A DNA stretch of 47,232 nucleotides, taken from the NCBI RefSeq assembly GCF_001044255.1, contig NZ_JYNX01000021.1:11978-59209 (forward strand), read 5' to 3'. Positions 1-47,232 of this stretch are shown one piece after another. The notes beneath the pieces are model-generated. The model was not told the origin of the DNA. It saw only the letters and a program-made list of their open reading frames with translations, and searched no databases. Source of the stretch: Mycolicibacterium chubuense (GTDB lineage Bacteria; Actinomycetota; Actinomycetes; Mycobacteriales; Mycobacteriaceae). A program made the translations under genes and the position numbers. Each line of letters starts with the position of its first letter. Position 1 is the first letter of the stretch.

Positions 1-444
1 CTCGATGGTCGCCGGATCGATCTTGGCGAAGGCGTCGTCGGTCGGGGCGAACACGGTGAACTCACCGCCGTTGAGCGTGTCGACGAGGTTGACATTCGGG
101 TTCAGCTGGCCCGACAGCGCCTGGGTCAGCGTCTTGAGCATCGGGTTCGCCGCGGCGGCCTCGGTCACCGGAGCGGTCGACATCCCGGCCACGGAACCCG
201 GACCCGACGGCACCTGCTCGGCGTACGCGGCGCAGCCCGAGCCGACGAGGTTGGCAGCGGGATCGGCCGCAGCACTGGTCGGCGAGGACGAGGTAGCGGT
301 CGCCGACTCCACGGCCGAGGAGGCTGCGCTGGTCGCCGACGAAGCCGTGCTGGACGCCTCTTCGCTGGAACACGCGGCGGCTCCGAAGATGGCCAGAGCG
401 GCGAGGCTCGCGGCGGCGGCGGACTTGCGGTGAACTGTGAGCAT
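1..444 (-). CDS. MPT83/MPT70-like fasciclin-domain lipoprotein (3' part outside window)
   Basis: The reading frame runs off the left edge of the window, so only the first 148 codons are present. The protein starts [17 protein letters not shown] and has a lipobox ending ...FGAAAC near residue 25, so it should be a membrane-anchored lipoprotein. A Ser/Ala/Thr-rich spacer follows, then the start of a fasciclin (FAS1) domain: [23 protein letters not shown], and [11 protein letters not shown] near residues 130-140. That combination is typical of the mycobacterial surface antigens MPT83 and MPT70. The start is supported by an AGGGA-type ribosome binding site shortly upstream. In M. tuberculosis mpt83 also lies near dxr, which agrees with the position here. 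MPT83 (lipoprotein) fits better than MPT70 (secreted) because of the lipobox cysteine. No function beyond an adhesion-type surface role is inferred. Confidence 0.85.
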
Positions 445-540
445 CACTTCATCCCTTCGTGGGCGGGCCTCTGTGCCCGTCCTTGGCTGACACACGTGAT
501 TCACCGCCATTCGCTTTTTGGATCGGTCCGGAGGCTTCAC

Positions 541-562
541 GTCACACTTGTGTCACAGTCAC
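541..562. promoter_or_regulatory. GTCAC repeat cluster upstream of dxr (possible MtrA-type site)
   Basis: GTCAC occurs at 541-545, 552-556 and 558-562. The first two are 11 bases apart, about one helical turn. The response regulator MtrA of mycobacteria recognises direct repeats of GTCAC(A) type, so this is a candidate site between the divergent lipoprotein and dxr. Assignment to MtrA is inference from the repeat alone. Confidence 0.3.
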
Positions 563-593
563 CTCACAGGTGCCGGCGCGGCACAATGAACCC

Positions 594-1751
594 GTGACGC
601 GACGCGTACTGATCCTCGGAAGCACAGGGTCGATCGGCACCCAGGCCCTCGAGGTGATCGCGGCCAACCCCGACGAGTTCGAGGTCGTCGGGCTGGCCGC
701 CGGCGGCGGCAACACCGATCTGCTCGCCGCGCAGCGCGCGCAGACGGGCGTGACGAACATCGCGGTCGCCGACCCGCGGGCGGCCGACGTGCTCGGCGAC
801 GTCCCGTACTCCGGACCCGACGCGGTGACGCGGTTGGTGACCGAGACCGAGGCCGACGTGGTGCTCAACGCCCTGGTGGGTGCGCTGGGCCTGCAACCCA
901 CGCTGGCGGCGCTGGCCACCGGTGCCCGGCTGGCGCTCGCCAACAAGGAGTCGCTGGTCGCCGGCGGACCGCTGGTGGTCAAGGCGGCCGCACCCGGCCA
1001 GATCGTGCCGGTCGACTCCGAGCACTCCGCGCTGGCGCAGTGCCTGCGCGGCGGCACCGCCGACGAGGTCGCCGCGCTGGTGCTCACTGCCTCGGGCGGC
1101 CCCTTCCGCGGGTGGACCGCCGAGCAGCTCGAACACGTCACGCCCGAGCAGGCGGGGACCCATCCGACCTGGTCCATGGGGCCGATGAACACGCTGAACT
1201 CGGCGTCGCTGGTCAACAAGGGCCTCGAGCTGATCGAGACGCACCTGCTGTTCGGGGTCGACTACGACCGCATCCAGGTCGTCGTGCACCCGCAGTCGAT
1301 CGTCCATTCGATGGTCACCTTCACCGACGGCTCGACGCTGGCCCAGGCCAGCCCGCCGGACATGAAGCTGCCGATCGCGCTGGCGCTGGGCTGGCCGTCA
1401 CGGGTCGCCGGGGCCGCCCTGGCCTGCGACTTCACCACCGCTTCGACCTGGGACTTCGAACCTCTCGACGACGCCGTGTTCCCCGCGGTCACGCTCGCCC
1501 GAGAAGCCGGTGTGGGCGGCGGCTGCCTCACCGCGGTCTACAACGCCGCCAACGAGGAGGCGGCCGCGGCGTTCCTGGCCGGCCGGATCGGATTCCCCGC
1601 GATCGTGCGCACGGTCGAGCACGTGCTGCGCGCTGCTGACCAGTGGGCCGCCGAACCAGCTACCGTGGATGACGTCCTCGATGCACAGGACTGGGCGCGC
1701 GACCGCGCCCGGCGTGCCGTCGAGCACGAGTTCGCAGGTACCCGGGACTAG
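594..1751 (+). CDS. dxr: 1-deoxy-D-xylulose 5-phosphate reductoisomerase
   Basis: Cytoplasmic MEP-pathway enzyme that converts 1-deoxyxylulose 5-phosphate to 2-C-methylerythritol 4-phosphate with NADPH, the committed step to isoprenoids. The GTG at 594 is chosen because it begins [15 protein letters not shown] directly before the Rossmann motif GSTGSIGTQ; an upstream in-frame start at 459 would add 45 residues unlike the family. Characteristic blocks are [23 protein letters not shown] (metal and substrate ligands), ASGGPFR, HPTWSMG and YNAANEEA. The product has 385 residues; the C-terminal tail is shorter than in the M. tuberculosis protein. rip1 starts 20 bases after the stop, so the two are probably cotranscribed, with ispG following. 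The identification is very firm. Confidence 0.97.
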
Positions 1752-1771
1752 CAGGAGTAGAGGCCCACCAG

Positions 1772-3010
1772 ATGATGTTCGCGATCGGCATCGTGCTCTT
1801 CGCACTCGCCATCCTGCTGTCGGTGGCGCTGCACGAGTGCGGCCACATGTGGGTCGCGCGCGCGACCGGGATGAAGGTGCGGCGCTATTTCGTCGGGTTC
1901 GGTCCGACCCTGTGGTCGACGCACCGGCGCAATCGGCTGGGCTCGACCGAGTACGGCGTCAAGGCCGTCCCGCTCGGCGGCTTCTGCGACATCGCGGGCA
2001 TGACCTCGGTCGAGGAACTCGACCCGGAGGACCGGCCCTACGCGATGTACCGGCAGAAGACGTGGAAGCGCGTCGCGGTGCTGGCCGCCGGACCCGGGAT
2101 GAATTTCGTCATCGGCCTGGTGCTGATCTACGCGATCGCGATCATCTGGGGCCTGCCCAACCTGCACCAGCCCACCAACGCGATGGTGGGGGAGACATCG
2201 TGTGTGAAAGACGAAGTCACGCAGGGCACCCTGGGCGAATGCGTGACGGCCAGCCCGGCCGCGGCCGCCGGCATCCGCGCCGGTGACGTCGTGGTGAAGG
2301 TCGGCGACACCCCGGTGGCGAACTTCGACGAGATGTCCTCGGCCGTGCGCAAACTCAACGGGCCGACGCCGATCACCGTGCAGCGCGACGAGAACGGGCA
2401 GACCCGTGAGTTCGTCACCACGGTCAACGTCACCCCCAGCCAGCGCTACATCGCGGGCGGCGACGGCGCCGAACCGGCGCCCGCCAACGTCGGCACCATC
2501 GGCGTGACCGCCGCCAGTTTCGGCCCGACGCAATACAACCCGCTGTCCGCGGTGCCGGCGACCTTCGCCTTCACCGGGGACCTCGCGGTCGAACTGGGCA
2601 AGTCGCTGGCCAAGATCCCCACCAAGGTCGGCGCGCTGGTGCAGTCGATCGGCGGCGGGGAGCGCGACCCGGAGACCCCGATCAGCGTGGTCGGCGCCAG
2701 CATCATCGGCGGCGACACCGTCGAAGCGGGGCTGTGGGTGGCCTTCTGGTTCTTCCTCGCCCAGCTGAACTTCGTGCTCGGCGCGGTCAACCTGGTGCCG
2801 CTGCTGCCGTTCGACGGCGGCCACATCGCGATCGCGGTGTTCGAGAAACTGCGCAACATGTTCCGGACCGCGCGCGGCAAGGTCGCCGCCGCCCCGGTGA
2901 ACTATCTCAAGCTGATGCCGGCCACCTACGTGGTGCTGGTGTTGGTGGTCGGCTACATGCTGCTGACCGTGACCGCCGACCTGGTCAATCCGATCAGGTT
3001 GTTCCAATAG
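1772..3010 (+). CDS. rip1: Site-2 intramembrane zinc protease Rip1
   Basis: Membrane metalloprotease of the S2P/RseP family. In mycobacteria Rip1 cleaves anti-sigma factors within the membrane and affects cell-envelope composition. The zinc motif H21-E22-C-G-H25 lies in the first membrane helix, the expected place. A PDZ-type domain follows ([22 protein letters not shown]), and the second catalytic motif LLPFDGGHI supplies the third metal ligand near residue 350. A final membrane helix is near the C terminus. The product has 412 residues, close to the roughly 404 of M. tuberculosis Rip1. The start is the first of two adjacent ATG codons, with GGAG about 16 bases upstream; the second ATG at 1775 is equally possible. 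It sits between dxr and ispG, as in M. tuberculosis. Confidence 0.95.
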
Positions 3011-3041
3011 GGTCCGCTCGGTTCCAGAAGGAAAAGCTCTG

Positions 3042-4208
3042 ATGACTTCCATCGGTTTAGGAATGCCGGCCGCCCCGGCGCCCGTACTGGCCCCGCGCCG
3101 CAAGACCCGTCAGTTGATGGTGCGCGACGTCGGCGTGGGCAGTGATCACCCGATCTCGGTGCAGTCCATGTGCACCACCAAGACCCACGACATCAACGCC
3201 ACGCTCCAGCAGATCGCCGAGTTGACCGCGTCGGGCTGCGACATCGTCCGGGTGGCCTGTCCGCGTCAGGAGGACGCCGACGCGCTCCCGGCCATCGCCA
3301 AGAAGTCGCAGATCCCGGTGATCGCCGACATCCACTTCCAGCCCAAGTACATCTTCGCCGCGATCGACGCGGGATGTGCGGCCGTGCGCGTGAACCCGGG
3401 CAACATCAAGGAGTTCGACGGCCGCGTCGCCGAGGTCGCCAAGGCCGCCGGCGACGCCGGCATCCCGATCCGCATCGGCGTCAACGCCGGCTCGCTGGAC
3501 AAGCGCTTCCTCGAGAAGTACGGCAAGGCCACGCCCGAGGCGCTCGTGGAGTCCGCGCTGTGGGAGGCGTCGCTGTTCGAGGAGCACGGCTTCGGCGACA
3601 TCAAGATCAGCGTCAAGCACAACGACCCCGTCGTGATGGTCGCCGCCTACGAGCAGCTCGCGGCCCAGTGCGACTACCCGCTGCACCTCGGGGTCACCGA
3701 GGCCGGGCCCGCGTTCCAGGGCACCATCAAGTCGGCGGTCGCGTTCGGCGCGCTGCTGTCCAAGGGCATCGGCGACACGATCCGCGTCTCGCTGTCGGCG
3801 CCGCCGGTCGAGGAGGTCAAGGTCGGCAACCAGATCCTGGAGTCGCTGAACCTGCGGCCCCGCGGTCTGGAGATCGTGTCGTGCCCGTCGTGCGGGCGCG
3901 CGCAGGTCGACGTCTACACCCTGGCCAACGAGGTGACCGCGGGCCTCGAGGGCATGGACGTGCCACTGCGGGTCGCGGTGATGGGCTGTGTGGTCAACGG
4001 TCCCGGTGAGGCGCGCGAAGCCGACCTCGGGGTGGCCTCCGGCAACGGCAAGGGCCAGATCTTCGTCAAGGGCGAGGTGATCAAGACCGTGCCCGAGGCC
4101 CAGATCGTCGAGACGCTGATCGAGGAGGCCATGCGGCTGGCCGAGCAGATGGACACGGCGCAAGGTTCCGGGGATGCCAGCGGTTCGCCGGTTGTGACCG
4201 TAAGCTGA
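3042..4208 (+). CDS. ispG: 4-hydroxy-3-methylbut-2-enyl diphosphate synthase (flavodoxin/ferredoxin)
   Basis: Iron-sulfur enzyme of the MEP pathway that reductively opens methylerythritol cyclodiphosphate to HMBPP. The N-terminal TIM-barrel part carries [22 protein letters not shown] and VNPGNIKEF. The C-terminal cluster domain has Cys281 and Cys284 (SCPSCGRAQ) and Cys316 ([11 protein letters not shown]), with Glu323 as the probable fourth ligand of the [4Fe-4S] cluster. The product has 388 residues, normal for actinobacterial IspG. The ATG is preceded by a clear AAGGAAAAG ribosome binding site. With dxr 1.3 kb upstream on the same strand, two steps of the isoprenoid pathway flank rip1. No abnormal features. 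Confidence 0.97.
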
Positions 4209-4263
4209 CCCCAGACCCCGTGCACGGGGTCTGATGCCAAGGGTCGTCGCAGAAAGAGTCCAG

Positions 4264-5127
4264 ATGTCGGCTCCTCCGCTTTTTCGCCTCGTTGACGAGC
4301 GAAGGGTGTCGGTGGTGCGCGACATCCGCGACATGACCGCCGTCCGTCAGGTCCTCGACGACGACCCGGTGGCCTCCTGCATGGTCGCCTCCCGCGTTGC
4401 CGAGCACGGCATCGAGCCGTCGGCCATCGGCGGCGAACTGTGGACGCGGCGGCGTGCCAGCGAATCGCTCTGCTACGCCGGGGCCAACCTGATCCCGTTG
4501 CGTGGCGCCGCCGGTGACCTGAATGCGTTCGCCGACAAGGCGATGAGCACGTCACGGCGGTGCTCGTCGCTGGTGGGCCGCGCCGAACTCGTGCTGCCGA
4601 TGTGGCAGCGACTGGAGCCTGTGTGGGGGCCGGCCCGCGACGTGCGCGCGCACCAACCGCTGATGGCGCTCGGCACCGCACCCGCCTGTGCCGTCGACCC
4701 GGCGGTGCGGCAGGTGCGGATGGAGGAACTCGACGCCTACCTCGTCGCCGCGATCGACATGTTCATCGGCGAGGTCGGGATCGACCCCCGGATCGGTGAC
4801 GGCGGCCGGGGCTACCGCCGCCGGGTCGCCGGGCTGATCGCGGCGGGGCGGGCGTGGGCCCGGTTCGATCGCGGACAGGTGGTGTTCAAGGCCGAGATCG
4901 GTTCGCAGTCTCCGGCGGTGGGCCAGATCCAGGGAGTCTGGGTGCATCCCGACTTCCGGGGCCGGGGCATGGGCACCGCGGGCACCGCGACGGTCGCCGC
5001 GGCCGTCGTGGGCAGCGGTCGCATCGCGAGCCTGTACGTCAACAGCTTCAACACCGTCGCCCGCGCCACCTACGCGCGCATCGGGTTCACCGAGATCGCC
5101 TCGTTCGCCACGGTGCTGCTCGATTGA
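4264..5127 (+). CDS. GNAT-family acetyltransferase with N-terminal DUF4081 domain (Rv2867c-like)
   Basis: Probable N-acetyltransferase of unknown substrate. The C-terminal third has the GNAT acetyl-CoA signature VWVHPDFRGRGMGTAGTATV followed by VNSFNTVARATYARIGF, the usual motif A and motif B. The N-terminal part (VVRDIRDMTAVRQVLDDDPVASCMVASRV) matches the DUF4081 region of the mycobacterial protein encoded next to ispG. The ATG at 4264 is preferred over 4234 because AGAAAGAG lies just upstream and the product then starts MSAPPLFRLVDERRVSV, 287 residues, close to the M. tuberculosis homologue. The stop TGA overlaps the TTG of the next gene (TTGA), indicating translational coupling. Confidence 0.88.
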   Translation: MSAPPLFRLVDERRVSVVRDIRDMTAVRQVLDDDPVASCMVASRVAEHGIEPSAIGGELWTRRRASESLCYAGANLIPLRGAAGDLNAFADKAMSTSRRCSSLVGRAELVLPMWQRLEPVWGPARDVRAHQPLMALGTAPACAVDPAVRQVRMEELDAYLVAAIDMFIGEVGIDPRIGDGGRGYRRRVAGLIAAGRAWARFDRGQVVFKAEIGSQSPAVGQIQGVWVHPDFRGRGMGTAGTATVAAAVVGSGRIASLYVNSFNTVARATYARIGFTEIASFATVLLD

Positions 5128-5792
5128 CGGCCGAACAGGATGCGGCGGTGCAGCGCAAGGTCGTCGCCGACGCGATGGTGGCCGCGCTGGAACGGCGGCA
5201 CGAGGTGCTCGACGCGGTCGTGGCCTCCGAGGACTACGACGCGGCGATCGAGGCGCTCGCCGATCTGCTCGACACGTCGGCCGACGCGGCCGAAGCGGTG
5301 CTGAGGCTGTCGTTCGATCGCCTGACCCGGGTGTCACGGCGCCGGATCGCCGCGGAGTTGGACACGCTGACCAGTCAGCTCGCCACCCCCGGTGCGGCTG
5401 AGCAGACGCCTGGCTCGTCGCGGCGTCTGCGACTGCGGCCGTTCAGTCCCGACACCGACCGCGACATCTTCGCCGCCCGCACCCGCGACATGCGTTCGGC
5501 CGGTGACGGCACCGACGCCCCGCCGCGCGATCTCGGCGACGAGATCCGCGACGCCGTCACCCGGGTCGCCGCCGAGGAGGCGGCGTGGCTGGTCGCCGAG
5601 GTCGGCGCCGCCAAGGTGGGGATGGTGTTCGGGGAACTGTGCGGCGGCGAGGTCGACGTGCGCATCTGGATTCACCCGGAGCACCGCAAGCAGGGCTACG
5701 GCACCGCGGCGCTGCGCACCTCGCGCTCGGAGATGGCGGCCTATTTCCCGGCGGCGCCGCTGGTGGTGCGCGCCCCCGCTGCCGGCGCATAA
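5124..5792 (+). CDS. Helical GyrA-hairpin-like domain fused to a short GNAT domain
   Basis: Unknown function. The TTG at 5124 overlaps the preceding stop in a TTGA arrangement and gives about 222 residues. Residues about 15-75 (ALERRHEVLDAVV...) and the segment LRLSFDRLTRVSRRRIAAEL resemble the alpha-helical hairpin at the end of the GyrA/ParC breakage-reunion domain, where a stretch like LRRLTALERQKIEEE is usual. The C-terminal half has a GNAT acetyl-CoA loop, IWIHPEHRKQGYGTAAL, but ends about 25 residues later without a clear motif B, so the acetyltransferase fold looks short. Coding potential is supported by GC3 bias and tight coupling to the upstream gene. Both the GyrA resemblance and the activity are inference by eye. 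Confidence 0.65.
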   Translation: MTAEQDAAVQRKVVADAMVAALERRHEVLDAVVASEDYDAAIEALADLLDTSADAAEAVLRLSFDRLTRVSRRRIAAELDTLTSQLATPGAAEQTPGSSRRLRLRPFSPDTDRDIFAARTRDMRSAGDGTDAPPRDLGDEIRDAVTRVAAEEAAWLVAEVGAAKVGMVFGELCGGEVDVRIWIHPEHRKQGYGTAALRTSRSEMAAYFPAAPLVVRAPAAGA

Positions 5793-5846
5793 CCGCTTTC
5801 CCGCCCACCGAGATCGACGAAAAGGTCGCTTCTTCTCGCCCGTTCA

Positions 5847-5868
5847 CGCCCAAACGTCGGTTTGGGCG
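5847..5868. repeat. Perfect 9-base inverted repeat before the PBP gene
   Basis: CGCCCAAAC (5847-5855) and GTTTGGGCG (5860-5868) pair perfectly around a GTCG loop. No T-run follows on either strand, so it is not a classical intrinsic terminator. It could be a hairpin terminator without a U tract, a protein site, or an interspersed palindrome. Confidence 0.6.
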
Positions 5869-5911
5869 CAACGGTGCGGTGCGCCTCCGTCGAAACCGGA
5901 TCGTTACTTCT

Positions 5912-5917
5912 TAACAT
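5912..5917 (+). promoter_or_regulatory. -10-like hexamer TAACAT for the PBP gene
   Basis: TAACAT lies in a locally AT-rich patch (5902-5925) and ends 8 bases before the ATG at 5926, so transcription would start at or very near the start codon. No convincing -35 element is seen. Confidence 0.45.
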
Positions 5918-5925
5918 CTGTCCCA

Positions 5926-7740
5926 ATGGCAACAAGAGTCTCATCCGTATCGACCGCGGCGTCGCTCGTCGCGGTCGTCGTCCTGGTCCTGTCGCTCGGG
6001 GCCTGCACGCCCCGGCCCAACGGTCCCGAGCCCACCGCCGAAGAGTTCTTCGCCGCGCTGGCCACCGGTGACACCGGGGCCGCCGCCGCGCTGGCCGACC
6101 GTCCCGACGACGCCCGCGCCGCGCTCAACGAGGCCTGGGCCGGTCTGCAGGCCACGGGCCTGGACGCGCAGATCCTCAGCTCCAAGTACGCCGAGGACAC
6201 CGGCAGCATCGCCTACCGCTACACCTGGCACCTGCCCAAGGACCGCACCTGGACCTACGACGGGCAGCTGAACATGGTCCGCGACGAGGGCCGCTGGCAG
6301 GTCCGCTGGAGTGCGACCGGCCTGCACCCGCGGCTGGGGGAGAATCAGACGCTGGCGCTGCGCGCCGACGCCCCGCCCCGCGCCTCGGTCAACGAACGCG
6401 GCGGCACCACCGTGCTGGTGCCCGGATTCCGCTACGCGTTCGCGCTCGACGCGAAGGCCGCCGGCGAGAACCTGATGCCGACGGCGCGCACGGTCGCCGA
6501 CGCCCTGCGCCGCTTCGACAACACACTCGACCCGCAGCGGCTCGCCGAACAGGCCAGCTCGACCAAAGGCCCACTGAGCCTGATGACGCTGCGCCAAGCC
6601 GACCGCGACGCGGTGGTCGGCGCCCTGGGCGCGCTGCCCGGCGTGGTCATCACCCCGCAACCCGAGATGGTGCCCACCGACGAACACTTCGCGCCGGCGC
6701 TCGTCGACGAGGTCAGGAAGACCGTCGCCGACGAACTGGACGGATCCCCGGGCTGGCGGGTCGTGACCGTGAATCAGAACGGCGTCGACGTCGACGTCCT
6801 CAACGAGGTGCCCGGCACGCCCGCCCCGTCGGTGAGCATCAGCCTGGACCGCGCCATCCAGAACGCCGCGCAGAACGCGGTCGACGTCACCGGCAAGCAG
6901 GCCATGATCGTCGTCATCAAACCGTCCACCGGCGAGATCCTGGCCGTCGCGCAGAACGCAGCCGCCGACCGCGAGGGACCGATCGCCACGATGGGCCTCT
7001 ACCCGCCCGGGTCCACGTTCAAGATCGTGACGGCGGGCGCCGCGATCGAACGCGACATGGCCACCCCCAACACCCTGCTGGGCTGCCCCGGCCACCTCGA
7101 CATCGGGCACCGGACCGTGCCCAACTACGGCGGATTCGACCTCGGCACGGTGCCGATGTCGCGGGCCTTCGCCAGCTCCTGCAACACCACTTTCGCCGAG
7201 CTGGCCAGCCGGATGCCGCCGCGGGGCCTGACCCAGGCCGCGTCGCAGTACGGCATCGGCCCGGACTACAAGATCGCCGGCATCTCGACGGTCAGCGGCT
7301 CGGTGCCTCCGACGGTGAACCTCACCGAACGCACCGAAGACGGCTTCGGTCAGGGCAAGGTGCTCGTCAGCCCGTTCGGGATGGCGCTGGCGGCCGCGAC
7401 CGTCGCCGCAGGCCAGACCCCCGTGCCGCGCCTGATCGCAGGCCGCGACACCGAGATCACCGGCGACCGCCAGCCGATCCCGCCCAGCGTGGTCGACAAT
7501 TTGCGCCCGATGATGCGCCTGGTGGTGACCAACGGCACCGCCAAGGACCTGCAGGGGGCCGGGGACGTGCGCGGAAAGACCGGCGAGGCGGAATTCGCGG
7601 GTGGCTCGCACTCCTGGTTCACCGGGTACCGCGGAGACATGGCCTTCTCGGCCCTGATCGTCGGGGGCGGCAGTTCGGAGTACGCGGTGCGCATGCTCAA
7701 GGGCATGCTCGATTCGCTGCCGCCTGACTACCAGGCCTGA
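5926..7740 (+). CDS. Penicillin-binding lipoprotein, transpeptidase (Rv2864c-like)
   Basis: Class B type penicillin-binding protein anchored as a lipoprotein, acting on peptidoglycan outside the membrane. The signal segment ends SLGAC with the lipidated Cys27. Residues about 30-150 form an NTF2-like/MecA-N domain (EPTAEEFFAALATGDTGAA..., WQVRWSATGLHPRL). The transpeptidase domain carries all three active-site motifs: S363-T-F-K366 (PPGSTFKIV), S418-C-N420 (SSCNTTF) and K551-T-G553 (GKTGEAEF). The length of 604 residues matches the M. tuberculosis homologue (about 603). The ATG at 5926 is chosen because it starts exactly at a lipoprotein signal; the frame stays open further upstream but encodes no family sequence there. 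No truncation or motif loss is seen. Confidence 0.93.
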   Translation: MATRVSSVSTAASLVAVVVLVLSLGACTPRPNGPEPTAEEFFAALATGDTGAAAALADRPDDARAALNEAWAGLQATGLDAQILSSKYAEDTGSIAYRYTWHLPKDRTWTYDGQLNMVRDEGRWQVRWSATGLHPRLGENQTLALRADAPPRASVNERGGTTVLVPGFRYAFALDAKAAGENLMPTARTVADALRRFDNTLDPQRLAEQASSTKGPLSLMTLRQADRDAVVGALGALPGVVITPQPEMVPTDEHFAPALVDEVRKTVADELDGSPGWRVVTVNQNGVDVDVLNEVPGTPAPSVSISLDRAIQNAAQNAVDVTGKQAMIVVIKPSTGEILAVAQNAAADREGPIATMGLYPPGSTFKIVTAGAAIERDMATPNTLLGCPGHLDIGHRTVPNYGGFDLGTVPMSRAFASSCNTTFAELASRMPPRGLTQAASQYGIGPDYKIAGISTVSGSVPPTVNLTERTEDGFGQGKVLVSPFGMALAAATVAAGQTPVPRLIAGRDTEITGDRQPIPPSVVDNLRPMMRLVVTNGTAKDLQGAGDVRGKTGEAEFAGGSHSWFTGYRGDMAFSALIVGGGSSEYAVRMLKGMLDSLPPDYQA

Positions 7741-7756
7741 CGGCGGGCTCCAGCGG

Positions 7757-7762
7757 TACCGT
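7757..7762 (+). promoter_or_regulatory. -10-like hexamer TACCGT before the DUF1707 gene
   Basis: TACCGT ends 9 bases before the ATG at 7772 in the 31-base gap after the PBP gene. This fits the TANNNT-then-start pattern seen repeatedly in this window. No -35 element is recognised. Confidence 0.35.
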
Positions 7763-7771
7763 GGAACGGTC

Positions 7772-8380
7772 ATGACCGATATCAACCACGGCAGGCTGCC
7801 CGCCGAGATGCCCGAGATGCGGATCTCCGACGCGGACCGCAACGGGACCCTGCGCCGGCTGCACAACGCCGTCGCGCTCGGCCTGATCGACATCCAGGAG
7901 TTCGAGGAACGCTCGGCGATGGTGTCGCGGGCGCGGCTGCCGTCGGATCTCGACGCGCTCGTCGGCGACCTGCCCGGCCCGGGCGCGATCGTCGCGTCCG
8001 CGGCCGACCGGGTGGAACTGCGCGGTGTGATGGGTTCGCTCAAGCGGCAGGGCGCGTGGGTGGTGCCCACCCGGCTGGCCCTCTACCGGCGGATGGGATC
8101 GGTGGACCTCGACCTGACCCGCGCCCGGTTCGCCGGTCCGATCGTCATCATCGAGCTCGACATGAAGTTCGGCGGCCTGGATCTGCGGCTGCCCGACGGC
8201 GCCAGCGCCTCGATCGACGACGTCGAGGTCACCGTGGGCAGCGCCACCGACCATCGCAGAGATGCTCCGGCAGAAGGCAATCCGCACGTGGTGCTCACCG
8301 GCAAGGTGGTGTGCGGCTCGGTCGACATCCGCGGTCCGCAGAAGTCGTGGCGGGTGGGGCTGCCCCGCCGGGGCCGCTGA
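7772..8380 (+). CDS. DUF1707 (SHOCT-like) protein with LiaF-type C-terminal domain
   Basis: Protein of unknown role, 202 residues. Residues about 15-70 (EMRISDADRNGTLRRLHNAVALGLIDIQEFEERSAMV) match the DUF1707 N-terminal domain common in actinobacteria, with the usual R-S/I-S-D-A-D-R start and ending LDALVGDLPG. The second half (VMGSLKRQGAWVVP, LDLRLPDGASASIDDVEVTVG) resembles the beta-helical, cell-wall-active-antibiotic-response region of LiaF-like proteins. No signal peptide or membrane segment is seen, so it is probably cytoplasmic or peripheral. The gene converges on the thioesterase gene with a one-base gap. Confidence 0.8.
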   Translation: MTDINHGRLPAEMPEMRISDADRNGTLRRLHNAVALGLIDIQEFEERSAMVSRARLPSDLDALVGDLPGPGAIVASAADRVELRGVMGSLKRQGAWVVPTRLALYRRMGSVDLDLTRARFAGPIVIIELDMKFGGLDLRLPDGASASIDDVEVTVGSATDHRRDAPAEGNPHVVLTGKVVCGSVDIRGPQKSWRVGLPRRGR

Positions 8381-8381
8381 C

Positions 8382-8768
8382 CTACGCGCTGTCGAGCACG
8401 GCGAAGCTCAGCGTGGCCCGCGCGGCCAGCCGGTCGCGTGCGACGTCGACGACGTCGACCGCGATGATCGACAGTCGGCGGCCCGCGCGCACCACCGTCG
8501 CCTCGGCGCGGGCGGGGCCCTCGAGGACCGGGGCCAGGAAGTGGACCGTCATGTCGGCCGTCGTGACATCCCGTCCGGGCCCGACCCGGCGGTCGGCGAG
8601 CCGGCCCGCCGCGACGTCGATCAGCGTCGCCACGAGGCCGCCCTGCAGCGCGCCACGGCGGTTGGTCAGATCGGGACGGTTGTCCAACTCGATGACCATC
8701 CGGTCGTCGGACTCCTCGATGTCGCGGAAGTTCAGTTGCGCGAACAGGTGTCCCGGGGTGACCTCCAT
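8382..8768 (-). CDS. PaaI-type hotdog-fold thioesterase
   Basis: Small acyl-CoA thioesterase-like protein, 128 residues. The hotdog fold is indicated by NRRGALQGGLVATLIDVAAGRLADRRV (the usual helix with G-G-x-x-A-T-L-x-D) and by VTTADMTVHFLAPVLEGPARAEATVVRAGRRL. The substrate cannot be inferred. It is transcribed divergently from mapB across only 22 bases; a TAGCGT -10 hexamer ends 6 bases before its ATG, suggesting a leaderless message. The sequence is complete and unremarkable for the family. Confidence 0.85.
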   Translation of the reverse strand: MEVTPGHLFAQLNFRDIEESDDRMVIELDNRPDLTNRRGALQGGLVATLIDVAAGRLADRRVGPGRDVTTADMTVHFLAPVLEGPARAEATVVRAGRRLSIIAVDVVDVARDRLAARATLSFAVLDSA

Positions 8769-8774
8769 GGCCGA

Positions 8775-8784
8775 ACGCTAGCAT
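8775..8784. promoter_or_regulatory. Overlapping divergent -10 elements between thioesterase and mapB
   Basis: On the minus strand TAGCGT occupies 8780-8775 and ends 6 bases before the thioesterase ATG at 8768. On the plus strand TAGCAT occupies 8779-8784 and ends 6 bases before the mapB ATG at 8791. The two hexamers share the TA at 8779-8780. The whole intergenic gap is 22 bases, so any -35 contacts lie inside the opposite coding region. Both messages would be leaderless. Confidence 0.65.
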
Positions 8785-8790
8785 TGCGTC

Positions 8791-9648
8791 ATGTCTGTAA
8801 GGACCGCCCTCCGGCCCGGCACGGTGTCGCCGACACGGCCGGTGCCTGCGTCGATTCCCCGTCCCGAGTACGTGGGCAGGCCGACGGCGCAGGAGGGCTC
8901 GGAGCCGTGGGTGCAGACCCCGGAGGTGATCGAGAAGATGCGGGTGGCCGGCCGGATCGCCGCCGGCGCGCTCGCCGAGGCGGGTGCAGCGGTCGCCCCC
9001 GGCGTCACCACCGACGAACTCGACCGGATCGCCCACGAGTACATGGTCGATCACGGTGCCTACCCGTCGACGCTGGGTTACAAGGGCTACCCGAAGTCGT
9101 GCTGCACGTCGCTGAACGAGATCATCTGCCACGGCATCCCGGACTCGACGGTCATCGAGGACGGCGACATCGTGAACATCGACGTGACCGCCTACATCGA
9201 CGGCGTGCACGGCGACACCAACGCGACCTTCCTGGCGGGCGACGTCTCCTCCGAACACCGGCTGCTCGTCGAACGCACCCACGAGGCCACCATGCGCGCG
9301 ATCAAGGCGGTCAAGCCGGGCCGCGCCCTGTCGGTGATCGGACGGATCATCGAGGCGTACGCGAACCGGTTCGGCTACAACGTCGTTCGCGACTTCACCG
9401 GTCACGGCATCGGCACCACGTTCCACAACGGCCTGGTGGTGCTGCACTACGACCAGCCGTCGGTGCAGACCGTGATCGAACCCGGGATGACCTTCACGAT
9501 CGAGCCGATGATCAATCTCGGCAGCCTGGACTATGAGATCTGGGATGACGACTGGACCGTGGCGACCCGGGACAGGAAGTGGACCGCCCAGTTCGAGCAC
9601 ACCCTGGTCGTCACCGACTCCGGCGCGGAGATCCTCACCGCGGCCTGA
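8791..9648 (+). CDS. mapB: Methionine aminopeptidase type 1c
   Basis: Removes the N-terminal methionine from nascent proteins. The five metal ligands are all present and fall at Asp131, Asp142, His205, Glu238 and Glu269, the positions I recall for M. tuberculosis MetAP1c; the substrate-contact His114 (IICHGIP) is also there. The N-terminal extension of about 40 residues contains the proline-rich [12 protein letters not shown] stretch, typical of type 1c enzymes and thought to contact the ribosome. The length is 285 residues. The ATG at 8791 is preceded by a -10 hexamer and no Shine-Dalgarno site, so it is probably leaderless. Confidence 0.96.
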
Positions 9649-9656
9649 GACGTCGG

Positions 9657-9662
9657 TAGCCT
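9657..9662 (+). promoter_or_regulatory. -10-like hexamer TAGCCT (leaderless lipoprotein gene)
   Basis: TAGCCT ends exactly 6 bases before the ATG at 9669, in the 20-base gap after mapB. There is no ribosome binding site, which fits leaderless transcription separate from mapB. Confidence 0.5.
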
Positions 9663-9668
9663 GAAGCC

Positions 9669-10328
9669 ATGATCCGGCGGGCCGCCTTCGCGACGGTCGC
9701 CCTGCTGCTGCTCGGCGGGTGCTCGCCGACGGTGGCCGGCACCGCGACCTGGCCCGGTGCGCGGTTGGACCGGGCGCTGCTGACCGCCGCCGACTTCCCG
9801 CCCGGTGTGCACTACGAACGCATCTCCAAGGATCCCGGCATGGCCGACGGTGCGGGTGGTCCGCCCCCGATGCTGTCGAAGCCCGAGGGCTGCACCGACG
9901 GGCTGACCCGCGACATCGCCGCCACCGCAGAGCGCGGTCCCGGCAGCGCCGCCGAGTACGTGGCCGCCTACGACGGCGCCCGCATGGTGATCACGGTGCT
10001 CACCTGGCCGCTGGACCTCGACCGGCTGGCCGCGACCGCGGCGCGGTGCGCGGAGTTCCAGACGTTCTTCGCGCCCACCGACCCCGGCATCCCGATGACC
10101 ACCACCAGGCTGACGACGCCGCGGCCCGACGCATTGGTCTACGAGCAGACCATGCACCTGTCCGGCGCGGACAGCACGGTGTACTTCTCTTTCGAAAACC
10201 TCGGTGCCACGGCCGTGTTCGGCATCGCCTTCCCGACGAACGACCCGTCGATTCCGGTCAAAGGCACGCTGCCGCAGACATTTCTGGACGTCGTGTCCCG
10301 GCAGGCGGAACGCGCGCAGGCGCCGTGA
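9669..10328 (+). CDS. Mycobacterial lipoprotein of unknown function
   Basis: Exported lipoprotein, 219 residues. The signal peptide MIRRAAFATVALLLLGGC has positive residues, a short hydrophobic core and a lipobox LGGC with Cys18 as the predicted lipidated residue. The mature part begins SPTVAGTATWPG and contains LLTAADFPPGVHYERI, a start often seen in mycobacterial lipoproteins of the DUF5642/sensor-like kind, and two conserved-looking cysteines (EGCTDG near 77 and ARCAEF near 122) that could form a disulfide. No enzymatic motif is recognised. It lies immediately downstream of mapB but appears to have its own promoter. Confidence 0.75.
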   Translation: MIRRAAFATVALLLLGGCSPTVAGTATWPGARLDRALLTAADFPPGVHYERISKDPGMADGAGGPPPMLSKPEGCTDGLTRDIAATAERGPGSAAEYVAAYDGARMVITVLTWPLDLDRLAATAARCAEFQTFFAPTDPGIPMTTTRLTTPRPDALVYEQTMHLSGADSTVYFSFENLGATAVFGIAFPTNDPSIPVKGTLPQTFLDVVSRQAERAQAP

Positions 10329-10377
10329 GGGCGCCGCACGAGCGGCAAAACCGGCCCGCCGACTCCCGTCCGGCCTG

Positions 10378-10383
10378 TAGCGT
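10378..10383 (+). promoter_or_regulatory. -10-like hexamer TAGCGT (leaderless)
   Basis: TAGCGT ends 6 bases before the ATG at 10390. No ribosome binding site is visible, so the transcript probably starts at the start codon. Confidence 0.5.
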
Positions 10384-10389
10384 GGCGCA

Positions 10390-10953
10390 ATGCCCTCCCC
10401 CATGATCACCGTCGACGGCATCGGCGTACCCGTCGAGGTCGCCGGTCCGGAGAAGGGTTCGGTCGTGGTGCTGCTCGGCGCGGCGCAGAAGACTCCCGCC
10501 GCGTACGAAGCCGTGTGTCAGCGGCTGCACACCGCCTCGCTGCGCACCGTCGTCATCGGCCCCGATCCGCGACTCACCGCCAAATCGGTGATCGGCATTC
10601 TGGACGCGCTCGAAGTCCGGTGGGCGCTGCTCGTGGGGGACCGGTTCGGTGGGGAACTGGCCTGGGAACTCGCCGCCACCCGGCTCGATCGGTTCATCGG
10701 TCTGGTCGTCATCGACCGCGGCCACCCGCGGGTGGCCGATCTGTCGGGGGTGGTCCGTGACGAGCACTGCCCGCCGGTGGAGTTGAACACGACCGCTCTG
10801 GTGAGCTCGAGCGCCGCGCGGGCGGTCGCCAAGGCGAGCCAACGCTTCGTCTACGGCGAGTACCGGATCGTCGACCTGCTGGGGCGCCGTCAGGCCGCCG
10901 ACTCGACGGCCCAGCTGGCGGCCGAGATCGTGATGCGCACCAGCACCTGGTGA
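10390..10953 (+). CDS. Alpha/beta-hydrolase-fold protein without catalytic serine
   Basis: Short protein of 187 residues with the layout of an alpha/beta hydrolase: an early strand VVVLLGA (about 25-31), then DALEVRWALLVGDRFGGELAWELA, the helix after the nucleophile elbow. At the elbow the usual G-x-Ser-x-G reads G83-D-R85-F-G87, so arginine replaces the nucleophile. No obvious oxyanion or C-terminal acid/His pair is seen, and the protein ends far short of a full hydrolase (about 270 residues). It is therefore probably not a working esterase; a binding or regulatory role is possible. The start ATG follows a clear -10 hexamer. It converges on ngg with 7 bases between the two stops. Confidence 0.65.
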   Translation: MPSPMITVDGIGVPVEVAGPEKGSVVVLLGAAQKTPAAYEAVCQRLHTASLRTVVIGPDPRLTAKSVIGILDALEVRWALLVGDRFGGELAWELAATRLDRFIGLVVIDRGHPRVADLSGVVRDEHCPPVELNTTALVSSSAARAVAKASQRFVYGEYRIVDLLGRRQAADSTAQLAAEIVMRTSTW

Positions 10954-10960
10954 GCGGACG

Positions 10961-12757
10961 TCAGGCCGGGGCGTCGTCGCCGCCGGCCGCCTCGCCCGGC
11001 GTCCACGCCGGCGGGATGCCGGGCTGGCCGGGGAACAGGAAGTCGACGAAAGCCTGTGCGGTGGGCTGAGGCTCGTGGTTGGCCAGCCCCGGACGTTCAT
11101 TGGCCTCGATGAACACGTACTCCGGCCGGGTGACGTCGGGGACGAGCAGATCGATGCCCGTCACCGGGATACCGATCGCGTCGGCGGACGCCACCGCGAC
11201 CCGGCACAGTTCCGGGTGCACGGTCGAGGTCACGTCGTGGATGGTGCCGCCCTGATGCAGATTGGCCGTCCGGCGCACCCGCAGTCGCTCGCCCTCGGGC
11301 AGGACGTCGTCGAACGCGTAACCGGCTTCGCGCACCGTGGTCTCGGTGACGACGTCGATCGGGATGCGTGACTCGCCACCGGTGGCGGCGGCGCGCCGCC
11401 GGCTCTGCGCCTCGATCAGTTCGGCGATGGTGTGCCGGCCGGTGCCGGTCACCTCGGCGGGCATCCGCAGCGCGGCGGCGACCACCTTCTTGTCGATCAC
11501 CACCAGGCGCAGGTCGTCCCCCTCGGCGCGCTGCTCGATGAGCACCTCGGGATGCTGCTCGCGGGCCCGGGCCAGCGCCGCGTCGAGTTCCTCGGGGCCG
11601 TCCACTCCCACGGTGATGCCCTTGCCCTGTTCGCCGCGGGTGGGTTTGACCACCACGTCGCCCACCTCGGCGAGGAACTCGTGGTCGGCCTCGTCGAACG
11701 TGGCCAACCGGCCCTTCGGAACGGTGATCCCGGCCTCAGAGACGATGCGCCGCGTCAGGCGTTTGTCGTCGCAGCGGCTCATCGCCACCGCAGACGTGTA
11801 CTCGGACAACGATTCCCGTGTGACGACGCTGCGCCCACCGTGCGACAACCGCATCTCACCGGCCTCGGCGTCGAGCACCTCGACCCAGATGCCGCGGCGC
11901 ATCGCCTCGTCGGCGATGATCCGCGCGTAGGGGTTCAGGTCGTCGACGGTCTCGGGCGGGTGGGTGAACAACGGCTCGTTGATGGCGTTCTTGCGCTTGA
12001 CCGCCATCACCGGCACGCGGCTGAAGCCGAGCTTCTCGTAGAGCGCGATCGCCGCGTTGTTGTCGTGGGTGACCGACAGATCCATGTAGGCGCGGCCGCG
12101 TTCGCGGTACAGCGACGCCAGGCTGCGGGTCAGCGCCGCGCCAACGCCGGGCAGCGTGGCCGCCGGGTCCACCGCGAGCGTCCACAGGCTCGACCCGTTC
12201 TCCGGATCGGCGAACAGGGTGGCGTGGTCGACGCCGGTGACCGTGCCGAGCACGGTGCCGTCGTCACCGACGGCGACCAGGTAGTCGACCGAGTGCTGGT
12301 TCTGATGGTTGTCCCACAGCACGTCGGTGGGCGCGGGCACCATGCCGCACCGGACGTAGACGCGGTTCATCGCGTCGGCGTCCTCGCGTGTCTGCAGCGC
12401 GCGGACGGTGAAGCCACTGCGCGGGGGGCCGGGATCCTCGGCGTCGGTGAACCGCAGCCGGTAGGTGTGGCTGGGGTCGATGAACAGCTCGGCGGGCGCC
12501 TTGGAGACCAGCACGTGCGGTTCGCGGGCGTAGATGCAGATGTCGCGGCGACCGTGCGCCTCCTCGCGCAGCACCTCCGCCAGCCGCCCCGGGTCGCTGA
12601 ACGTCTGGCCGAAAATCAGCCTGCCCCAGCCCAGTTCGAGCACCACATCGTCGGCCATCGCGTCGACCATGTCGGGCGGTGAGGCCTCGTGCAGGGCCAT
12701 CGTGATGGCCTCGGAGGGCTCGCCGGCCTGATCGGCCCTCGGGTCGAGACCCCTCAC
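10961..12757 (-). CDS. ngg: N-acetylglutaminylglutamine synthetase (GNAT plus ATP-grasp)
   Basis: Builds N-acetylglutaminylglutamine, precursor of the osmoprotectant NAGGN. Residues about 110-250 form a GNAT acetyltransferase domain (LWTLAVDPAATLPGVGAALTRSL, LSVTHDNNAAIALYEKLGF). Residues about 310-570 form an ATP-grasp ligase similar to cyanophycin synthetase/glutathione synthetase (VVVKPTRGEQGKGITVGV, LIEQRAEGDDLRLVVID, TGIDLLVPD, FIEANERPG). This two-domain order is the diagnostic layout of Ngg. The GTG at 12757 is chosen because it overlaps the asnO stop in a GTGA arrangement, giving 598 residues; an ATG at 12700 is the alternative. It is cotranscribed after asnO. Confidence 0.88.
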   Translation of the reverse strand: MRGLDPRADQAGEPSEAITMALHEASPPDMVDAMADDVVLELGWGRLIFGQTFSDPGRLAEVLREEAHGRRDICIYAREPHVLVSKAPAELFIDPSHTYRLRFTDAEDPGPPRSGFTVRALQTREDADAMNRVYVRCGMVPAPTDVLWDNHQNQHSVDYLVAVGDDGTVLGTVTGVDHATLFADPENGSSLWTLAVDPAATLPGVGAALTRSLASLYRERGRAYMDLSVTHDNNAAIALYEKLGFSRVPVMAVKRKNAINEPLFTHPPETVDDLNPYARIIADEAMRRGIWVEVLDAEAGEMRLSHGGRSVVTRESLSEYTSAVAMSRCDDKRLTRRIVSEAGITVPKGRLATFDEADHEFLAEVGDVVVKPTRGEQGKGITVGVDGPEELDAALARAREQHPEVLIEQRAEGDDLRLVVIDKKVVAAALRMPAEVTGTGRHTIAELIEAQSRRRAAATGGESRIPIDVVTETTVREAGYAFDDVLPEGERLRVRRTANLHQGGTIHDVTSTVHPELCRVAVASADAIGIPVTGIDLLVPDVTRPEYVFIEANERPGLANHEPQPTAQAFVDFLFPGQPGIPPAWTPGEAAGGDDAPA

Positions 12758-14559
12758 GCGGCGGGCCCGGTGATTCCGTGCTTCTGCAGCCACAACTCGA
12801 GCAGCGCGATCTGCCACAGTTCGTTGCCGCGCAGCGGCGTGAGTCTGCCGTTGGGGTCGGCCAGCAGCCGCTCCACAGCCTCGGGGCGGAACAACCCGCG
12901 CTCCTTGGCCGCCGGGGCGTACAGCGCATCGCGGACCAGATCGAGGTAGGGCCCCTCGAGGTGGGTCAGCGCCGGCACCGGGAAGTAACCCTTGGGCCGG
13001 TCGATCACCTCGGCCGGAATCACCTGGCGGGCAGCCTGTTTGAGCACGCCCTTGCCGTCGTGGGCGGTCTTGAGCTGCGGGGGGCAGGTGGCGGCGAGCT
13101 CCACCAGGTCGTGATCGAGGAACGGCACCCGGCCTTCGAGCCCCCAGGCCATCGTCATGTTGTCGACCCGTTTGACCGGGTCGTCGACCAGCATCACGGT
13201 GGTGTCGAGTCGCAGCGCGCGGTCCACCCCGGTCTGCGCGCCGGCCCGGGCGAAGTGCTCGGTGATGAACGCTTCACTCGGATCGTCGGCGGCGAGGTAG
13301 TTCCGCGACACCAGTTCGGCGTAGCCGGCCTGGTCGCGGTCGAAGAACGCGGCGCGGTAGCTGGCGACGGACCCTTCCAGCGACGCCGCGGCGGGCTCGC
13401 CCATCGGGGGATACCAGTGGTAGCCGGCGAACACCTCGTCGGCGCCCTGACCCGACTGGACGACCTTGACGTGCTTGGCCACCTCCTGACTGAGCAGGTA
13501 GAAGGCCACGCAGTCGTGGCTGACCATGGGCTCGCTCATCGCGCCGATCGCGCCGTCGAGGGCGGGCAGCATCCGGGCGGTGTCGATGCGGATCTGGTGA
13601 TGGTCGGTGCCGAACCGCTCGGCGATGATGTCGGAGTACCGGAACTCGTCGCCGGCCACCCCGTTGACCGATTCGAACCCGATGGAGAACGTCTTGAGGC
13701 CGTGCTGGCCGGCTTCGGCGAGCAGGCCGACGATCAGGCTGGAGTCGACGCCGCCGGAGAGCAGGCAGCCGACCGGCACGTCGGCGACCAGCCTGCGCTT
13801 GACCGCCACCCGCAGCGACTCCAGAATCGCGTCCTCCCAGTCCTTTTCGGACCAGTCGGCGCGATCGTCACGGCGGGTGAAGTCGGGCTCCCAGTATGTC
13901 GTGATGGTGTGGCTGCCGTCGGGTTCGATCGCCATCAGCGAGGCCGGTGGCAGCTTGCGGACGCCGCGCAAGATCGTGTGCGGCGAGGGCACGACCGAGT
14001 GGAAGGTCATGTAGTGGTGCAGCGCGACGGGGTCGATCCGGGTGTCGATGTCGCCGCCCGCCAACAGCGCGGGCAACGACGATGCGAACCGGATCCGGTC
14101 GGCGGTCTCGGACAGGTACAGCGGCTTGATGCCGAGGCGATCGCGCCCGAGGAGTACCCGGCCGCTGTCGCGCTCGACGATCGCAAACGCGAACATGCCC
14201 TTGAGGCGGTCGACGAAGCGGTCACCCCATCGGTGGTAGGCCTTGATCAGGACCTCGGTGTCGCTGTGGGAGAAGAAGCGGTAGCCGTGGCCCGACAATT
14301 CGTCGCGCAGCTGTTCGTAGTTGTAGATGCAGCCGTTCCAGGCGATCGACAGCCCCAGTTCGGCGTCCACCATCGGCTGTGCGCCGGCCTCGGAGAGATC
14401 GATGATTTTGAGCCGCCGGTGGCCGAGAGCGACGCGGCCCTGAGACCACACCCCCGCCGCATCGGGGCCGCGAGGCACCATGACCTCGGCCATCGCGGTG
14501 ACGGCTGGCACGTCCGGGCTTTTTCCGTCGAGGCGTACCTCGCCGGTGGCTCCACACAC
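12754..14559 (-). CDS. asnO: N-acetylglutaminylglutamine amidotransferase (asparagine-synthetase-like)
   Basis: Converts N-acetylglutaminylglutamine to its amide (NAGGN) using glutamine and ATP. The N-terminal class II glutaminase domain begins with the nucleophile Cys2 (MCGATGEV) and contains RGPDAAGVW, GHRRLKIIDLSEAG and WNGCIYNY. The synthetase domain carries the PP-loop LLSGGVDSSLIVGLL near residue 260 and VVQSGQGADEVFAGYHW. The 601-residue length is near that of AsnB; pairing with ngg identifies it as the NAGGN enzyme rather than an asparagine synthetase. The start codon is GTG, with a TAGGGT hexamer 7 bases upstream and no ribosome binding site, suggesting leaderless transcription. The gene order asnO-ngg is that of Sinorhizobium. 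Confidence 0.9.
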   Translation of the reverse strand: MCGATGEVRLDGKSPDVPAVTAMAEVMVPRGPDAAGVWSQGRVALGHRRLKIIDLSEAGAQPMVDAELGLSIAWNGCIYNYEQLRDELSGHGYRFFSHSDTEVLIKAYHRWGDRFVDRLKGMFAFAIVERDSGRVLLGRDRLGIKPLYLSETADRIRFASSLPALLAGGDIDTRIDPVALHHYMTFHSVVPSPHTILRGVRKLPPASLMAIEPDGSHTITTYWEPDFTRRDDRADWSEKDWEDAILESLRVAVKRRLVADVPVGCLLSGGVDSSLIVGLLAEAGQHGLKTFSIGFESVNGVAGDEFRYSDIIAERFGTDHHQIRIDTARMLPALDGAIGAMSEPMVSHDCVAFYLLSQEVAKHVKVVQSGQGADEVFAGYHWYPPMGEPAAASLEGSVASYRAAFFDRDQAGYAELVSRNYLAADDPSEAFITEHFARAGAQTGVDRALRLDTTVMLVDDPVKRVDNMTMAWGLEGRVPFLDHDLVELAATCPPQLKTAHDGKGVLKQAARQVIPAEVIDRPKGYFPVPALTHLEGPYLDLVRDALYAPAAKERGLFRPEAVERLLADPNGRLTPLRGNELWQIALLELWLQKHGITGPAA

Positions 14560-14566
14560 CTGTTCG

Positions 14567-14572
14567 ACCCTA
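14567..14572 (-). promoter_or_regulatory. -10-like hexamer TAGGGT for asnO-ngg
   Basis: On the minus strand TAGGGT ends 7 bases before the GTG start at 14559. No Shine-Dalgarno sequence is present between them. The remaining upstream gap to 14700 shows no other clear signal apart from a weak CCCGG/CCGGG dyad. Confidence 0.5.
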
Positions 14573-14700
14573 CTCTGTTTCGGCGTTCCGATCAGTCCAT
14601 GCAGCCGCGCTCCGACGCCCGGCGATGGGGATGTTTACCCCCGGTCCGGGCGGTCAAACGCGATCAGAGCATCAAGATCGAGATCCGCGTCACAGCGAGC

Positions 14701-16272
14701 TCAGGAGACCCCTCGCAGCTCGTCGTCCGAGAGCGTGACCTGCTTGATCGGGCCGGTGAACCAGTTCTTCACCGACACGTGCCAGTAGATGTAGAGCAGG
14801 ATCAGCACGCCGCCGACCAGCAGCGGGGTGTAGTTGACGAACTTCCATTCGAAGCTGGGGTCCCACGGTGCGCCGCCGATCGACGTCGGGAACATCGCGA
14901 TGATCGACGTCACGATGATCTCGATCAGGGCCAGCGGTGCCATCCACCGGTGGTGCCCGCGAAGGTTCCACCGGCCCAGCGGGAACGAGTCGCCGGCCTT
15001 CCACCGGAAGTAGATCGGCACCGCGAAGCACAGGTACAGGCCGACCACGCCGATCGAGACGACCGCGAAGAACGCGACGGGAACGGGCGCGCCGTTGATG
15101 TCCACCTCGACCAAGGCGGGCAGCGTGATGATCGCCGCGATGGTCGCGGTGACCATCACCGCGTTGGCCGGCACCCGTTTCGCGCTGAGCTTCGACCACA
15201 GCTGATGGCCGGGCACCGCGCGGTCACGGCTGAACGCGAACAGCATGCGCGACGCACTGGTCTGGCACGCGGTGGTGCAGAACAGCTGGCCGGCGGTGGA
15301 GACGAGCAGCACGATGCCGACCCACTTGGAGTCCATCGCCTGGGTGAAGATCGTGGCGACGGCACCACCGCCGGCGGTCACGCCGTCCACGTCCTGGACG
15401 GCGAACAGGAAGGTCAGCAGCAGGATCCAGCCGCCGATGGCGGAGTAGAGGATCGAGCGCCAGATGCCTTTGGCGGCGCCGTCGGCGGCGCTCTTGGTCT
15501 CTTCGGACAGGTGCGCCGATGCGTCGTACCCGGTGATCGTGTACTGCGTCAGGATCGCCGACATCGGGAGGACGAACAGCAGGAACGTCAGGCCCGACGT
15601 GGAACCGCCGAAGAAGCCCGTGTTGTTGACGGTGGTGGCGAACACCGTGGAGAAGCTGGCGTGCTGTTCGGGGATCAGCCACAGAATGGCGACGACCGCC
15701 AGGGCCCCGGCCACGTGCCACCACACCGAGATGTTGTTGATGACGGCGAGCAGGTGCGACGAGAAGATGTTGATCGTCGCCACGACGACCAGGATGACCA
15801 GGAACATGATGAAGGTGCGGGTCAGGCTGTAGCCGGCCAGCCAGGACTCGCTGAAGGTGCCCAGGGTCAGGTCCAGGAACGTCGCACTGCCGTAGGCCAC
15901 CGACGCCAGGATGGCGATCAGCCCGATCAGGTTCAGCCAGCCGGTATAGAAACCCGCCTTGGGGCCGCCCAGTTTGGCTGCCCACCAATAGATCCCGCCC
16001 GAGGTGGGATAGGCGGACACCAGCTCGGACATGCACAGCCCGATGAGAAGGATGAAGACCGACACGATCGGCCAGCCCCATGCGATGGCGGCCGGACCGC
16101 CGTTGTTCCAGCCCAGGCCGAACGACGTGAAGCAGCCGGCCAGGATCGAGATGATCGAGAACGAGATCGCGAAGTTGCTGAATCCCGACCACGACCGCGA
16201 CAGTTCCTGGGTGTAGCCCAGGCTCGCGAGGTGCCTCTCGTCGTCGTCTAGGTGTTCGTGGCCCTCGGGCAC
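14701..16272 (-). CDS. APC-family amino acid/amine permease
   Basis: Integral membrane transporter of the APC superfamily, GABA/choline (ACT)-like branch, about 523 residues with roughly twelve hydrophobic segments. The start of the core, SGFSNFAISFSIISILAGC, and the conserved PTSGGIYWWAAKLGGPKAGF region are typical of the group, as are YDASAHLSEETKSA and WGWPIVSVFIL. The GTG at 16272 is selected because an ideal AGGAGG lies 6 bases upstream; a more upstream ATG at 16326 would precede this site. It is divergent from a gamma-glutamylating glutamine synthetase and an amine-catabolic operon, so an amine such as ethanolamine is the likely cargo. The substrate is inferred from context only. Confidence 0.85.
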   Translation of the reverse strand: MPEGHEHLDDDERHLASLGYTQELSRSWSGFSNFAISFSIISILAGCFTSFGLGWNNGGPAAIAWGWPIVSVFILLIGLCMSELVSAYPTSGGIYWWAAKLGGPKAGFYTGWLNLIGLIAILASVAYGSATFLDLTLGTFSESWLAGYSLTRTFIMFLVILVVVATINIFSSHLLAVINNISVWWHVAGALAVVAILWLIPEQHASFSTVFATTVNNTGFFGGSTSGLTFLLFVLPMSAILTQYTITGYDASAHLSEETKSAADGAAKGIWRSILYSAIGGWILLLTFLFAVQDVDGVTAGGGAVATIFTQAMDSKWVGIVLLVSTAGQLFCTTACQTSASRMLFAFSRDRAVPGHQLWSKLSAKRVPANAVMVTATIAAIITLPALVEVDINGAPVPVAFFAVVSIGVVGLYLCFAVPIYFRWKAGDSFPLGRWNLRGHHRWMAPLALIEIIVTSIIAMFPTSIGGAPWDPSFEWKFVNYTPLLVGGVLILLYIYWHVSVKNWFTGPIKQVTLSDDELRGVS

Positions 16273-16278
16273 GGGAGA

Positions 16279-16284
16279 CCTCCT
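16279..16284 (-). promoter_or_regulatory. Ribosome binding site AGGAGG fixing the permease start
   Basis: A consensus AGGAGG on the minus strand ends 6 bases before the GTG at 16272. It decides the start in favour of GTG and is stronger than most sites in this window. Confidence 0.75.
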
Positions 16285-16331
16285 GTGTGTGGAAAACAGC
16301 GCGACGGCCGGCGCCGGGCACCACAAGGGAG

Positions 16332-16345
16332 AATAGATCGCTATT
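16332..16345. promoter_or_regulatory. AT-rich dyad in the permease/glnA4 divergent region
   Basis: AATAG (16332-16336) and CTATT (16341-16345) form a 5-base inverted repeat around ATCG in the only AT-rich patch of the 162-base divergent region. It may be part of a promoter or operator; no regulator can be assigned. Confidence 0.3.
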
Positions 16346-16434
16346 GGTCTGGCGTCCTACCTTTGAACGTGGCAGTTTGGTGCGGGTGTGGGACGCCGGC
16401 GCACGACAACGACCGCGGGGAGAGTAGGACACTG

Positions 16435-17799
16435 ATGGGCACACGAGGCATGCTGTCGCGATCTGAGCTGGAAAAGCTGGTCGAGGCGGGGGACATCGAC
16501 ACGGTGATCGTCGCGTTCTGCGACATGCAGGGCCGACTGACCGGCAAGCGCCTCTCGGCGCGGCTGTTCGTCGAGGACACCGCGGACCACGGCGCGGAAG
16601 CCTGCAACTACCTGCTGGCCGTCGACGTCGACAACAACACCGTCGACGGGTACGCGATCTCCAGCTGGGAGACCGGCTACGGCGACATGGTGATGACCCC
16701 CGATTTCGCCACGCTGCGGCTGGTGCCGTGGCTGCCCGGCACCGCGCTGGTGATGGCCGACCTCTCGTGGACTGACGGCCGGCCGGTGACCCAGGCGCCG
16801 CGCAGCATCCTCAACCGTCAGATCGACCGGCTCTCCGAGCGTGGCCTGGTGCCGTACGCGGCCACCGAACTCGAGTTCATGGTCTTCGACGACACCTTTC
16901 GCGGGGCTTGGGCGGCCGGCTACAAGGGCCTCACCCCAGCCACCGACTACAACATCGACTACGCGATGCTGGCCTCCACCCGGATGGAGCCGCTGCTGCG
17001 CGACATCCGGCTCGGCATGGACGGCGCGGGCATGTACTGCGAAGGCGTCAAGGGGGAGTGCAACCTCGGCCAGCAGGAGATCGGCTTCCGCTATGACCAT
17101 GCGCGCACCACGTGTGACAACCACACGATTTATCGCAATGGGGCCAAGGAGATCGCCGATCAGCACGGCAAGAGCCTGACGTTCATGGCGAAATTCGATG
17201 AGCGCGAGGGCAACAGCTGCCACATCCACATCTCGCTGCGCGGCGAGGACGGCAGCGCGGTCTTCGCCGACCCCGACGCCGAGGACGGGATGACGCCGCT
17301 GTTCCGCAGCTTCATCGCCGGCCAGCTCGCAACCATGCGGGAGCTGAGCCTGTGTTACGCGCCGAACGTCAACTCCTACAAGCGGTTCGCCGAGGGCAGC
17401 TTCGCCCCGACGGCGATCGCGTGGGGCTTCGACAACCGCACGTGTTCGCTGCGGGTGGTCGGCCATGGCGCGGCGATGCGCATGGAGAACCGGGCGCCCG
17501 GCGGCGACGTCAACCAGTACCTCGCCGTGTCGGCGCTGATCGCGGGCGGCCTGTACGGCATCGAGAACGAGCTCGAGCTGCCCGAAGCGTTGTCCGGCAA
17601 CGCCTACACCAGTGGTGCCGAGCGGCTGCCGACGACGCTGGCCGAGGCCGTCGAGCTGTTCGACAACTCGAAGGTGGCGCGGGACGCCTTCGGCGACGAC
17701 GTCGTCGACCACTACCTCAACTACGCGCGCGTGGAGCTCAAGGCCTTCAACGCCGCGGTGACGGATTGGGAAAGGATGCGCGGCTTTGAGCGACTGTGA
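16435..17799 (+). CDS. glnA4: Glutamine-synthetase-family gamma-glutamyl-amine ligase (GlnA4-type)
   Basis: ATP-dependent ligase of the glutamine synthetase fold, 454 residues, matching the size of M. tuberculosis GlnA4 (Rv2860c). Key blocks include ATELEFMVF (metal glutamates), GECNLGQQEIGFRYDHA, EGNSCHIHISL, NSYKRFA and MRMENRAPGGDVNQYLAVSALIAGG. The related Streptomyces GlnA4 makes gamma-glutamylethanolamide rather than glutamine, and the neighbours here (hydrolase, aldehyde dehydrogenase, SDR, permease) support an amine substrate. The ATG follows a GGGGAGAG ribosome binding site. The next gene starts inside its last codons, so the four-enzyme set is translationally coupled. Whether ethanolamine or another amine is used is inferred. 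Confidence 0.88.
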   Translation: MGTRGMLSRSELEKLVEAGDIDTVIVAFCDMQGRLTGKRLSARLFVEDTADHGAEACNYLLAVDVDNNTVDGYAISSWETGYGDMVMTPDFATLRLVPWLPGTALVMADLSWTDGRPVTQAPRSILNRQIDRLSERGLVPYAATELEFMVFDDTFRGAWAAGYKGLTPATDYNIDYAMLASTRMEPLLRDIRLGMDGAGMYCEGVKGECNLGQQEIGFRYDHARTTCDNHTIYRNGAKEIADQHGKSLTFMAKFDEREGNSCHIHISLRGEDGSAVFADPDAEDGMTPLFRSFIAGQLATMRELSLCYAPNVNSYKRFAEGSFAPTAIAWGFDNRTCSLRVVGHGAAMRMENRAPGGDVNQYLAVSALIAGGLYGIENELELPEALSGNAYTSGAERLPTTLAEAVELFDNSKVARDAFGDDVVDHYLNYARVELKAFNAAVTDWERMRGFERL

Positions 17800-18562
17800 G
17801 GCCGTTCGCCCGGTGATCGGGCTGACCACCTACCTGCAGCAGGCACAGACCGGTGTCTGGGACGTGCGGGCCAGCTTCCTGCCTGCGATCTACTTCGAGG
17901 GCATCGGCCTGGCCGGCGGCATCTCGGTGCTGCTGCCGCCGCAGCCGGTGGACGACGCCATCGCCGACCGCGTCCTCGACGGACTCGACGGACTGATCAT
18001 CACCGGCGGGCGCGACGTCGACCCGGCCGCCTATGGCGACGAGCGTCATCCCGCCACCGACGAGCCGGTCGCCGACAGCCGCACCCGTGACGCCTTCGAG
18101 TTGGCGCTGCTGCAGGCGGCGCTGCGCCGCGGCGTCCCGGTGCTCGGCATCTGCCGGGGCGCGCAGGTGCTCAACGTCGCGCTCGGCGGCACGCTGCACC
18201 AGCATCTGCCCGATGTCGTCGGGCACACTCGCCACCAGCAGGGCAACGCGGTGTTCTCCACCTCGACGATCACCACCGTCCCCGGCACCCGGGTGGCGGA
18301 GATGGTCGGACCGGACACCGAGGCGCAGTGCTACCACCACCAGGCCATCGACCGGCTCGGCGACGGTCTGATCGTCAGCGCCTCCGACAGCGACGGAGTG
18401 ATCGAGGCCGTCGAGGTCGACCGCGACCGCCACCCCGGCCGGTGGGTGGTTGCCGTGCAATGGCATCCCGAGGAGCGGCTGGACGACCTGCGGGTGTTCG
18501 CGGGTCTGGTCGGCGCCGCAGCAGCACACGCATCCCAGAAAGCCCAGAAGGTGAGCGTATGA
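17786..18562 (+). CDS. Class I glutamine-amidotransferase-like gamma-glutamyl hydrolase (PuuD/Rv2859c-like)
   Basis: Stand-alone class I glutamine amidotransferase fold, peptidase C26-like, 258 residues. The catalytic cysteine is Cys123 in VLGICRGAQVLN; the His-Glu pair is in VAVQWHPEE near residue 225. An early GGRDVDPAAYGDE segment is typical of PuuD and related gamma-glutamyl-GABA hydrolases. By context it should release glutamate from a gamma-glutamyl product of the GlnA4/aldehyde-dehydrogenase route. The TTG at 17786 overlaps the glnA4 end by 14 bases; a GTG at 17813 is an alternative start. The stop overlaps the next ATG (ATGA). Confidence 0.85.
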   Translation: MSDCEAVRPVIGLTTYLQQAQTGVWDVRASFLPAIYFEGIGLAGGISVLLPPQPVDDAIADRVLDGLDGLIITGGRDVDPAAYGDERHPATDEPVADSRTRDAFELALLQAALRRGVPVLGICRGAQVLNVALGGTLHQHLPDVVGHTRHQQGNAVFSTSTITTVPGTRVAEMVGPDTEAQCYHHQAIDRLGDGLIVSASDSDGVIEAVEVDRDRHPGRWVVAVQWHPEERLDDLRVFAGLVGAAAAHASQKAQKVSV

Positions 18563-19929
18563 CGACGTCCAGCGATGTGATCAACCCCGCGACCGAGGAA
18601 CTGCTGCGCACCGTCGAGCAGACCGACGAGGCCGGGGTCGACGACGCGGTGGCCCGCGCCCGGGCGGCGCAGCGGCAGTGGGCCCGGCAGGCCCCGGCGG
18701 AGCGGGCGGCGGCGCTGCGCGCCTTCGCCGCGGTGGTCGACGCCCACGTCGAGGAGCTGGCCCAGCTCGAGGTCGCCAACTCCGGGCACCCGATCGGCAA
18801 CGCCCGCTGGGAGGCGGGCCACGTCCGCGACGTGCTGCAGTACTACTCGGCGAGCCCGGAACGGTTGTCCGGCAAGCAGATTCCGGTCGCCGGCGGCCTG
18901 GACGTCACCTTCAACGAACCGCTCGGCGTGGTCGGCGTCATCACCCCGTGGAATTTCCCGATGACCATCGCGTCGTGGGGGTTCGCACCCGCGCTGGCCG
19001 CCGGGAACGCGGTGCTGGTCAAGCCGGCGGAGTGGACCCCGCTGACCACGATCCGGCTCGGCGAACTCGCCGTCGAGGCCGGCCTGCCGGCCGATCTGTT
19101 CCAGGTCGTGCCCGGTCGGGGCTCGGTGGTCGGGGAGCGCTTCGTCAGCCATCCCGACGTCCGCAAGATCGTGTTCACCGGTTCCACCGAGGTCGGCACC
19201 CGGGTGATGGCCGGCGCGGCGCAGCAGGTCAAGCGTGTCACGCTCGAACTGGGCGGCAAGAGCGCCAACATCGTGTTCGACGACTGCGACCTCGAGCGCG
19301 CCGCCGCCACCGCGCCCTACGGCGTGTTCGACAACTCGGGTCAGGACTGCTGCGCCCGCAGCCGGATCCTGGTGCAGCGCAATGTCTTCGATCGGTTCAT
19401 GGAACTGTTCGAGCCTGCCGTCAAGGGCGTCGTGGTGGGCGATCCGCGCGCCGAGGGCACCGAGATGGGTCCGCTCGTGTCCAAGGCGCACTGGGAGTCG
19501 GTGGCCGGTTATGTCCCCGACGGGGCGCCGGTGGCGTTCCGCGGCGATGCGCCCACGGGCCCCGGTTACTGGTTCCCGCCCACGGTGCTGACGCCGCCGC
19601 GCGACGACCGCACCGTCACCGAGGAGATCTTCGGTCCTGTCGTGACGGTGCTGCCGTTCGACGACGAGGCGGACGCGATCGCGTTGGCCAACGACACCCC
19701 CTACGGACTGTCCGGCTCGATCTGGACCGAGAACGTGTCCCGCGCGCTGCGGGTCTCGCGCGCCGTGGAATCGGGCAACCTGTCGGTCAACTCGCACTCG
19801 TCGGTGCGCTACAGCACGCCGTTCGGCGGCTTCAAGCAATCCGGTCTGGGCCGCGAACTCGGCCCCGACGCCCCGCTGTCGTTCACCGAGACCAAAAACG
19901 TCTTCATAGCTGTTCAGGAGGAGCACTGA
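18559..19929 (+). CDS. aldC: NAD(P)-dependent aldehyde dehydrogenase (AldC-like)
   Basis: Oxidises an aldehyde, by context a gamma-glutamyl-amino-aldehyde, to the acid. The 456-residue length matches M. tuberculosis AldC (Rv2858c). Motifs: PWNFPM, KPAEWTPLTT, FTGSTEVGTRVM, the general base Glu230 in LELGGKSANIVF, and the catalytic Cys264 in FDNSGQDCCARSR (followed by a second cysteine). Also EEIFGPVV and TPFGGFKQSGLGRELG. It starts within the previous stop (ATGA) and its own stop shares one base with the next ATG (TGATG), so the operon is tightly coupled. Nothing is missing from the active site. Confidence 0.92.
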   Translation: MTTSSDVINPATEELLRTVEQTDEAGVDDAVARARAAQRQWARQAPAERAAALRAFAAVVDAHVEELAQLEVANSGHPIGNARWEAGHVRDVLQYYSASPERLSGKQIPVAGGLDVTFNEPLGVVGVITPWNFPMTIASWGFAPALAAGNAVLVKPAEWTPLTTIRLGELAVEAGLPADLFQVVPGRGSVVGERFVSHPDVRKIVFTGSTEVGTRVMAGAAQQVKRVTLELGGKSANIVFDDCDLERAAATAPYGVFDNSGQDCCARSRILVQRNVFDRFMELFEPAVKGVVVGDPRAEGTEMGPLVSKAHWESVAGYVPDGAPVAFRGDAPTGPGYWFPPTVLTPPRDDRTVTEEIFGPVVTVLPFDDEADAIALANDTPYGLSGSIWTENVSRALRVSRAVESGNLSVNSHSSVRYSTPFGGFKQSGLGRELGPDAPLSFTETKNVFIAVQEEH

Positions 19930-20702
19930 TGGATTTGACCCAGCGTCTGGCGGGCAAGGTCGCCGTGATCACCGGCGGCGCCAGCGGCATCGGGCTGGCA
20001 ACCGCCAAACGGATGCAGGCCGAAGGCGCCATCGTGGTCATCGGTGATCTCGACGAGGTCACCGGTAAATCCGTCGCCGACGACATGAACGTGACGTTCG
20101 TCCAGGTCGACGTCTCGGATCAGGTCGCGGTGGACCGCTTGTTCGACACGGCCGTCGAGGTGCACGGCGGGGTCGACATCGCGTTCAACAACGCCGGTAT
20201 CAGCCCGCCCGAAGACGACCTGATCGAGAACACCGGCATCGACGCGTGGCAGCGGGTGCAGGACATCAACCTCAAGTCCGTGTTCTTCTGCTGCAAAGCC
20301 GCACTGCGGCACATGGTTCCGGCGCAGAAGGGCTCGATCGTCAACACCGCGTCGTTCGTCGCGGTGATGGGTTCGGCCACGTCGCAGATCTCCTACACCG
20401 CCTCGAAGGGCGGCGTGCTGGCGATGTCGCGCGAACTGGGCGTGCAGTACGCCCGGCAGGGCATCCGCGTCAACGCGCTGTGCCCCGGACCGGTCAACAC
20501 CCCGCTGCTGCAGGAGCTGTTCGCCAAGGATCCCGAACGTGCCGCGCGCCGGCTGGTGCACGTGCCGGTCGGCCGGTTCGCCGAACCCGAAGAGCTCGCC
20601 GCCGCGGTGGCGTTTCTCGCCAGCGACGACGCGTCGTTCATCACGGCCTCGTCGTTCCTGGTCGACGGCGGGATCAGCGGCCACTACGTGACGCCGCTGT
20701 AA
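19929..20702 (+). CDS. Short-chain dehydrogenase/reductase (Rv2857c-like)
   Basis: NAD(P)-dependent SDR, 257 residues. The cofactor motif TGGASGIG is at residues 16-23, NNAGISPP near 88, and the catalytic Tyr156-x-x-x-Lys160 lies in SYTASKGG. The acid after the second strand (GDLDEV) suggests NAD rather than NADP. It is the fourth enzyme of the coupled set and could oxidise the alcohol group of a gamma-glutamyl-amino-alcohol to the aldehyde used by the preceding enzyme; this is inference. The FadR-type regulator begins 2 bases after its stop. Confidence 0.9.
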   Translation: MDLTQRLAGKVAVITGGASGIGLATAKRMQAEGAIVVIGDLDEVTGKSVADDMNVTFVQVDVSDQVAVDRLFDTAVEVHGGVDIAFNNAGISPPEDDLIENTGIDAWQRVQDINLKSVFFCCKAALRHMVPAQKGSIVNTASFVAVMGSATSQISYTASKGGVLAMSRELGVQYARQGIRVNALCPGPVNTPLLQELFAKDPERAARRLVHVPVGRFAEPEELAAAVAFLASDDASFITASSFLVDGGISGHYVTPL

Positions 20703-20704
20703 GC

Positions 20705-21469
20705 ATGTCGGCCGACCCGGGCGCCGCCGACGAGCGCTTGCGCGAGGAGCGGACAGCTCATGAAGAGCAGACCGCCAGCGAGGCGCTGCTGCGTCCGGTG
20801 CGGCCGCTCAACGCCTTCGAGGACACCGTCGAGCGGCTGCTGCAGACGATTCGCCTGGGGGTGCTCTCCCCGGGCGAATCCCTGCCGCCGGAGCGGGAAC
20901 TCGCCGCCCGGCTGGGCGTCAGCCGCGACACCGTGCGGGAGGCGATCAAGTCGCTCGCCGACGCCGGCTACCTGGTGTCGCGCCGCGGCCGCTACGGCGG
21001 CACCTTCCTGGCCGACGCGTTACCGGCACCCCGACCGGACGAGGCCCGCTTCAGCGAAGCCGAGATCACCGATGCGATGCGGCTGCGGGAGATCCTCGAG
21101 GTGGGGGCGGCCCGGATGGCGGCGGGGCGGACGCTGACCGCCGCCGACCGGGAGGCGCTGTGGAGCCGACTCGCCGATGTCCGCGGTGCCGCGCCGGAGG
21201 ACTACCGGCGGCTGGACTCGCGGCTGCACCTGGCGATCGCCGAGGCCGCCGGCGTGCCCTCGCTGGTCCCGCTCGTCGCGCAGAACCGGATGCGGCTCAA
21301 CGAACTCCTCGACTGCATCCCGCTGCTGGCGCGCAACATCGCCCACTCCGACGAGCAGCACGAGGCGATCGTGCTGGCGATCCTGGCCGGGGACGCAAAG
21401 CGCGCCGCGCAGACGATGACGGCCCACGTCTGGGGCTCGGCCGCCCTTCTTCACGGATTCCTGGACTGA
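20705..21469 (+). CDS. FadR-type GntR regulator with FCD domain
   Basis: Transcription factor of 254 residues. The winged-helix N-terminal domain spans residues 35-105 (TIRLGVLSPGESLPPERELAARLGVSRDTVREAIKSL, then RRGRYGGTF in the wing). The C-terminal all-helical FCD domain spans about 120-250 with metal or ligand residues typical of the group: DSRLHLAIAEAAG, NEL, and HSDEQHEAIV. FCD domains usually bind small organic acids. Only 2 bases separate it from the SDR stop, so it is cotranscribed with the four enzymes and probably controls them. Confidence 0.9.
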   Translation: MSADPGAADERLREERTAHEEQTASEALLRPVRPLNAFEDTVERLLQTIRLGVLSPGESLPPERELAARLGVSRDTVREAIKSLADAGYLVSRRGRYGGTFLADALPAPRPDEARFSEAEITDAMRLREILEVGAARMAAGRTLTAADREALWSRLADVRGAAPEDYRRLDSRLHLAIAEAAGVPSLVPLVAQNRMRLNELLDCIPLLARNIAHSDEQHEAIVLAILAGDAKRAAQTMTAHVWGSAALLHGFLD

Positions 21470-21476
21470 CGCCGGT

Positions 21477-21482
21477 TAGATT
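21477..21482 (+). promoter_or_regulatory. -10-like hexamer TAGATT for the ArsR gene
   Basis: TAGATT ends 7 bases before the GTG at 21490. There is no ribosome binding site in the 20-base gap, so this looks like a leaderless promoter internal to the regulator cluster. Confidence 0.55.
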
Positions 21483-21489
21483 AACTTCC

Positions 21490-21810
21490 GTGGAGGATGC
21501 CGAACTGGTCGAACGCGCGTCGTCGGCGCTGGCCGAGGTCGACACCTCCGGCTGGGCGCAGCGCTTCGACCTGGTCTCGGATCCGCACCGCCTGGAGATC
21601 CTGCTCTGCCTGCACCGCTCACCCGGCATCTCCGTCAGCGATCTGGCGGCCGCGCTCGGCCGCTCCGAGAACGCGGTGTCCCAGGCGCTGCGGGTGCTCC
21701 GCCAGCAGGGCTGGGTGAGCAACACCCGCGAGGGCCGCTCGGTGCGCTATCGCCTCGACGACGACACCGTCCACGATCTGCTGCACTGGATCGGGGCCCG
21801 GCACGGGTGA
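21490..21810 (+). CDS. ArsR-family winged-helix regulator
   Basis: Small DNA-binding protein, 106 residues. The winged-helix core is FDLVSDPHRLEILLCLHRSPGISVSDLAAALGRSENAVSQALRVLRQQGWVSNTREGRSVRYRLDDD, a standard ArsR/SmtB layout. The CxxC-type metal site of ArsR is absent; a single cysteine (LCLH) and a terminal His-containing tail DLLHWIGARHG are seen, so a metal-sensing role is uncertain. GTG start directly after a -10 hexamer. Its stop overlaps the start of the next regulator (GTGA). Confidence 0.88.
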   Translation: MEDAELVERASSALAEVDTSGWAQRFDLVSDPHRLEILLCLHRSPGISVSDLAAALGRSENAVSQALRVLRQQGWVSNTREGRSVRYRLDDDTVHDLLHWIGARHG

Positions 21811-22604
21811 GTTCCGGTGACGAGGTGACGCGGGTGCTGAGCATCGGCGAGCCGCCGCTGGCGCCGGGTCCGCGACTCGACGGCGGGTCCGACCGGCCGG
21901 TGCACGCCCGCATCGCGGCGTGGCTGCAGGGCCTGATCGACTCCGGCGGGCTGGTGCCCGGCGACAAGTTGCCGCCCGAGGTCGAGATCGCCACCGCACT
22001 CGGCTGCAGCCGGATGACGTTGCGCCAGGCGCTCGGCGCGCTGGAGCACAAGGGCCTGATCGACCGGCGCCGCGGCCGGTTCGGCGGAAACTTCGTCTCC
22101 ACACCGCGCTTCGAGTTCGACCACGCCAGCCTGCCCGGCTTCACAGAGCAGATGCGTCGTTTCGAGGTGGAGCCCGGCGCTGAGGTTCTCAGAGCGCACA
22201 CCGGCCGCCCCGATGCCGAGGTCAGCGGGGCGTTGGGGCTGCGGCGCACCGACGAGGTGCATCAGATCATGCGCGGGCGTACCGCCAACGGCGAACCGAT
22301 CGTGCTCGAGGAGGCCTACCTGCCCGCGGCGGTGTTCCCCGACCTGCTCTCCAGGGACCTGGGCGGATCGCTGTACGCGCTGATGCGGGAGTACGGCCAC
22401 GGTCCGTCGTCGGCCGACGAGCGGATCGAGGCCACCCCGGCGACCGTCGAGCAGGCCCGTATCCTCGGTGTGGAGCCGGGCAGTCCGCTGCTGCTGATCG
22501 TGCGAACGTCGTTCGCCGACAACGGGGTTGCGGTGGAGTTCTCCCGCGACTACCACCGGTCCGACCGCACCGCGATCCGCGTCCGCTCCCGTGCCGACGG
22601 GTGA
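21807..22604 (+). CDS. HutC/DasR-like GntR regulator with UTRA domain
   Basis: Transcription factor of 265 residues. The winged-helix domain covers about 30-95 (HARIAAWLQGLIDSGGLVPGDKLPPE..., CSRMTLRQALGALEHKGLI, RRRGRFGGNFV). The C-terminal UTRA ligand domain includes LRAHTGRPDAE, VLEEAYLPAAVFPDLL and the terminal VEFSRDYHRSDR typical of HutC-type proteins. Start GTG overlaps the ArsR stop. A GTCTAGAC palindrome, the core recognised by this subfamily (DasR, NagR/YvoA), lies 16 bases after its stop and in front of the kinase gene, so it probably represses the kinase/dehydrogenase arm. Confidence 0.9.
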   Translation: MSSGDEVTRVLSIGEPPLAPGPRLDGGSDRPVHARIAAWLQGLIDSGGLVPGDKLPPEVEIATALGCSRMTLRQALGALEHKGLIDRRRGRFGGNFVSTPRFEFDHASLPGFTEQMRRFEVEPGAEVLRAHTGRPDAEVSGALGLRRTDEVHQIMRGRTANGEPIVLEEAYLPAAVFPDLLSRDLGGSLYALMREYGHGPSSADERIEATPATVEQARILGVEPGSPLLLIVRTSFADNGVAVEFSRDYHRSDRTAIRVRSRADG

Positions 22605-22619
22605 TCCGGGGCGGTTGAA

Positions 22620-22627
22620 GTCTAGAC
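22620..22627. promoter_or_regulatory. GTCTAGAC palindrome, candidate GntR/HutC operator
   Basis: Perfect 8-base palindrome between the GntR stop (22604) and the kinase promoter. HutC-subfamily regulators such as DasR and NagR bind sites with a GTCTAGAC core. It starts 26 bases upstream of the -10 hexamer, within the -35 region, so binding should block initiation. Confidence 0.6.
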
Positions 22628-22645
22628 CTTTGAGGTGGCCCCGTT

Positions 22646-22651
22646 TACAGT
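22646..22651 (+). promoter_or_regulatory. -10-like hexamer TACAGT for the kinase-dehydrogenase operon
   Basis: TACAGT ends 6 bases before the ATG at 22658, with no ribosome binding site, so the message would be leaderless. The GTCTAGAC operator lies just upstream. Confidence 0.55.
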
Positions 22652-22657
22652 GAAGCG

Positions 22658-23590
22658 ATGTCGTCACCGCTCACCGACGATCACCTCGACGGGCTGTTCG
22701 AGCAGATTCCGTTGCTGGCCGGTCGTGCGCGGACGCTGGAGGAACTGTCGGGCGGTCTGACCAACCGCAACGTGAAGATCACCACCGCCGATGCGGTCTA
22801 CGTCGCCCGCTGCGTCGACACCGAGCGCAACCTTCTCGGCATCGACCGCGACCACGAGCATGCGAACAGTGTCGCCGCCCATCGCGCCGGCGTCGGCGCA
22901 CCCGTGCTGGACTACCGGCCCGACCTCGGCGTGCTGCTGCTCGGCTATCTCGAGGGAAAAACGCTGGAGAACAACGACTTCCAGCGCGACGGTGTGATCG
23001 CCAGGGCGGCCGCGGCGGTGCGCACGCTGCACCGCGGGCCCCGCTTCGTCAACCGGTTCGACATGTTCGAACGTCAGCCCGCGTACCTGCAGACCTGCCG
23101 CAGCCGGGGCTTCGCGATCCCAGCGGACTACCACGACCACGCCGAGGCCTTCGCCGCCGCGCGACGGGTGCTGACGGCCACCGACGACGCCGAGGGCTCG
23201 CTGGTGCCGTGCAACAACGACCTCCTCGCGGGCAACTTCATCGAGCACGGCGACCGGATGTACCTGATCGACTACGAGTACTCGGGCAACAACGACCCCT
23301 GTTTCGAGCTCGGCAACATCTGGAGCGAATGCGGGCTGAGCCTCGACCAGCTCGACGAACTCGTCACGAGCTATCACGGCCGCCGCCTGCGACACAAGAC
23401 CGCCCGGGCCCATCTGCAGGGCATCGTCGCCAAGTACGGCTGGACGCTGTGGGGCTGCATCCAAAATGGTTCCAGCGCCTTGGAATTCGACTTCTGGGCC
23501 TGGGCGATGGAGCGCTACGAGGCCGCGGTCGCCGAATTCCGCCACCCCGGCTATCCCCGGCTCCTCGACGACGTCGCGGCGCCCGACTGA
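22658..23590 (+). CDS. Choline/ethanolamine-kinase-like phosphotransferase (APH fold)
   Basis: Protein-kinase-like small-molecule kinase, 310 residues. N-lobe: ELSGGLTNRNVKITTADAVYVAR, a glycine-rich loop typical of choline kinases and LicA. C-lobe: the catalytic loop reads PCNNDLLAGNFI with Asp188 and Asn193, and the metal-binding Asp205 lies in LIDYEYSGNNDPCFELGN, a form characteristic of the choline/ethanolamine kinase group rather than of aminoglycoside kinases. Context (amine permease, GlnA4, N-methyl amino acid dehydrogenase) supports an amino alcohol substrate. First gene of a two-gene unit; the dehydrogenase starts 17 bases downstream. Confidence 0.82.
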   Translation: MSSPLTDDHLDGLFEQIPLLAGRARTLEELSGGLTNRNVKITTADAVYVARCVDTERNLLGIDRDHEHANSVAAHRAGVGAPVLDYRPDLGVLLLGYLEGKTLENNDFQRDGVIARAAAAVRTLHRGPRFVNRFDMFERQPAYLQTCRSRGFAIPADYHDHAEAFAAARRVLTATDDAEGSLVPCNNDLLAGNFIEHGDRMYLIDYEYSGNNDPCFELGNIWSECGLSLDQLDELVTSYHGRRLRHKTARAHLQGIVAKYGWTLWGCIQNGSSALEFDFWAWAMERYEAAVAEFRHPGYPRLLDDVAAPD

Positions 23591-23607
23591 AGGAGACACC
23601 ACCGCTC

Positions 23608-26070
23608 ATGGCCTCTGCCGCACCGCTGCCGTCGCGCACCCACGCCGTCATCATCGGCGGGGGAGTGATCGGCACCAGCGTCGCCTATCACCTGACCCGC
23701 CTGGGCATCACCGACGTGGTGCTCCTCGAGCAGGGCCAGCTCTCCAGCGGAACCACCTGGCACGCAGCCGGACTCGTCGGGCAGTTGCGCGCATCGGAAG
23801 GCATGACCCGGCTCGTGCAGTACTCGACCACGCTGTACGCCGAGCTGGAGGCCGAAACCGGGCTCTCGGCGGGATACAAGCAGTGCGGGGGCGTCACCGT
23901 CGCGCGCACCGAGGACCGCATGGAGCAACTGCGCCGCACCGCCGCGAACGCGGCCGCGTTCGATCTCGAGTGCGAACTGCTGAGTCCCGCAGAGGCTCTC
24001 GAGCACTACCCGGTGATGCGGACCGACGACCTCGTCGGCGCGATCTGGCTGCCCGCCGACGGCAAGGCCAATCCGACCGACCTGACCTACGCGCTGGCCA
24101 AGGGGGCGCGGATGCGCGGCGCCCGGATCGTCGAGAAGACCCGGGTGCTCGACGTGCTCACCACCGACGGGGCGGTGCGGGGCGTCCGCACCGACGCCGG
24201 CGACATCGAGGCCGAGATCGTCGTCAACTGCGCCGGGCAGTGGGCCAAACAGGTGGCCGCGATGGTCGGCGCGAACGTGCCGCTGCACTCCGCCGAGCAC
24301 TTCTACGTCGTCTCCGAGCCTATCGCCGGAGTGCACCCCGACCTGCCGATCCTGCGCGACCCCGACGGCTACACCTACTTCAAGGAAGAGGTCGGCGGCC
24401 TGGTGATCGGCGGGTTCGAGCCCGAGGCGAAGCCGTGGGTGTCACCGGATGCGATCCCGTACCCGTTCGAGTTCCAGCTCCTCGACGAGGACTGGGAGCA
24501 CTTCGAGATCCTGATGAACAGTGCGCTGCTGCGCATCCCGGCGCTGGAGAGCACCGGCATCAAGAAGTTCTACAACGGTCCGGAGAGCTTCACGCCCGAC
24601 AACCAGTTCATCCTCGGCGAGGCGCCCGAATGCCGGAACTTCTTCGTCGGCGCCGGCTTCAACTCCGTCGGCATCGCCACCGCCGGCGGCGCGGGCCGGG
24701 CGCTGGCCGAGTGGATCGTCGAGGGAGCGCCGACGACCGACCTGACCGGGGTGGACATCCGCCGGTTCGCGCCGTTCAACGGCAACAACCGGTGGCTGCA
24801 CGACAGGGTCGCCGAGGTCTTGGGCATCCACTACGAGATCCCCTGGCCGAACCGAGAGATGACGACCGCGCGACCGTTCCGCCGCTCGCCGGTGCACCAC
24901 CTTCTGGACGCCGCCGGCGCCAACTTCGGCAGCAAGATGGGCTGGGAGCGCGCGAACTTCTTCGCCCCCCAGGGCCAGGCCCCGGTGATCGAGTACACCT
25001 GGGGCACACCGAACTGGCTGCCGTGGTCGGCCGCCGAGCAGCGCAGCACGCGCACCGGTGTGACGGTGTTCGACCAGACGTCGTTCTCCAAGTACGTCAT
25101 CGTCGGGCGTGACGCCGAGGCCGCCCTGCAGTGGCTGTGCACCGCCGACGTGGCCGTCCCGGTGGGGCGGTCGGTGTACACCGGCATGCTCAACGCGCGC
25201 GGCACCTACGAAGCCGACGTCACCGTGACCCGCACCGCCGCCGACGAATTCCTGATGGTCAGCAGCGCGGCCACCACCGAGCGCGACAAGGACCACATCC
25301 GGCGCCACCTGCCCGTCGGGGCGGACGCCCACGTCGTCGACGTCACGTCGTCGTACGCGGTGTTCGGTGTCATGGGCCCACGCTCGCGCGACCTGTTGTC
25401 GGTACTCACCGACGCCGACCTCTCCGATGCCGCGTTCCCGTTCGGCACCAGCCGGGTGATCCCGCTCGGGTACGCGACGGTGCGCGCCACCCGCATCACC
25501 TACGTCGGCGAACTCGGCTGGGAGCTCTACGTTCCGGCCGAGTTCGCGGTCGGGGTGTACGAGGACCTGATGGCGGCCGGCGAGCCGCTGGGCGTGGCGC
25601 GCGGCGGGTACTACGCCATCGAGTCGTTGCGACTGGAGAAGGGCTACCGCGCGTTCGGGCGCGAACTCTCGCCGAGTGAGAACCCCGTCGAGGCGGGGCT
25701 GCTGTTCGCCTGCAAGCTGGGCACCGACATCGGCTTCCTCGGCCGCGACGCCGTCGAACGCGCCCGGGCGCAGGGTCCGCGCCGCAAGCTGGTCGGCTTC
25801 CGTGTCGAGACTCCGGGCCCGATGCTCTGGGGCGGGGAACTGATTCTGCGCGACGGCGCGGTCGCGGGGCAGGCGACGTCGGCGGCCTGGGGGGAGACGA
25901 CCGGTGCGTGCGTCGGGCTGGCGTATCTGCGGGCGGGCGACGGTGCGGTCATCGATGGGGACTGGGTGCGCAGCGGCGACTACCAGGTCAGCGTCGGCGG
26001 TGTGCTGCACCCGATCTCGGTGTCGCTGCGCCCGCTCTACGACCCGGCGGGGGAACGGGTGCGGGGCTGA
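23608..26070 (+). CDS. Dimethylglycine/sarcosine dehydrogenase-like FAD and GcvT-domain enzyme
   Basis: Large two-part flavoenzyme, 820 residues. Residues 1-430 form a DAO-type FAD domain with the nucleotide motif VIIGGGVIGTSVAYHL (17-22) and the SSGTTWHAAGL segment in which His52 corresponds to the residue that binds FAD covalently in dimethylglycine and sarcosine dehydrogenases. Residues about 430-810 form FAO_M and GcvT domains (FDQTSFSKYVI, TYEADVTVTR, YVGELGWELYVP, IESLRLEKGYRAFGRELSPSENP), which bind folate and capture the released one-carbon unit as methylene-tetrahydrofolate. The likely substrate is an N-methylated glycine. ATG at 23608 follows AGGAG at 23591. Exact substrate is unknown. 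Confidence 0.87.
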   Translation: MASAAPLPSRTHAVIIGGGVIGTSVAYHLTRLGITDVVLLEQGQLSSGTTWHAAGLVGQLRASEGMTRLVQYSTTLYAELEAETGLSAGYKQCGGVTVARTEDRMEQLRRTAANAAAFDLECELLSPAEALEHYPVMRTDDLVGAIWLPADGKANPTDLTYALAKGARMRGARIVEKTRVLDVLTTDGAVRGVRTDAGDIEAEIVVNCAGQWAKQVAAMVGANVPLHSAEHFYVVSEPIAGVHPDLPILRDPDGYTYFKEEVGGLVIGGFEPEAKPWVSPDAIPYPFEFQLLDEDWEHFEILMNSALLRIPALESTGIKKFYNGPESFTPDNQFILGEAPECRNFFVGAGFNSVGIATAGGAGRALAEWIVEGAPTTDLTGVDIRRFAPFNGNNRWLHDRVAEVLGIHYEIPWPNREMTTARPFRRSPVHHLLDAAGANFGSKMGWERANFFAPQGQAPVIEYTWGTPNWLPWSAAEQRSTRTGVTVFDQTSFSKYVIVGRDAEAALQWLCTADVAVPVGRSVYTGMLNARGTYEADVTVTRTAADEFLMVSSAATTERDKDHIRRHLPVGADAHVVDVTSSYAVFGVMGPRSRDLLSVLTDADLSDAAFPFGTSRVIPLGYATVRATRITYVGELGWELYVPAEFAVGVYEDLMAAGEPLGVARGGYYAIESLRLEKGYRAFGRELSPSENPVEAGLLFACKLGTDIGFLGRDAVERARAQGPRRKLVGFRVETPGPMLWGGELILRDGAVAGQATSAAWGETTGACVGLAYLRAGDGAVIDGDWVRSGDYQVSVGGVLHPISVSLRPLYDPAGERVRG

Positions 26071-26094
26071 TCACCTGCCCGTCCGGACAGGTGA
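26068..26094. repeat. TGATCACCTG dyad after the dehydrogenase gene
   Basis: TCACCTG (26071-26077) and CAGGTGA (26088-26094) form a 7-base inverted repeat around a 10-base loop. The ten bases 26068-26077 recur exactly at 28871-28880, at the other end of the cobalt transport operon. No T-run follows. Confidence 0.55.
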
Positions 26095-26101
26095 CCCCTG
26101 C

Positions 26102-26133
26102 TCATCTGATCAGCTAGACAGATGATCAGATGA
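26102..26133. promoter_or_regulatory. Operator-like 10-base palindrome over the cbiMNQO promoter
   Basis: TCATCTGATC (26102-26111) and GATCAGATGA (26124-26133) are perfect inverted repeats. The spacer contains a -35-like TAGACA (26115-26120), followed after exactly 17 bases by a -10-like TACGCT (26138-26143). A protein on the palindrome would cover the -35 element, so a repressor, perhaps sensing cobalt or cobalamin, is likely. No riboswitch-like structure is seen here. Confidence 0.65.
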
Positions 26134-26137
26134 CCCA

Positions 26138-26143
26138 TACGCT
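26138..26143 (+). promoter_or_regulatory. -10-like hexamer TACGCT of the cbiMNQO promoter
   Basis: It pairs with TAGACA at 26115-26120 at a 17-base spacing, the best -35/-10 match in the window. It ends 6 bases before the GTG at 26150, which would then be the first codon of a leaderless message, 21 bases upstream of the family-expected ATG at 26171. Confidence 0.6.
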
Positions 26144-26170
26144 CGCGATGTGAACGTCCACTACCAGGCG

Positions 26171-26857
26171 ATGCACATGAGCGACGGCATCGTCAACGCC
26201 CCGGTGTCGGTCCTGTTCGCGGCGATCGCGCTGACCGCCCTGGGACTGTGCGCGTGGCGTGCGCGCGAGGAACTCGACGAGCGCACGGTGCCGCTGGCGG
26301 GACTGGTCGCCGCGTTCATCTTCGCCGTGCAGATGGTGAACTTCCCGATCCTGCCCGGGGTCAGCGGTCACCTGCTCGGCGGTGCGCTCGCGGCCATCCT
26401 GGTCGGGCCGTTCACCGGTGCGCTGTGCGTCGCGATCGTGCTCGTGGTGCAGTCGCTGCTGTTCGCCGACGGCGGGGTCACCGCGCTGGGCACCAACATC
26501 ACCAACATGGCGTTGATCGGCGTGGCCGCCGGATACGGCACCGCCCTGCTGAGCTACCGGATGGTGCGCCGCATCCGCGGTGAGGTGTCAGTGCCCGCGG
26601 TCGGCGTCGTCGCCTTCTGCTCGGCGGTGGTGGGCACCGTCTGCGCCGCGATGGGCTTCGTGCTGGAGTACTCCCTCGGCGGGGCGGGCTCCTCCTCGCT
26701 GGGCACGGTGGCCGCCTACATGTTCGGCACCCACGTGCTGATCGGCATCGGTGAGGGCATCATCACCGCGCTCACCGTGGTGGCTGTCGTGCGGGCGCGA
26801 CCCGACCTGGTGTACCTGCTGCGGACCAACCGCATCGCGGCCGAGGTGCCGGCATGA
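26171..26857 (+). CDS. cbiM: ECF cobalt transporter substrate-binding membrane protein CbiM
   Basis: Membrane component that binds Co(II) in the energy-coupling factor transporter CbiMNQO. From ATG 26171 the protein starts MHMSDGIVNAPVS; in CbiM/NikM proteins the free N terminus and His2 coordinate the metal, so this start suits the family. About seven hydrophobic segments follow, with NFPILPGVSGHLLGGALAAILVGPF and FADGGVTALGTNITNMALIG characteristic of CbiM, including the conserved His and Asn region. An in-frame GTG at 26150, exactly at the predicted transcription start, would add seven residues and bury His2. It ends by overlapping cbiN (ATGA). Product about 228 residues. Confidence 0.9.
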   Translation: MHMSDGIVNAPVSVLFAAIALTALGLCAWRAREELDERTVPLAGLVAAFIFAVQMVNFPILPGVSGHLLGGALAAILVGPFTGALCVAIVLVVQSLLFADGGVTALGTNITNMALIGVAAGYGTALLSYRMVRRIRGEVSVPAVGVVAFCSAVVGTVCAAMGFVLEYSLGGAGSSSLGTVAAYMFGTHVLIGIGEGIITALTVVAVVRARPDLVYLLRTNRIAAEVPA

Positions 26858-27216
26858 CGGCCCGCTGGCGGTTCTGGGTCGGCTTCGCGGTGGTGACGCT
26901 GCTGATCGCCGGCGGGTTGTCCTACCTGGCCAGCTCGAGCCCCGACGGCTTGGACTCCGCCACCCTGCAGGGCTGCCAGGTGATCGAGACCCCGCAGGGC
27001 GAACAGTTGCAGGGTGACTGCATCGCCCAGCATGCCGACTCCCACGCGCTGGCGCACTCGCCACTGGCCGACTACACCGTGGGCGGGCGCGACGGCACCA
27101 ACGGCGTGGCCGGCATCGCCGGAGTGGCCGTGACGGTCCTGGTCGCCTTCGGTGCGTTCTGGTTGATCGCGCGCTCCCGCGGCGCGTCGGCATCAGCACC
27201 CGTCTCCGACGACTGA
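26854..27216 (+). CDS. cbiN: ECF cobalt transporter accessory protein CbiN (PDGLE domain)
   Basis: Small membrane protein, 120 residues, with one N-terminal and one C-terminal transmembrane helix (FWVGFAVVTLLIAGGLSYLA and GIAGVAVTVLVAFGAFWLIA). The first extracytoplasmic residues are SSSPDGLDSA, the PDGL(E) signature that names the family. CbiN helps load metal into CbiM. The loop is longer than in minimal CbiN and contains two cysteines (QGCQV, GDCIAQH) and histidines, which might contact metal. Start overlaps cbiM stop by four bases; cbiQ follows after 14 bases. Confidence 0.88.
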   Translation: MTARWRFWVGFAVVTLLIAGGLSYLASSSPDGLDSATLQGCQVIETPQGEQLQGDCIAQHADSHALAHSPLADYTVGGRDGTNGVAGIAGVAVTVLVAFGAFWLIARSRGASASAPVSDD

Positions 27217-27230
27217 CGCGGCCTGACGAC

Positions 27231-28010
27231 ATGGGAGCGGGTCACGCGCACCCCCTGTACCGCGACGGCGACTCACCGGCGCACCGGCTGCCGGCCGAGG
27301 TCAAGATCGTGGTGCTGGTGACGTTCGTGCTGGCCGTCGTCGCCACGCCCCGGGAACTGTTCTGGCCCTTCGGGATCTACGCCCTGATCATCGTGGCGAT
27401 CTGGTCGGTGGCGCGCATCCCGGTGCGCTGGATCCTGCCGCGGATGCTGATCGAAGCCCCCTTCGTGGTGCTCGCGGTGCTGCTGCCGTTCGCCGAGGGA
27501 GGGGAGCAGGTCAGCGTTGCGGGACTGTCGCTGTCGGTGCCCGGTCTCTACGCGGCCTGGGGCATCGTGATCAAGGGCACGCTCGGAGTGGCCGCGTCGC
27601 TGACCGTGGCCGCCACCACGACCGCGCGCGAGCTGCCCGTCGCGCTGAGCCGGTTGCGGGTGCCCGCGGTGATCGTCTCGATGCTGACGCTGATGATCCG
27701 CTACGTCGACGTGCTGGCCGCCGAGATCCGGCGGATGCGGCTGGCGCGGATCTCCCGCGGCGACTCACCCCGCATGCTGCACCAGATCGGTGCCACGGCC
27801 ACCGGCGTCGGGGCGCTGTTCCTGCGGTCCTACGAGCGGGGCGAGCGGGTGTATCTGGCCATGCTGTCGCGGGGTTTCGACGGGCGGGTGCCCCCGCTCG
27901 CGCTGGGCGCGGGCTGCGCGGCCGCGGCGTCGCCGCGACAGTGGGCGCTGGCCCTGCTGCCGGCGTCGGCCGCGGTGACCGTCGCACTGTCGGCGTGGGT
28001 GATCCGGTGA
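27231..28010 (+). CDS. cbiQ: ECF transporter T component CbiQ
   Basis: Transmembrane coupling protein, 259 residues, with about five to six membrane helices. It begins GAGHAHPLYRDGDSPAHRLPAEVKIVVLV, the usual cytosolic start in which residues link to the ATPase, and carries the two short coupling motifs with Ala-Arg-Gly character: RRMRLARISRGD and YLAMLSRGFDGR. These identify a CbiQ/EcfT protein that couples CbiO ATP hydrolysis to CbiM. Its stop overlaps the cbiO start (GTGA). Confidence 0.9.
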   Translation: MGAGHAHPLYRDGDSPAHRLPAEVKIVVLVTFVLAVVATPRELFWPFGIYALIIVAIWSVARIPVRWILPRMLIEAPFVVLAVLLPFAEGGEQVSVAGLSLSVPGLYAAWGIVIKGTLGVAASLTVAATTTARELPVALSRLRVPAVIVSMLTLMIRYVDVLAAEIRRMRLARISRGDSPRMLHQIGATATGVGALFLRSYERGERVYLAMLSRGFDGRVPPLALGAGCAAAASPRQWALALLPASAAVTVALSAWVIR

Positions 28011-28747
28011 GCACGCCGGCGGTCCGGGTGGAGGACCTGCACTACACCTATCCCGACGGGCACGTCGCGCTCGCCGGTGTCGACCTCGACGTCGCGCCCG
28101 GCGAGCGGGTCGCGCTGCTCGGCCCCAACGGTGCGGGCAAGACGACGCTGATGCTCCACCTCAACGGTGTGCTGACCGCATCGCGCGGCACGGTCGAGAT
28201 CGGCGGAACAACGCTGGGGCGCACCACCCTTCGCGAGATCCGGCGCCGCGTGGGACTGGTGTTCCAGGATCCCGACGACCAGTTGTTCATGCCGACCCTG
28301 GCTCAGGACGTCGCGTTCGGTCCGGCCAACTTCGGGGTGCGCGGGCCCGAGTTGGAGGCCCGGGTGGCGCGCGCCCTGGAGGTGGTGTCGATGAGCGGGC
28401 TGGCCGAACGCAGCCCCGCCCACATGTCGGGCGGACAGCGGCGCCGCGCGGCGCTGGCCACCGTACTCGCCTGCGAGCCAGAGGTTCTCGTCCTCGACGA
28501 GCCGTCGGCCAACCTCGATCCGGTGGCCCGCCGCGAGCTCGCCGAGACGCTGGCCGGGCTCGACGCCACGATGCTGATCGTCACCCACGACCTGCCCTAC
28601 GCCGCGCAGCTGTGCTCGCGGGCCATCGTGATGGACGGTGGCGTCATCGTTGCCGACGGCGCGATCGGCGAGGTGCTCTCCGACGCGGATCTACTCGCCG
28701 CGCACCGCCTCGAACTGCCGTGGGGTTTCGTCGTCCCCACTCGCTGA
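28007..28747 (+). CDS. cbiO: ECF transporter ATPase CbiO
   Basis: ATP-binding subunit energising cobalt uptake, 246 residues. Walker A is LGPNGAGKTTL near residue 42, the Q-loop is FQDPDDQLF with the Asp-rich form typical of CbiO/EcfA, the signature is SGGQRRRAALA, Walker B is EVLVLDEPSANLDP, and the switch histidine is in IVTHDLPYA. GTG at 28007 overlaps the cbiQ stop. Last gene of the transport operon; a convergent terminator region separates it from mtr. In M. tuberculosis the same chromosomal slot holds nicT, a permease unrelated to this system. Confidence 0.93.
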   Translation: MSTPAVRVEDLHYTYPDGHVALAGVDLDVAPGERVALLGPNGAGKTTLMLHLNGVLTASRGTVEIGGTTLGRTTLREIRRRVGLVFQDPDDQLFMPTLAQDVAFGPANFGVRGPELEARVARALEVVSMSGLAERSPAHMSGGQRRRAALATVLACEPEVLVLDEPSANLDPVARRELAETLAGLDATMLIVTHDLPYAAQLCSRAIVMDGGVIVADGAIGEVLSDADLLAAHRLELPWGFVVPTR

Positions 28748-28752
28748 ACATC

Positions 28753-28786
28753 AAAAAGTGTTCTGCCACAAGCTTCTCTGGCAGAA
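28753..28786 (-). terminator. Intrinsic terminator for mtr (minus strand)
   Basis: TTCTGCCA (28761-28768) and TGGCAGAA (28779-28786) form a perfect 8-base stem with a 10-base loop. Read on the minus strand the stem is followed three bases later by five T residues (A-run at 28753-28757), the layout of an intrinsic terminator downstream of mtr. Confidence 0.6.
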
Positions 28787-28793
28787 AGCGGGA

Positions 28794-28843
28794 CCGGCCG
28801 CTGCGGCTGGGCGATGTGCTGCATCGGTTGCCGCTGCGGCCGG
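28794..28843. repeat. 14-base near-perfect inverted repeat downstream of cbiO
   Basis: The arms 28794-28807 and 28830-28843 are complementary except for one central T-T mismatch, with a 22-base loop. It is very GC-rich and lies between the convergent cbiO and mtr genes. It could act as a hairpin terminator in both directions, although no T-run follows on the plus strand. Confidence 0.5.
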
Positions 28844-28870
28844 CCCTCTGCCATCAGCGTAACAGAAGCA

Positions 28871-28896
28871 TGATCACCTGAACAGGTAGACAGATG
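28871..28896. repeat. Second copy of the TGATCACCTG/TAGACAGATG motifs
   Basis: TGATCACCTG (28871-28880) is identical to 26068-26077, and TAGACAGATG (28887-28896) is identical to 26115-26124 inside the cbi operator. ACCTG/CAGGT forms a 5-base dyad around AA. The cobalt transport operon is thus flanked by related sequences. Confidence 0.55.
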
Positions 28897-28934
28897 TAGT
28901 CGGGCCGGGAACGCAGTGCCTCGTCAGTGCCGCT

Positions 28935-30347
28935 TCAGTGCCTCTTGGAGGGCGGCCACGGCGGTTCGCCGCACAGGGCCAGCAGGGCGTTCTCGACCAC
29001 CTCGGGCAGCGCCGGGTGGATCCAGTACTGGCCCCGGGCCATCTCCTGGGCCGGCAGGTCGAAGGCCATGGCCTGGATCAGCGGCTGGATGATCGACGAC
29101 GCCTGGTGGCCCATGATGTGCGCCCCGAGCAGCAGACCGGTCTCGTCGTCGACGATCAGCTTCGCAAAGCCGGTCGAGTCCTCCATCGCCCAGCCGTAGG
29201 CGACGTCGCCGTAGTCCTGGACCTTCGACTTGATGCGGTACCCCGCTGCGCGGGCCTCGTTCTCGGTCAGCCCGACACAGGCGATCTGGGGCTCGGTGAA
29301 CACCGCCGACGGCACGTTGCGGTGGTTGGCCGGCATCAGATTGTCGGTGTCGTCCCAGTCTTGGAGCAGGTTGTGCTTGACCACCCGGGCCTCGTGGTTG
29401 GCGACGTGCTTGAGCTGGTAGGGCGAGCTGACGTCCCCGAGGGCGAAGATGTTGCGCGCGGTGGTGCGCTGGTACTCGTCGACGGTGACCAACCCGTCGG
29501 TGACCTCGACACCGGCATGGTGTGCGTCGAGGAGATCGCCGTTGGGCACCCGGCCGGTGGCGACGAGCAGGGTGTCGGCGCGCACGGTGGCGCCGTCATC
29601 GAGGGTGAGGGTGACACCGGAGTCGTCGGACGACCCGCGCACGATGTTGCGCCGGCTGCGGATCTCCCACTTCTTGCCCGCGATATCGGTGAACCGCTCG
29701 CACACCGTGTCGTCGCAGTGGGTCAGCATCGTGGTGCCGCGCAGCACGATCGTCACCCGCGAGCCCAGCGACGAGAACACATGCGCGAACTCGGCGGCCA
29801 CGAATCCGCCGCCGACGATCACGATGTGCTCGGGCAGGTCCGAGATGCGCATGATCGTGTCGCTGGTGTGATAGGCCACGCCGCACTCGGTGATCGCCGG
29901 GGGCACCGTGGCCCGGGCGCCCGCGGCGAGCACCACCTGTTCGGCGGTGAACTCCTCGCCGTCGTCGGTGCGCAGCCGGTAGCCGTCCTTGCCCTGAGAC
30001 GCGGCGAAACGGGTGTGGCTGGCGAAAACGTCCACGTTCGGTGTGGACCGCCGATACTGCTCGCCCCCGCTGGCCAACGGATCGATGCGACCGAACACCC
30101 GGGACACGATGTCGGGCCAGCGCACGGCGTCGATGTGCGCGTCGATGCCGTACCGTCGCGCGTCCCGAACCTGTTCGGCCACCCCGGCGGAGTAGACGAA
30201 CATCTTGGTGGGGATGCAGCCGACGTTGAGGCAGGTGCCCCCGAAGACCCCCTGCTCGCAGATGGCCACCCGCTTGTCGACATAGCGTTCGTCGAGGATG
30301 CTGTTGCCCGACCCGGTGCCGATGATCGCGATGTCGAAATCAGCCAT
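28935..30347 (-). CDS. mtr: Mycothione reductase
   Basis: FAD- and NADPH-dependent disulfide reductase that keeps mycothiol reduced; mycothiol is specific to actinobacteria. 470 residues. The FAD motif is IIGTGSGNSI, the redox-active pair lies in GGTCLNVGCIPTKM, the NADPH motif in IVIVGGGFVAAEFAHVF, and the C-terminal catalytic pair in HPALPEVVENAL. ATG 30347 gives MADFDIAIIG, the expected start; an in-frame ATG 57 codons upstream lies inside the neighbouring hydrolase gene and encodes no family sequence. It overlaps the 3' end of that gene by eight bases, so both are one operon, as Rv2854-Rv2855 in M. tuberculosis. Confidence 0.95.
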   Translation of the reverse strand: MADFDIAIIGTGSGNSILDERYVDKRVAICEQGVFGGTCLNVGCIPTKMFVYSAGVAEQVRDARRYGIDAHIDAVRWPDIVSRVFGRIDPLASGGEQYRRSTPNVDVFASHTRFAASQGKDGYRLRTDDGEEFTAEQVVLAAGARATVPPAITECGVAYHTSDTIMRISDLPEHIVIVGGGFVAAEFAHVFSSLGSRVTIVLRGTTMLTHCDDTVCERFTDIAGKKWEIRSRRNIVRGSSDDSGVTLTLDDGATVRADTLLVATGRVPNGDLLDAHHAGVEVTDGLVTVDEYQRTTARNIFALGDVSSPYQLKHVANHEARVVKHNLLQDWDDTDNLMPANHRNVPSAVFTEPQIACVGLTENEARAAGYRIKSKVQDYGDVAYGWAMEDSTGFAKLIVDDETGLLLGAHIMGHQASSIIQPLIQAMAFDLPAQEMARGQYWIHPALPEVVENALLALCGEPPWPPSKRH

Positions 30348-31335
30348 GCCGAGAGTCTCCGTCCGTGAGGTACCAGTCCAGCCAGCGGTCGAACTCCCGG
30401 TAGGCCGTCGCGCGGGAGTCCGGCACCGAGAGGAACACGTCGTGCTTGGCGTCGGCGATGGGCACCACCGACGTGCGGTTGCCGATGCAGCCCGCCCACC
30501 GCGCGATCTGCGCGACATCGAGCACGGCGTCGCCGCGCTGGATCCGTTCCGGATCGGCCACCTCGCGCACGCTGCGGTCCGACCGCAGGATCAGGTTGGG
30601 CACCCCGACGTCCAGACCGCGGTGCAACCGCGACTGGGCCCGCCGGATCGCGTGGATCCAGCCGAGGGTGACGGGGAACCCGCCGACGGGCTTCCACGTC
30701 AGGTCGTAGTCGAACTCGCCCGCGTAGTCGCGGTGCAGCGTCGTGCCGTAACCGCCGTCGCCGGGCCGGCGCACCACGGTGTGCTTGCGCCACCGGCCCA
30801 GCGCCCGCAACGCCGCCGTCGTCGGCGCGGAGCGCAGGATCGCCGGCCCCTGCAGATCCAGCCACGGGCTGTTGAGCATCAACCCGCGCACCCCTGAGCG
30901 CTCGGTGGCGCCGCGGGCGCGCAGCCGGTCCAGCCACAGCGACACCACCAGCCCGCCCGCCGAATGCCCGCACACCAGTACCCGGCCCCCCGACTCGGCG
31001 GCGATGACAGCGAGCGCCCTCTCGAGTTCGACGTCGTAGCGGGCCAGGTCGGTGGTGAAGTGCGGGGTCTGCCCCTCGCGGTGCGAACGACCGCATTTGT
31101 GCAGGTCGATCGCGTAGAACGCGAACCCACGGGCGGCCAGGTGATCGGCGAACTCGGTGTTGAAGAAGTAGTCGGTGAAGCCGTGCACCATCAGCACCGC
31201 ATGCTGCGCCGAGGGGGTCGCCGGTCCGCGGCGCACCAGCGTCGCCTCGAGGTCACCCTCCCCGTCCTGATCGGGGCCGAGCGCGAAGGTGACTCGCCAG
31301 TACCCGGACAGAACGTCGGGCTGCCATCCGGACAC
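30340..31335 (-). CDS. Alpha/beta hydrolase (Rv2854-like, serine hydrolase/lysophospholipase type)
   Basis: Predicted serine hydrolase of 331 residues. An oxyanion-side MVHGFTDYFFNTEFADHLAARGFAFYAIDLHKCGRS segment, a nucleophile elbow VCGHSAGGLVVSLWLD with Ser in GHSAG, and a late ADAKHDVFLS histidine motif complete the triad. The layout resembles monoacylglycerol lipase-like hydrolases. The GTG at 31335 is favoured because a TAAGGT hexamer ends 7 bases upstream (leaderless); further upstream in-frame starts, GTG 31344 and TTG 31419, are possible. Upstream of and cotranscribed with mtr. Confidence 0.85.
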   Translation of the reverse strand: MSGWQPDVLSGYWRVTFALGPDQDGEGDLEATLVRRGPATPSAQHAVLMVHGFTDYFFNTEFADHLAARGFAFYAIDLHKCGRSHREGQTPHFTTDLARYDVELERALAVIAAESGGRVLVCGHSAGGLVVSLWLDRLRARGATERSGVRGLMLNSPWLDLQGPAILRSAPTTAALRALGRWRKHTVVRRPGDGGYGTTLHRDYAGEFDYDLTWKPVGGFPVTLGWIHAIRRAQSRLHRGLDVGVPNLILRSDRSVREVADPERIQRGDAVLDVAQIARWAGCIGNRTSVVPIADAKHDVFLSVPDSRATAYREFDRWLDWYLTDGDSRHG

Positions 31336-31342
31336 GACAGCC

Positions 31343-31348
31343 ACCTTA
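31343..31348 (-). promoter_or_regulatory. -10-like hexamer TAAGGT for the hydrolase-mtr operon
   Basis: On the minus strand TAAGGT ends 7 bases before the GTG at 31335, again without a ribosome binding site. It decides the start chosen for the hydrolase. Confidence 0.45.
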
Positions 31349-31369
31349 GTGGGCGGGGTGGTCGGACGG

Positions 31370-31396
31370 TTGCGGGCGAGCGCGGCGGGATAACCT
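31370..31396 (+). promoter_or_regulatory. Candidate promoter of mqo
   Basis: TTGCGG (31370-31375) and TAACCT (31391-31396) are separated by 15 bases, slightly short. This would give a leader of about 50 bases ahead of mqo, in the 116-base divergent region. Confidence 0.35.
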
Positions 31397-31451
31397 GAAC
31401 ACAAGTAAGCCGTGAGCAACGGGATGTGACCACGAAGGGCCGATCGAGTTG

Positions 31452-33008
31452 GTGTCTGAAGCGGAGAAGACCGACGTCCTGCTGGTGGGGGCGGGCATCA
31501 TGAGCGCCACGCTGTCGGCGTTGCTGCGGCTGGTGGAGCCGAACTGGTCGATGACGTTGGTCGAGCGCCTCGACGGCGCGGCCGCCGAGAGCAGCGATCC
31601 GTGGAACAACGCCGGCACCGGACACTCGGCGCTGTGTGAGCTCAACTACACCCCGGCGCGGCCCGACGGCACGATCGACATCGCCAAGGCGGTCAACGTC
31701 AACGAGCAGTTCCAGGTGTCGCGCCAGTTCTGGACCTACGCCGTCGAGAACGGCGTGCTGCCCGACGTCCGCAGCTTCCTCAACCCGATCCCGCACGTGA
31801 GCTTCGTGCAGGGCGAGGACAACGTGGACTACCTGCGCCGCCGGTACGAAGCGCTGGTCACCAACCCGCTGTTCGCGACGATGGAGTTCATCGACGACCG
31901 CGACGAGTTCGTGCGGCGGCTGCCCCTGATGGCCGAGAAGCGTGACTTCTCCCAGCCGGTGGGGCTGAACTGGACCCAGGACGGCACCGACGTCGACTTC
32001 GGGTCGCTGTCGCGCCAGCTGATCGGGTTCGGCGCCAAGCAGGGCATGGCCACGCTGTTCGGCCACGACGTCACCGATCTCGATCAGGGCTCGGACGGCA
32101 GGTGGACGGTCAAGGTCGTCAACCGCCGCACCGGGCAGAAGCGAAAGTTCAACGCGGGCTTCGTGTTCGTCGGGGCCGGCGGCGGCGCGCTGCCACTGCT
32201 GCAGAAGGCCGGCATCAAGGAGGCCAAGGGCTTCGGCGGATTCCCGGTCGGCGGTCAGTGGCTGCGCAGCGGCAATCCCGGGCTCACCGCGCGTCATCAG
32301 GCCAAGGTCTACGGGCTGCCGCCGCTGGGCGCGCCGCCGATGTCGGTGCCGCACCTGGACACCCGCGTGATCAACGGCCGCTCGTGGCTGCTGTTCGGTC
32401 CGTTCGCCGGCTGGTCGCCCAAGTTCCTCAAGCAGGGCAAGGTCACCGATCTGCCGCTGTCGGTGAAGCCGAACAACCTGGTGTCGATGCTCGGCGTCGG
32501 GCTCACCGAAATGGGGCTGCTGCGCTACCTGATCGGCCAGCTGCTGCTCAGCGAATCGGCGCGGGTCGACGCGCTGCGCGAATTCGCGCCGAGTGCAAAG
32601 AATTCCGATTGGGAGCTCGACATCGCCGGGCAGCGGGTGCAGGTGATCCGCAAGGCCAAGGGCAAGGGCGGGGTGCTGGAGTTCGGCACCACCGTGCTCT
32701 CGGCCGCCGACGGCAGCATCGCCGGTCTGCTCGGCGCGTCGCCGGGGGCCTCGACCGCTGTGCCCGCGATGCTCGAGGTGATGTCGCGGTGCTTCACCGA
32801 CCGCTACCAGAGCTGGCTGCCGACGATCAAGACGATGATTCCCTCGTTTGGCACCGAGCTGTCCCACGAGCCGGAGCTGTTCTCCGAGATCTGGGCGCAC
32901 GGCACCGAGGTGCTCAAGCTCGACAAGCCCGCGGGCGCGCTTCCCGACACCGTGTCGGGCGAATCCACCGCGGGCACTGAGCATTCCCCGACCGCGGCGA
33001 CCGTTTGA
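31452..33008 (+). CDS. mqo: Malate:quinone oxidoreductase
   Basis: FAD-dependent peripheral membrane enzyme that oxidises malate to oxaloacetate and passes electrons to menaquinone. Begins [25 protein letters not shown] with the FAD motif GAGIMS, then [71 protein letters not shown] and [13 protein letters not shown], all close to M. tuberculosis Mqo. GTG 31452 is chosen; TTG 31449 immediately before is equivalent. 518 residues, about 25 longer than in M. tuberculosis owing to a C-terminal tail ending in a Thr/Ala-rich stretch. Confidence 0.95.
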
Positions 33009-33021
33009 CGGTGGTCAGCCG

Positions 33022-33468
33022 ATGACAGTGGCGCTGCGCCGCAGTTGGGCCAAGGATCTCGACGCCGCAACGCTCTACGAGCTGCTCAAGCTGCGCGTCG
33101 AGGTGTTCGTCGTCGAGCAGGCCACCCCGTACCCGGAACTCGACGGCCGGGATCTGCTCGCCGAGACTCGGCATTTCTGGCTGGAAAGCCCTGAGGGACA
33201 GGTGATTTCGACGCTGCGCCTGATGGAGGAGCATCCCGCCGGGCAGAAGGCGTTCCGGATCGGGCGGGTGTGCACCAAGCGCACCGATCGCGGCCACGGC
33301 CACACCGCGCGGCTGCTGACCGCGGCGCTGGCCGAGGTGGGCGATTACCCCTGCCACATCAACGCGCAGACCTATCTGCAGGAGATGTACGGCAGGCACG
33401 GCTTCGTGCGCGCCGGCGACGAGTTCCTCGACGACGGGATCCCGCACATCCCGATGGTGAAGCCGTGA
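33022..33468 (+). CDS. ElaA-type GNAT acetyltransferase (Rv2851c-like)
   Basis: Acetyltransferase of unknown substrate, 148 residues. ElaA features are [29 protein letters not shown], then [26 protein letters not shown] as the acetyl-CoA loop and [27 protein letters not shown] as the conserved C-terminal segment. ATG 33022 follows the mqo stop by 13 bases. Its stop overlaps the GTG of the chelatase-like gene (GTGA), as in M. tuberculosis, so it belongs to the mqo-to-cob gene string. Confidence 0.9.
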
Positions 33469-35342
33469 CCGCAGACGCGCTGTATCCCTTCAGCGCGCTG
33501 GTCGGGCACGACCGCCTCAAGCTCGCCCTCGTGCTGTGCGCGGTGCGCCCCGACATCGGCGGCGTGCTGATCCGTGGCGAGAAGGGCACCGCGAAATCGA
33601 CCGCGGTGCGCGGGCTGGCCGCGGTGCTCATGCAGTCGTTCCGGGTGGCGGGCGGCGACGGCGGGCACCTGGTCGAGTTGCCGATCGGCGCCACCGAGGA
33701 CAGGGTCGTCGGGTCGCTGGACCTGCAGAAGGTGCTGCGGGACGGCGAGCACGCGTTCTCGCCGGGCCTGCTGGCGCGGGCCCACCGCGGTGTGCTCTAC
33801 GTCGACGAGGTCAATCTGCTGCACGACCATCTCGTCGACGTGCTGCTCGACGCTGCCGCGATGGGCCGGGTGCACATCGAACGCGACGGCGTCTCCCACA
33901 GCCACGACGCGCGGTTCGTGCTCATCGGGACGATGAATCCCGAAGAGGGAGAACTGCGTCCGCAACTGCTCGACCGGTTCGGGCTCACCGTCGACGTGGC
34001 GGCCTCCCGCGACGTCGACGTCCGCGCCGAGGTGATCCGTCAGCGCCTCGACTACGAGGCCGACCCGGCGGCTTATGCCGGCCGGTACGCCGGCGCCGAC
34101 GCCGATCTGGCCCGCCACATCGCCGACGCCCGCGCCCGGGTCGCGGCGGTGACCCTGCCCGACGGCGAACTGCGCCGCATCGCGGCACTCTGCGCGGCGT
34201 TCGACGTCGACGGGATGCGCGCCGATCTGGTGGTCGCGCGCACCGCCGTGGCGCACGCGGCATGGCGCGGCGTCGACACCGTGGCCGAGGAGGACATCCG
34301 GGTGGCGGCCGAGCTGGCGCTGCCGCACCGACGCCGCCGCGATCCGTTCGACGACCCGGGGCTGGATGCCGAACGGCTCGACGACGCGATGACCCAGGCG
34401 GGGGAGGCGGCCGAAGCCGATCCCGAGCCCGACCCGGAGCCCGATCCGCCCCCCGGCGGCGGATCCGTGCCCGGCGACGACGCCACTGACGCTGCGCCGC
34501 AAACTCATTCGGCTCCGCCGACGCGTCCCAGTGCGGCTCCGTCGGCGGCGTTCCGGACCAAGGCGCTCATCGTCCCCGGCGTCGGCGAGGGGGCGCCCGG
34601 CCGGCGCTCCCGCGCCCGCAACCGCACCGGCACGGTCGTCGCCGCCACCACCGATCCGCAGACCGGCCACGGCATGCACGTCTTCGGCACGCTGCTGGCC
34701 GCCGCGGGGAGTCACGACGGTGTCGGCCCGCTGCGGCCGGGGCCCGACGACGTCCGCCGCGCGGTGCGGGAGGGCCGCGAGGGCAACCTGGTGATCTTCG
34801 TCGTCGACGCGTCTGGCTCGATGGCCGCGCGCGACCGGATGTCCGCGGTCAGCGGCGCCACCTTGTCCCTGTTGCGGGACGCCTATCAGCGTCGCGACAA
34901 GGTCGCGGTCATCACCTTCCGCGGCCAGGACGCCCGGGTGCTGCTGCCGCCGACGTCGTCGGTGTACGTGGCCAGCACGCGCCTGGCGCGTTTCGACATC
35001 GGCGGCCGGACCCCGCTGGCGCAGGGACTGCTCGCCGCGCGCGACATGGTGGTGCGCGAACGGGCTCGTGACCGCGCCCGGCGCAGCCTGGTGGTCGTCC
35101 TCACCGACGGCCGAGCGACCGGCGGGCCCGATCCACTGGGCCGCACCCGCACCGCGGCGGCCCGGCTGTTGGCCGAGGGCGCCGCGGCCGTGGTGGTGGA
35201 CTGCGAAACCTCCTACATCCGTTTGGAATTGGCGGGCGACCTGGCGCGCCGGCTGAACGCGCCGTCGGTGCGGCTGGACCAGTTGCGCGCCGACGCGCTC
35301 ACCGCCGTGGTGAAGCGCCAGGCCGATCGCGGCGCGGCCTGA
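33465..35342 (+). CDS. Fused Mg-chelatase-like ChlI/ChlD protein (BchD/Rv2850c-like)
   Basis: Chelatase motor-type protein of 625 residues. Residues 1-320 form an AAA+ domain: Walker [11 protein letters not shown] near 40-47, Walker [11 protein letters not shown], and [20 protein letters not shown] with sensor and arginine-finger elements. A Pro/Asp/Glu-rich linker (about 320-370) follows, then a von Willebrand A domain with the MIDAS motif [13 protein letters not shown] and [12 protein letters not shown]. In chlorophyll makers this pair inserts Mg; here, next to cobO and cobB and with no bacteriochlorophyll genes, it may supply the small subunits for cobalt insertion. That role is inference. 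Start GTG overlaps the GNAT stop. Confidence 0.88.
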
Positions 35343-35355
35343 GGGAGGTGACGCG

Positions 35356-35970
35356 ATGCCCCAGGGTCAACCGCTGACCGTGCCGCGCGACGGGCTCACC
35401 ACCCGGGCGCGGCGCAACGCCCCACTGCTCGCGGTGCACACCGGCGCGGGCAAGGGGAAGTCCACCGCGGCGTTCGGCATGGCGCTGCGGGCGTGGAACC
35501 AGGGCTTCGACATCGCGGTGTTCCAGTTCGTCAAGAGCGCGAAGTGGAAGGTCGGGGAGGAGACCGCGCTGCGGGAGCTGGGCCGCGCGCACGAGGAGCG
35601 TGGCGTCGGCGGGCCGGTCGAGTGGCACAAGATGGGCTCGGGCTGGTCGTGGTCGCGTAAGGCGGGCACCGAGTCCGATCACGCCGCCGCGGCCGCGGAG
35701 GGCTGGGCCGAGATCGCGCGCCGCCTCGCCGAGGAGCGCCACGACTTCTATGTGCTCGACGAGTTCACCTACCCGCTGAAGTGGGGCTGGATCGACGTGG
35801 CCGAGGTGGTCGAGGTGCTCGCCTCACGGCCCGGCACCCAGCACGTCGTGATCACCGGACGCGACGCCCCGGCCGCGCTGCTCGACGCCGCCGATCTGGT
35901 CACGGAGATGACGAAGGTCAAGCATCCGATGGATGCCGGCCGCAAAGGCCAGCGAGGGATCGAGTGGTGA
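35356..35970 (+). CDS. cobO: Cob(I)yrinic acid a,c-diamide adenosyltransferase
   Basis: Transfers the adenosyl group of ATP to Co(I) of the corrinoid, 204 residues, CobA/CobO/BtuR family. The P-loop is HTGAGKGKSTAAFGMALRA, with FQFVKSAKWKVGEE and YVLDEFTYPLKWGW as later conserved blocks. The C terminus MKVKHPMDAGRKGQRGIEW-like end (TKVKHPMDAGRKGQ) is typical. GGGAGG precedes the ATG by 6 bases. It follows the chelatase-like gene by 13 bases and precedes cobB after a 166-base gap filled by a large inverted repeat. Confidence 0.95.
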   Translation: MPQGQPLTVPRDGLTTRARRNAPLLAVHTGAGKGKSTAAFGMALRAWNQGFDIAVFQFVKSAKWKVGEETALRELGRAHEERGVGGPVEWHKMGSGWSWSRKAGTESDHAAAAAEGWAEIARRLAEERHDFYVLDEFTYPLKWGWIDVAEVVEVLASRPGTQHVVITGRDAPAALLDAADLVTEMTKVKHPMDAGRKGQRGIEW

Positions 35971-35987
35971 CCCGCCTCACCGTTCTC

Positions 35988-36124
35988 CGCGAGTGTGCGT
36001 GTCTGCAGCCGACACGCCGTCAGATTCGCGAAGTTTCCGCACGCTCACGACGGGGGCAGGTCGGTGAGCGTGCGCGAAATGTGCGTGCTGCGCGGCGTGT
36101 TGCCCGCAGACACGCACGTTCGCG
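35988..36124. repeat. 61-base imperfect inverted repeat between cobO and cobB
   Basis: Arm 1 spans 35988-36048 and arm 2 spans 36064-36124, both 61 bases, around a 15-base loop. Shared blocks in arm 1 and in the reverse complement of arm 2 include GTGCGTGTCTGC, ACACGCCG and GCACGCTCAC at the arm ends. It occupies nearly all of the 166-base cobO-cobB gap. No reading frame or promoter is apparent in it. It looks like a palindromic interspersed element or a strong RNA hairpin. Confidence 0.8.
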
Positions 36125-36136
36125 ACGGGGAATCCA

Positions 36137-37507
36137 GTGGTAGCTCCGGCCGTGGTGATCGCCGCGCCGACGTCCGGCAGCGGGAAGACCACGGTCGCCA
36201 CCGGGCTGATGGGCGCGCTGCGGCGCGCGGGTCATCGTGTCGCGCCCTTCAAGGTGGGCCCCGACTTCATCGACCCCGGCTACCACGGGCTCGCCGCGGG
36301 CCGGCCCGGCCGCAACCTCGACCCCGTCCTCGTCGGCGACGATCTCATCGGCCCGCTGTACCGGCACGGCAGCGCCGACGCCGACATCGCCGTCGTCGAG
36401 GGCGTGATGGGCCTGTTCGACGGGCGCATCAGCGACTCGCCGGCCACCGGCGTCGCGCGCGGGTCCACCGCACACGTCGCGTCGCTGTTGGGCGCCCCGG
36501 TGGTGCTCGTCGTCGACGCGCGCGGGCAGAGCCACAGCGTGGCCGCGCTGCTGCACGGGTTCGCGACCTTCGACCGCGCCGTGCACCTCGTCGGGGTGAT
36601 CCTCAACCGCGTCGGCTCGCCTCGGCACGAAGCGGTTCTGCGACAGGCGTGCGAGCAGGCCGGGGTCACCGTGCTCGGTGCGATTCCCCGCGCCGGGGAA
36701 CTCGCCGTGCCGTCGCGGCACCTCGGGCTGGTGACCGCGGTGGAGCACGGCCGCCAGGCAACCGCCGCCGTCGAGGCGATGACCGCGCTAGTGGCCCGGC
36801 ACGTCGACCTCGACGCCGTGGTCGCGGCCGCAGGCTGCCGCGTCACCGCCGATCCGTGGACGCCCGAGCTGTCCGAGCCCGCGGACGCCCCGGTGACTGT
36901 CGCGCTGGCCGCGGGCCGGGCCTTCACGTTCGGCTACACCGAGCATGCCGAATTGCTGCGTGCCGCAGGCGCGGACGTCGTCCCGTTCGACCCGCTGTGC
37001 GACCCGCTGCCGGTGGGGACCTCGGCCCTGGTGCTTCCGGGCGGGTTCCCCGAGGAGTTCGGCCCCGAGCTGTCGGGCAACCGCACGGTGCGTGAGCAGA
37101 TCGCGGCGCTCGCCGCCGCGGGCGGCCCCCTGCACGCCGAGTGCGCCGGCCTGACCTATCTGGCCGACGACCTCGACGGCCATCCCATGTGCGGTGTGCT
37201 CCCCGGGTCCGCCTCGTTCACCGAATCGCTGACCCTGGGGTACAGGGACGCGGTCGCGGCCGTCGACTCGTCACTGCACCAGGTGGGGGACCGGATCACA
37301 GGACACGAATTCCACCGCACCACAATGCATTACGCAGACGGCCGGGAGCCCGCGTGGCGGTACCGGGGACGGGGCGGTCACATCGTCGACGACGGCGCCG
37401 TCCGCGCGGGTGTGCATGCCGGGTATCTGCACACCCACGCGGCGTCGCACCCGCAGGCGATCGCCCGCTTCGTCCGTGCGGCGGCACGCTCTAAGCTCGC
37501 CGGGTGA
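36137..37507 (+). CDS. cobB: Cobyrinate (hydrogenobyrinate) a,c-diamide synthase
   Basis: ATP- and glutamine-dependent amidation of the corrin a and c carboxyls, 456 residues. The N-terminal dethiobiotin-synthetase-like ATPase has IAAPTSGSGKTTVATGLM and FKVGPDFIDPGYH; VVEGVMGLFDG follows. The C-terminal glutaminase domain contains VLPGGFPEEF and the cysteine in LHAECAGLTYL. GTG 36137 is the chosen start; no strong ribosome binding site is seen because the inverted repeat ends 12 bases upstream. The stop overlaps the cysG start (GTGA). Confidence 0.94.
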   Translation: MVAPAVVIAAPTSGSGKTTVATGLMGALRRAGHRVAPFKVGPDFIDPGYHGLAAGRPGRNLDPVLVGDDLIGPLYRHGSADADIAVVEGVMGLFDGRISDSPATGVARGSTAHVASLLGAPVVLVVDARGQSHSVAALLHGFATFDRAVHLVGVILNRVGSPRHEAVLRQACEQAGVTVLGAIPRAGELAVPSRHLGLVTAVEHGRQATAAVEAMTALVARHVDLDAVVAAAGCRVTADPWTPELSEPADAPVTVALAAGRAFTFGYTEHAELLRAAGADVVPFDPLCDPLPVGTSALVLPGGFPEEFGPELSGNRTVREQIAALAAAGGPLHAECAGLTYLADDLDGHPMCGVLPGSASFTESLTLGYRDAVAAVDSSLHQVGDRITGHEFHRTTMHYADGREPAWRYRGRGGHIVDDGAVRAGVHAGYLHTHAASHPQAIARFVRAAARSKLAG

Positions 37508-38700
37508 CCGACAACGCCTATCTGGTGGGCCTGCGCCTGGCCGGCAAGAAGGTCGTCGTGGTGGGTGGCGGCACGGTCGCCCAGCGGCGGCTGCCGCTGC
37601 TGGTCGCCTCCGGAGCCGACGTGCACGTCATCACCATCGACGCCACGCCCGCGGTGGAGGCGATCGAGGGAATCACGTTGACCATGAGGCCTTTTCGTGA
37701 CGGGGATCTCGAAGGCGCCTGGTATGTGATCGCCGCCACCGACGACCCCGTGGTCAATGCGGCCATCGTCGAGGAGGCGGAAAGCCGTCGCGTGTTCTGT
37801 GTGCGCGCCGACGTGGCCATCGAGGGCACCGCCGTCACCCCGGCCACCTTCGATTACGAGGGCCTGTCGGTGGGGGTGCTCGCCGGCGGCGAGCACCGTC
37901 GGTCGGCGGCCATCCGGTCGGCCATCCACGAAGCCCTGCAGCAGGGACTCATCGCGGCCGACGCGCCCGGCGTGGTGGAGGGCGGGGTGGCGCTCGTCGG
38001 TGGCGGCCCCGGTGACCCGGAGCTCATCACCGTCCGGGGCAGGCGGCTGCTCGCGCACGCCGACGTGGTGGTGGCCGACCGGCTGGCGCCCCAGGATCTG
38101 CTCGCCGAGCTGTCCCCGGAGGTCGAGGTCATCGACGCGGCCAAGATCCCCTACGGACGCGCGATGGCCCAGGACGCCATCAACGCGGTCCTGATCGAGC
38201 GAGCCAAGGAAGGCAAGTTCGTCGTCCGGCTCAAGGGCGGCGACCCGTTCGTGTTCGCGCGCGGCTACGAAGAGGTGATCGCGTGCGCCGACGCGGGGAT
38301 TCCGGTCACCGTGGTGCCGGGTGTGACCAGTGCCATAGCGGTGCCCGCCCTCGCGGGCGTTCCGGTCACCCACCGGGCGATGACGCACGAATTCGTGGTG
38401 GTCAGCGGGCATGTTGCGCCGGATCACCCCGAATCGTTAGTGAATTGGGATGCGTTGGCCGCGATGAACGGCACGATCGTGTTGCTGATGGCGGTCGAAC
38501 GGATCGAACTCTTCGCGAAGATTCTCCTCGAGGGCGGCCGACCTGCGGATACGCCGGTGCTGGTGGTGCAGCACGGCACGACGTCCGCACAGCGGACTTT
38601 GCGGGCGACCCTTGCGGAGGCGCCGGAACGCATCCGTTCGGAGGGCATTCGACCCCCCGCGATCATCGTGATCGGGGCTGTTGCGGCCTTCGCCGGTTAA
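37504..38700 (+). CDS. cysG: Siroheme synthase CysG-like: precorrin-2 dehydrogenase plus uroporphyrinogen-III methyltransferase
   Basis: Bifunctional tetrapyrrole enzyme, 398 residues. The N-terminal part (1-150) has a Rossmann motif VVVVGGGTVAQRRLPLL and AATDDPVVNAAI, typical of precorrin-2 oxidase/ferrochelatase. The C-terminal part (155-398) is an SAM-dependent methyltransferase: VALVGGGPGDPELITVRG, VVVADRLAPQDLL, VVRLKGGDPFVFARGYEE, VVPGVTSAIAVPALAGVPVTHR. The product feeds both siroheme and cobalamin routes. Last gene of the cob string; efpA starts 33 bases later from its own promoter. Confidence 0.94.
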   Translation: MTDNAYLVGLRLAGKKVVVVGGGTVAQRRLPLLVASGADVHVITIDATPAVEAIEGITLTMRPFRDGDLEGAWYVIAATDDPVVNAAIVEEAESRRVFCVRADVAIEGTAVTPATFDYEGLSVGVLAGGEHRRSAAIRSAIHEALQQGLIAADAPGVVEGGVALVGGGPGDPELITVRGRRLLAHADVVVADRLAPQDLLAELSPEVEVIDAAKIPYGRAMAQDAINAVLIERAKEGKFVVRLKGGDPFVFARGYEEVIACADAGIPVTVVPGVTSAIAVPALAGVPVTHRAMTHEFVVVSGHVAPDHPESLVNWDALAAMNGTIVLLMAVERIELFAKILLEGGRPADTPVLVVQHGTTSAQRTLRATLAEAPERIRSEGIRPPAIIVIGAVAAFAG

Positions 38701-38714
38701 AAGGAAATTAAGAG

Positions 38715-38725
38715 TACTGTAAGGT
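38715..38725 (+). promoter_or_regulatory. AT-rich promoter region of efpA
   Basis: The gap 38701-38733 is strikingly AT-rich for this genome. Two overlapping -10-like hexamers, TACTGT (38715-38720) and TAAGGT (38720-38725), lie 13 and 8 bases before the ATG at 38734; an AAGG nine bases before ATG could serve as ribosome binding site if the first is used. Confidence 0.5.
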
Positions 38726-38733
38726 AACTCGTT

Positions 38734-40338
38734 ATGACGGCTCTCAATGACGCAGAGCGTGCCGCCATCCATCGGGATGCTGAAGGCAAGGGGCAGCGGG
38801 GCGCCAATCGCGCACTGCCGGCCCGCATCAAGGGGACTGCAGACGGAGCCGCCGGCCCCCGTTTCCCCAAGACGCCGGCGTGGTTGCCGTCGCGGCGCTT
38901 CATCGCCGCGGTCATCGCCATCGGCGGGATGCAGCTGCTCGCCACGATGGATAGCACGGTCGCGATCGTCGCCCTACCCAAGATCCAGGACGAGCTGAGT
39001 CTCTCCGACGCCGGCCGTAGCTGGGTGATCACGGCTTACGTGCTCACCTTCGGCGGTCTGATGCTGCTCGGCGGGCGCCTCGGCGACGTCATCGGCCGCA
39101 AGCGGACCTTCGTCGTCGGTGTCGCACTGTTCACGATCGCCTCGATCCTGTGCGGCCTGGCCTGGAACGAGGCGACCCTCGTCATCGCCCGGCTGCTGCA
39201 AGGCGTCGGGGCGGCGATCGCCTCGCCCACCGCGCTGGCCTTGATCGCAACCACGTTCCCGAAGGGTCCCGCGCGCAACGCCGCGACGGCGATCTTCGCG
39301 GCGATGACGGGTGTCGGCTCGGTGATGGGGCTGATCGTCGGCGGCGCGCTGACCGAGGTGTCGTGGCGCTGGGCGTTCCTGATCAACGTGCCCATCGGCC
39401 TGCTGATGATCCACCTGGCCCGCACGACGCTGCGGGAGACCCACCGCGAGCGGCTCAAGCTCGACGCCGCCGGGGCGCTGCTGGCCACCCTGGGATGCAC
39501 CGCCGCGGTGTTCGCGTTCTCCATGGGTCCCGAGGCCGGCTGGGCCTCGACGATCACGATCGGATCCGGGATCGTGGCCGCCGGCTGCCTGATCGCGTTC
39601 TTCTGGGTCGAGCGCACCGCCGAGAACCCGGTGGTCCCGTTCGAGTTGTTCCGCGACCGCAACCGGGTCGCCACCTTCGCGGCGATCTTCCTCGCCGGCG
39701 GCGTGATGTTCACCCTCACTGTGCTGATCGGGCTCTACGTGCAGGACATCATGGGCTACAGCGCGCTCAAGGCGGGCGTCGGGTTCATCCCGTTCGTCAT
39801 CGCCCTGGGCATCGGCCTGGGTCTGTCGTCGGCGCTGGTGTCGAAGTTCCCGCCGCGCATCCTGGTCATCGGCGGCGGCGTCCTGGTGCTCGCGGCGATG
39901 CTCTACGGCTCGACGCTGGACGCGGGCATCCCGTACTTCCCCAACCTGGTCCTGCCGATCACGGTCGGCGGCTTCGGCATCGGCATGATCGTGGTGCCGC
40001 TGACGGTGTCGGCGATCGCCGGCGTCGGATTCGACCAGATCGGTCCCGTCTCGGCGATCGCGCTGATGCTGCAGAGCCTCGGCGGTCCGGTCGTGCTGGC
40101 GATCATCCAGGCGGTCATCACGTCGCGCACGCTGTACCTCGGCGGCACCAACGGACCGGTCAAGGACATGAGCGCTGCGCAACTGCACGCCCTCGACCAG
40201 GGGTACACCTACGGTCTGCTGTGGGTGGCCGCGGTCGCGGTGATCGTCGGCGGTGCGGCGCTGTTCATCGGCTACACGGCCCAGCAGGTGGCGCACGCGC
40301 AGGAAGTCAAGGACGCGATCGACGCCGGGGAGCTCTAG
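38734..40338 (+). CDS. efpA: EfpA-type MFS drug exporter (DHA2, 14 TMS)
   Basis: Inner-membrane proton-driven exporter, 534 residues, matching mycobacterial EfpA in size and in place after cysG and before proS. A hydrophilic N-terminal tail of about 50 residues precedes the first helix (FIAAVIAIGGMQLLATMDSTVAIVALPKIQ). Motif A is GGRLGDVIGRKRTF, followed by RLLQGVGAAIASPTALALI and the motif C-like [30 protein letters not shown]. The conserved end SRTLYLGGTNGPVKDM and QGYTYGLLWVA marks the EfpA group. EfpA in M. tuberculosis is linked to drug tolerance and lipid export; the natural substrate is not shown by sequence. A paralogue follows directly. Confidence 0.94.
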   Translation: MTALNDAERAAIHRDAEGKGQRGANRALPARIKGTADGAAGPRFPKTPAWLPSRRFIAAVIAIGGMQLLATMDSTVAIVALPKIQDELSLSDAGRSWVITAYVLTFGGLMLLGGRLGDVIGRKRTFVVGVALFTIASILCGLAWNEATLVIARLLQGVGAAIASPTALALIATTFPKGPARNAATAIFAAMTGVGSVMGLIVGGALTEVSWRWAFLINVPIGLLMIHLARTTLRETHRERLKLDAAGALLATLGCTAAVFAFSMGPEAGWASTITIGSGIVAAGCLIAFFWVERTAENPVVPFELFRDRNRVATFAAIFLAGGVMFTLTVLIGLYVQDIMGYSALKAGVGFIPFVIALGIGLGLSSALVSKFPPRILVIGGGVLVLAAMLYGSTLDAGIPYFPNLVLPITVGGFGIGMIVVPLTVSAIAGVGFDQIGPVSAIALMLQSLGGPVVLAIIQAVITSRTLYLGGTNGPVKDMSAAQLHALDQGYTYGLLWVAAVAVIVGGAALFIGYTAQQVAHAQEVKDAIDAGEL

Positions 40339-40347
40339 CTCGAGAGC

Positions 40348-40396
40348 GATTTCGGCGTAGTTCGTCAACGGTTGCGTGACCAGCGACGCCGAAATC
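40348..40396. repeat. 11-base perfect inverted repeat between the two efpA genes
   Basis: GATTTCGGCGT (40348-40358) and ACGCCGAAATC (40386-40396) are perfectly complementary around a 27-base loop that itself contains GTCA/TGAC. It follows the efpA stop by 9 bases. It may be a terminator hairpin or an interspersed palindrome; no T-run follows. Confidence 0.6.
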
Positions 40397-40402
40397 CCCC
40401 GG

Positions 40403-40408
40403 TAGGGT
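40403..40408 (+). promoter_or_regulatory. -10-like hexamer TAGGGT for the second MFS gene
   Basis: TAGGGT ends 8 bases before the ATG at 40417, so this paralogue probably has its own, possibly leaderless, promoter directly after the palindrome. Confidence 0.45.
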
Positions 40409-40416
40409 GGCTCACC

Positions 40417-41889
40417 ATGTCCTCCCGGCCTCCGTTGGCGTCGTCGGTGCTGGGCATCGCGATCGTCGCGATCACCGGCATGCAGCTCATGTCGACGCTC
40501 GACGGCACCATCGTCATCGTCGCGCTGCCGCGGATGCAGGCCGAACTCGACCTCTCCGATGCCGGTAAGAGCTGGGTCATCACCGCGTACGTGCTGGCGT
40601 TCGGGGGTCTGCTGCTGCTCGGCGGCCGCATCGGCGACGCGATCGGCCACAAGCGGGCGTTCCTGTCCGGCGTCGGCGTGTTCACGATCGCCTCACTGGT
40701 CTGCGGGCTGGCCACCGACGAGGCCACGCTGATCGTGGCCCGTGCGGTGCAGGGCACCGGCGCCGCGGTCGCCGCCCCCACCGGGCTGGCGCTCATCGCC
40801 ACCACCTACGCCGTCGGGCAGCCGCGTAACCGCGCGCTCGCGGTGTCGGCGGCCATGCAGGCCACCGGCTCGGTGCTCGGCCTGGTCCTCGGCGGTGCGC
40901 TGACCGTGATCTCCTGGCGGCTGGCGTTCCTCATCAATGTCCCGATCGGGATCGCCATCATCGTGATCGCCTTCTTCCGGCTGGCCGAGACGCACCACGA
41001 GCGGCTCAAGCTCGACGTCACCGGCGCCTTGCTGGCGACGCTGGGCTGCACGTCGGCCGTGCTGATCTTCACGCAGGGCCCGGCGCTGGGGTGGACTTCT
41101 CCGTTCGTGATCGGGGCGGGTGTCGCCGCGGTGGCGTTCTTCGTGTCGTTCTTCGTCGTCGAGCGCTCCGCGGACCATCCGATCGTCCCGATGGAGGTGT
41201 TCGACAACCGCAACCGGGTGGCCACGTTCATCTCGCTGTTCCTGGCGGGCGGGGTGATGCTGAGCGCGACGGTGATGATCGGCCTGTACGTGCAGGACGT
41301 GATGGGGTACTCGGCGCTGCTCGCGGGCGTCTGCTTCATCCCGTTCGCGCTGGCGCTGGGCGTCGGCACGATCGTCGCGGCGCGGCTGGCGCCGTATGTC
41401 GCGCCCCGCTGGCTGATCCTCGGCGCCGGGCTGCTGGTGCCGTGCGCGATGCTCTACGGCGCGACGCTCAACCGGGGCATCCCGTACTTCCCCGACCTGC
41501 TCGCTCCGCTCGTGGTCGGCGGCTTCGGGATCGGCGTGATCTCGGTGATCCTGCCGCTGTGCGCTGTCGCCGACGTCGGGCCGCGCGAGATCGGCCCGGT
41601 CTCTTCGATCACGCTGATGGTGCAGAATCTGGGCGGACCCGTCGTCCTCGTGATGATCCAGGCCGTCCAGACGTCGCGCACCCTGTTCCTCGGCGGCACG
41701 ACCGGGCCGGTCAAGGACATGACGTCGGCCCAATTGGATGCCCTCGACGCCGGCTACACGTACTCGCTGCTGTGGGTGGCGGGGGTGTCGGTGTTCGTCG
41801 GCGCCGCCGCGTTGTTCATCGGTTTCACCGCCCGGGACATCGCCGCGGCCCAGCACACCCGGGAGGCGGTCGAGGCCGGGGAGCTCTGA
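40417..41889 (+). CDS. Second EfpA-like MFS exporter, tandem paralogue
   Basis: MFS exporter of 490 residues, colinear with EfpA from its first helix ([28 protein letters not shown]) to the end ([32 protein letters not shown]). Motif A reads [14 protein letters not shown]. It lacks the 45-50-residue hydrophilic N-terminal tail of its neighbour, and many helix residues differ, so the duplication is old. M. tuberculosis, as I recall it, has a single efpA at this locus. ATG 40417 starts just before the first helix. proS begins 23 bases downstream. Confidence 0.92.
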
Positions 41890-41898
41890 GTGCTAGCA

Positions 41899-41904
41899 TA
41901 AGGT
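41899..41904 (+). promoter_or_regulatory. -10-like hexamer TAAGGT for proS
   Basis: TAAGGT ends 8 bases before the GTG at 41913. An overlapping TAGCAT (41894-41899) is a second candidate. No ribosome binding site precedes the GTG. Confidence 0.45.
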
Positions 41905-41912
41905 GGTCGGCT

Positions 41913-43655
41913 GTGATCACCCGCATGTCTGAGCTGTTCCTGCGCACCCTGCGCGACGATCCGGCCGACGCCGAAGTGGCCAGCCACAAGCTGCTCATCC
42001 GCGCCGGATACGTCCGCCCCGTCGGACCCGGGTTGTACAGCTGGCTGCCCCTCGGGCTCAAGGTGCTGCGCAAGATCGAGGGAATCGTCCGCGACGAGAT
42101 GAACGCCATTGGGGGACAGGAGATCCTGTTCCCCGCCCTGCTGCCGCGGGCGCCCTACGAGACCACCAACCGCTGGACCGAATACGGGGACACGCTGTTC
42201 CGGCTGCAGGACCGCCGCGACAACGACTACCTGCTGGGGCCCACCCACGAGGAGATGTTCACCCTCACCGTCAAGGGGGAGTACTCCTCGTACAAGGACT
42301 TCCCGCTGATCCTGTTCCAGATCCAGAACAAGTACCGCGACGAGGCCCGTCCGCGTGCCGGCATCCTGCGCGGACGCGAGTTCCTGATGAAGGACTCCTA
42401 CTCCTTCGACATCGACGACGACGGTCTGAAGAACGCCTACCACGCGCATCGTGAGGCCTATCAGCGCATCTTCGCCCGCCTCGCGGTGCGCTACGTGATC
42501 GTGTCGGCGGTGTCCGGCGCGATGGGCGGCAGCGCGTCGGAGGAGTTCCTGGCCGAGAGCGAGGTCGGCGAGGACACCTATGTGCGGTGCGTCGAGTCCG
42601 GCTACGCCGCCAACGTCGAGGCCGTCATCACCGCGGTGCCCGAAGCCATCCCCTTCGACGGCCTGCCCGAGGCGACGGTCTACGAGACCGGGGACACGCC
42701 GACGATCGCGACGCTGGTCGAGTGGGCCAACGGCGCCGGCCTGGGCCGCACCGTCACCGCGGCGGACACGCTGAAGAACGTGCTGCTCAAGGTTCGTGCG
42801 CCCGGTGGGGAGTGGGAACTGTTGGCGGTGGGGGTGCCCGGCGACCGCGAGGTCGACGACAAGCGTCTCGGCGCGGCGCTCGAGCCGGCCGAGTACGCGA
42901 TGCTCGACGACGCCGACTTCGCCAGGTACCCGTTCCTCAAGAAGGGATACATCGGCCCGAAAGGCTTGCTGGCCAACGGAGTTCGGTACCTGGTCGATCC
43001 GCGTGTGGTCGACGGTACGGCGTGGATCACCGGTGCCGACGAGGTGGGCAAGCACGTCGTCGACCTCGTCGCGGGACGCGACTTCACTCCGGACGGCACC
43101 ATCGAAGCCGCCGAGGTGCGCGAGGGTGACCCGTCGCCGGACGGCGCCGGTCCGCTGGTGGCGGCGCGCGGCATCGAGATCGGCCACGTCTTCCAACTGG
43201 GTCGCAAGTACGCCGACGCCTTCACCGCGGACGTCCTGGGCGAGGACGGCAAGCCGGTGCGGCTGACCATGGGCAGCTACGGCATCGGGGTGTCCCGGCT
43301 GGTCGCGGTGATCGCCGAGCAGCAGCACGACGAGCTCGGGCTGCGGTGGCCGGCCGCGGTGTCTCCGTTCGACGTGCACGTCGTGATCGCCAACAAGGAC
43401 GCCGAGGCGCGGGCCGGCGCGAACGAACTGGCCGCCGATCTGGACCGCCTCGGCGTCGACGTGTTGCTCGACGACCGGACGGCCTCGCCGGGGGTCAAGT
43501 TCAAGGACGCCGAGCTGCTCGGCGTTCCGTGGATCGTCGTCGTGGGTCGCGGCTGGGCCGGCGGTGTGGTGGAACTGCGGGACCGGTTCAGCGGCGAGAA
43601 GCGCGACGTGGCCGTCGGATCGGCGGCCACGGAGATCCTGGCCGCGGTCGGCTGA
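41913..43655 (+). CDS. proS: Prolyl-tRNA synthetase
   Basis: Class II aminoacyl-tRNA synthetase, bacterial type with an editing insertion, 580 residues. Start GTG gives [36 protein letters not shown], matching M. tuberculosis ProS. Motif 2 lies in [30 protein letters not shown]; the editing domain spans about 225-400 ([42 protein letters not shown]); motif 3 is [13 protein letters not shown]; the anticodon domain ends the protein ([32 protein letters not shown]). Converges on a minus-strand gene with only 3 bases between. Confidence 0.96.
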
Positions 43656-43658
43656 GCG

Positions 43659-44129
43659 TCACTCGGCGCCGCCGGGGAACGCGACCGTGACCGGTGTCGC
43701 GCCCAGGACGCGCCGCCAGCGCGCCGCGGTGACCGCGGACTCGAGCATCGCCGCCACCCCGAACGCGCGGACCTTCTCGTCGGTCGCCTGTTCGACCACC
43801 GCCCGCCACGCGGTGGCCGTGTCCTCCTCCATCCGGACCGCGAGCGTGGCGGCCTGTCGCGGCGTGCCGACCTCCATCGGCATCGCGTAGCCGGCCGCGG
43901 GCAGCGGCACCGCGGCGCCCGCGTCCTCGAGCAGGGCGATGCCGGCTTCGCGGCGGGCGCGGTGTTCGGCCATCGTGTCGGCGACCAGGTCGTTGTCCTC
44001 GGGCGTGGAATGCGCTGACACCAGCCCGTATCCGTAGATGGAGGCGTGCTCGGCGGCGACGGCGTCGAACAGCGCGCCGGCGGCCGGATCGGTGGGGCGC
44101 GTGGTCGGGCTCGGCGAGGGTGAGGTCAT
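43659..44129 (-). CDS. DUF4439 ferritin-like protein (Rv2844-like)
   Basis: Protein of 156 residues predicted to be a four-helix ferritin-like bundle. FDAVAAEHASIYGYGLVSAHSTPEDNDLVADTMAEHRARREAGIALLEDAG and MEEDTATAWRAVVEQATDEKVRAFGVAAMLESAVTAARWRRVL carry the E-H and E-x-x-H type spacing typical of DUF4439. Its ATG overlaps the stop of the upstream minus-strand gene (ATGA), so both are coupled. The C-terminal end faces proS. Function unknown; a metal or small-ligand role is only suggested by the fold. Confidence 0.82.
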   Translation of the reverse strand: MTSPSPSPTTRPTDPAAGALFDAVAAEHASIYGYGLVSAHSTPEDNDLVADTMAEHRARREAGIALLEDAGAAVPLPAAGYAMPMEVGTPRQAATLAVRMEEDTATAWRAVVEQATDEKVRAFGVAAMLESAVTAARWRRVLGATPVTVAFPGGAE

Positions 44130-44656
44130 CGCGCACCGCCCGGGGAGGCCAGCGCGACGGTGTAGGCGGCCGTGCAGGACGCGGCGATCGAGGCGAGCAG
44201 ACCCGCGCGATACCCGGACAGCGTCGCGGCGGCATGGGCTGCGCTGTCGGCGGAGGCGCGCAGCGAACCGATCACGTCGTCGGCCGTCGGCGCCGGTGCC
44301 GGCGGCACTCCCGCGGCGACGCTGGTCGACGTCGTGACCGACACACTGGTGGTCGGCGCGGGTTGGCCGGTCAACCGGACGATCTCGTCGGACAGCGCCG
44401 CAGCGTGTGCGGAGCGCTGCCCGGCCACCTGGGTGAGCGTCTGCGCGACGGATCCGCGCGCGGTGGCGGCGGCGTCGCCGGCCAGTCGGGCGTCGGCGCG
44501 GGCCCTGTCCAGCGCGGTGGTGAGGTCGTCGAGGTCGGGCGGGGGAGGCGGGGAGCCGCAGGCGGCCGAGGTGGCGGCCGTCGCCGCGAGGACGGCCATC
44601 CCGACGAGCACCTCCCGGCGGCTGACGATCGGCGGTCGGCTCGGCACGTGCAACAT
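44126..44656 (-). CDS. Exported alanine-rich protein with Tat-like signal (Rv2843-like)
   Basis: 176 residues. The N terminus contains [22 protein letters not shown]: a twin arginine, a hydrophobic stretch and a cysteine, so it is probably exported by Tat and perhaps lipidated, although the residues before Cys are not a perfect lipobox. The mature part has a proline run, then long helical segments rich in Ala and Arg ([26 protein letters not shown]), a Thr/Ser/Val linker, and a final helix pair. The coupled downstream partner is the DUF4439 protein, so the two may act together. Divergent from rimP. Confidence 0.75.
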
Positions 44657-44749
44657 CCTGCCATTGGCGCGTAGCTTGGACCGGAGCCGACTTCGGCGAC
44701 GGCCGCCCGCGCTCGCTGCTTTTCGTTATTTGGCCCGGCCGCGCTGGCG

Positions 44750-44755
44750 TATCGT
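44750..44755 (+). promoter_or_regulatory. -10-like hexamer TATCGT of the rimP-nusA-infB operon
   Basis: TATCGT lies 52 bases before the rimP GTG, in a region that includes an AT-rich patch around 44720-44731. A TTGGCC at about 44730 is too close for a standard -35. A GAGGAG ribosome binding site precedes rimP, so this gene has a conventional leader. Confidence 0.4.
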
Positions 44756-44807
44756 GGAGACCCGGGTCGACCCAGTTCGAAGGACAACTCAAGACGAGGA
44801 GCTCACC

Positions 44808-45335
44808 GTGGCGGAGCGGTCTACGGGATTGCCGTCGCAACGACAGGTGATCGAATTGCTCGACGGGGAGTTCGCGCGCGCCGGATACGACATCGAGGAC
44901 GTGCTGGTCGACGCCGGAGCACGGCCGCCGCGGGTGACGGTGGTCGCCGACGCCGACGGTGGGCTCGATCTCGACGCCATCGCCGAACTGTCCCGGCTCG
45001 CCTCGGCTCTTCTCGACGAACTCGATTCGGCGCCCTACGTGCTGGAGGTCACCTCCCCGGGGGTCGACCGCCCGCTGACCACCGACAAGCACTTCCGCCG
45101 TGCGCAGGGCCGCCGCGTGGAACTGACGCTGAGCGACGGGTCGGTGCTGACCGGCCGGCTCGGCGAACTGCGCGACGGGGTCGTCGGCCTGGTCGTCAGA
45201 GACGGCCCCCGCAAGACGTTGACCGTGCGTGACGTCGAACGCGACAGCATCACCAAAGCCGTTGTGCAGGTGGAGTTCTCGTCACCGAGTCCGCGTGAGC
45301 TGGAGTTGGCGGGCCAAACCGGAAGAGAGACCTGA
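44808..45335 (+). CDS. rimP: Ribosome maturation factor RimP
   Basis: Needed for maturation of the 30S subunit, 175 residues. The N-terminal domain has [22 protein letters not shown] and a [29 protein letters not shown] block; the family hallmark [28 protein letters not shown] is present. The C-terminal SH3-like domain is [21 protein letters not shown] 44808 is preceded by GAGGAG. nusA starts 2 bases after its stop, the conserved operon order. Confidence 0.95.
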
Positions 45336-45337
45336 GC

Positions 45338-46384
45338 ATGAACATCGACATGGCTGCGCTGCACGCGATCGAGGCCGACAAGGGAATCAGCGTCGACGTG
45401 GTCGTCGACACCATCAAATCGGCGCTGCTGACCGCCTACCGGCACACCGAAGGCCACGAGGCCGACGCCCGGATCGACGTCGACCGCAAGACCGGCGTGG
45501 TCCGGGTGATGGCCCGCCAGACCGACGCCGACGGCAACGTGTTGCACGAATGGGACGACACCCCAGAGGGTTTCGGGCGCATCGCGGCGACGACAGCGCG
45601 TCAGGTGATCCTGCAGCGGTTGCGCGATGCGGAGAACGAGAAGAATTACGGCGAGTTCTCGGCCCGCGAGGGCGACATCGTCGCCGGCGTCATCCAGCGC
45701 GACGCGCGTGCGAACGCCCGCGGGCTGGTGGTGGTGCGCATGGGCAGCGAGACCAAGGGGTCCGAGGGCGTCATCCCCGCCGCCGAACAGGTCCCGGGGG
45801 AGCGCTACGAACACGGCGACCGGTTGCGCTGCTACGTGGTGGGGGTTTCCCGCGGCGCGCGCGAACCGCTGATCACGCTGTCGCGCACCCATCCGAACCT
45901 GGTCCGCAAGTTGTTCTCGCTGGAGGTGCCGGAGATCGCCGACGGTTCGGTCGAGATCGTCGCGGTGGCCCGGGAGGCGGGGCATCGCAGCAAGATCGCC
46001 GTGGTGTCGCGCGCGCCCGGCCTCAACGCCAAGGGCGCCTGCATCGGGCCGATGGGGCAGCGGGTGCGCAACGTGATGAGCGAGCTGTCCGGCGAGAAGA
46101 TCGACATCATCGACTACGACGAGGACCCGGCGAAGTTCGTCGCCAACGCGTTGTCCCCGGCCAAGGTGGTGTCAGTGACGGTCATCGACGAGGCCGCGCG
46201 GGCGGCGCGGGTGATCGTGCCCGACTTCCAGCTCTCGCTGGCCATCGGCAAGGAAGGCCAGAACGCCCGGCTGGCCGCCCGGCTCACCGGATGGCGCATC
46301 GACATCCGCAGCGACACCCGCGGCGACGACGCCGAGCACGAGCGTCGGCCGGACGCGGCCCGCGGGGCCGTCGGCGAACGGTGA
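45338..46384 (+). CDS. nusA: Transcription termination/antitermination factor NusA
   Basis: RNA polymerase-binding elongation factor of 348 residues, the short actinobacterial form without the C-terminal acidic repeats. The N-terminal domain ([39 protein letters not shown]) is followed by S1 ([23 protein letters not shown]), KH1 and KH2 ([51 protein letters not shown]). The tail after KH2 is Asp/Glu/Arg-rich. ATG start two bases after rimP. Confidence 0.96.
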
Positions 46385-46443
46385 CGCCGGCGCCGTCAAC
46401 GGCGTTCGGCGCACCGGTTTTCCTCTCGACGCCGTCGTGACGG

Positions 46444-46449
46444 TAGACT
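46444..46449 (+). promoter_or_regulatory. -10-like hexamer TAGACT before ylxR
   Basis: TAGACT ends 5 bases before the GTG at 46455, which fits a leaderless internal promoter for ylxR-infB within the nusA operon. Confidence 0.5.
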
Positions 46450-46454
46450 TCGGT

Positions 46455-46805
46455 GTGATCCAGCGCGAGACATCGGCTCGGACGCAGAAAAGCACCAACG
46501 ACCCAGCTGAGGGCCCGGTGCGGACATGCATCGGATGCCGGAGACGAGAGCTGGCCGTCGATCTGCTTCGGGTTGTCGCTGTCGACGACGGAACCGGCCG
46601 CCGCGCCGTGACCGTCGACGGGGCGAAGAGACTTCCGGGGCGGGGTGCCTGGCTGCACCCCGATCCGAAGTGTCTGAACGACGCGGTCCGGCGGCGGGCC
46701 TTCGGCCGAGCGCTCCGGATCACCGGTTCACCGGACATCACCGCGGTGATCGAACGTTTCGCCAATACCGAAGCGCTCGACACACCCGGGCAAGAGAACA
46801 GGTAG
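46455..46805 (+). CDS. ylxR: YlxR/DUF448 nucleic-acid-binding protein
   Basis: Small protein of 116 residues from the nusA-infB operon. The signature is VRTCIGCRRRELAVDLLRVV near residue 24, followed by KRLPGRGAWLHPDPKCLNDAVRRRAFGRAL, the GRGAW motif that defines YlxR. It is thought to bind RNA or nucleoid targets. The GTG at 46455 is favoured by the adjacent -10 hexamer; GTG 46437 would add six residues. A 101-base gap separates it from infB. Confidence 0.9.
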   Translation: MIQRETSARTQKSTNDPAEGPVRTCIGCRRRELAVDLLRVVAVDDGTGRRAVTVDGAKRLPGRGAWLHPDPKCLNDAVRRRAFGRALRITGSPDITAVIERFANTEALDTPGQENR

Positions 46806-46906
46806 CGAAGAACATGAGCACACCGTGAAGTCCCGATGACCATGCGTCATAGCTAACCCGAGGCGCGGCGCCTACCACCGCTGTCGCCTCTCAGACAGGA
46901 GATGTA

Positions 46907-47212
46907 GTGGCAGGTAAGGCCCGCGTGCACGAGTTGGCGAAGGAACTCGGTGTCACAAGCAAGCAAGTACTGGCGCGACTGAGCGAACAAGGTGAGTTCG
47001 TCAAGTCGGCGTCGTCCACGGTGGAGGCGCCCGTCGCCCGCCGTCTTCGGGAGTCGTTCGGCGGCTCCAAGCCCAGCGCCGAGCCCGTCAGCAGCGGCGG
47101 TAACGGTTCACCCAAGCCCTCCGCGCCGCGCCCCGGTCCCAAGCCGTCGGCGCCCGCGCCCGTAGCGCAGCAGCCCGAGCCGTCACCGTCGCCGCGCACG
47201 CGTCCAGCTTAG
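46907..47212 (+). CDS. infB: Translation initiation factor IF-2, N-terminal fragment
   Basis: The first 101 codons of IF-2. GTG 46907 is preceded by CAGGAGATG, and the product begins [40 protein letters not shown]-type sequence followed by [13 protein letters not shown], the IF2_N domain, then a Pro/Ser-rich linker. An in-frame TAG at 47210-47212 stops it inside this linker, although IF-2 is normally about 900 residues with its GTPase domain much later. The last 20-30 bases are less GC-rich than expected for the linker. Because the window ends at 47232, an assembly edge artefact or frameshift is more likely than a real truncation of an essential gene. Confidence 0.85.
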
Positions 47213-47232
47213 GGAACGGATCTGGATATCGG

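Follow-up and report, generated by a model that had tools for sequence, protein, structure and literature searches.

The window analyzed here, a stretch of 47,232 nucleotides from Mycolicibacterium chubuense (contig NZ_JYNX01000021.1), contains ten genes of interest between positions 14701 and 26070, and all of those named in a preliminary description of the locus are intact open reading frames at the positions given there. A gene for an APC-superfamily permease (14701..16326, minus strand; PF13520, 164 bits) is divergent from glnA4 (16435..17799; PF00120, 332 bits), which, like all the genes that follow, lies on the plus strand and encodes a predicted GlnA4-type gamma-glutamylethanolamide synthetase. 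Next come genes for a C26-type gamma-glutamyl amide hydrolase (17786..18562; PF07722, 224 bits), an aldehyde dehydrogenase (ALDH; 18559..19929; PF00171, 523 bits), and an SDR alcohol dehydrogenase (19929..20702; NF004713, 504 bits with a cut-off of 404). The C26 gene has a TTG start and overlaps glnA by 14 bases, the ALDH start overlaps the C26 end as ATGA, and the SDR start lies on the ALDH end as TGATG. These gene calls and overlaps, as well as the earlier claim of a complete gamma-glutamylation gene set, are borne out: open reading frames and Pfam domains agree, and the four abutting genes (16435-20702) encode a ligase, dehydrogenases for the alcohol and the aldehyde, and an amide hydrolase side by side. 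Between the SDR and kinase genes, we found three regulator genes absent from the text of the preliminary description, i.e., a FadR-type GntR regulator (20705..21469; PF00392 and PF07729), an ArsR/SmtB metalloregulator (21475..21810; NF033788, 74 bits with a cut-off of 55), and a UTRA-type GntR regulator (21807..22604; PF07702, 137 bits). The last two genes encode a choline/ethanolamine-kinase-family enzyme (22658..23590; PF01633, above the cut-off) and a DMGDH/SARDH-like flavoprotein with a folate domain (23608..26070). The enzymes and the permease all scored above the Pfam gathering scores (AA_permease_2, Gln-synt_C, Peptidase_C26, Aldedh, adh_short_C2, Choline_kinase and APH, and DAO, FAO_M, GCV_T, and GCV_T_C).

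The product of 16435..17799 has a glutamine synthetase (GS) catalytic domain with the metal, glutamate, and ATP residues in place (PF00120; ELEF, CHIHIS, and related motifs), while the ammonia-site residues D50 and E327 are lost, the latter being replaced by Phe; the roles of the metal-, glutamate-, and ATP-site residues in this comparison were taken from PMC6529630. Its best solved relatives are 11zs and 5dm3. F323 occupies the E327-flap position and DGSS is missing, whereas the genome's own GlnA copies L001 and L002 retain both Glu and DGSS; because L004 and L005 have Phe at the flap position as well, this residue alone is not diagnostic. Judging from its sequence, we predict that the protein is of the GlnA4 type and would use ethanolamine. 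In the other three enzymes, we identified motifs that we take to be catalytic, i.e., GICRGAQ at 121 and QWHPEE at 225 in the C26 hydrolase, GQDCCA at 261 in the ALDH, and SYTASKGG (YxxxK) at 155 in the SDR. The predicted activities are oxidation of gamma-glutamylethanolamide by the SDR, oxidation of gamma-glutamyl-aminoacetaldehyde by the ALDH, and hydrolysis of gamma-glutamylglycine by the C26 enzyme. The family matched by the SDR, NF004713, carries the name 3-oxoacyl-ACP reductase, and for the ALDH no NCBIfam family reached its cut-off among 25 of the 43 listed.

The permease is likely an amino-alcohol importer; it scored 275 bits against TIGR00907 (cut-off 598) and only 22 bits against the ethanolamine permease family TIGR00908 (cut-off 382), and its gene is present in 26 of 40 class-wide kinase regions. 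The gene for the FadR-type regulator adjoins glnA in other families, too (e.g., L144, L146, L150, and L152). The UTRA-type regulator would regulate the kinase/DMGDH arm; its gene occurs at 40 of 80 kinase loci (the 80 highest-ranking of 214 by kinase similarity, not de-duplicated) and in 7 of the 40 class-wide regions. The ArsR/SmtB regulator probably belongs with the CbiM-led transporter rather than with the amine route.

The kinase has the profile, the fold, and the catalytic D/N/D of the choline/ethanolamine kinase family; at position 186, 36 of 44 sequences have Asn and 8 have His. An identity as the guanitoxin kinase GntI was considered and rejected (NF041256, 159 bits; curated cut-off 357). 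The product of 23608..26070 has the DMGDH/SARDH architecture DAO, FAO_M, GCV_T, and GCV_T_C and matches the DMGDH structure 4p9s with an E value of 1e-129; its structure model, built from 11 sequences, is of middling confidence (pLDDT 74.6) and was set aside. H52, H231, Y257, and D537 are kept in 38 of 38 sequences, and we take H52 to be the FAD-linking His and D537 to be the folate-site Asp. The protein resembles DMGDH, dimethylglycine oxidase, and sarcosine dehydrogenase in domain order, the presumed FAD-linking His motif, and the folate-binding half. It differs from them in that its genomic partner is a choline-type kinase and in that the kinase-adjacent proteins group apart from 16 other paralogues, which were hand-picked from places in the family-wide match listing. 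R61 is present in 39 of 40 kinase-adjacent proteins, whereas all 16 of the other paralogues have Asn. R61 is possibly an anion-binding arginine, for which a carboxylate would fit equally well, and group-specific positions therefore do not tell a sarcosine from a phospho-amine substrate.

The preliminary description had linked the gamma-glutamylation set to the kinase and DMGDH-like genes. In a class-wide sample of 296 genomes, in which related genomes were each counted separately, 54 have the kinase, including some small genomes (1.2 to 2.2 Mb). GlnA4 is present in 52 of these 54 genomes compared to 91 of the 242 without the kinase, and a DMGDH-like gene (E ≤ 1e-135) is present in 49 of the 54 compared to 10 of the 242 others. 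The DMGDH-like misses are not firm because three candidates per genome were scored; in three of the five unmatched kinase genomes (G262, G302, and G449), tblastn shows a DMGDH-like gene adjoining the kinase (L171, L176, and L179). At least 41 of the 54 genomes have the kinase gene next to a DMGDH-like gene. Kinase and GlnA4 lie within 7 kb of each other in 19 of the 52 genomes, with a chance expectation of ~0.25, and do so in nine families with varied gene orders; in the remaining 33, they are far apart on one contig (10 genomes) or on different contigs (23 genomes), some of which may reflect assembly breaks. Among the regions taken from 40 of the 54 kinase genomes, several of which end at contig ends, 13 contain the full soluble route in shuffled orders. 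Two of the 40 (L180 and L181, from G400 and G265) have the kinase and permease and no DMGDH-like gene nearby, and none of the three candidates scored in each of these genomes reached the DMGDH-like cut-off. The association of the kinase/DMGDH arm with the GlnA4 route is real, exceeds chance, and is not a local accident, and the proposed link has strong comparative-genomic backing (52/54; 19/52 within 7 kb).

One of the two kinase genomes without GlnA4 (G447) has EutA-EutB-EutC beside the DMGDH-like gene, the permease, and the kinase. EutB is present in only 2 of the 54 kinase genomes, and the window's genome has no match to Shinella EutB of the cobalamin-dependent Eut route at E ≤ 1e-50. Because EutABC lies in the cluster of a kinase genome lacking GlnA4, the most likely end product of the feeder arm is ethanolamine rather than sarcosine, which leads us to reorder the pathway, with the kinase first, followed by N-demethylation, ethanolamine release, and gamma-glutamylation. 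As the kinase travels with the demethylase, it looks like a demethylation step and not like the separate phospho-amino-alcohol branch suggested previously. The locus of this soil mycobacterium probably acts on ethanolamine and its methylated relatives in two stages, phosphorylation and demethylation followed by glutamate-tagged dismantling. Based on the observed gene content, motifs, and linkage, we assign a probability of roughly one half to a two-stage catabolic module for ethanolamine and N-methyl derivatives, in which substrates, order of steps, and mode of phosphate release are predictions. The permease would take up the amino alcohol, and the kinase, a predicted (N-methyl)ethanolamine kinase, would phosphorylate it, so that the small cation acquires an acidic handle. 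The DMGDH-like flavoprotein, a predicted phospho-(N-methyl)ethanolamine N-demethylase, would then remove the methyl groups on the nitrogen of the phosphorylated tertiary or secondary amine and pass them to folate as methylene-THF. After phosphate release by a HAD or IMPase phosphatase where encoded, or by MthK-like phosphate exchange with the next substrate, this stage would yield ethanolamine. GlnA4 would convert ethanolamine to gamma-glutamylethanolamide, the SDR and ALDH would oxidize this to gamma-glutamylglycine, and the C26 enzyme would release glutamate and glycine; in other genomes, serine dehydratase and PurU may dispose of glycine and C1 units. If true, a large clade of DMGDH-like enzymes and their partner kinase would gain a substrate class, and breakdown of methylated phospholipid head groups would be linked with one-carbon metabolism independently of any cobalamin methyltransferase or microcompartment.

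In favour of the two-stage module, 24 of the 80 named loci (best 80 of 214) have a HAD phosphatase gene no more than 3.5 kb from the kinase, and in G439 a homologue (43%) adjoins the DMGDH-like gene. The HAD phosphatase of the mycobacterial loci is present in 3 of 21 genus genomes (G029, G112, and G177). The window's genome has no homologue at E ≤ 1e-25, and no gene there is assigned to phosphate release. This counts against the two-stage module, as do GlnA4 without the kinase (91 genomes), a DMGDH-like match without the kinase (10 genomes), the 33 of 52 unlinked cases, L180, L181, and plasmid stretches of Shinella and Arthrobacter U41 without a DMGDH-like gene, and the ambiguity of R61.

In the order of steps originally proposed, GlnA4 also glutamylates N-methylethanolamine, giving sarcosine that the DMGDH-like enzyme demethylates to glycine, with the kinase as a side branch. 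The DMGDH/sarcosine dehydrogenase architecture fits this order, as does the presence in some neighbourhoods of serine dehydratase and PurU (8 and 2 of 120 kinase loci, respectively), enzymes that would consume glycine and C1 units. We nevertheless consider it rather unlikely, and less likely as written, because the kinase as well as the demethylase is tied to the gene set and because the same arm pairs with EutABC in G447, where the ammonia-lyase cannot give sarcosine. Moreover, S. coelicolor GlnA4 was reported to be ethanolamine-specific, although N-methylethanolamine is absent from the main text of that report. Alternatively, two independent arms may share amine regulation, with GlnA4 serving ethanolamine, the DMGDH-like enzyme dimethylglycine or sarcosine from choline/betaine, and the kinase phosphocholine salvage. 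This idea agrees with the betaine/proline-type ABC transporters that Salipiger and Rhizobium rosettiformans have beside the kinase/FAD pair and with the unlinked genes in 33 of 52 genomes, but the nearly complete co-occurrence of kinase and GlnA4 (52/54) renders it improbable; as a weak further argument, the widely recurrent nameable neighbours are the core set, and unlabelled, unannotated clusters each occur in at most 6 of 57 loci. A role of the kinase apart from demethylation, in which phosphoethanolamine serves for storage, for detoxification, or as a lyase substrate, is doubtful, given the kinase's DMGDH-like neighbours in at least 41 of 54 class genomes and the lack of a phospho-lyase among the ten locus proteins scanned; its best cases are the Shinella stretch, where the kinase adjoins an IMPase-like gene and EutBC and no DMGDH-like gene lies in the stretch examined, and the Arthrobacter U41 stretch, where it is near the GlnA4 block and an inositol monophosphatase family gene. 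An accident in one lineage is very improbable: the kinase/DMGDH pair is patchy in the window's family (6 of 251 genomes, with GlnA4 in 3 of the 6), but nine families carry these genes in joined form and Salipiger carries related ones, with gene order varying between them, and the co-occurrence and linkage counts contradict it.

Only part of the locus appears to be new. In a literature search with most subscription journals outside its scope, we found no paper joining the kinase, the DMGDH-like enzyme, and the GlnA4 route, and within this scope the earlier claim of novelty stands for the kinase/DMGDH arm joined to that route. PMC10590968 concerns phosphonates and not such a combined locus. The closest precedent for the first stage of the two-stage module is Eubacterium limosum, in which choline has to be phosphorylated before demethylation; MthB takes phosphocholine and not choline, and MthK supplies it (PMC12155760). 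There, too, a choline-kinase-type enzyme readies an amino alcohol for N-methyl transfer to tetrahydrofolate (MthK/MthB/MthC/MthA), but this anaerobe uses a cobalamin methyltransferase on a quaternary amine (PMC12155760), whereas the window encodes a fusion of a flavin oxidoreductase with a folate domain, which is expected to need tertiary or secondary amines. No MttB-superfamily methyltransferase with a corrinoid protein was found among the ten locus proteins scanned. More tentatively than for the window itself, we suggest that aerobic phosphate-handle N-demethylation by a DMGDH-like flavin/folate enzyme is widespread and independent of the cobalamin version, with ethanolamine passing to gamma-glutamylation or, in some genomes, to ammonia-lyase.

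The gamma-glutamylation arm was already known, since GlnA4, SDR, ALDH, and C26 hydrolase with the permease match a published Streptomyces ethanolamine cluster, for which the same steps were proposed (PMC6529630), and the claim of novelty fails for this arm. S. coelicolor SCO1610-SCO1615 comprises SDR, ALDH, GlnA4, a regulator, and an amidohydrolase, the permease being found in other Streptomyces, and its GlnA4 shows the same loss of ammonia-site residues; in contrast to the window, neither a kinase nor a DMGDH-like gene appears in the legend of its cluster figure, and the regulator arrangement differs (PMC6529630). As PMC2667176 notes, M. tuberculosis and Kineococcus radiotolerans share their gene arrangement around glnA4. 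According to its authors, a cognate operon in Phaeobacter has close relatives in C. salexigens and Agrobacterium whose function was demonstrated (PMC10132767). The Chromohalobacter, Agrobacterium, and Phaeobacter operons share a GS-like ligase, two dehydrogenases, and a gamma-glutamylglycine hydrolase with the window but have a TRAP transporter and, among the genes displayed, no kinase or flavin demethylase (PMC10132767). A like operon in Paracoccus differs from the window in having an iron-type alcohol dehydrogenase and an N-formylglutamate-type hydrolase. In favour of the two-stage module, a Salipiger abyssi plasmid stretch combines two kinase-type and two FAD demethylase-like genes, ETF beta, FolD, and PurU with GS-like, ALDH, alcohol dehydrogenase, GlyA, serine dehydratase, HAD, and IMPase genes.

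The genes and gene overlaps named in the preliminary description were all present as claimed, as judged from open reading frames and Pfam domains. Genes for a GlnA4-type ligase, a C26 hydrolase, an aldehyde dehydrogenase and an SDR (16435-20702, +) form a gamma-glutamylation arm with a divergent permease gene (14701-16326, −). Three regulators (FadR-type GntR, ArsR and UTRA-type GntR) separate the SDR gene from a second arm, which comprises a choline/ethanolamine kinase family gene (22658-23590, +) and a gene for a DMGDH-like flavoprotein with a folate domain (23608-26070, +). The latter is followed by a CbiM-like cobalt transport gene and three open frames that we read as CbiN, CbiQ and CbiO. 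In Mycolicibacterium chlorophenolicum, to which the genome bearing the window (96 contigs, 5.9 Mb) is close, the gene order is identical, with protein identities of 93-100% (L009).

To assess the linkage of the two arms, we used two samples. Among 251 genomes of the family, 37 have GlnA4 (E≤1e-110), among them 20 of the 21 in the genus, and 6, all within the genus, have the kinase (E≤1e-30). All six kinase genomes also have a DMGDH-like orthologue (≥81% identity) as well as GlnA4, which is clustered with the kinase in three (G000, which bears the window, G215 and G232) and lies apart from it or on another contig in the other three. Among 296 genomes of the class, with cut-offs of E≤1e-40, E≤1e-130 and E≤1e-135 for the kinase, GlnA4 and DMGDH-like proteins, matches were found in 54, 143 and 59 genomes, respectively. 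GlnA4 was present in 52 of the 54 kinase genomes compared with 91 of the 242 without the kinase (Fisher p = 6e-17), and the DMGDH-like protein in 49 compared with 10 (Fisher p = 5e-40), with the reservation that related genomes are not independent. The kinase gene adjoins the DMGDH-like gene (gap ≤5.4 kb) in at least 41 of the 54 genomes, in 35 of these within 500 bases, and lies at most 7 kb from GlnA4 in 19 of 52 genomes (nine families), against a random expectation of approximately 0.25. The 40 kinase regions examined across the class vary in gene order, with several arrangements, and contain the DMGDH-like gene (34), the permease (26), GlnA4 (15) or the full soluble route (13); among the 80 named kinase loci (the best 80 of 214), these numbers are 79 for the DMGDH-like gene, 11 for GlnA4 and 10 for the full route. 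It is near certain that the genes and their linkage are real, and co-occurrence and proximity in the class uphold the earlier proposal that the two arms are joined. In small genomes of family f27 (1.2-2.2 Mb; L154, L156, L158 and L161-L164), the kinase gene adjoins the DMGDH-like gene, and GlnA4 is located elsewhere.

The gamma-glutamylation arm is of a known kind. In its GlnA-like protein, the Asp region that binds ammonia is missing and the E327 flap position is occupied by Phe (F323), while two other GlnA copies of the genome (L001 and L002) keep the Asp and Glu. The closest solved structures are 11zs and 5dm3, of which the latter is presumably the C. salexigens enzyme. S. coelicolor GlnA4 likewise lacks the ammonia-site Asp and has Phe at the E327 position (PMC6529630). 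The Streptomyces SCO1610-1615 cluster and its relatives encode an SDR, an aldehyde dehydrogenase, GlnA4, a regulator and an amidotransferase-type hydrolase, joined by a permease in relatives outside S. coelicolor, and the same ethanolamine route has already been proposed for this cluster (PMC6529630). Phaeobacter proteins encoded by the cognate operon increase on phosphorylethanolamine (PMC10132767). We predict with high confidence that the substrate of this arm is ethanolamine. The suggestion that the combined locus is undescribed stands for the joined module, of which we found no description in the open-licence literature searched, but not for the GlnA4 arm (PMC6529630).

Two kinase genomes have no GlnA4 match, i.e. 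G307 (78% complete) and G447 (98% complete). In G447, genes for EutA, EutB and EutC adjoin the DMGDH-like gene, a permease gene and the kinase gene; EutB occurs in only one other of the 54 kinase genomes, G290, which has GlnA4. On a Shinella sumterensis plasmid, two kinase-type genes are joined to EutBC and a gene annotated as histidinol-phosphatase, whose product resembles a Salipiger IMPase (41%). Ethanolamine is the common denominator of the GlnA4- and Eut-paired second arms. We therefore propose with moderate confidence, based largely on G447 and plasmid clusters, that the second arm yields ethanolamine.

The frequent adjacency of the kinase and DMGDH-like genes, together with a published E. 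limosum system, leads us to suggest that the kinase would act first and the DMGDH-like demethylase second. In that system, MthK phosphorylates choline, MthB accepts phosphocholine but not choline, the phosphate is suggested by the authors to provide an acidic group, and MthK can also pass phosphate from the demethylated product on to a fresh substrate molecule (PMC12155760); the kinase step thus precedes demethylation there, as proposed here. A similar phosphate exchange, from phosphoethanolamine to N-methylethanolamine, would account for the lack of an assigned phosphatase gene in the window's genome, where no homologue of the HAD phosphatase of other kinase loci was found at E≤1e-25. Since a flavin enzyme would require a tertiary or secondary amine, the likely substrates would be dimethyl- and N-methylethanolamine, and choline would require another first step. 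The chance that phosphorylated amines are the true demethylase substrates we put at a little under even. The order of the preliminary description, in which GlnA4 makes sarcosine that the DMGDH-like enzyme then demethylates, is less likely, as it accounts neither for the kinase nor for EutABC in G447.

A near-complete version of the module occupies a single ~36-kb stretch of a Salipiger abyssi plasmid. It includes genes for an IMPase, a betaine-type ABC transporter, a phosphotransferase, an FAD demethylase-like protein, ETF beta, an FAD-binding protein that we take to be ETF alpha, FolD, PurU, N-formylglutamate amidohydrolase, a GS-like ligase, ALDH, an iron-type alcohol dehydrogenase, GlyA, serine dehydratase, a HAD hydrolase, a second ABC transporter, a DUF1989/GCV_T protein, a further FAD demethylase-like protein and a choline/ethanolamine kinase family protein. 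The DUF1989 and GCV_T protein (L182:9316-11682), encoded near the kinase and an FAD demethylase-like gene, has what we take to be the make-up of trimethylamine N-oxide demethylase, and this cluster may include an N-oxide branch. Serine dehydratase was recognised in 8 of 120 actinobacterial kinase loci, and PurU in 2. In 24 of the 80 named loci (the best 80 of 214), a HAD phosphatase gene is located no more than 3.5 kb from the kinase gene, and in G439 a homologue adjoins a DMGDH-like gene not linked to the kinase. On an Arthrobacter sp. U41 plasmid (L185:3545-13266), a GlnA4 block occurs with genes for a choline kinase family protein, an amidase and an inositol-monophosphatase-family protein, and no DMGDH-like gene was found in this stretch; this gene set suggests an amide precursor of ethanolamine. 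A Paenarthrobacter plasmid (L186) carries two sets of GS-like, class III aminotransferase and aldehyde dehydrogenase genes, with 5-oxoprolinase genes.

Within the window, the second arm is flanked by the ArsR-type metalloregulator gene (21475-21810), whose product has a His-rich C-terminus, and the CbiM-led cobalt or nickel transporter genes (26171-28747); at locus L025, a NicO nickel transporter gene follows the DMGDH-like gene instead. Genes for mycothione reductase, malate:quinone oxidoreductase and a cobaltochelatase-like protein lie further along (28935-35342). Together with the GlnA4 block, they presumably resemble the Rv2850c-Rv2860c order of M. tuberculosis, and the kinase arm therefore appears to have been inserted into an older mycobacterial region. 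The divergent permease gene adjoins an N-acetylglutaminylglutamine amide osmolyte operon (10961-14559, −), whose synthetase matches TIGR03103 at 873 bits and whose amidotransferase matches TIGR03104 at 1026 bits, each above the respective cut-off.
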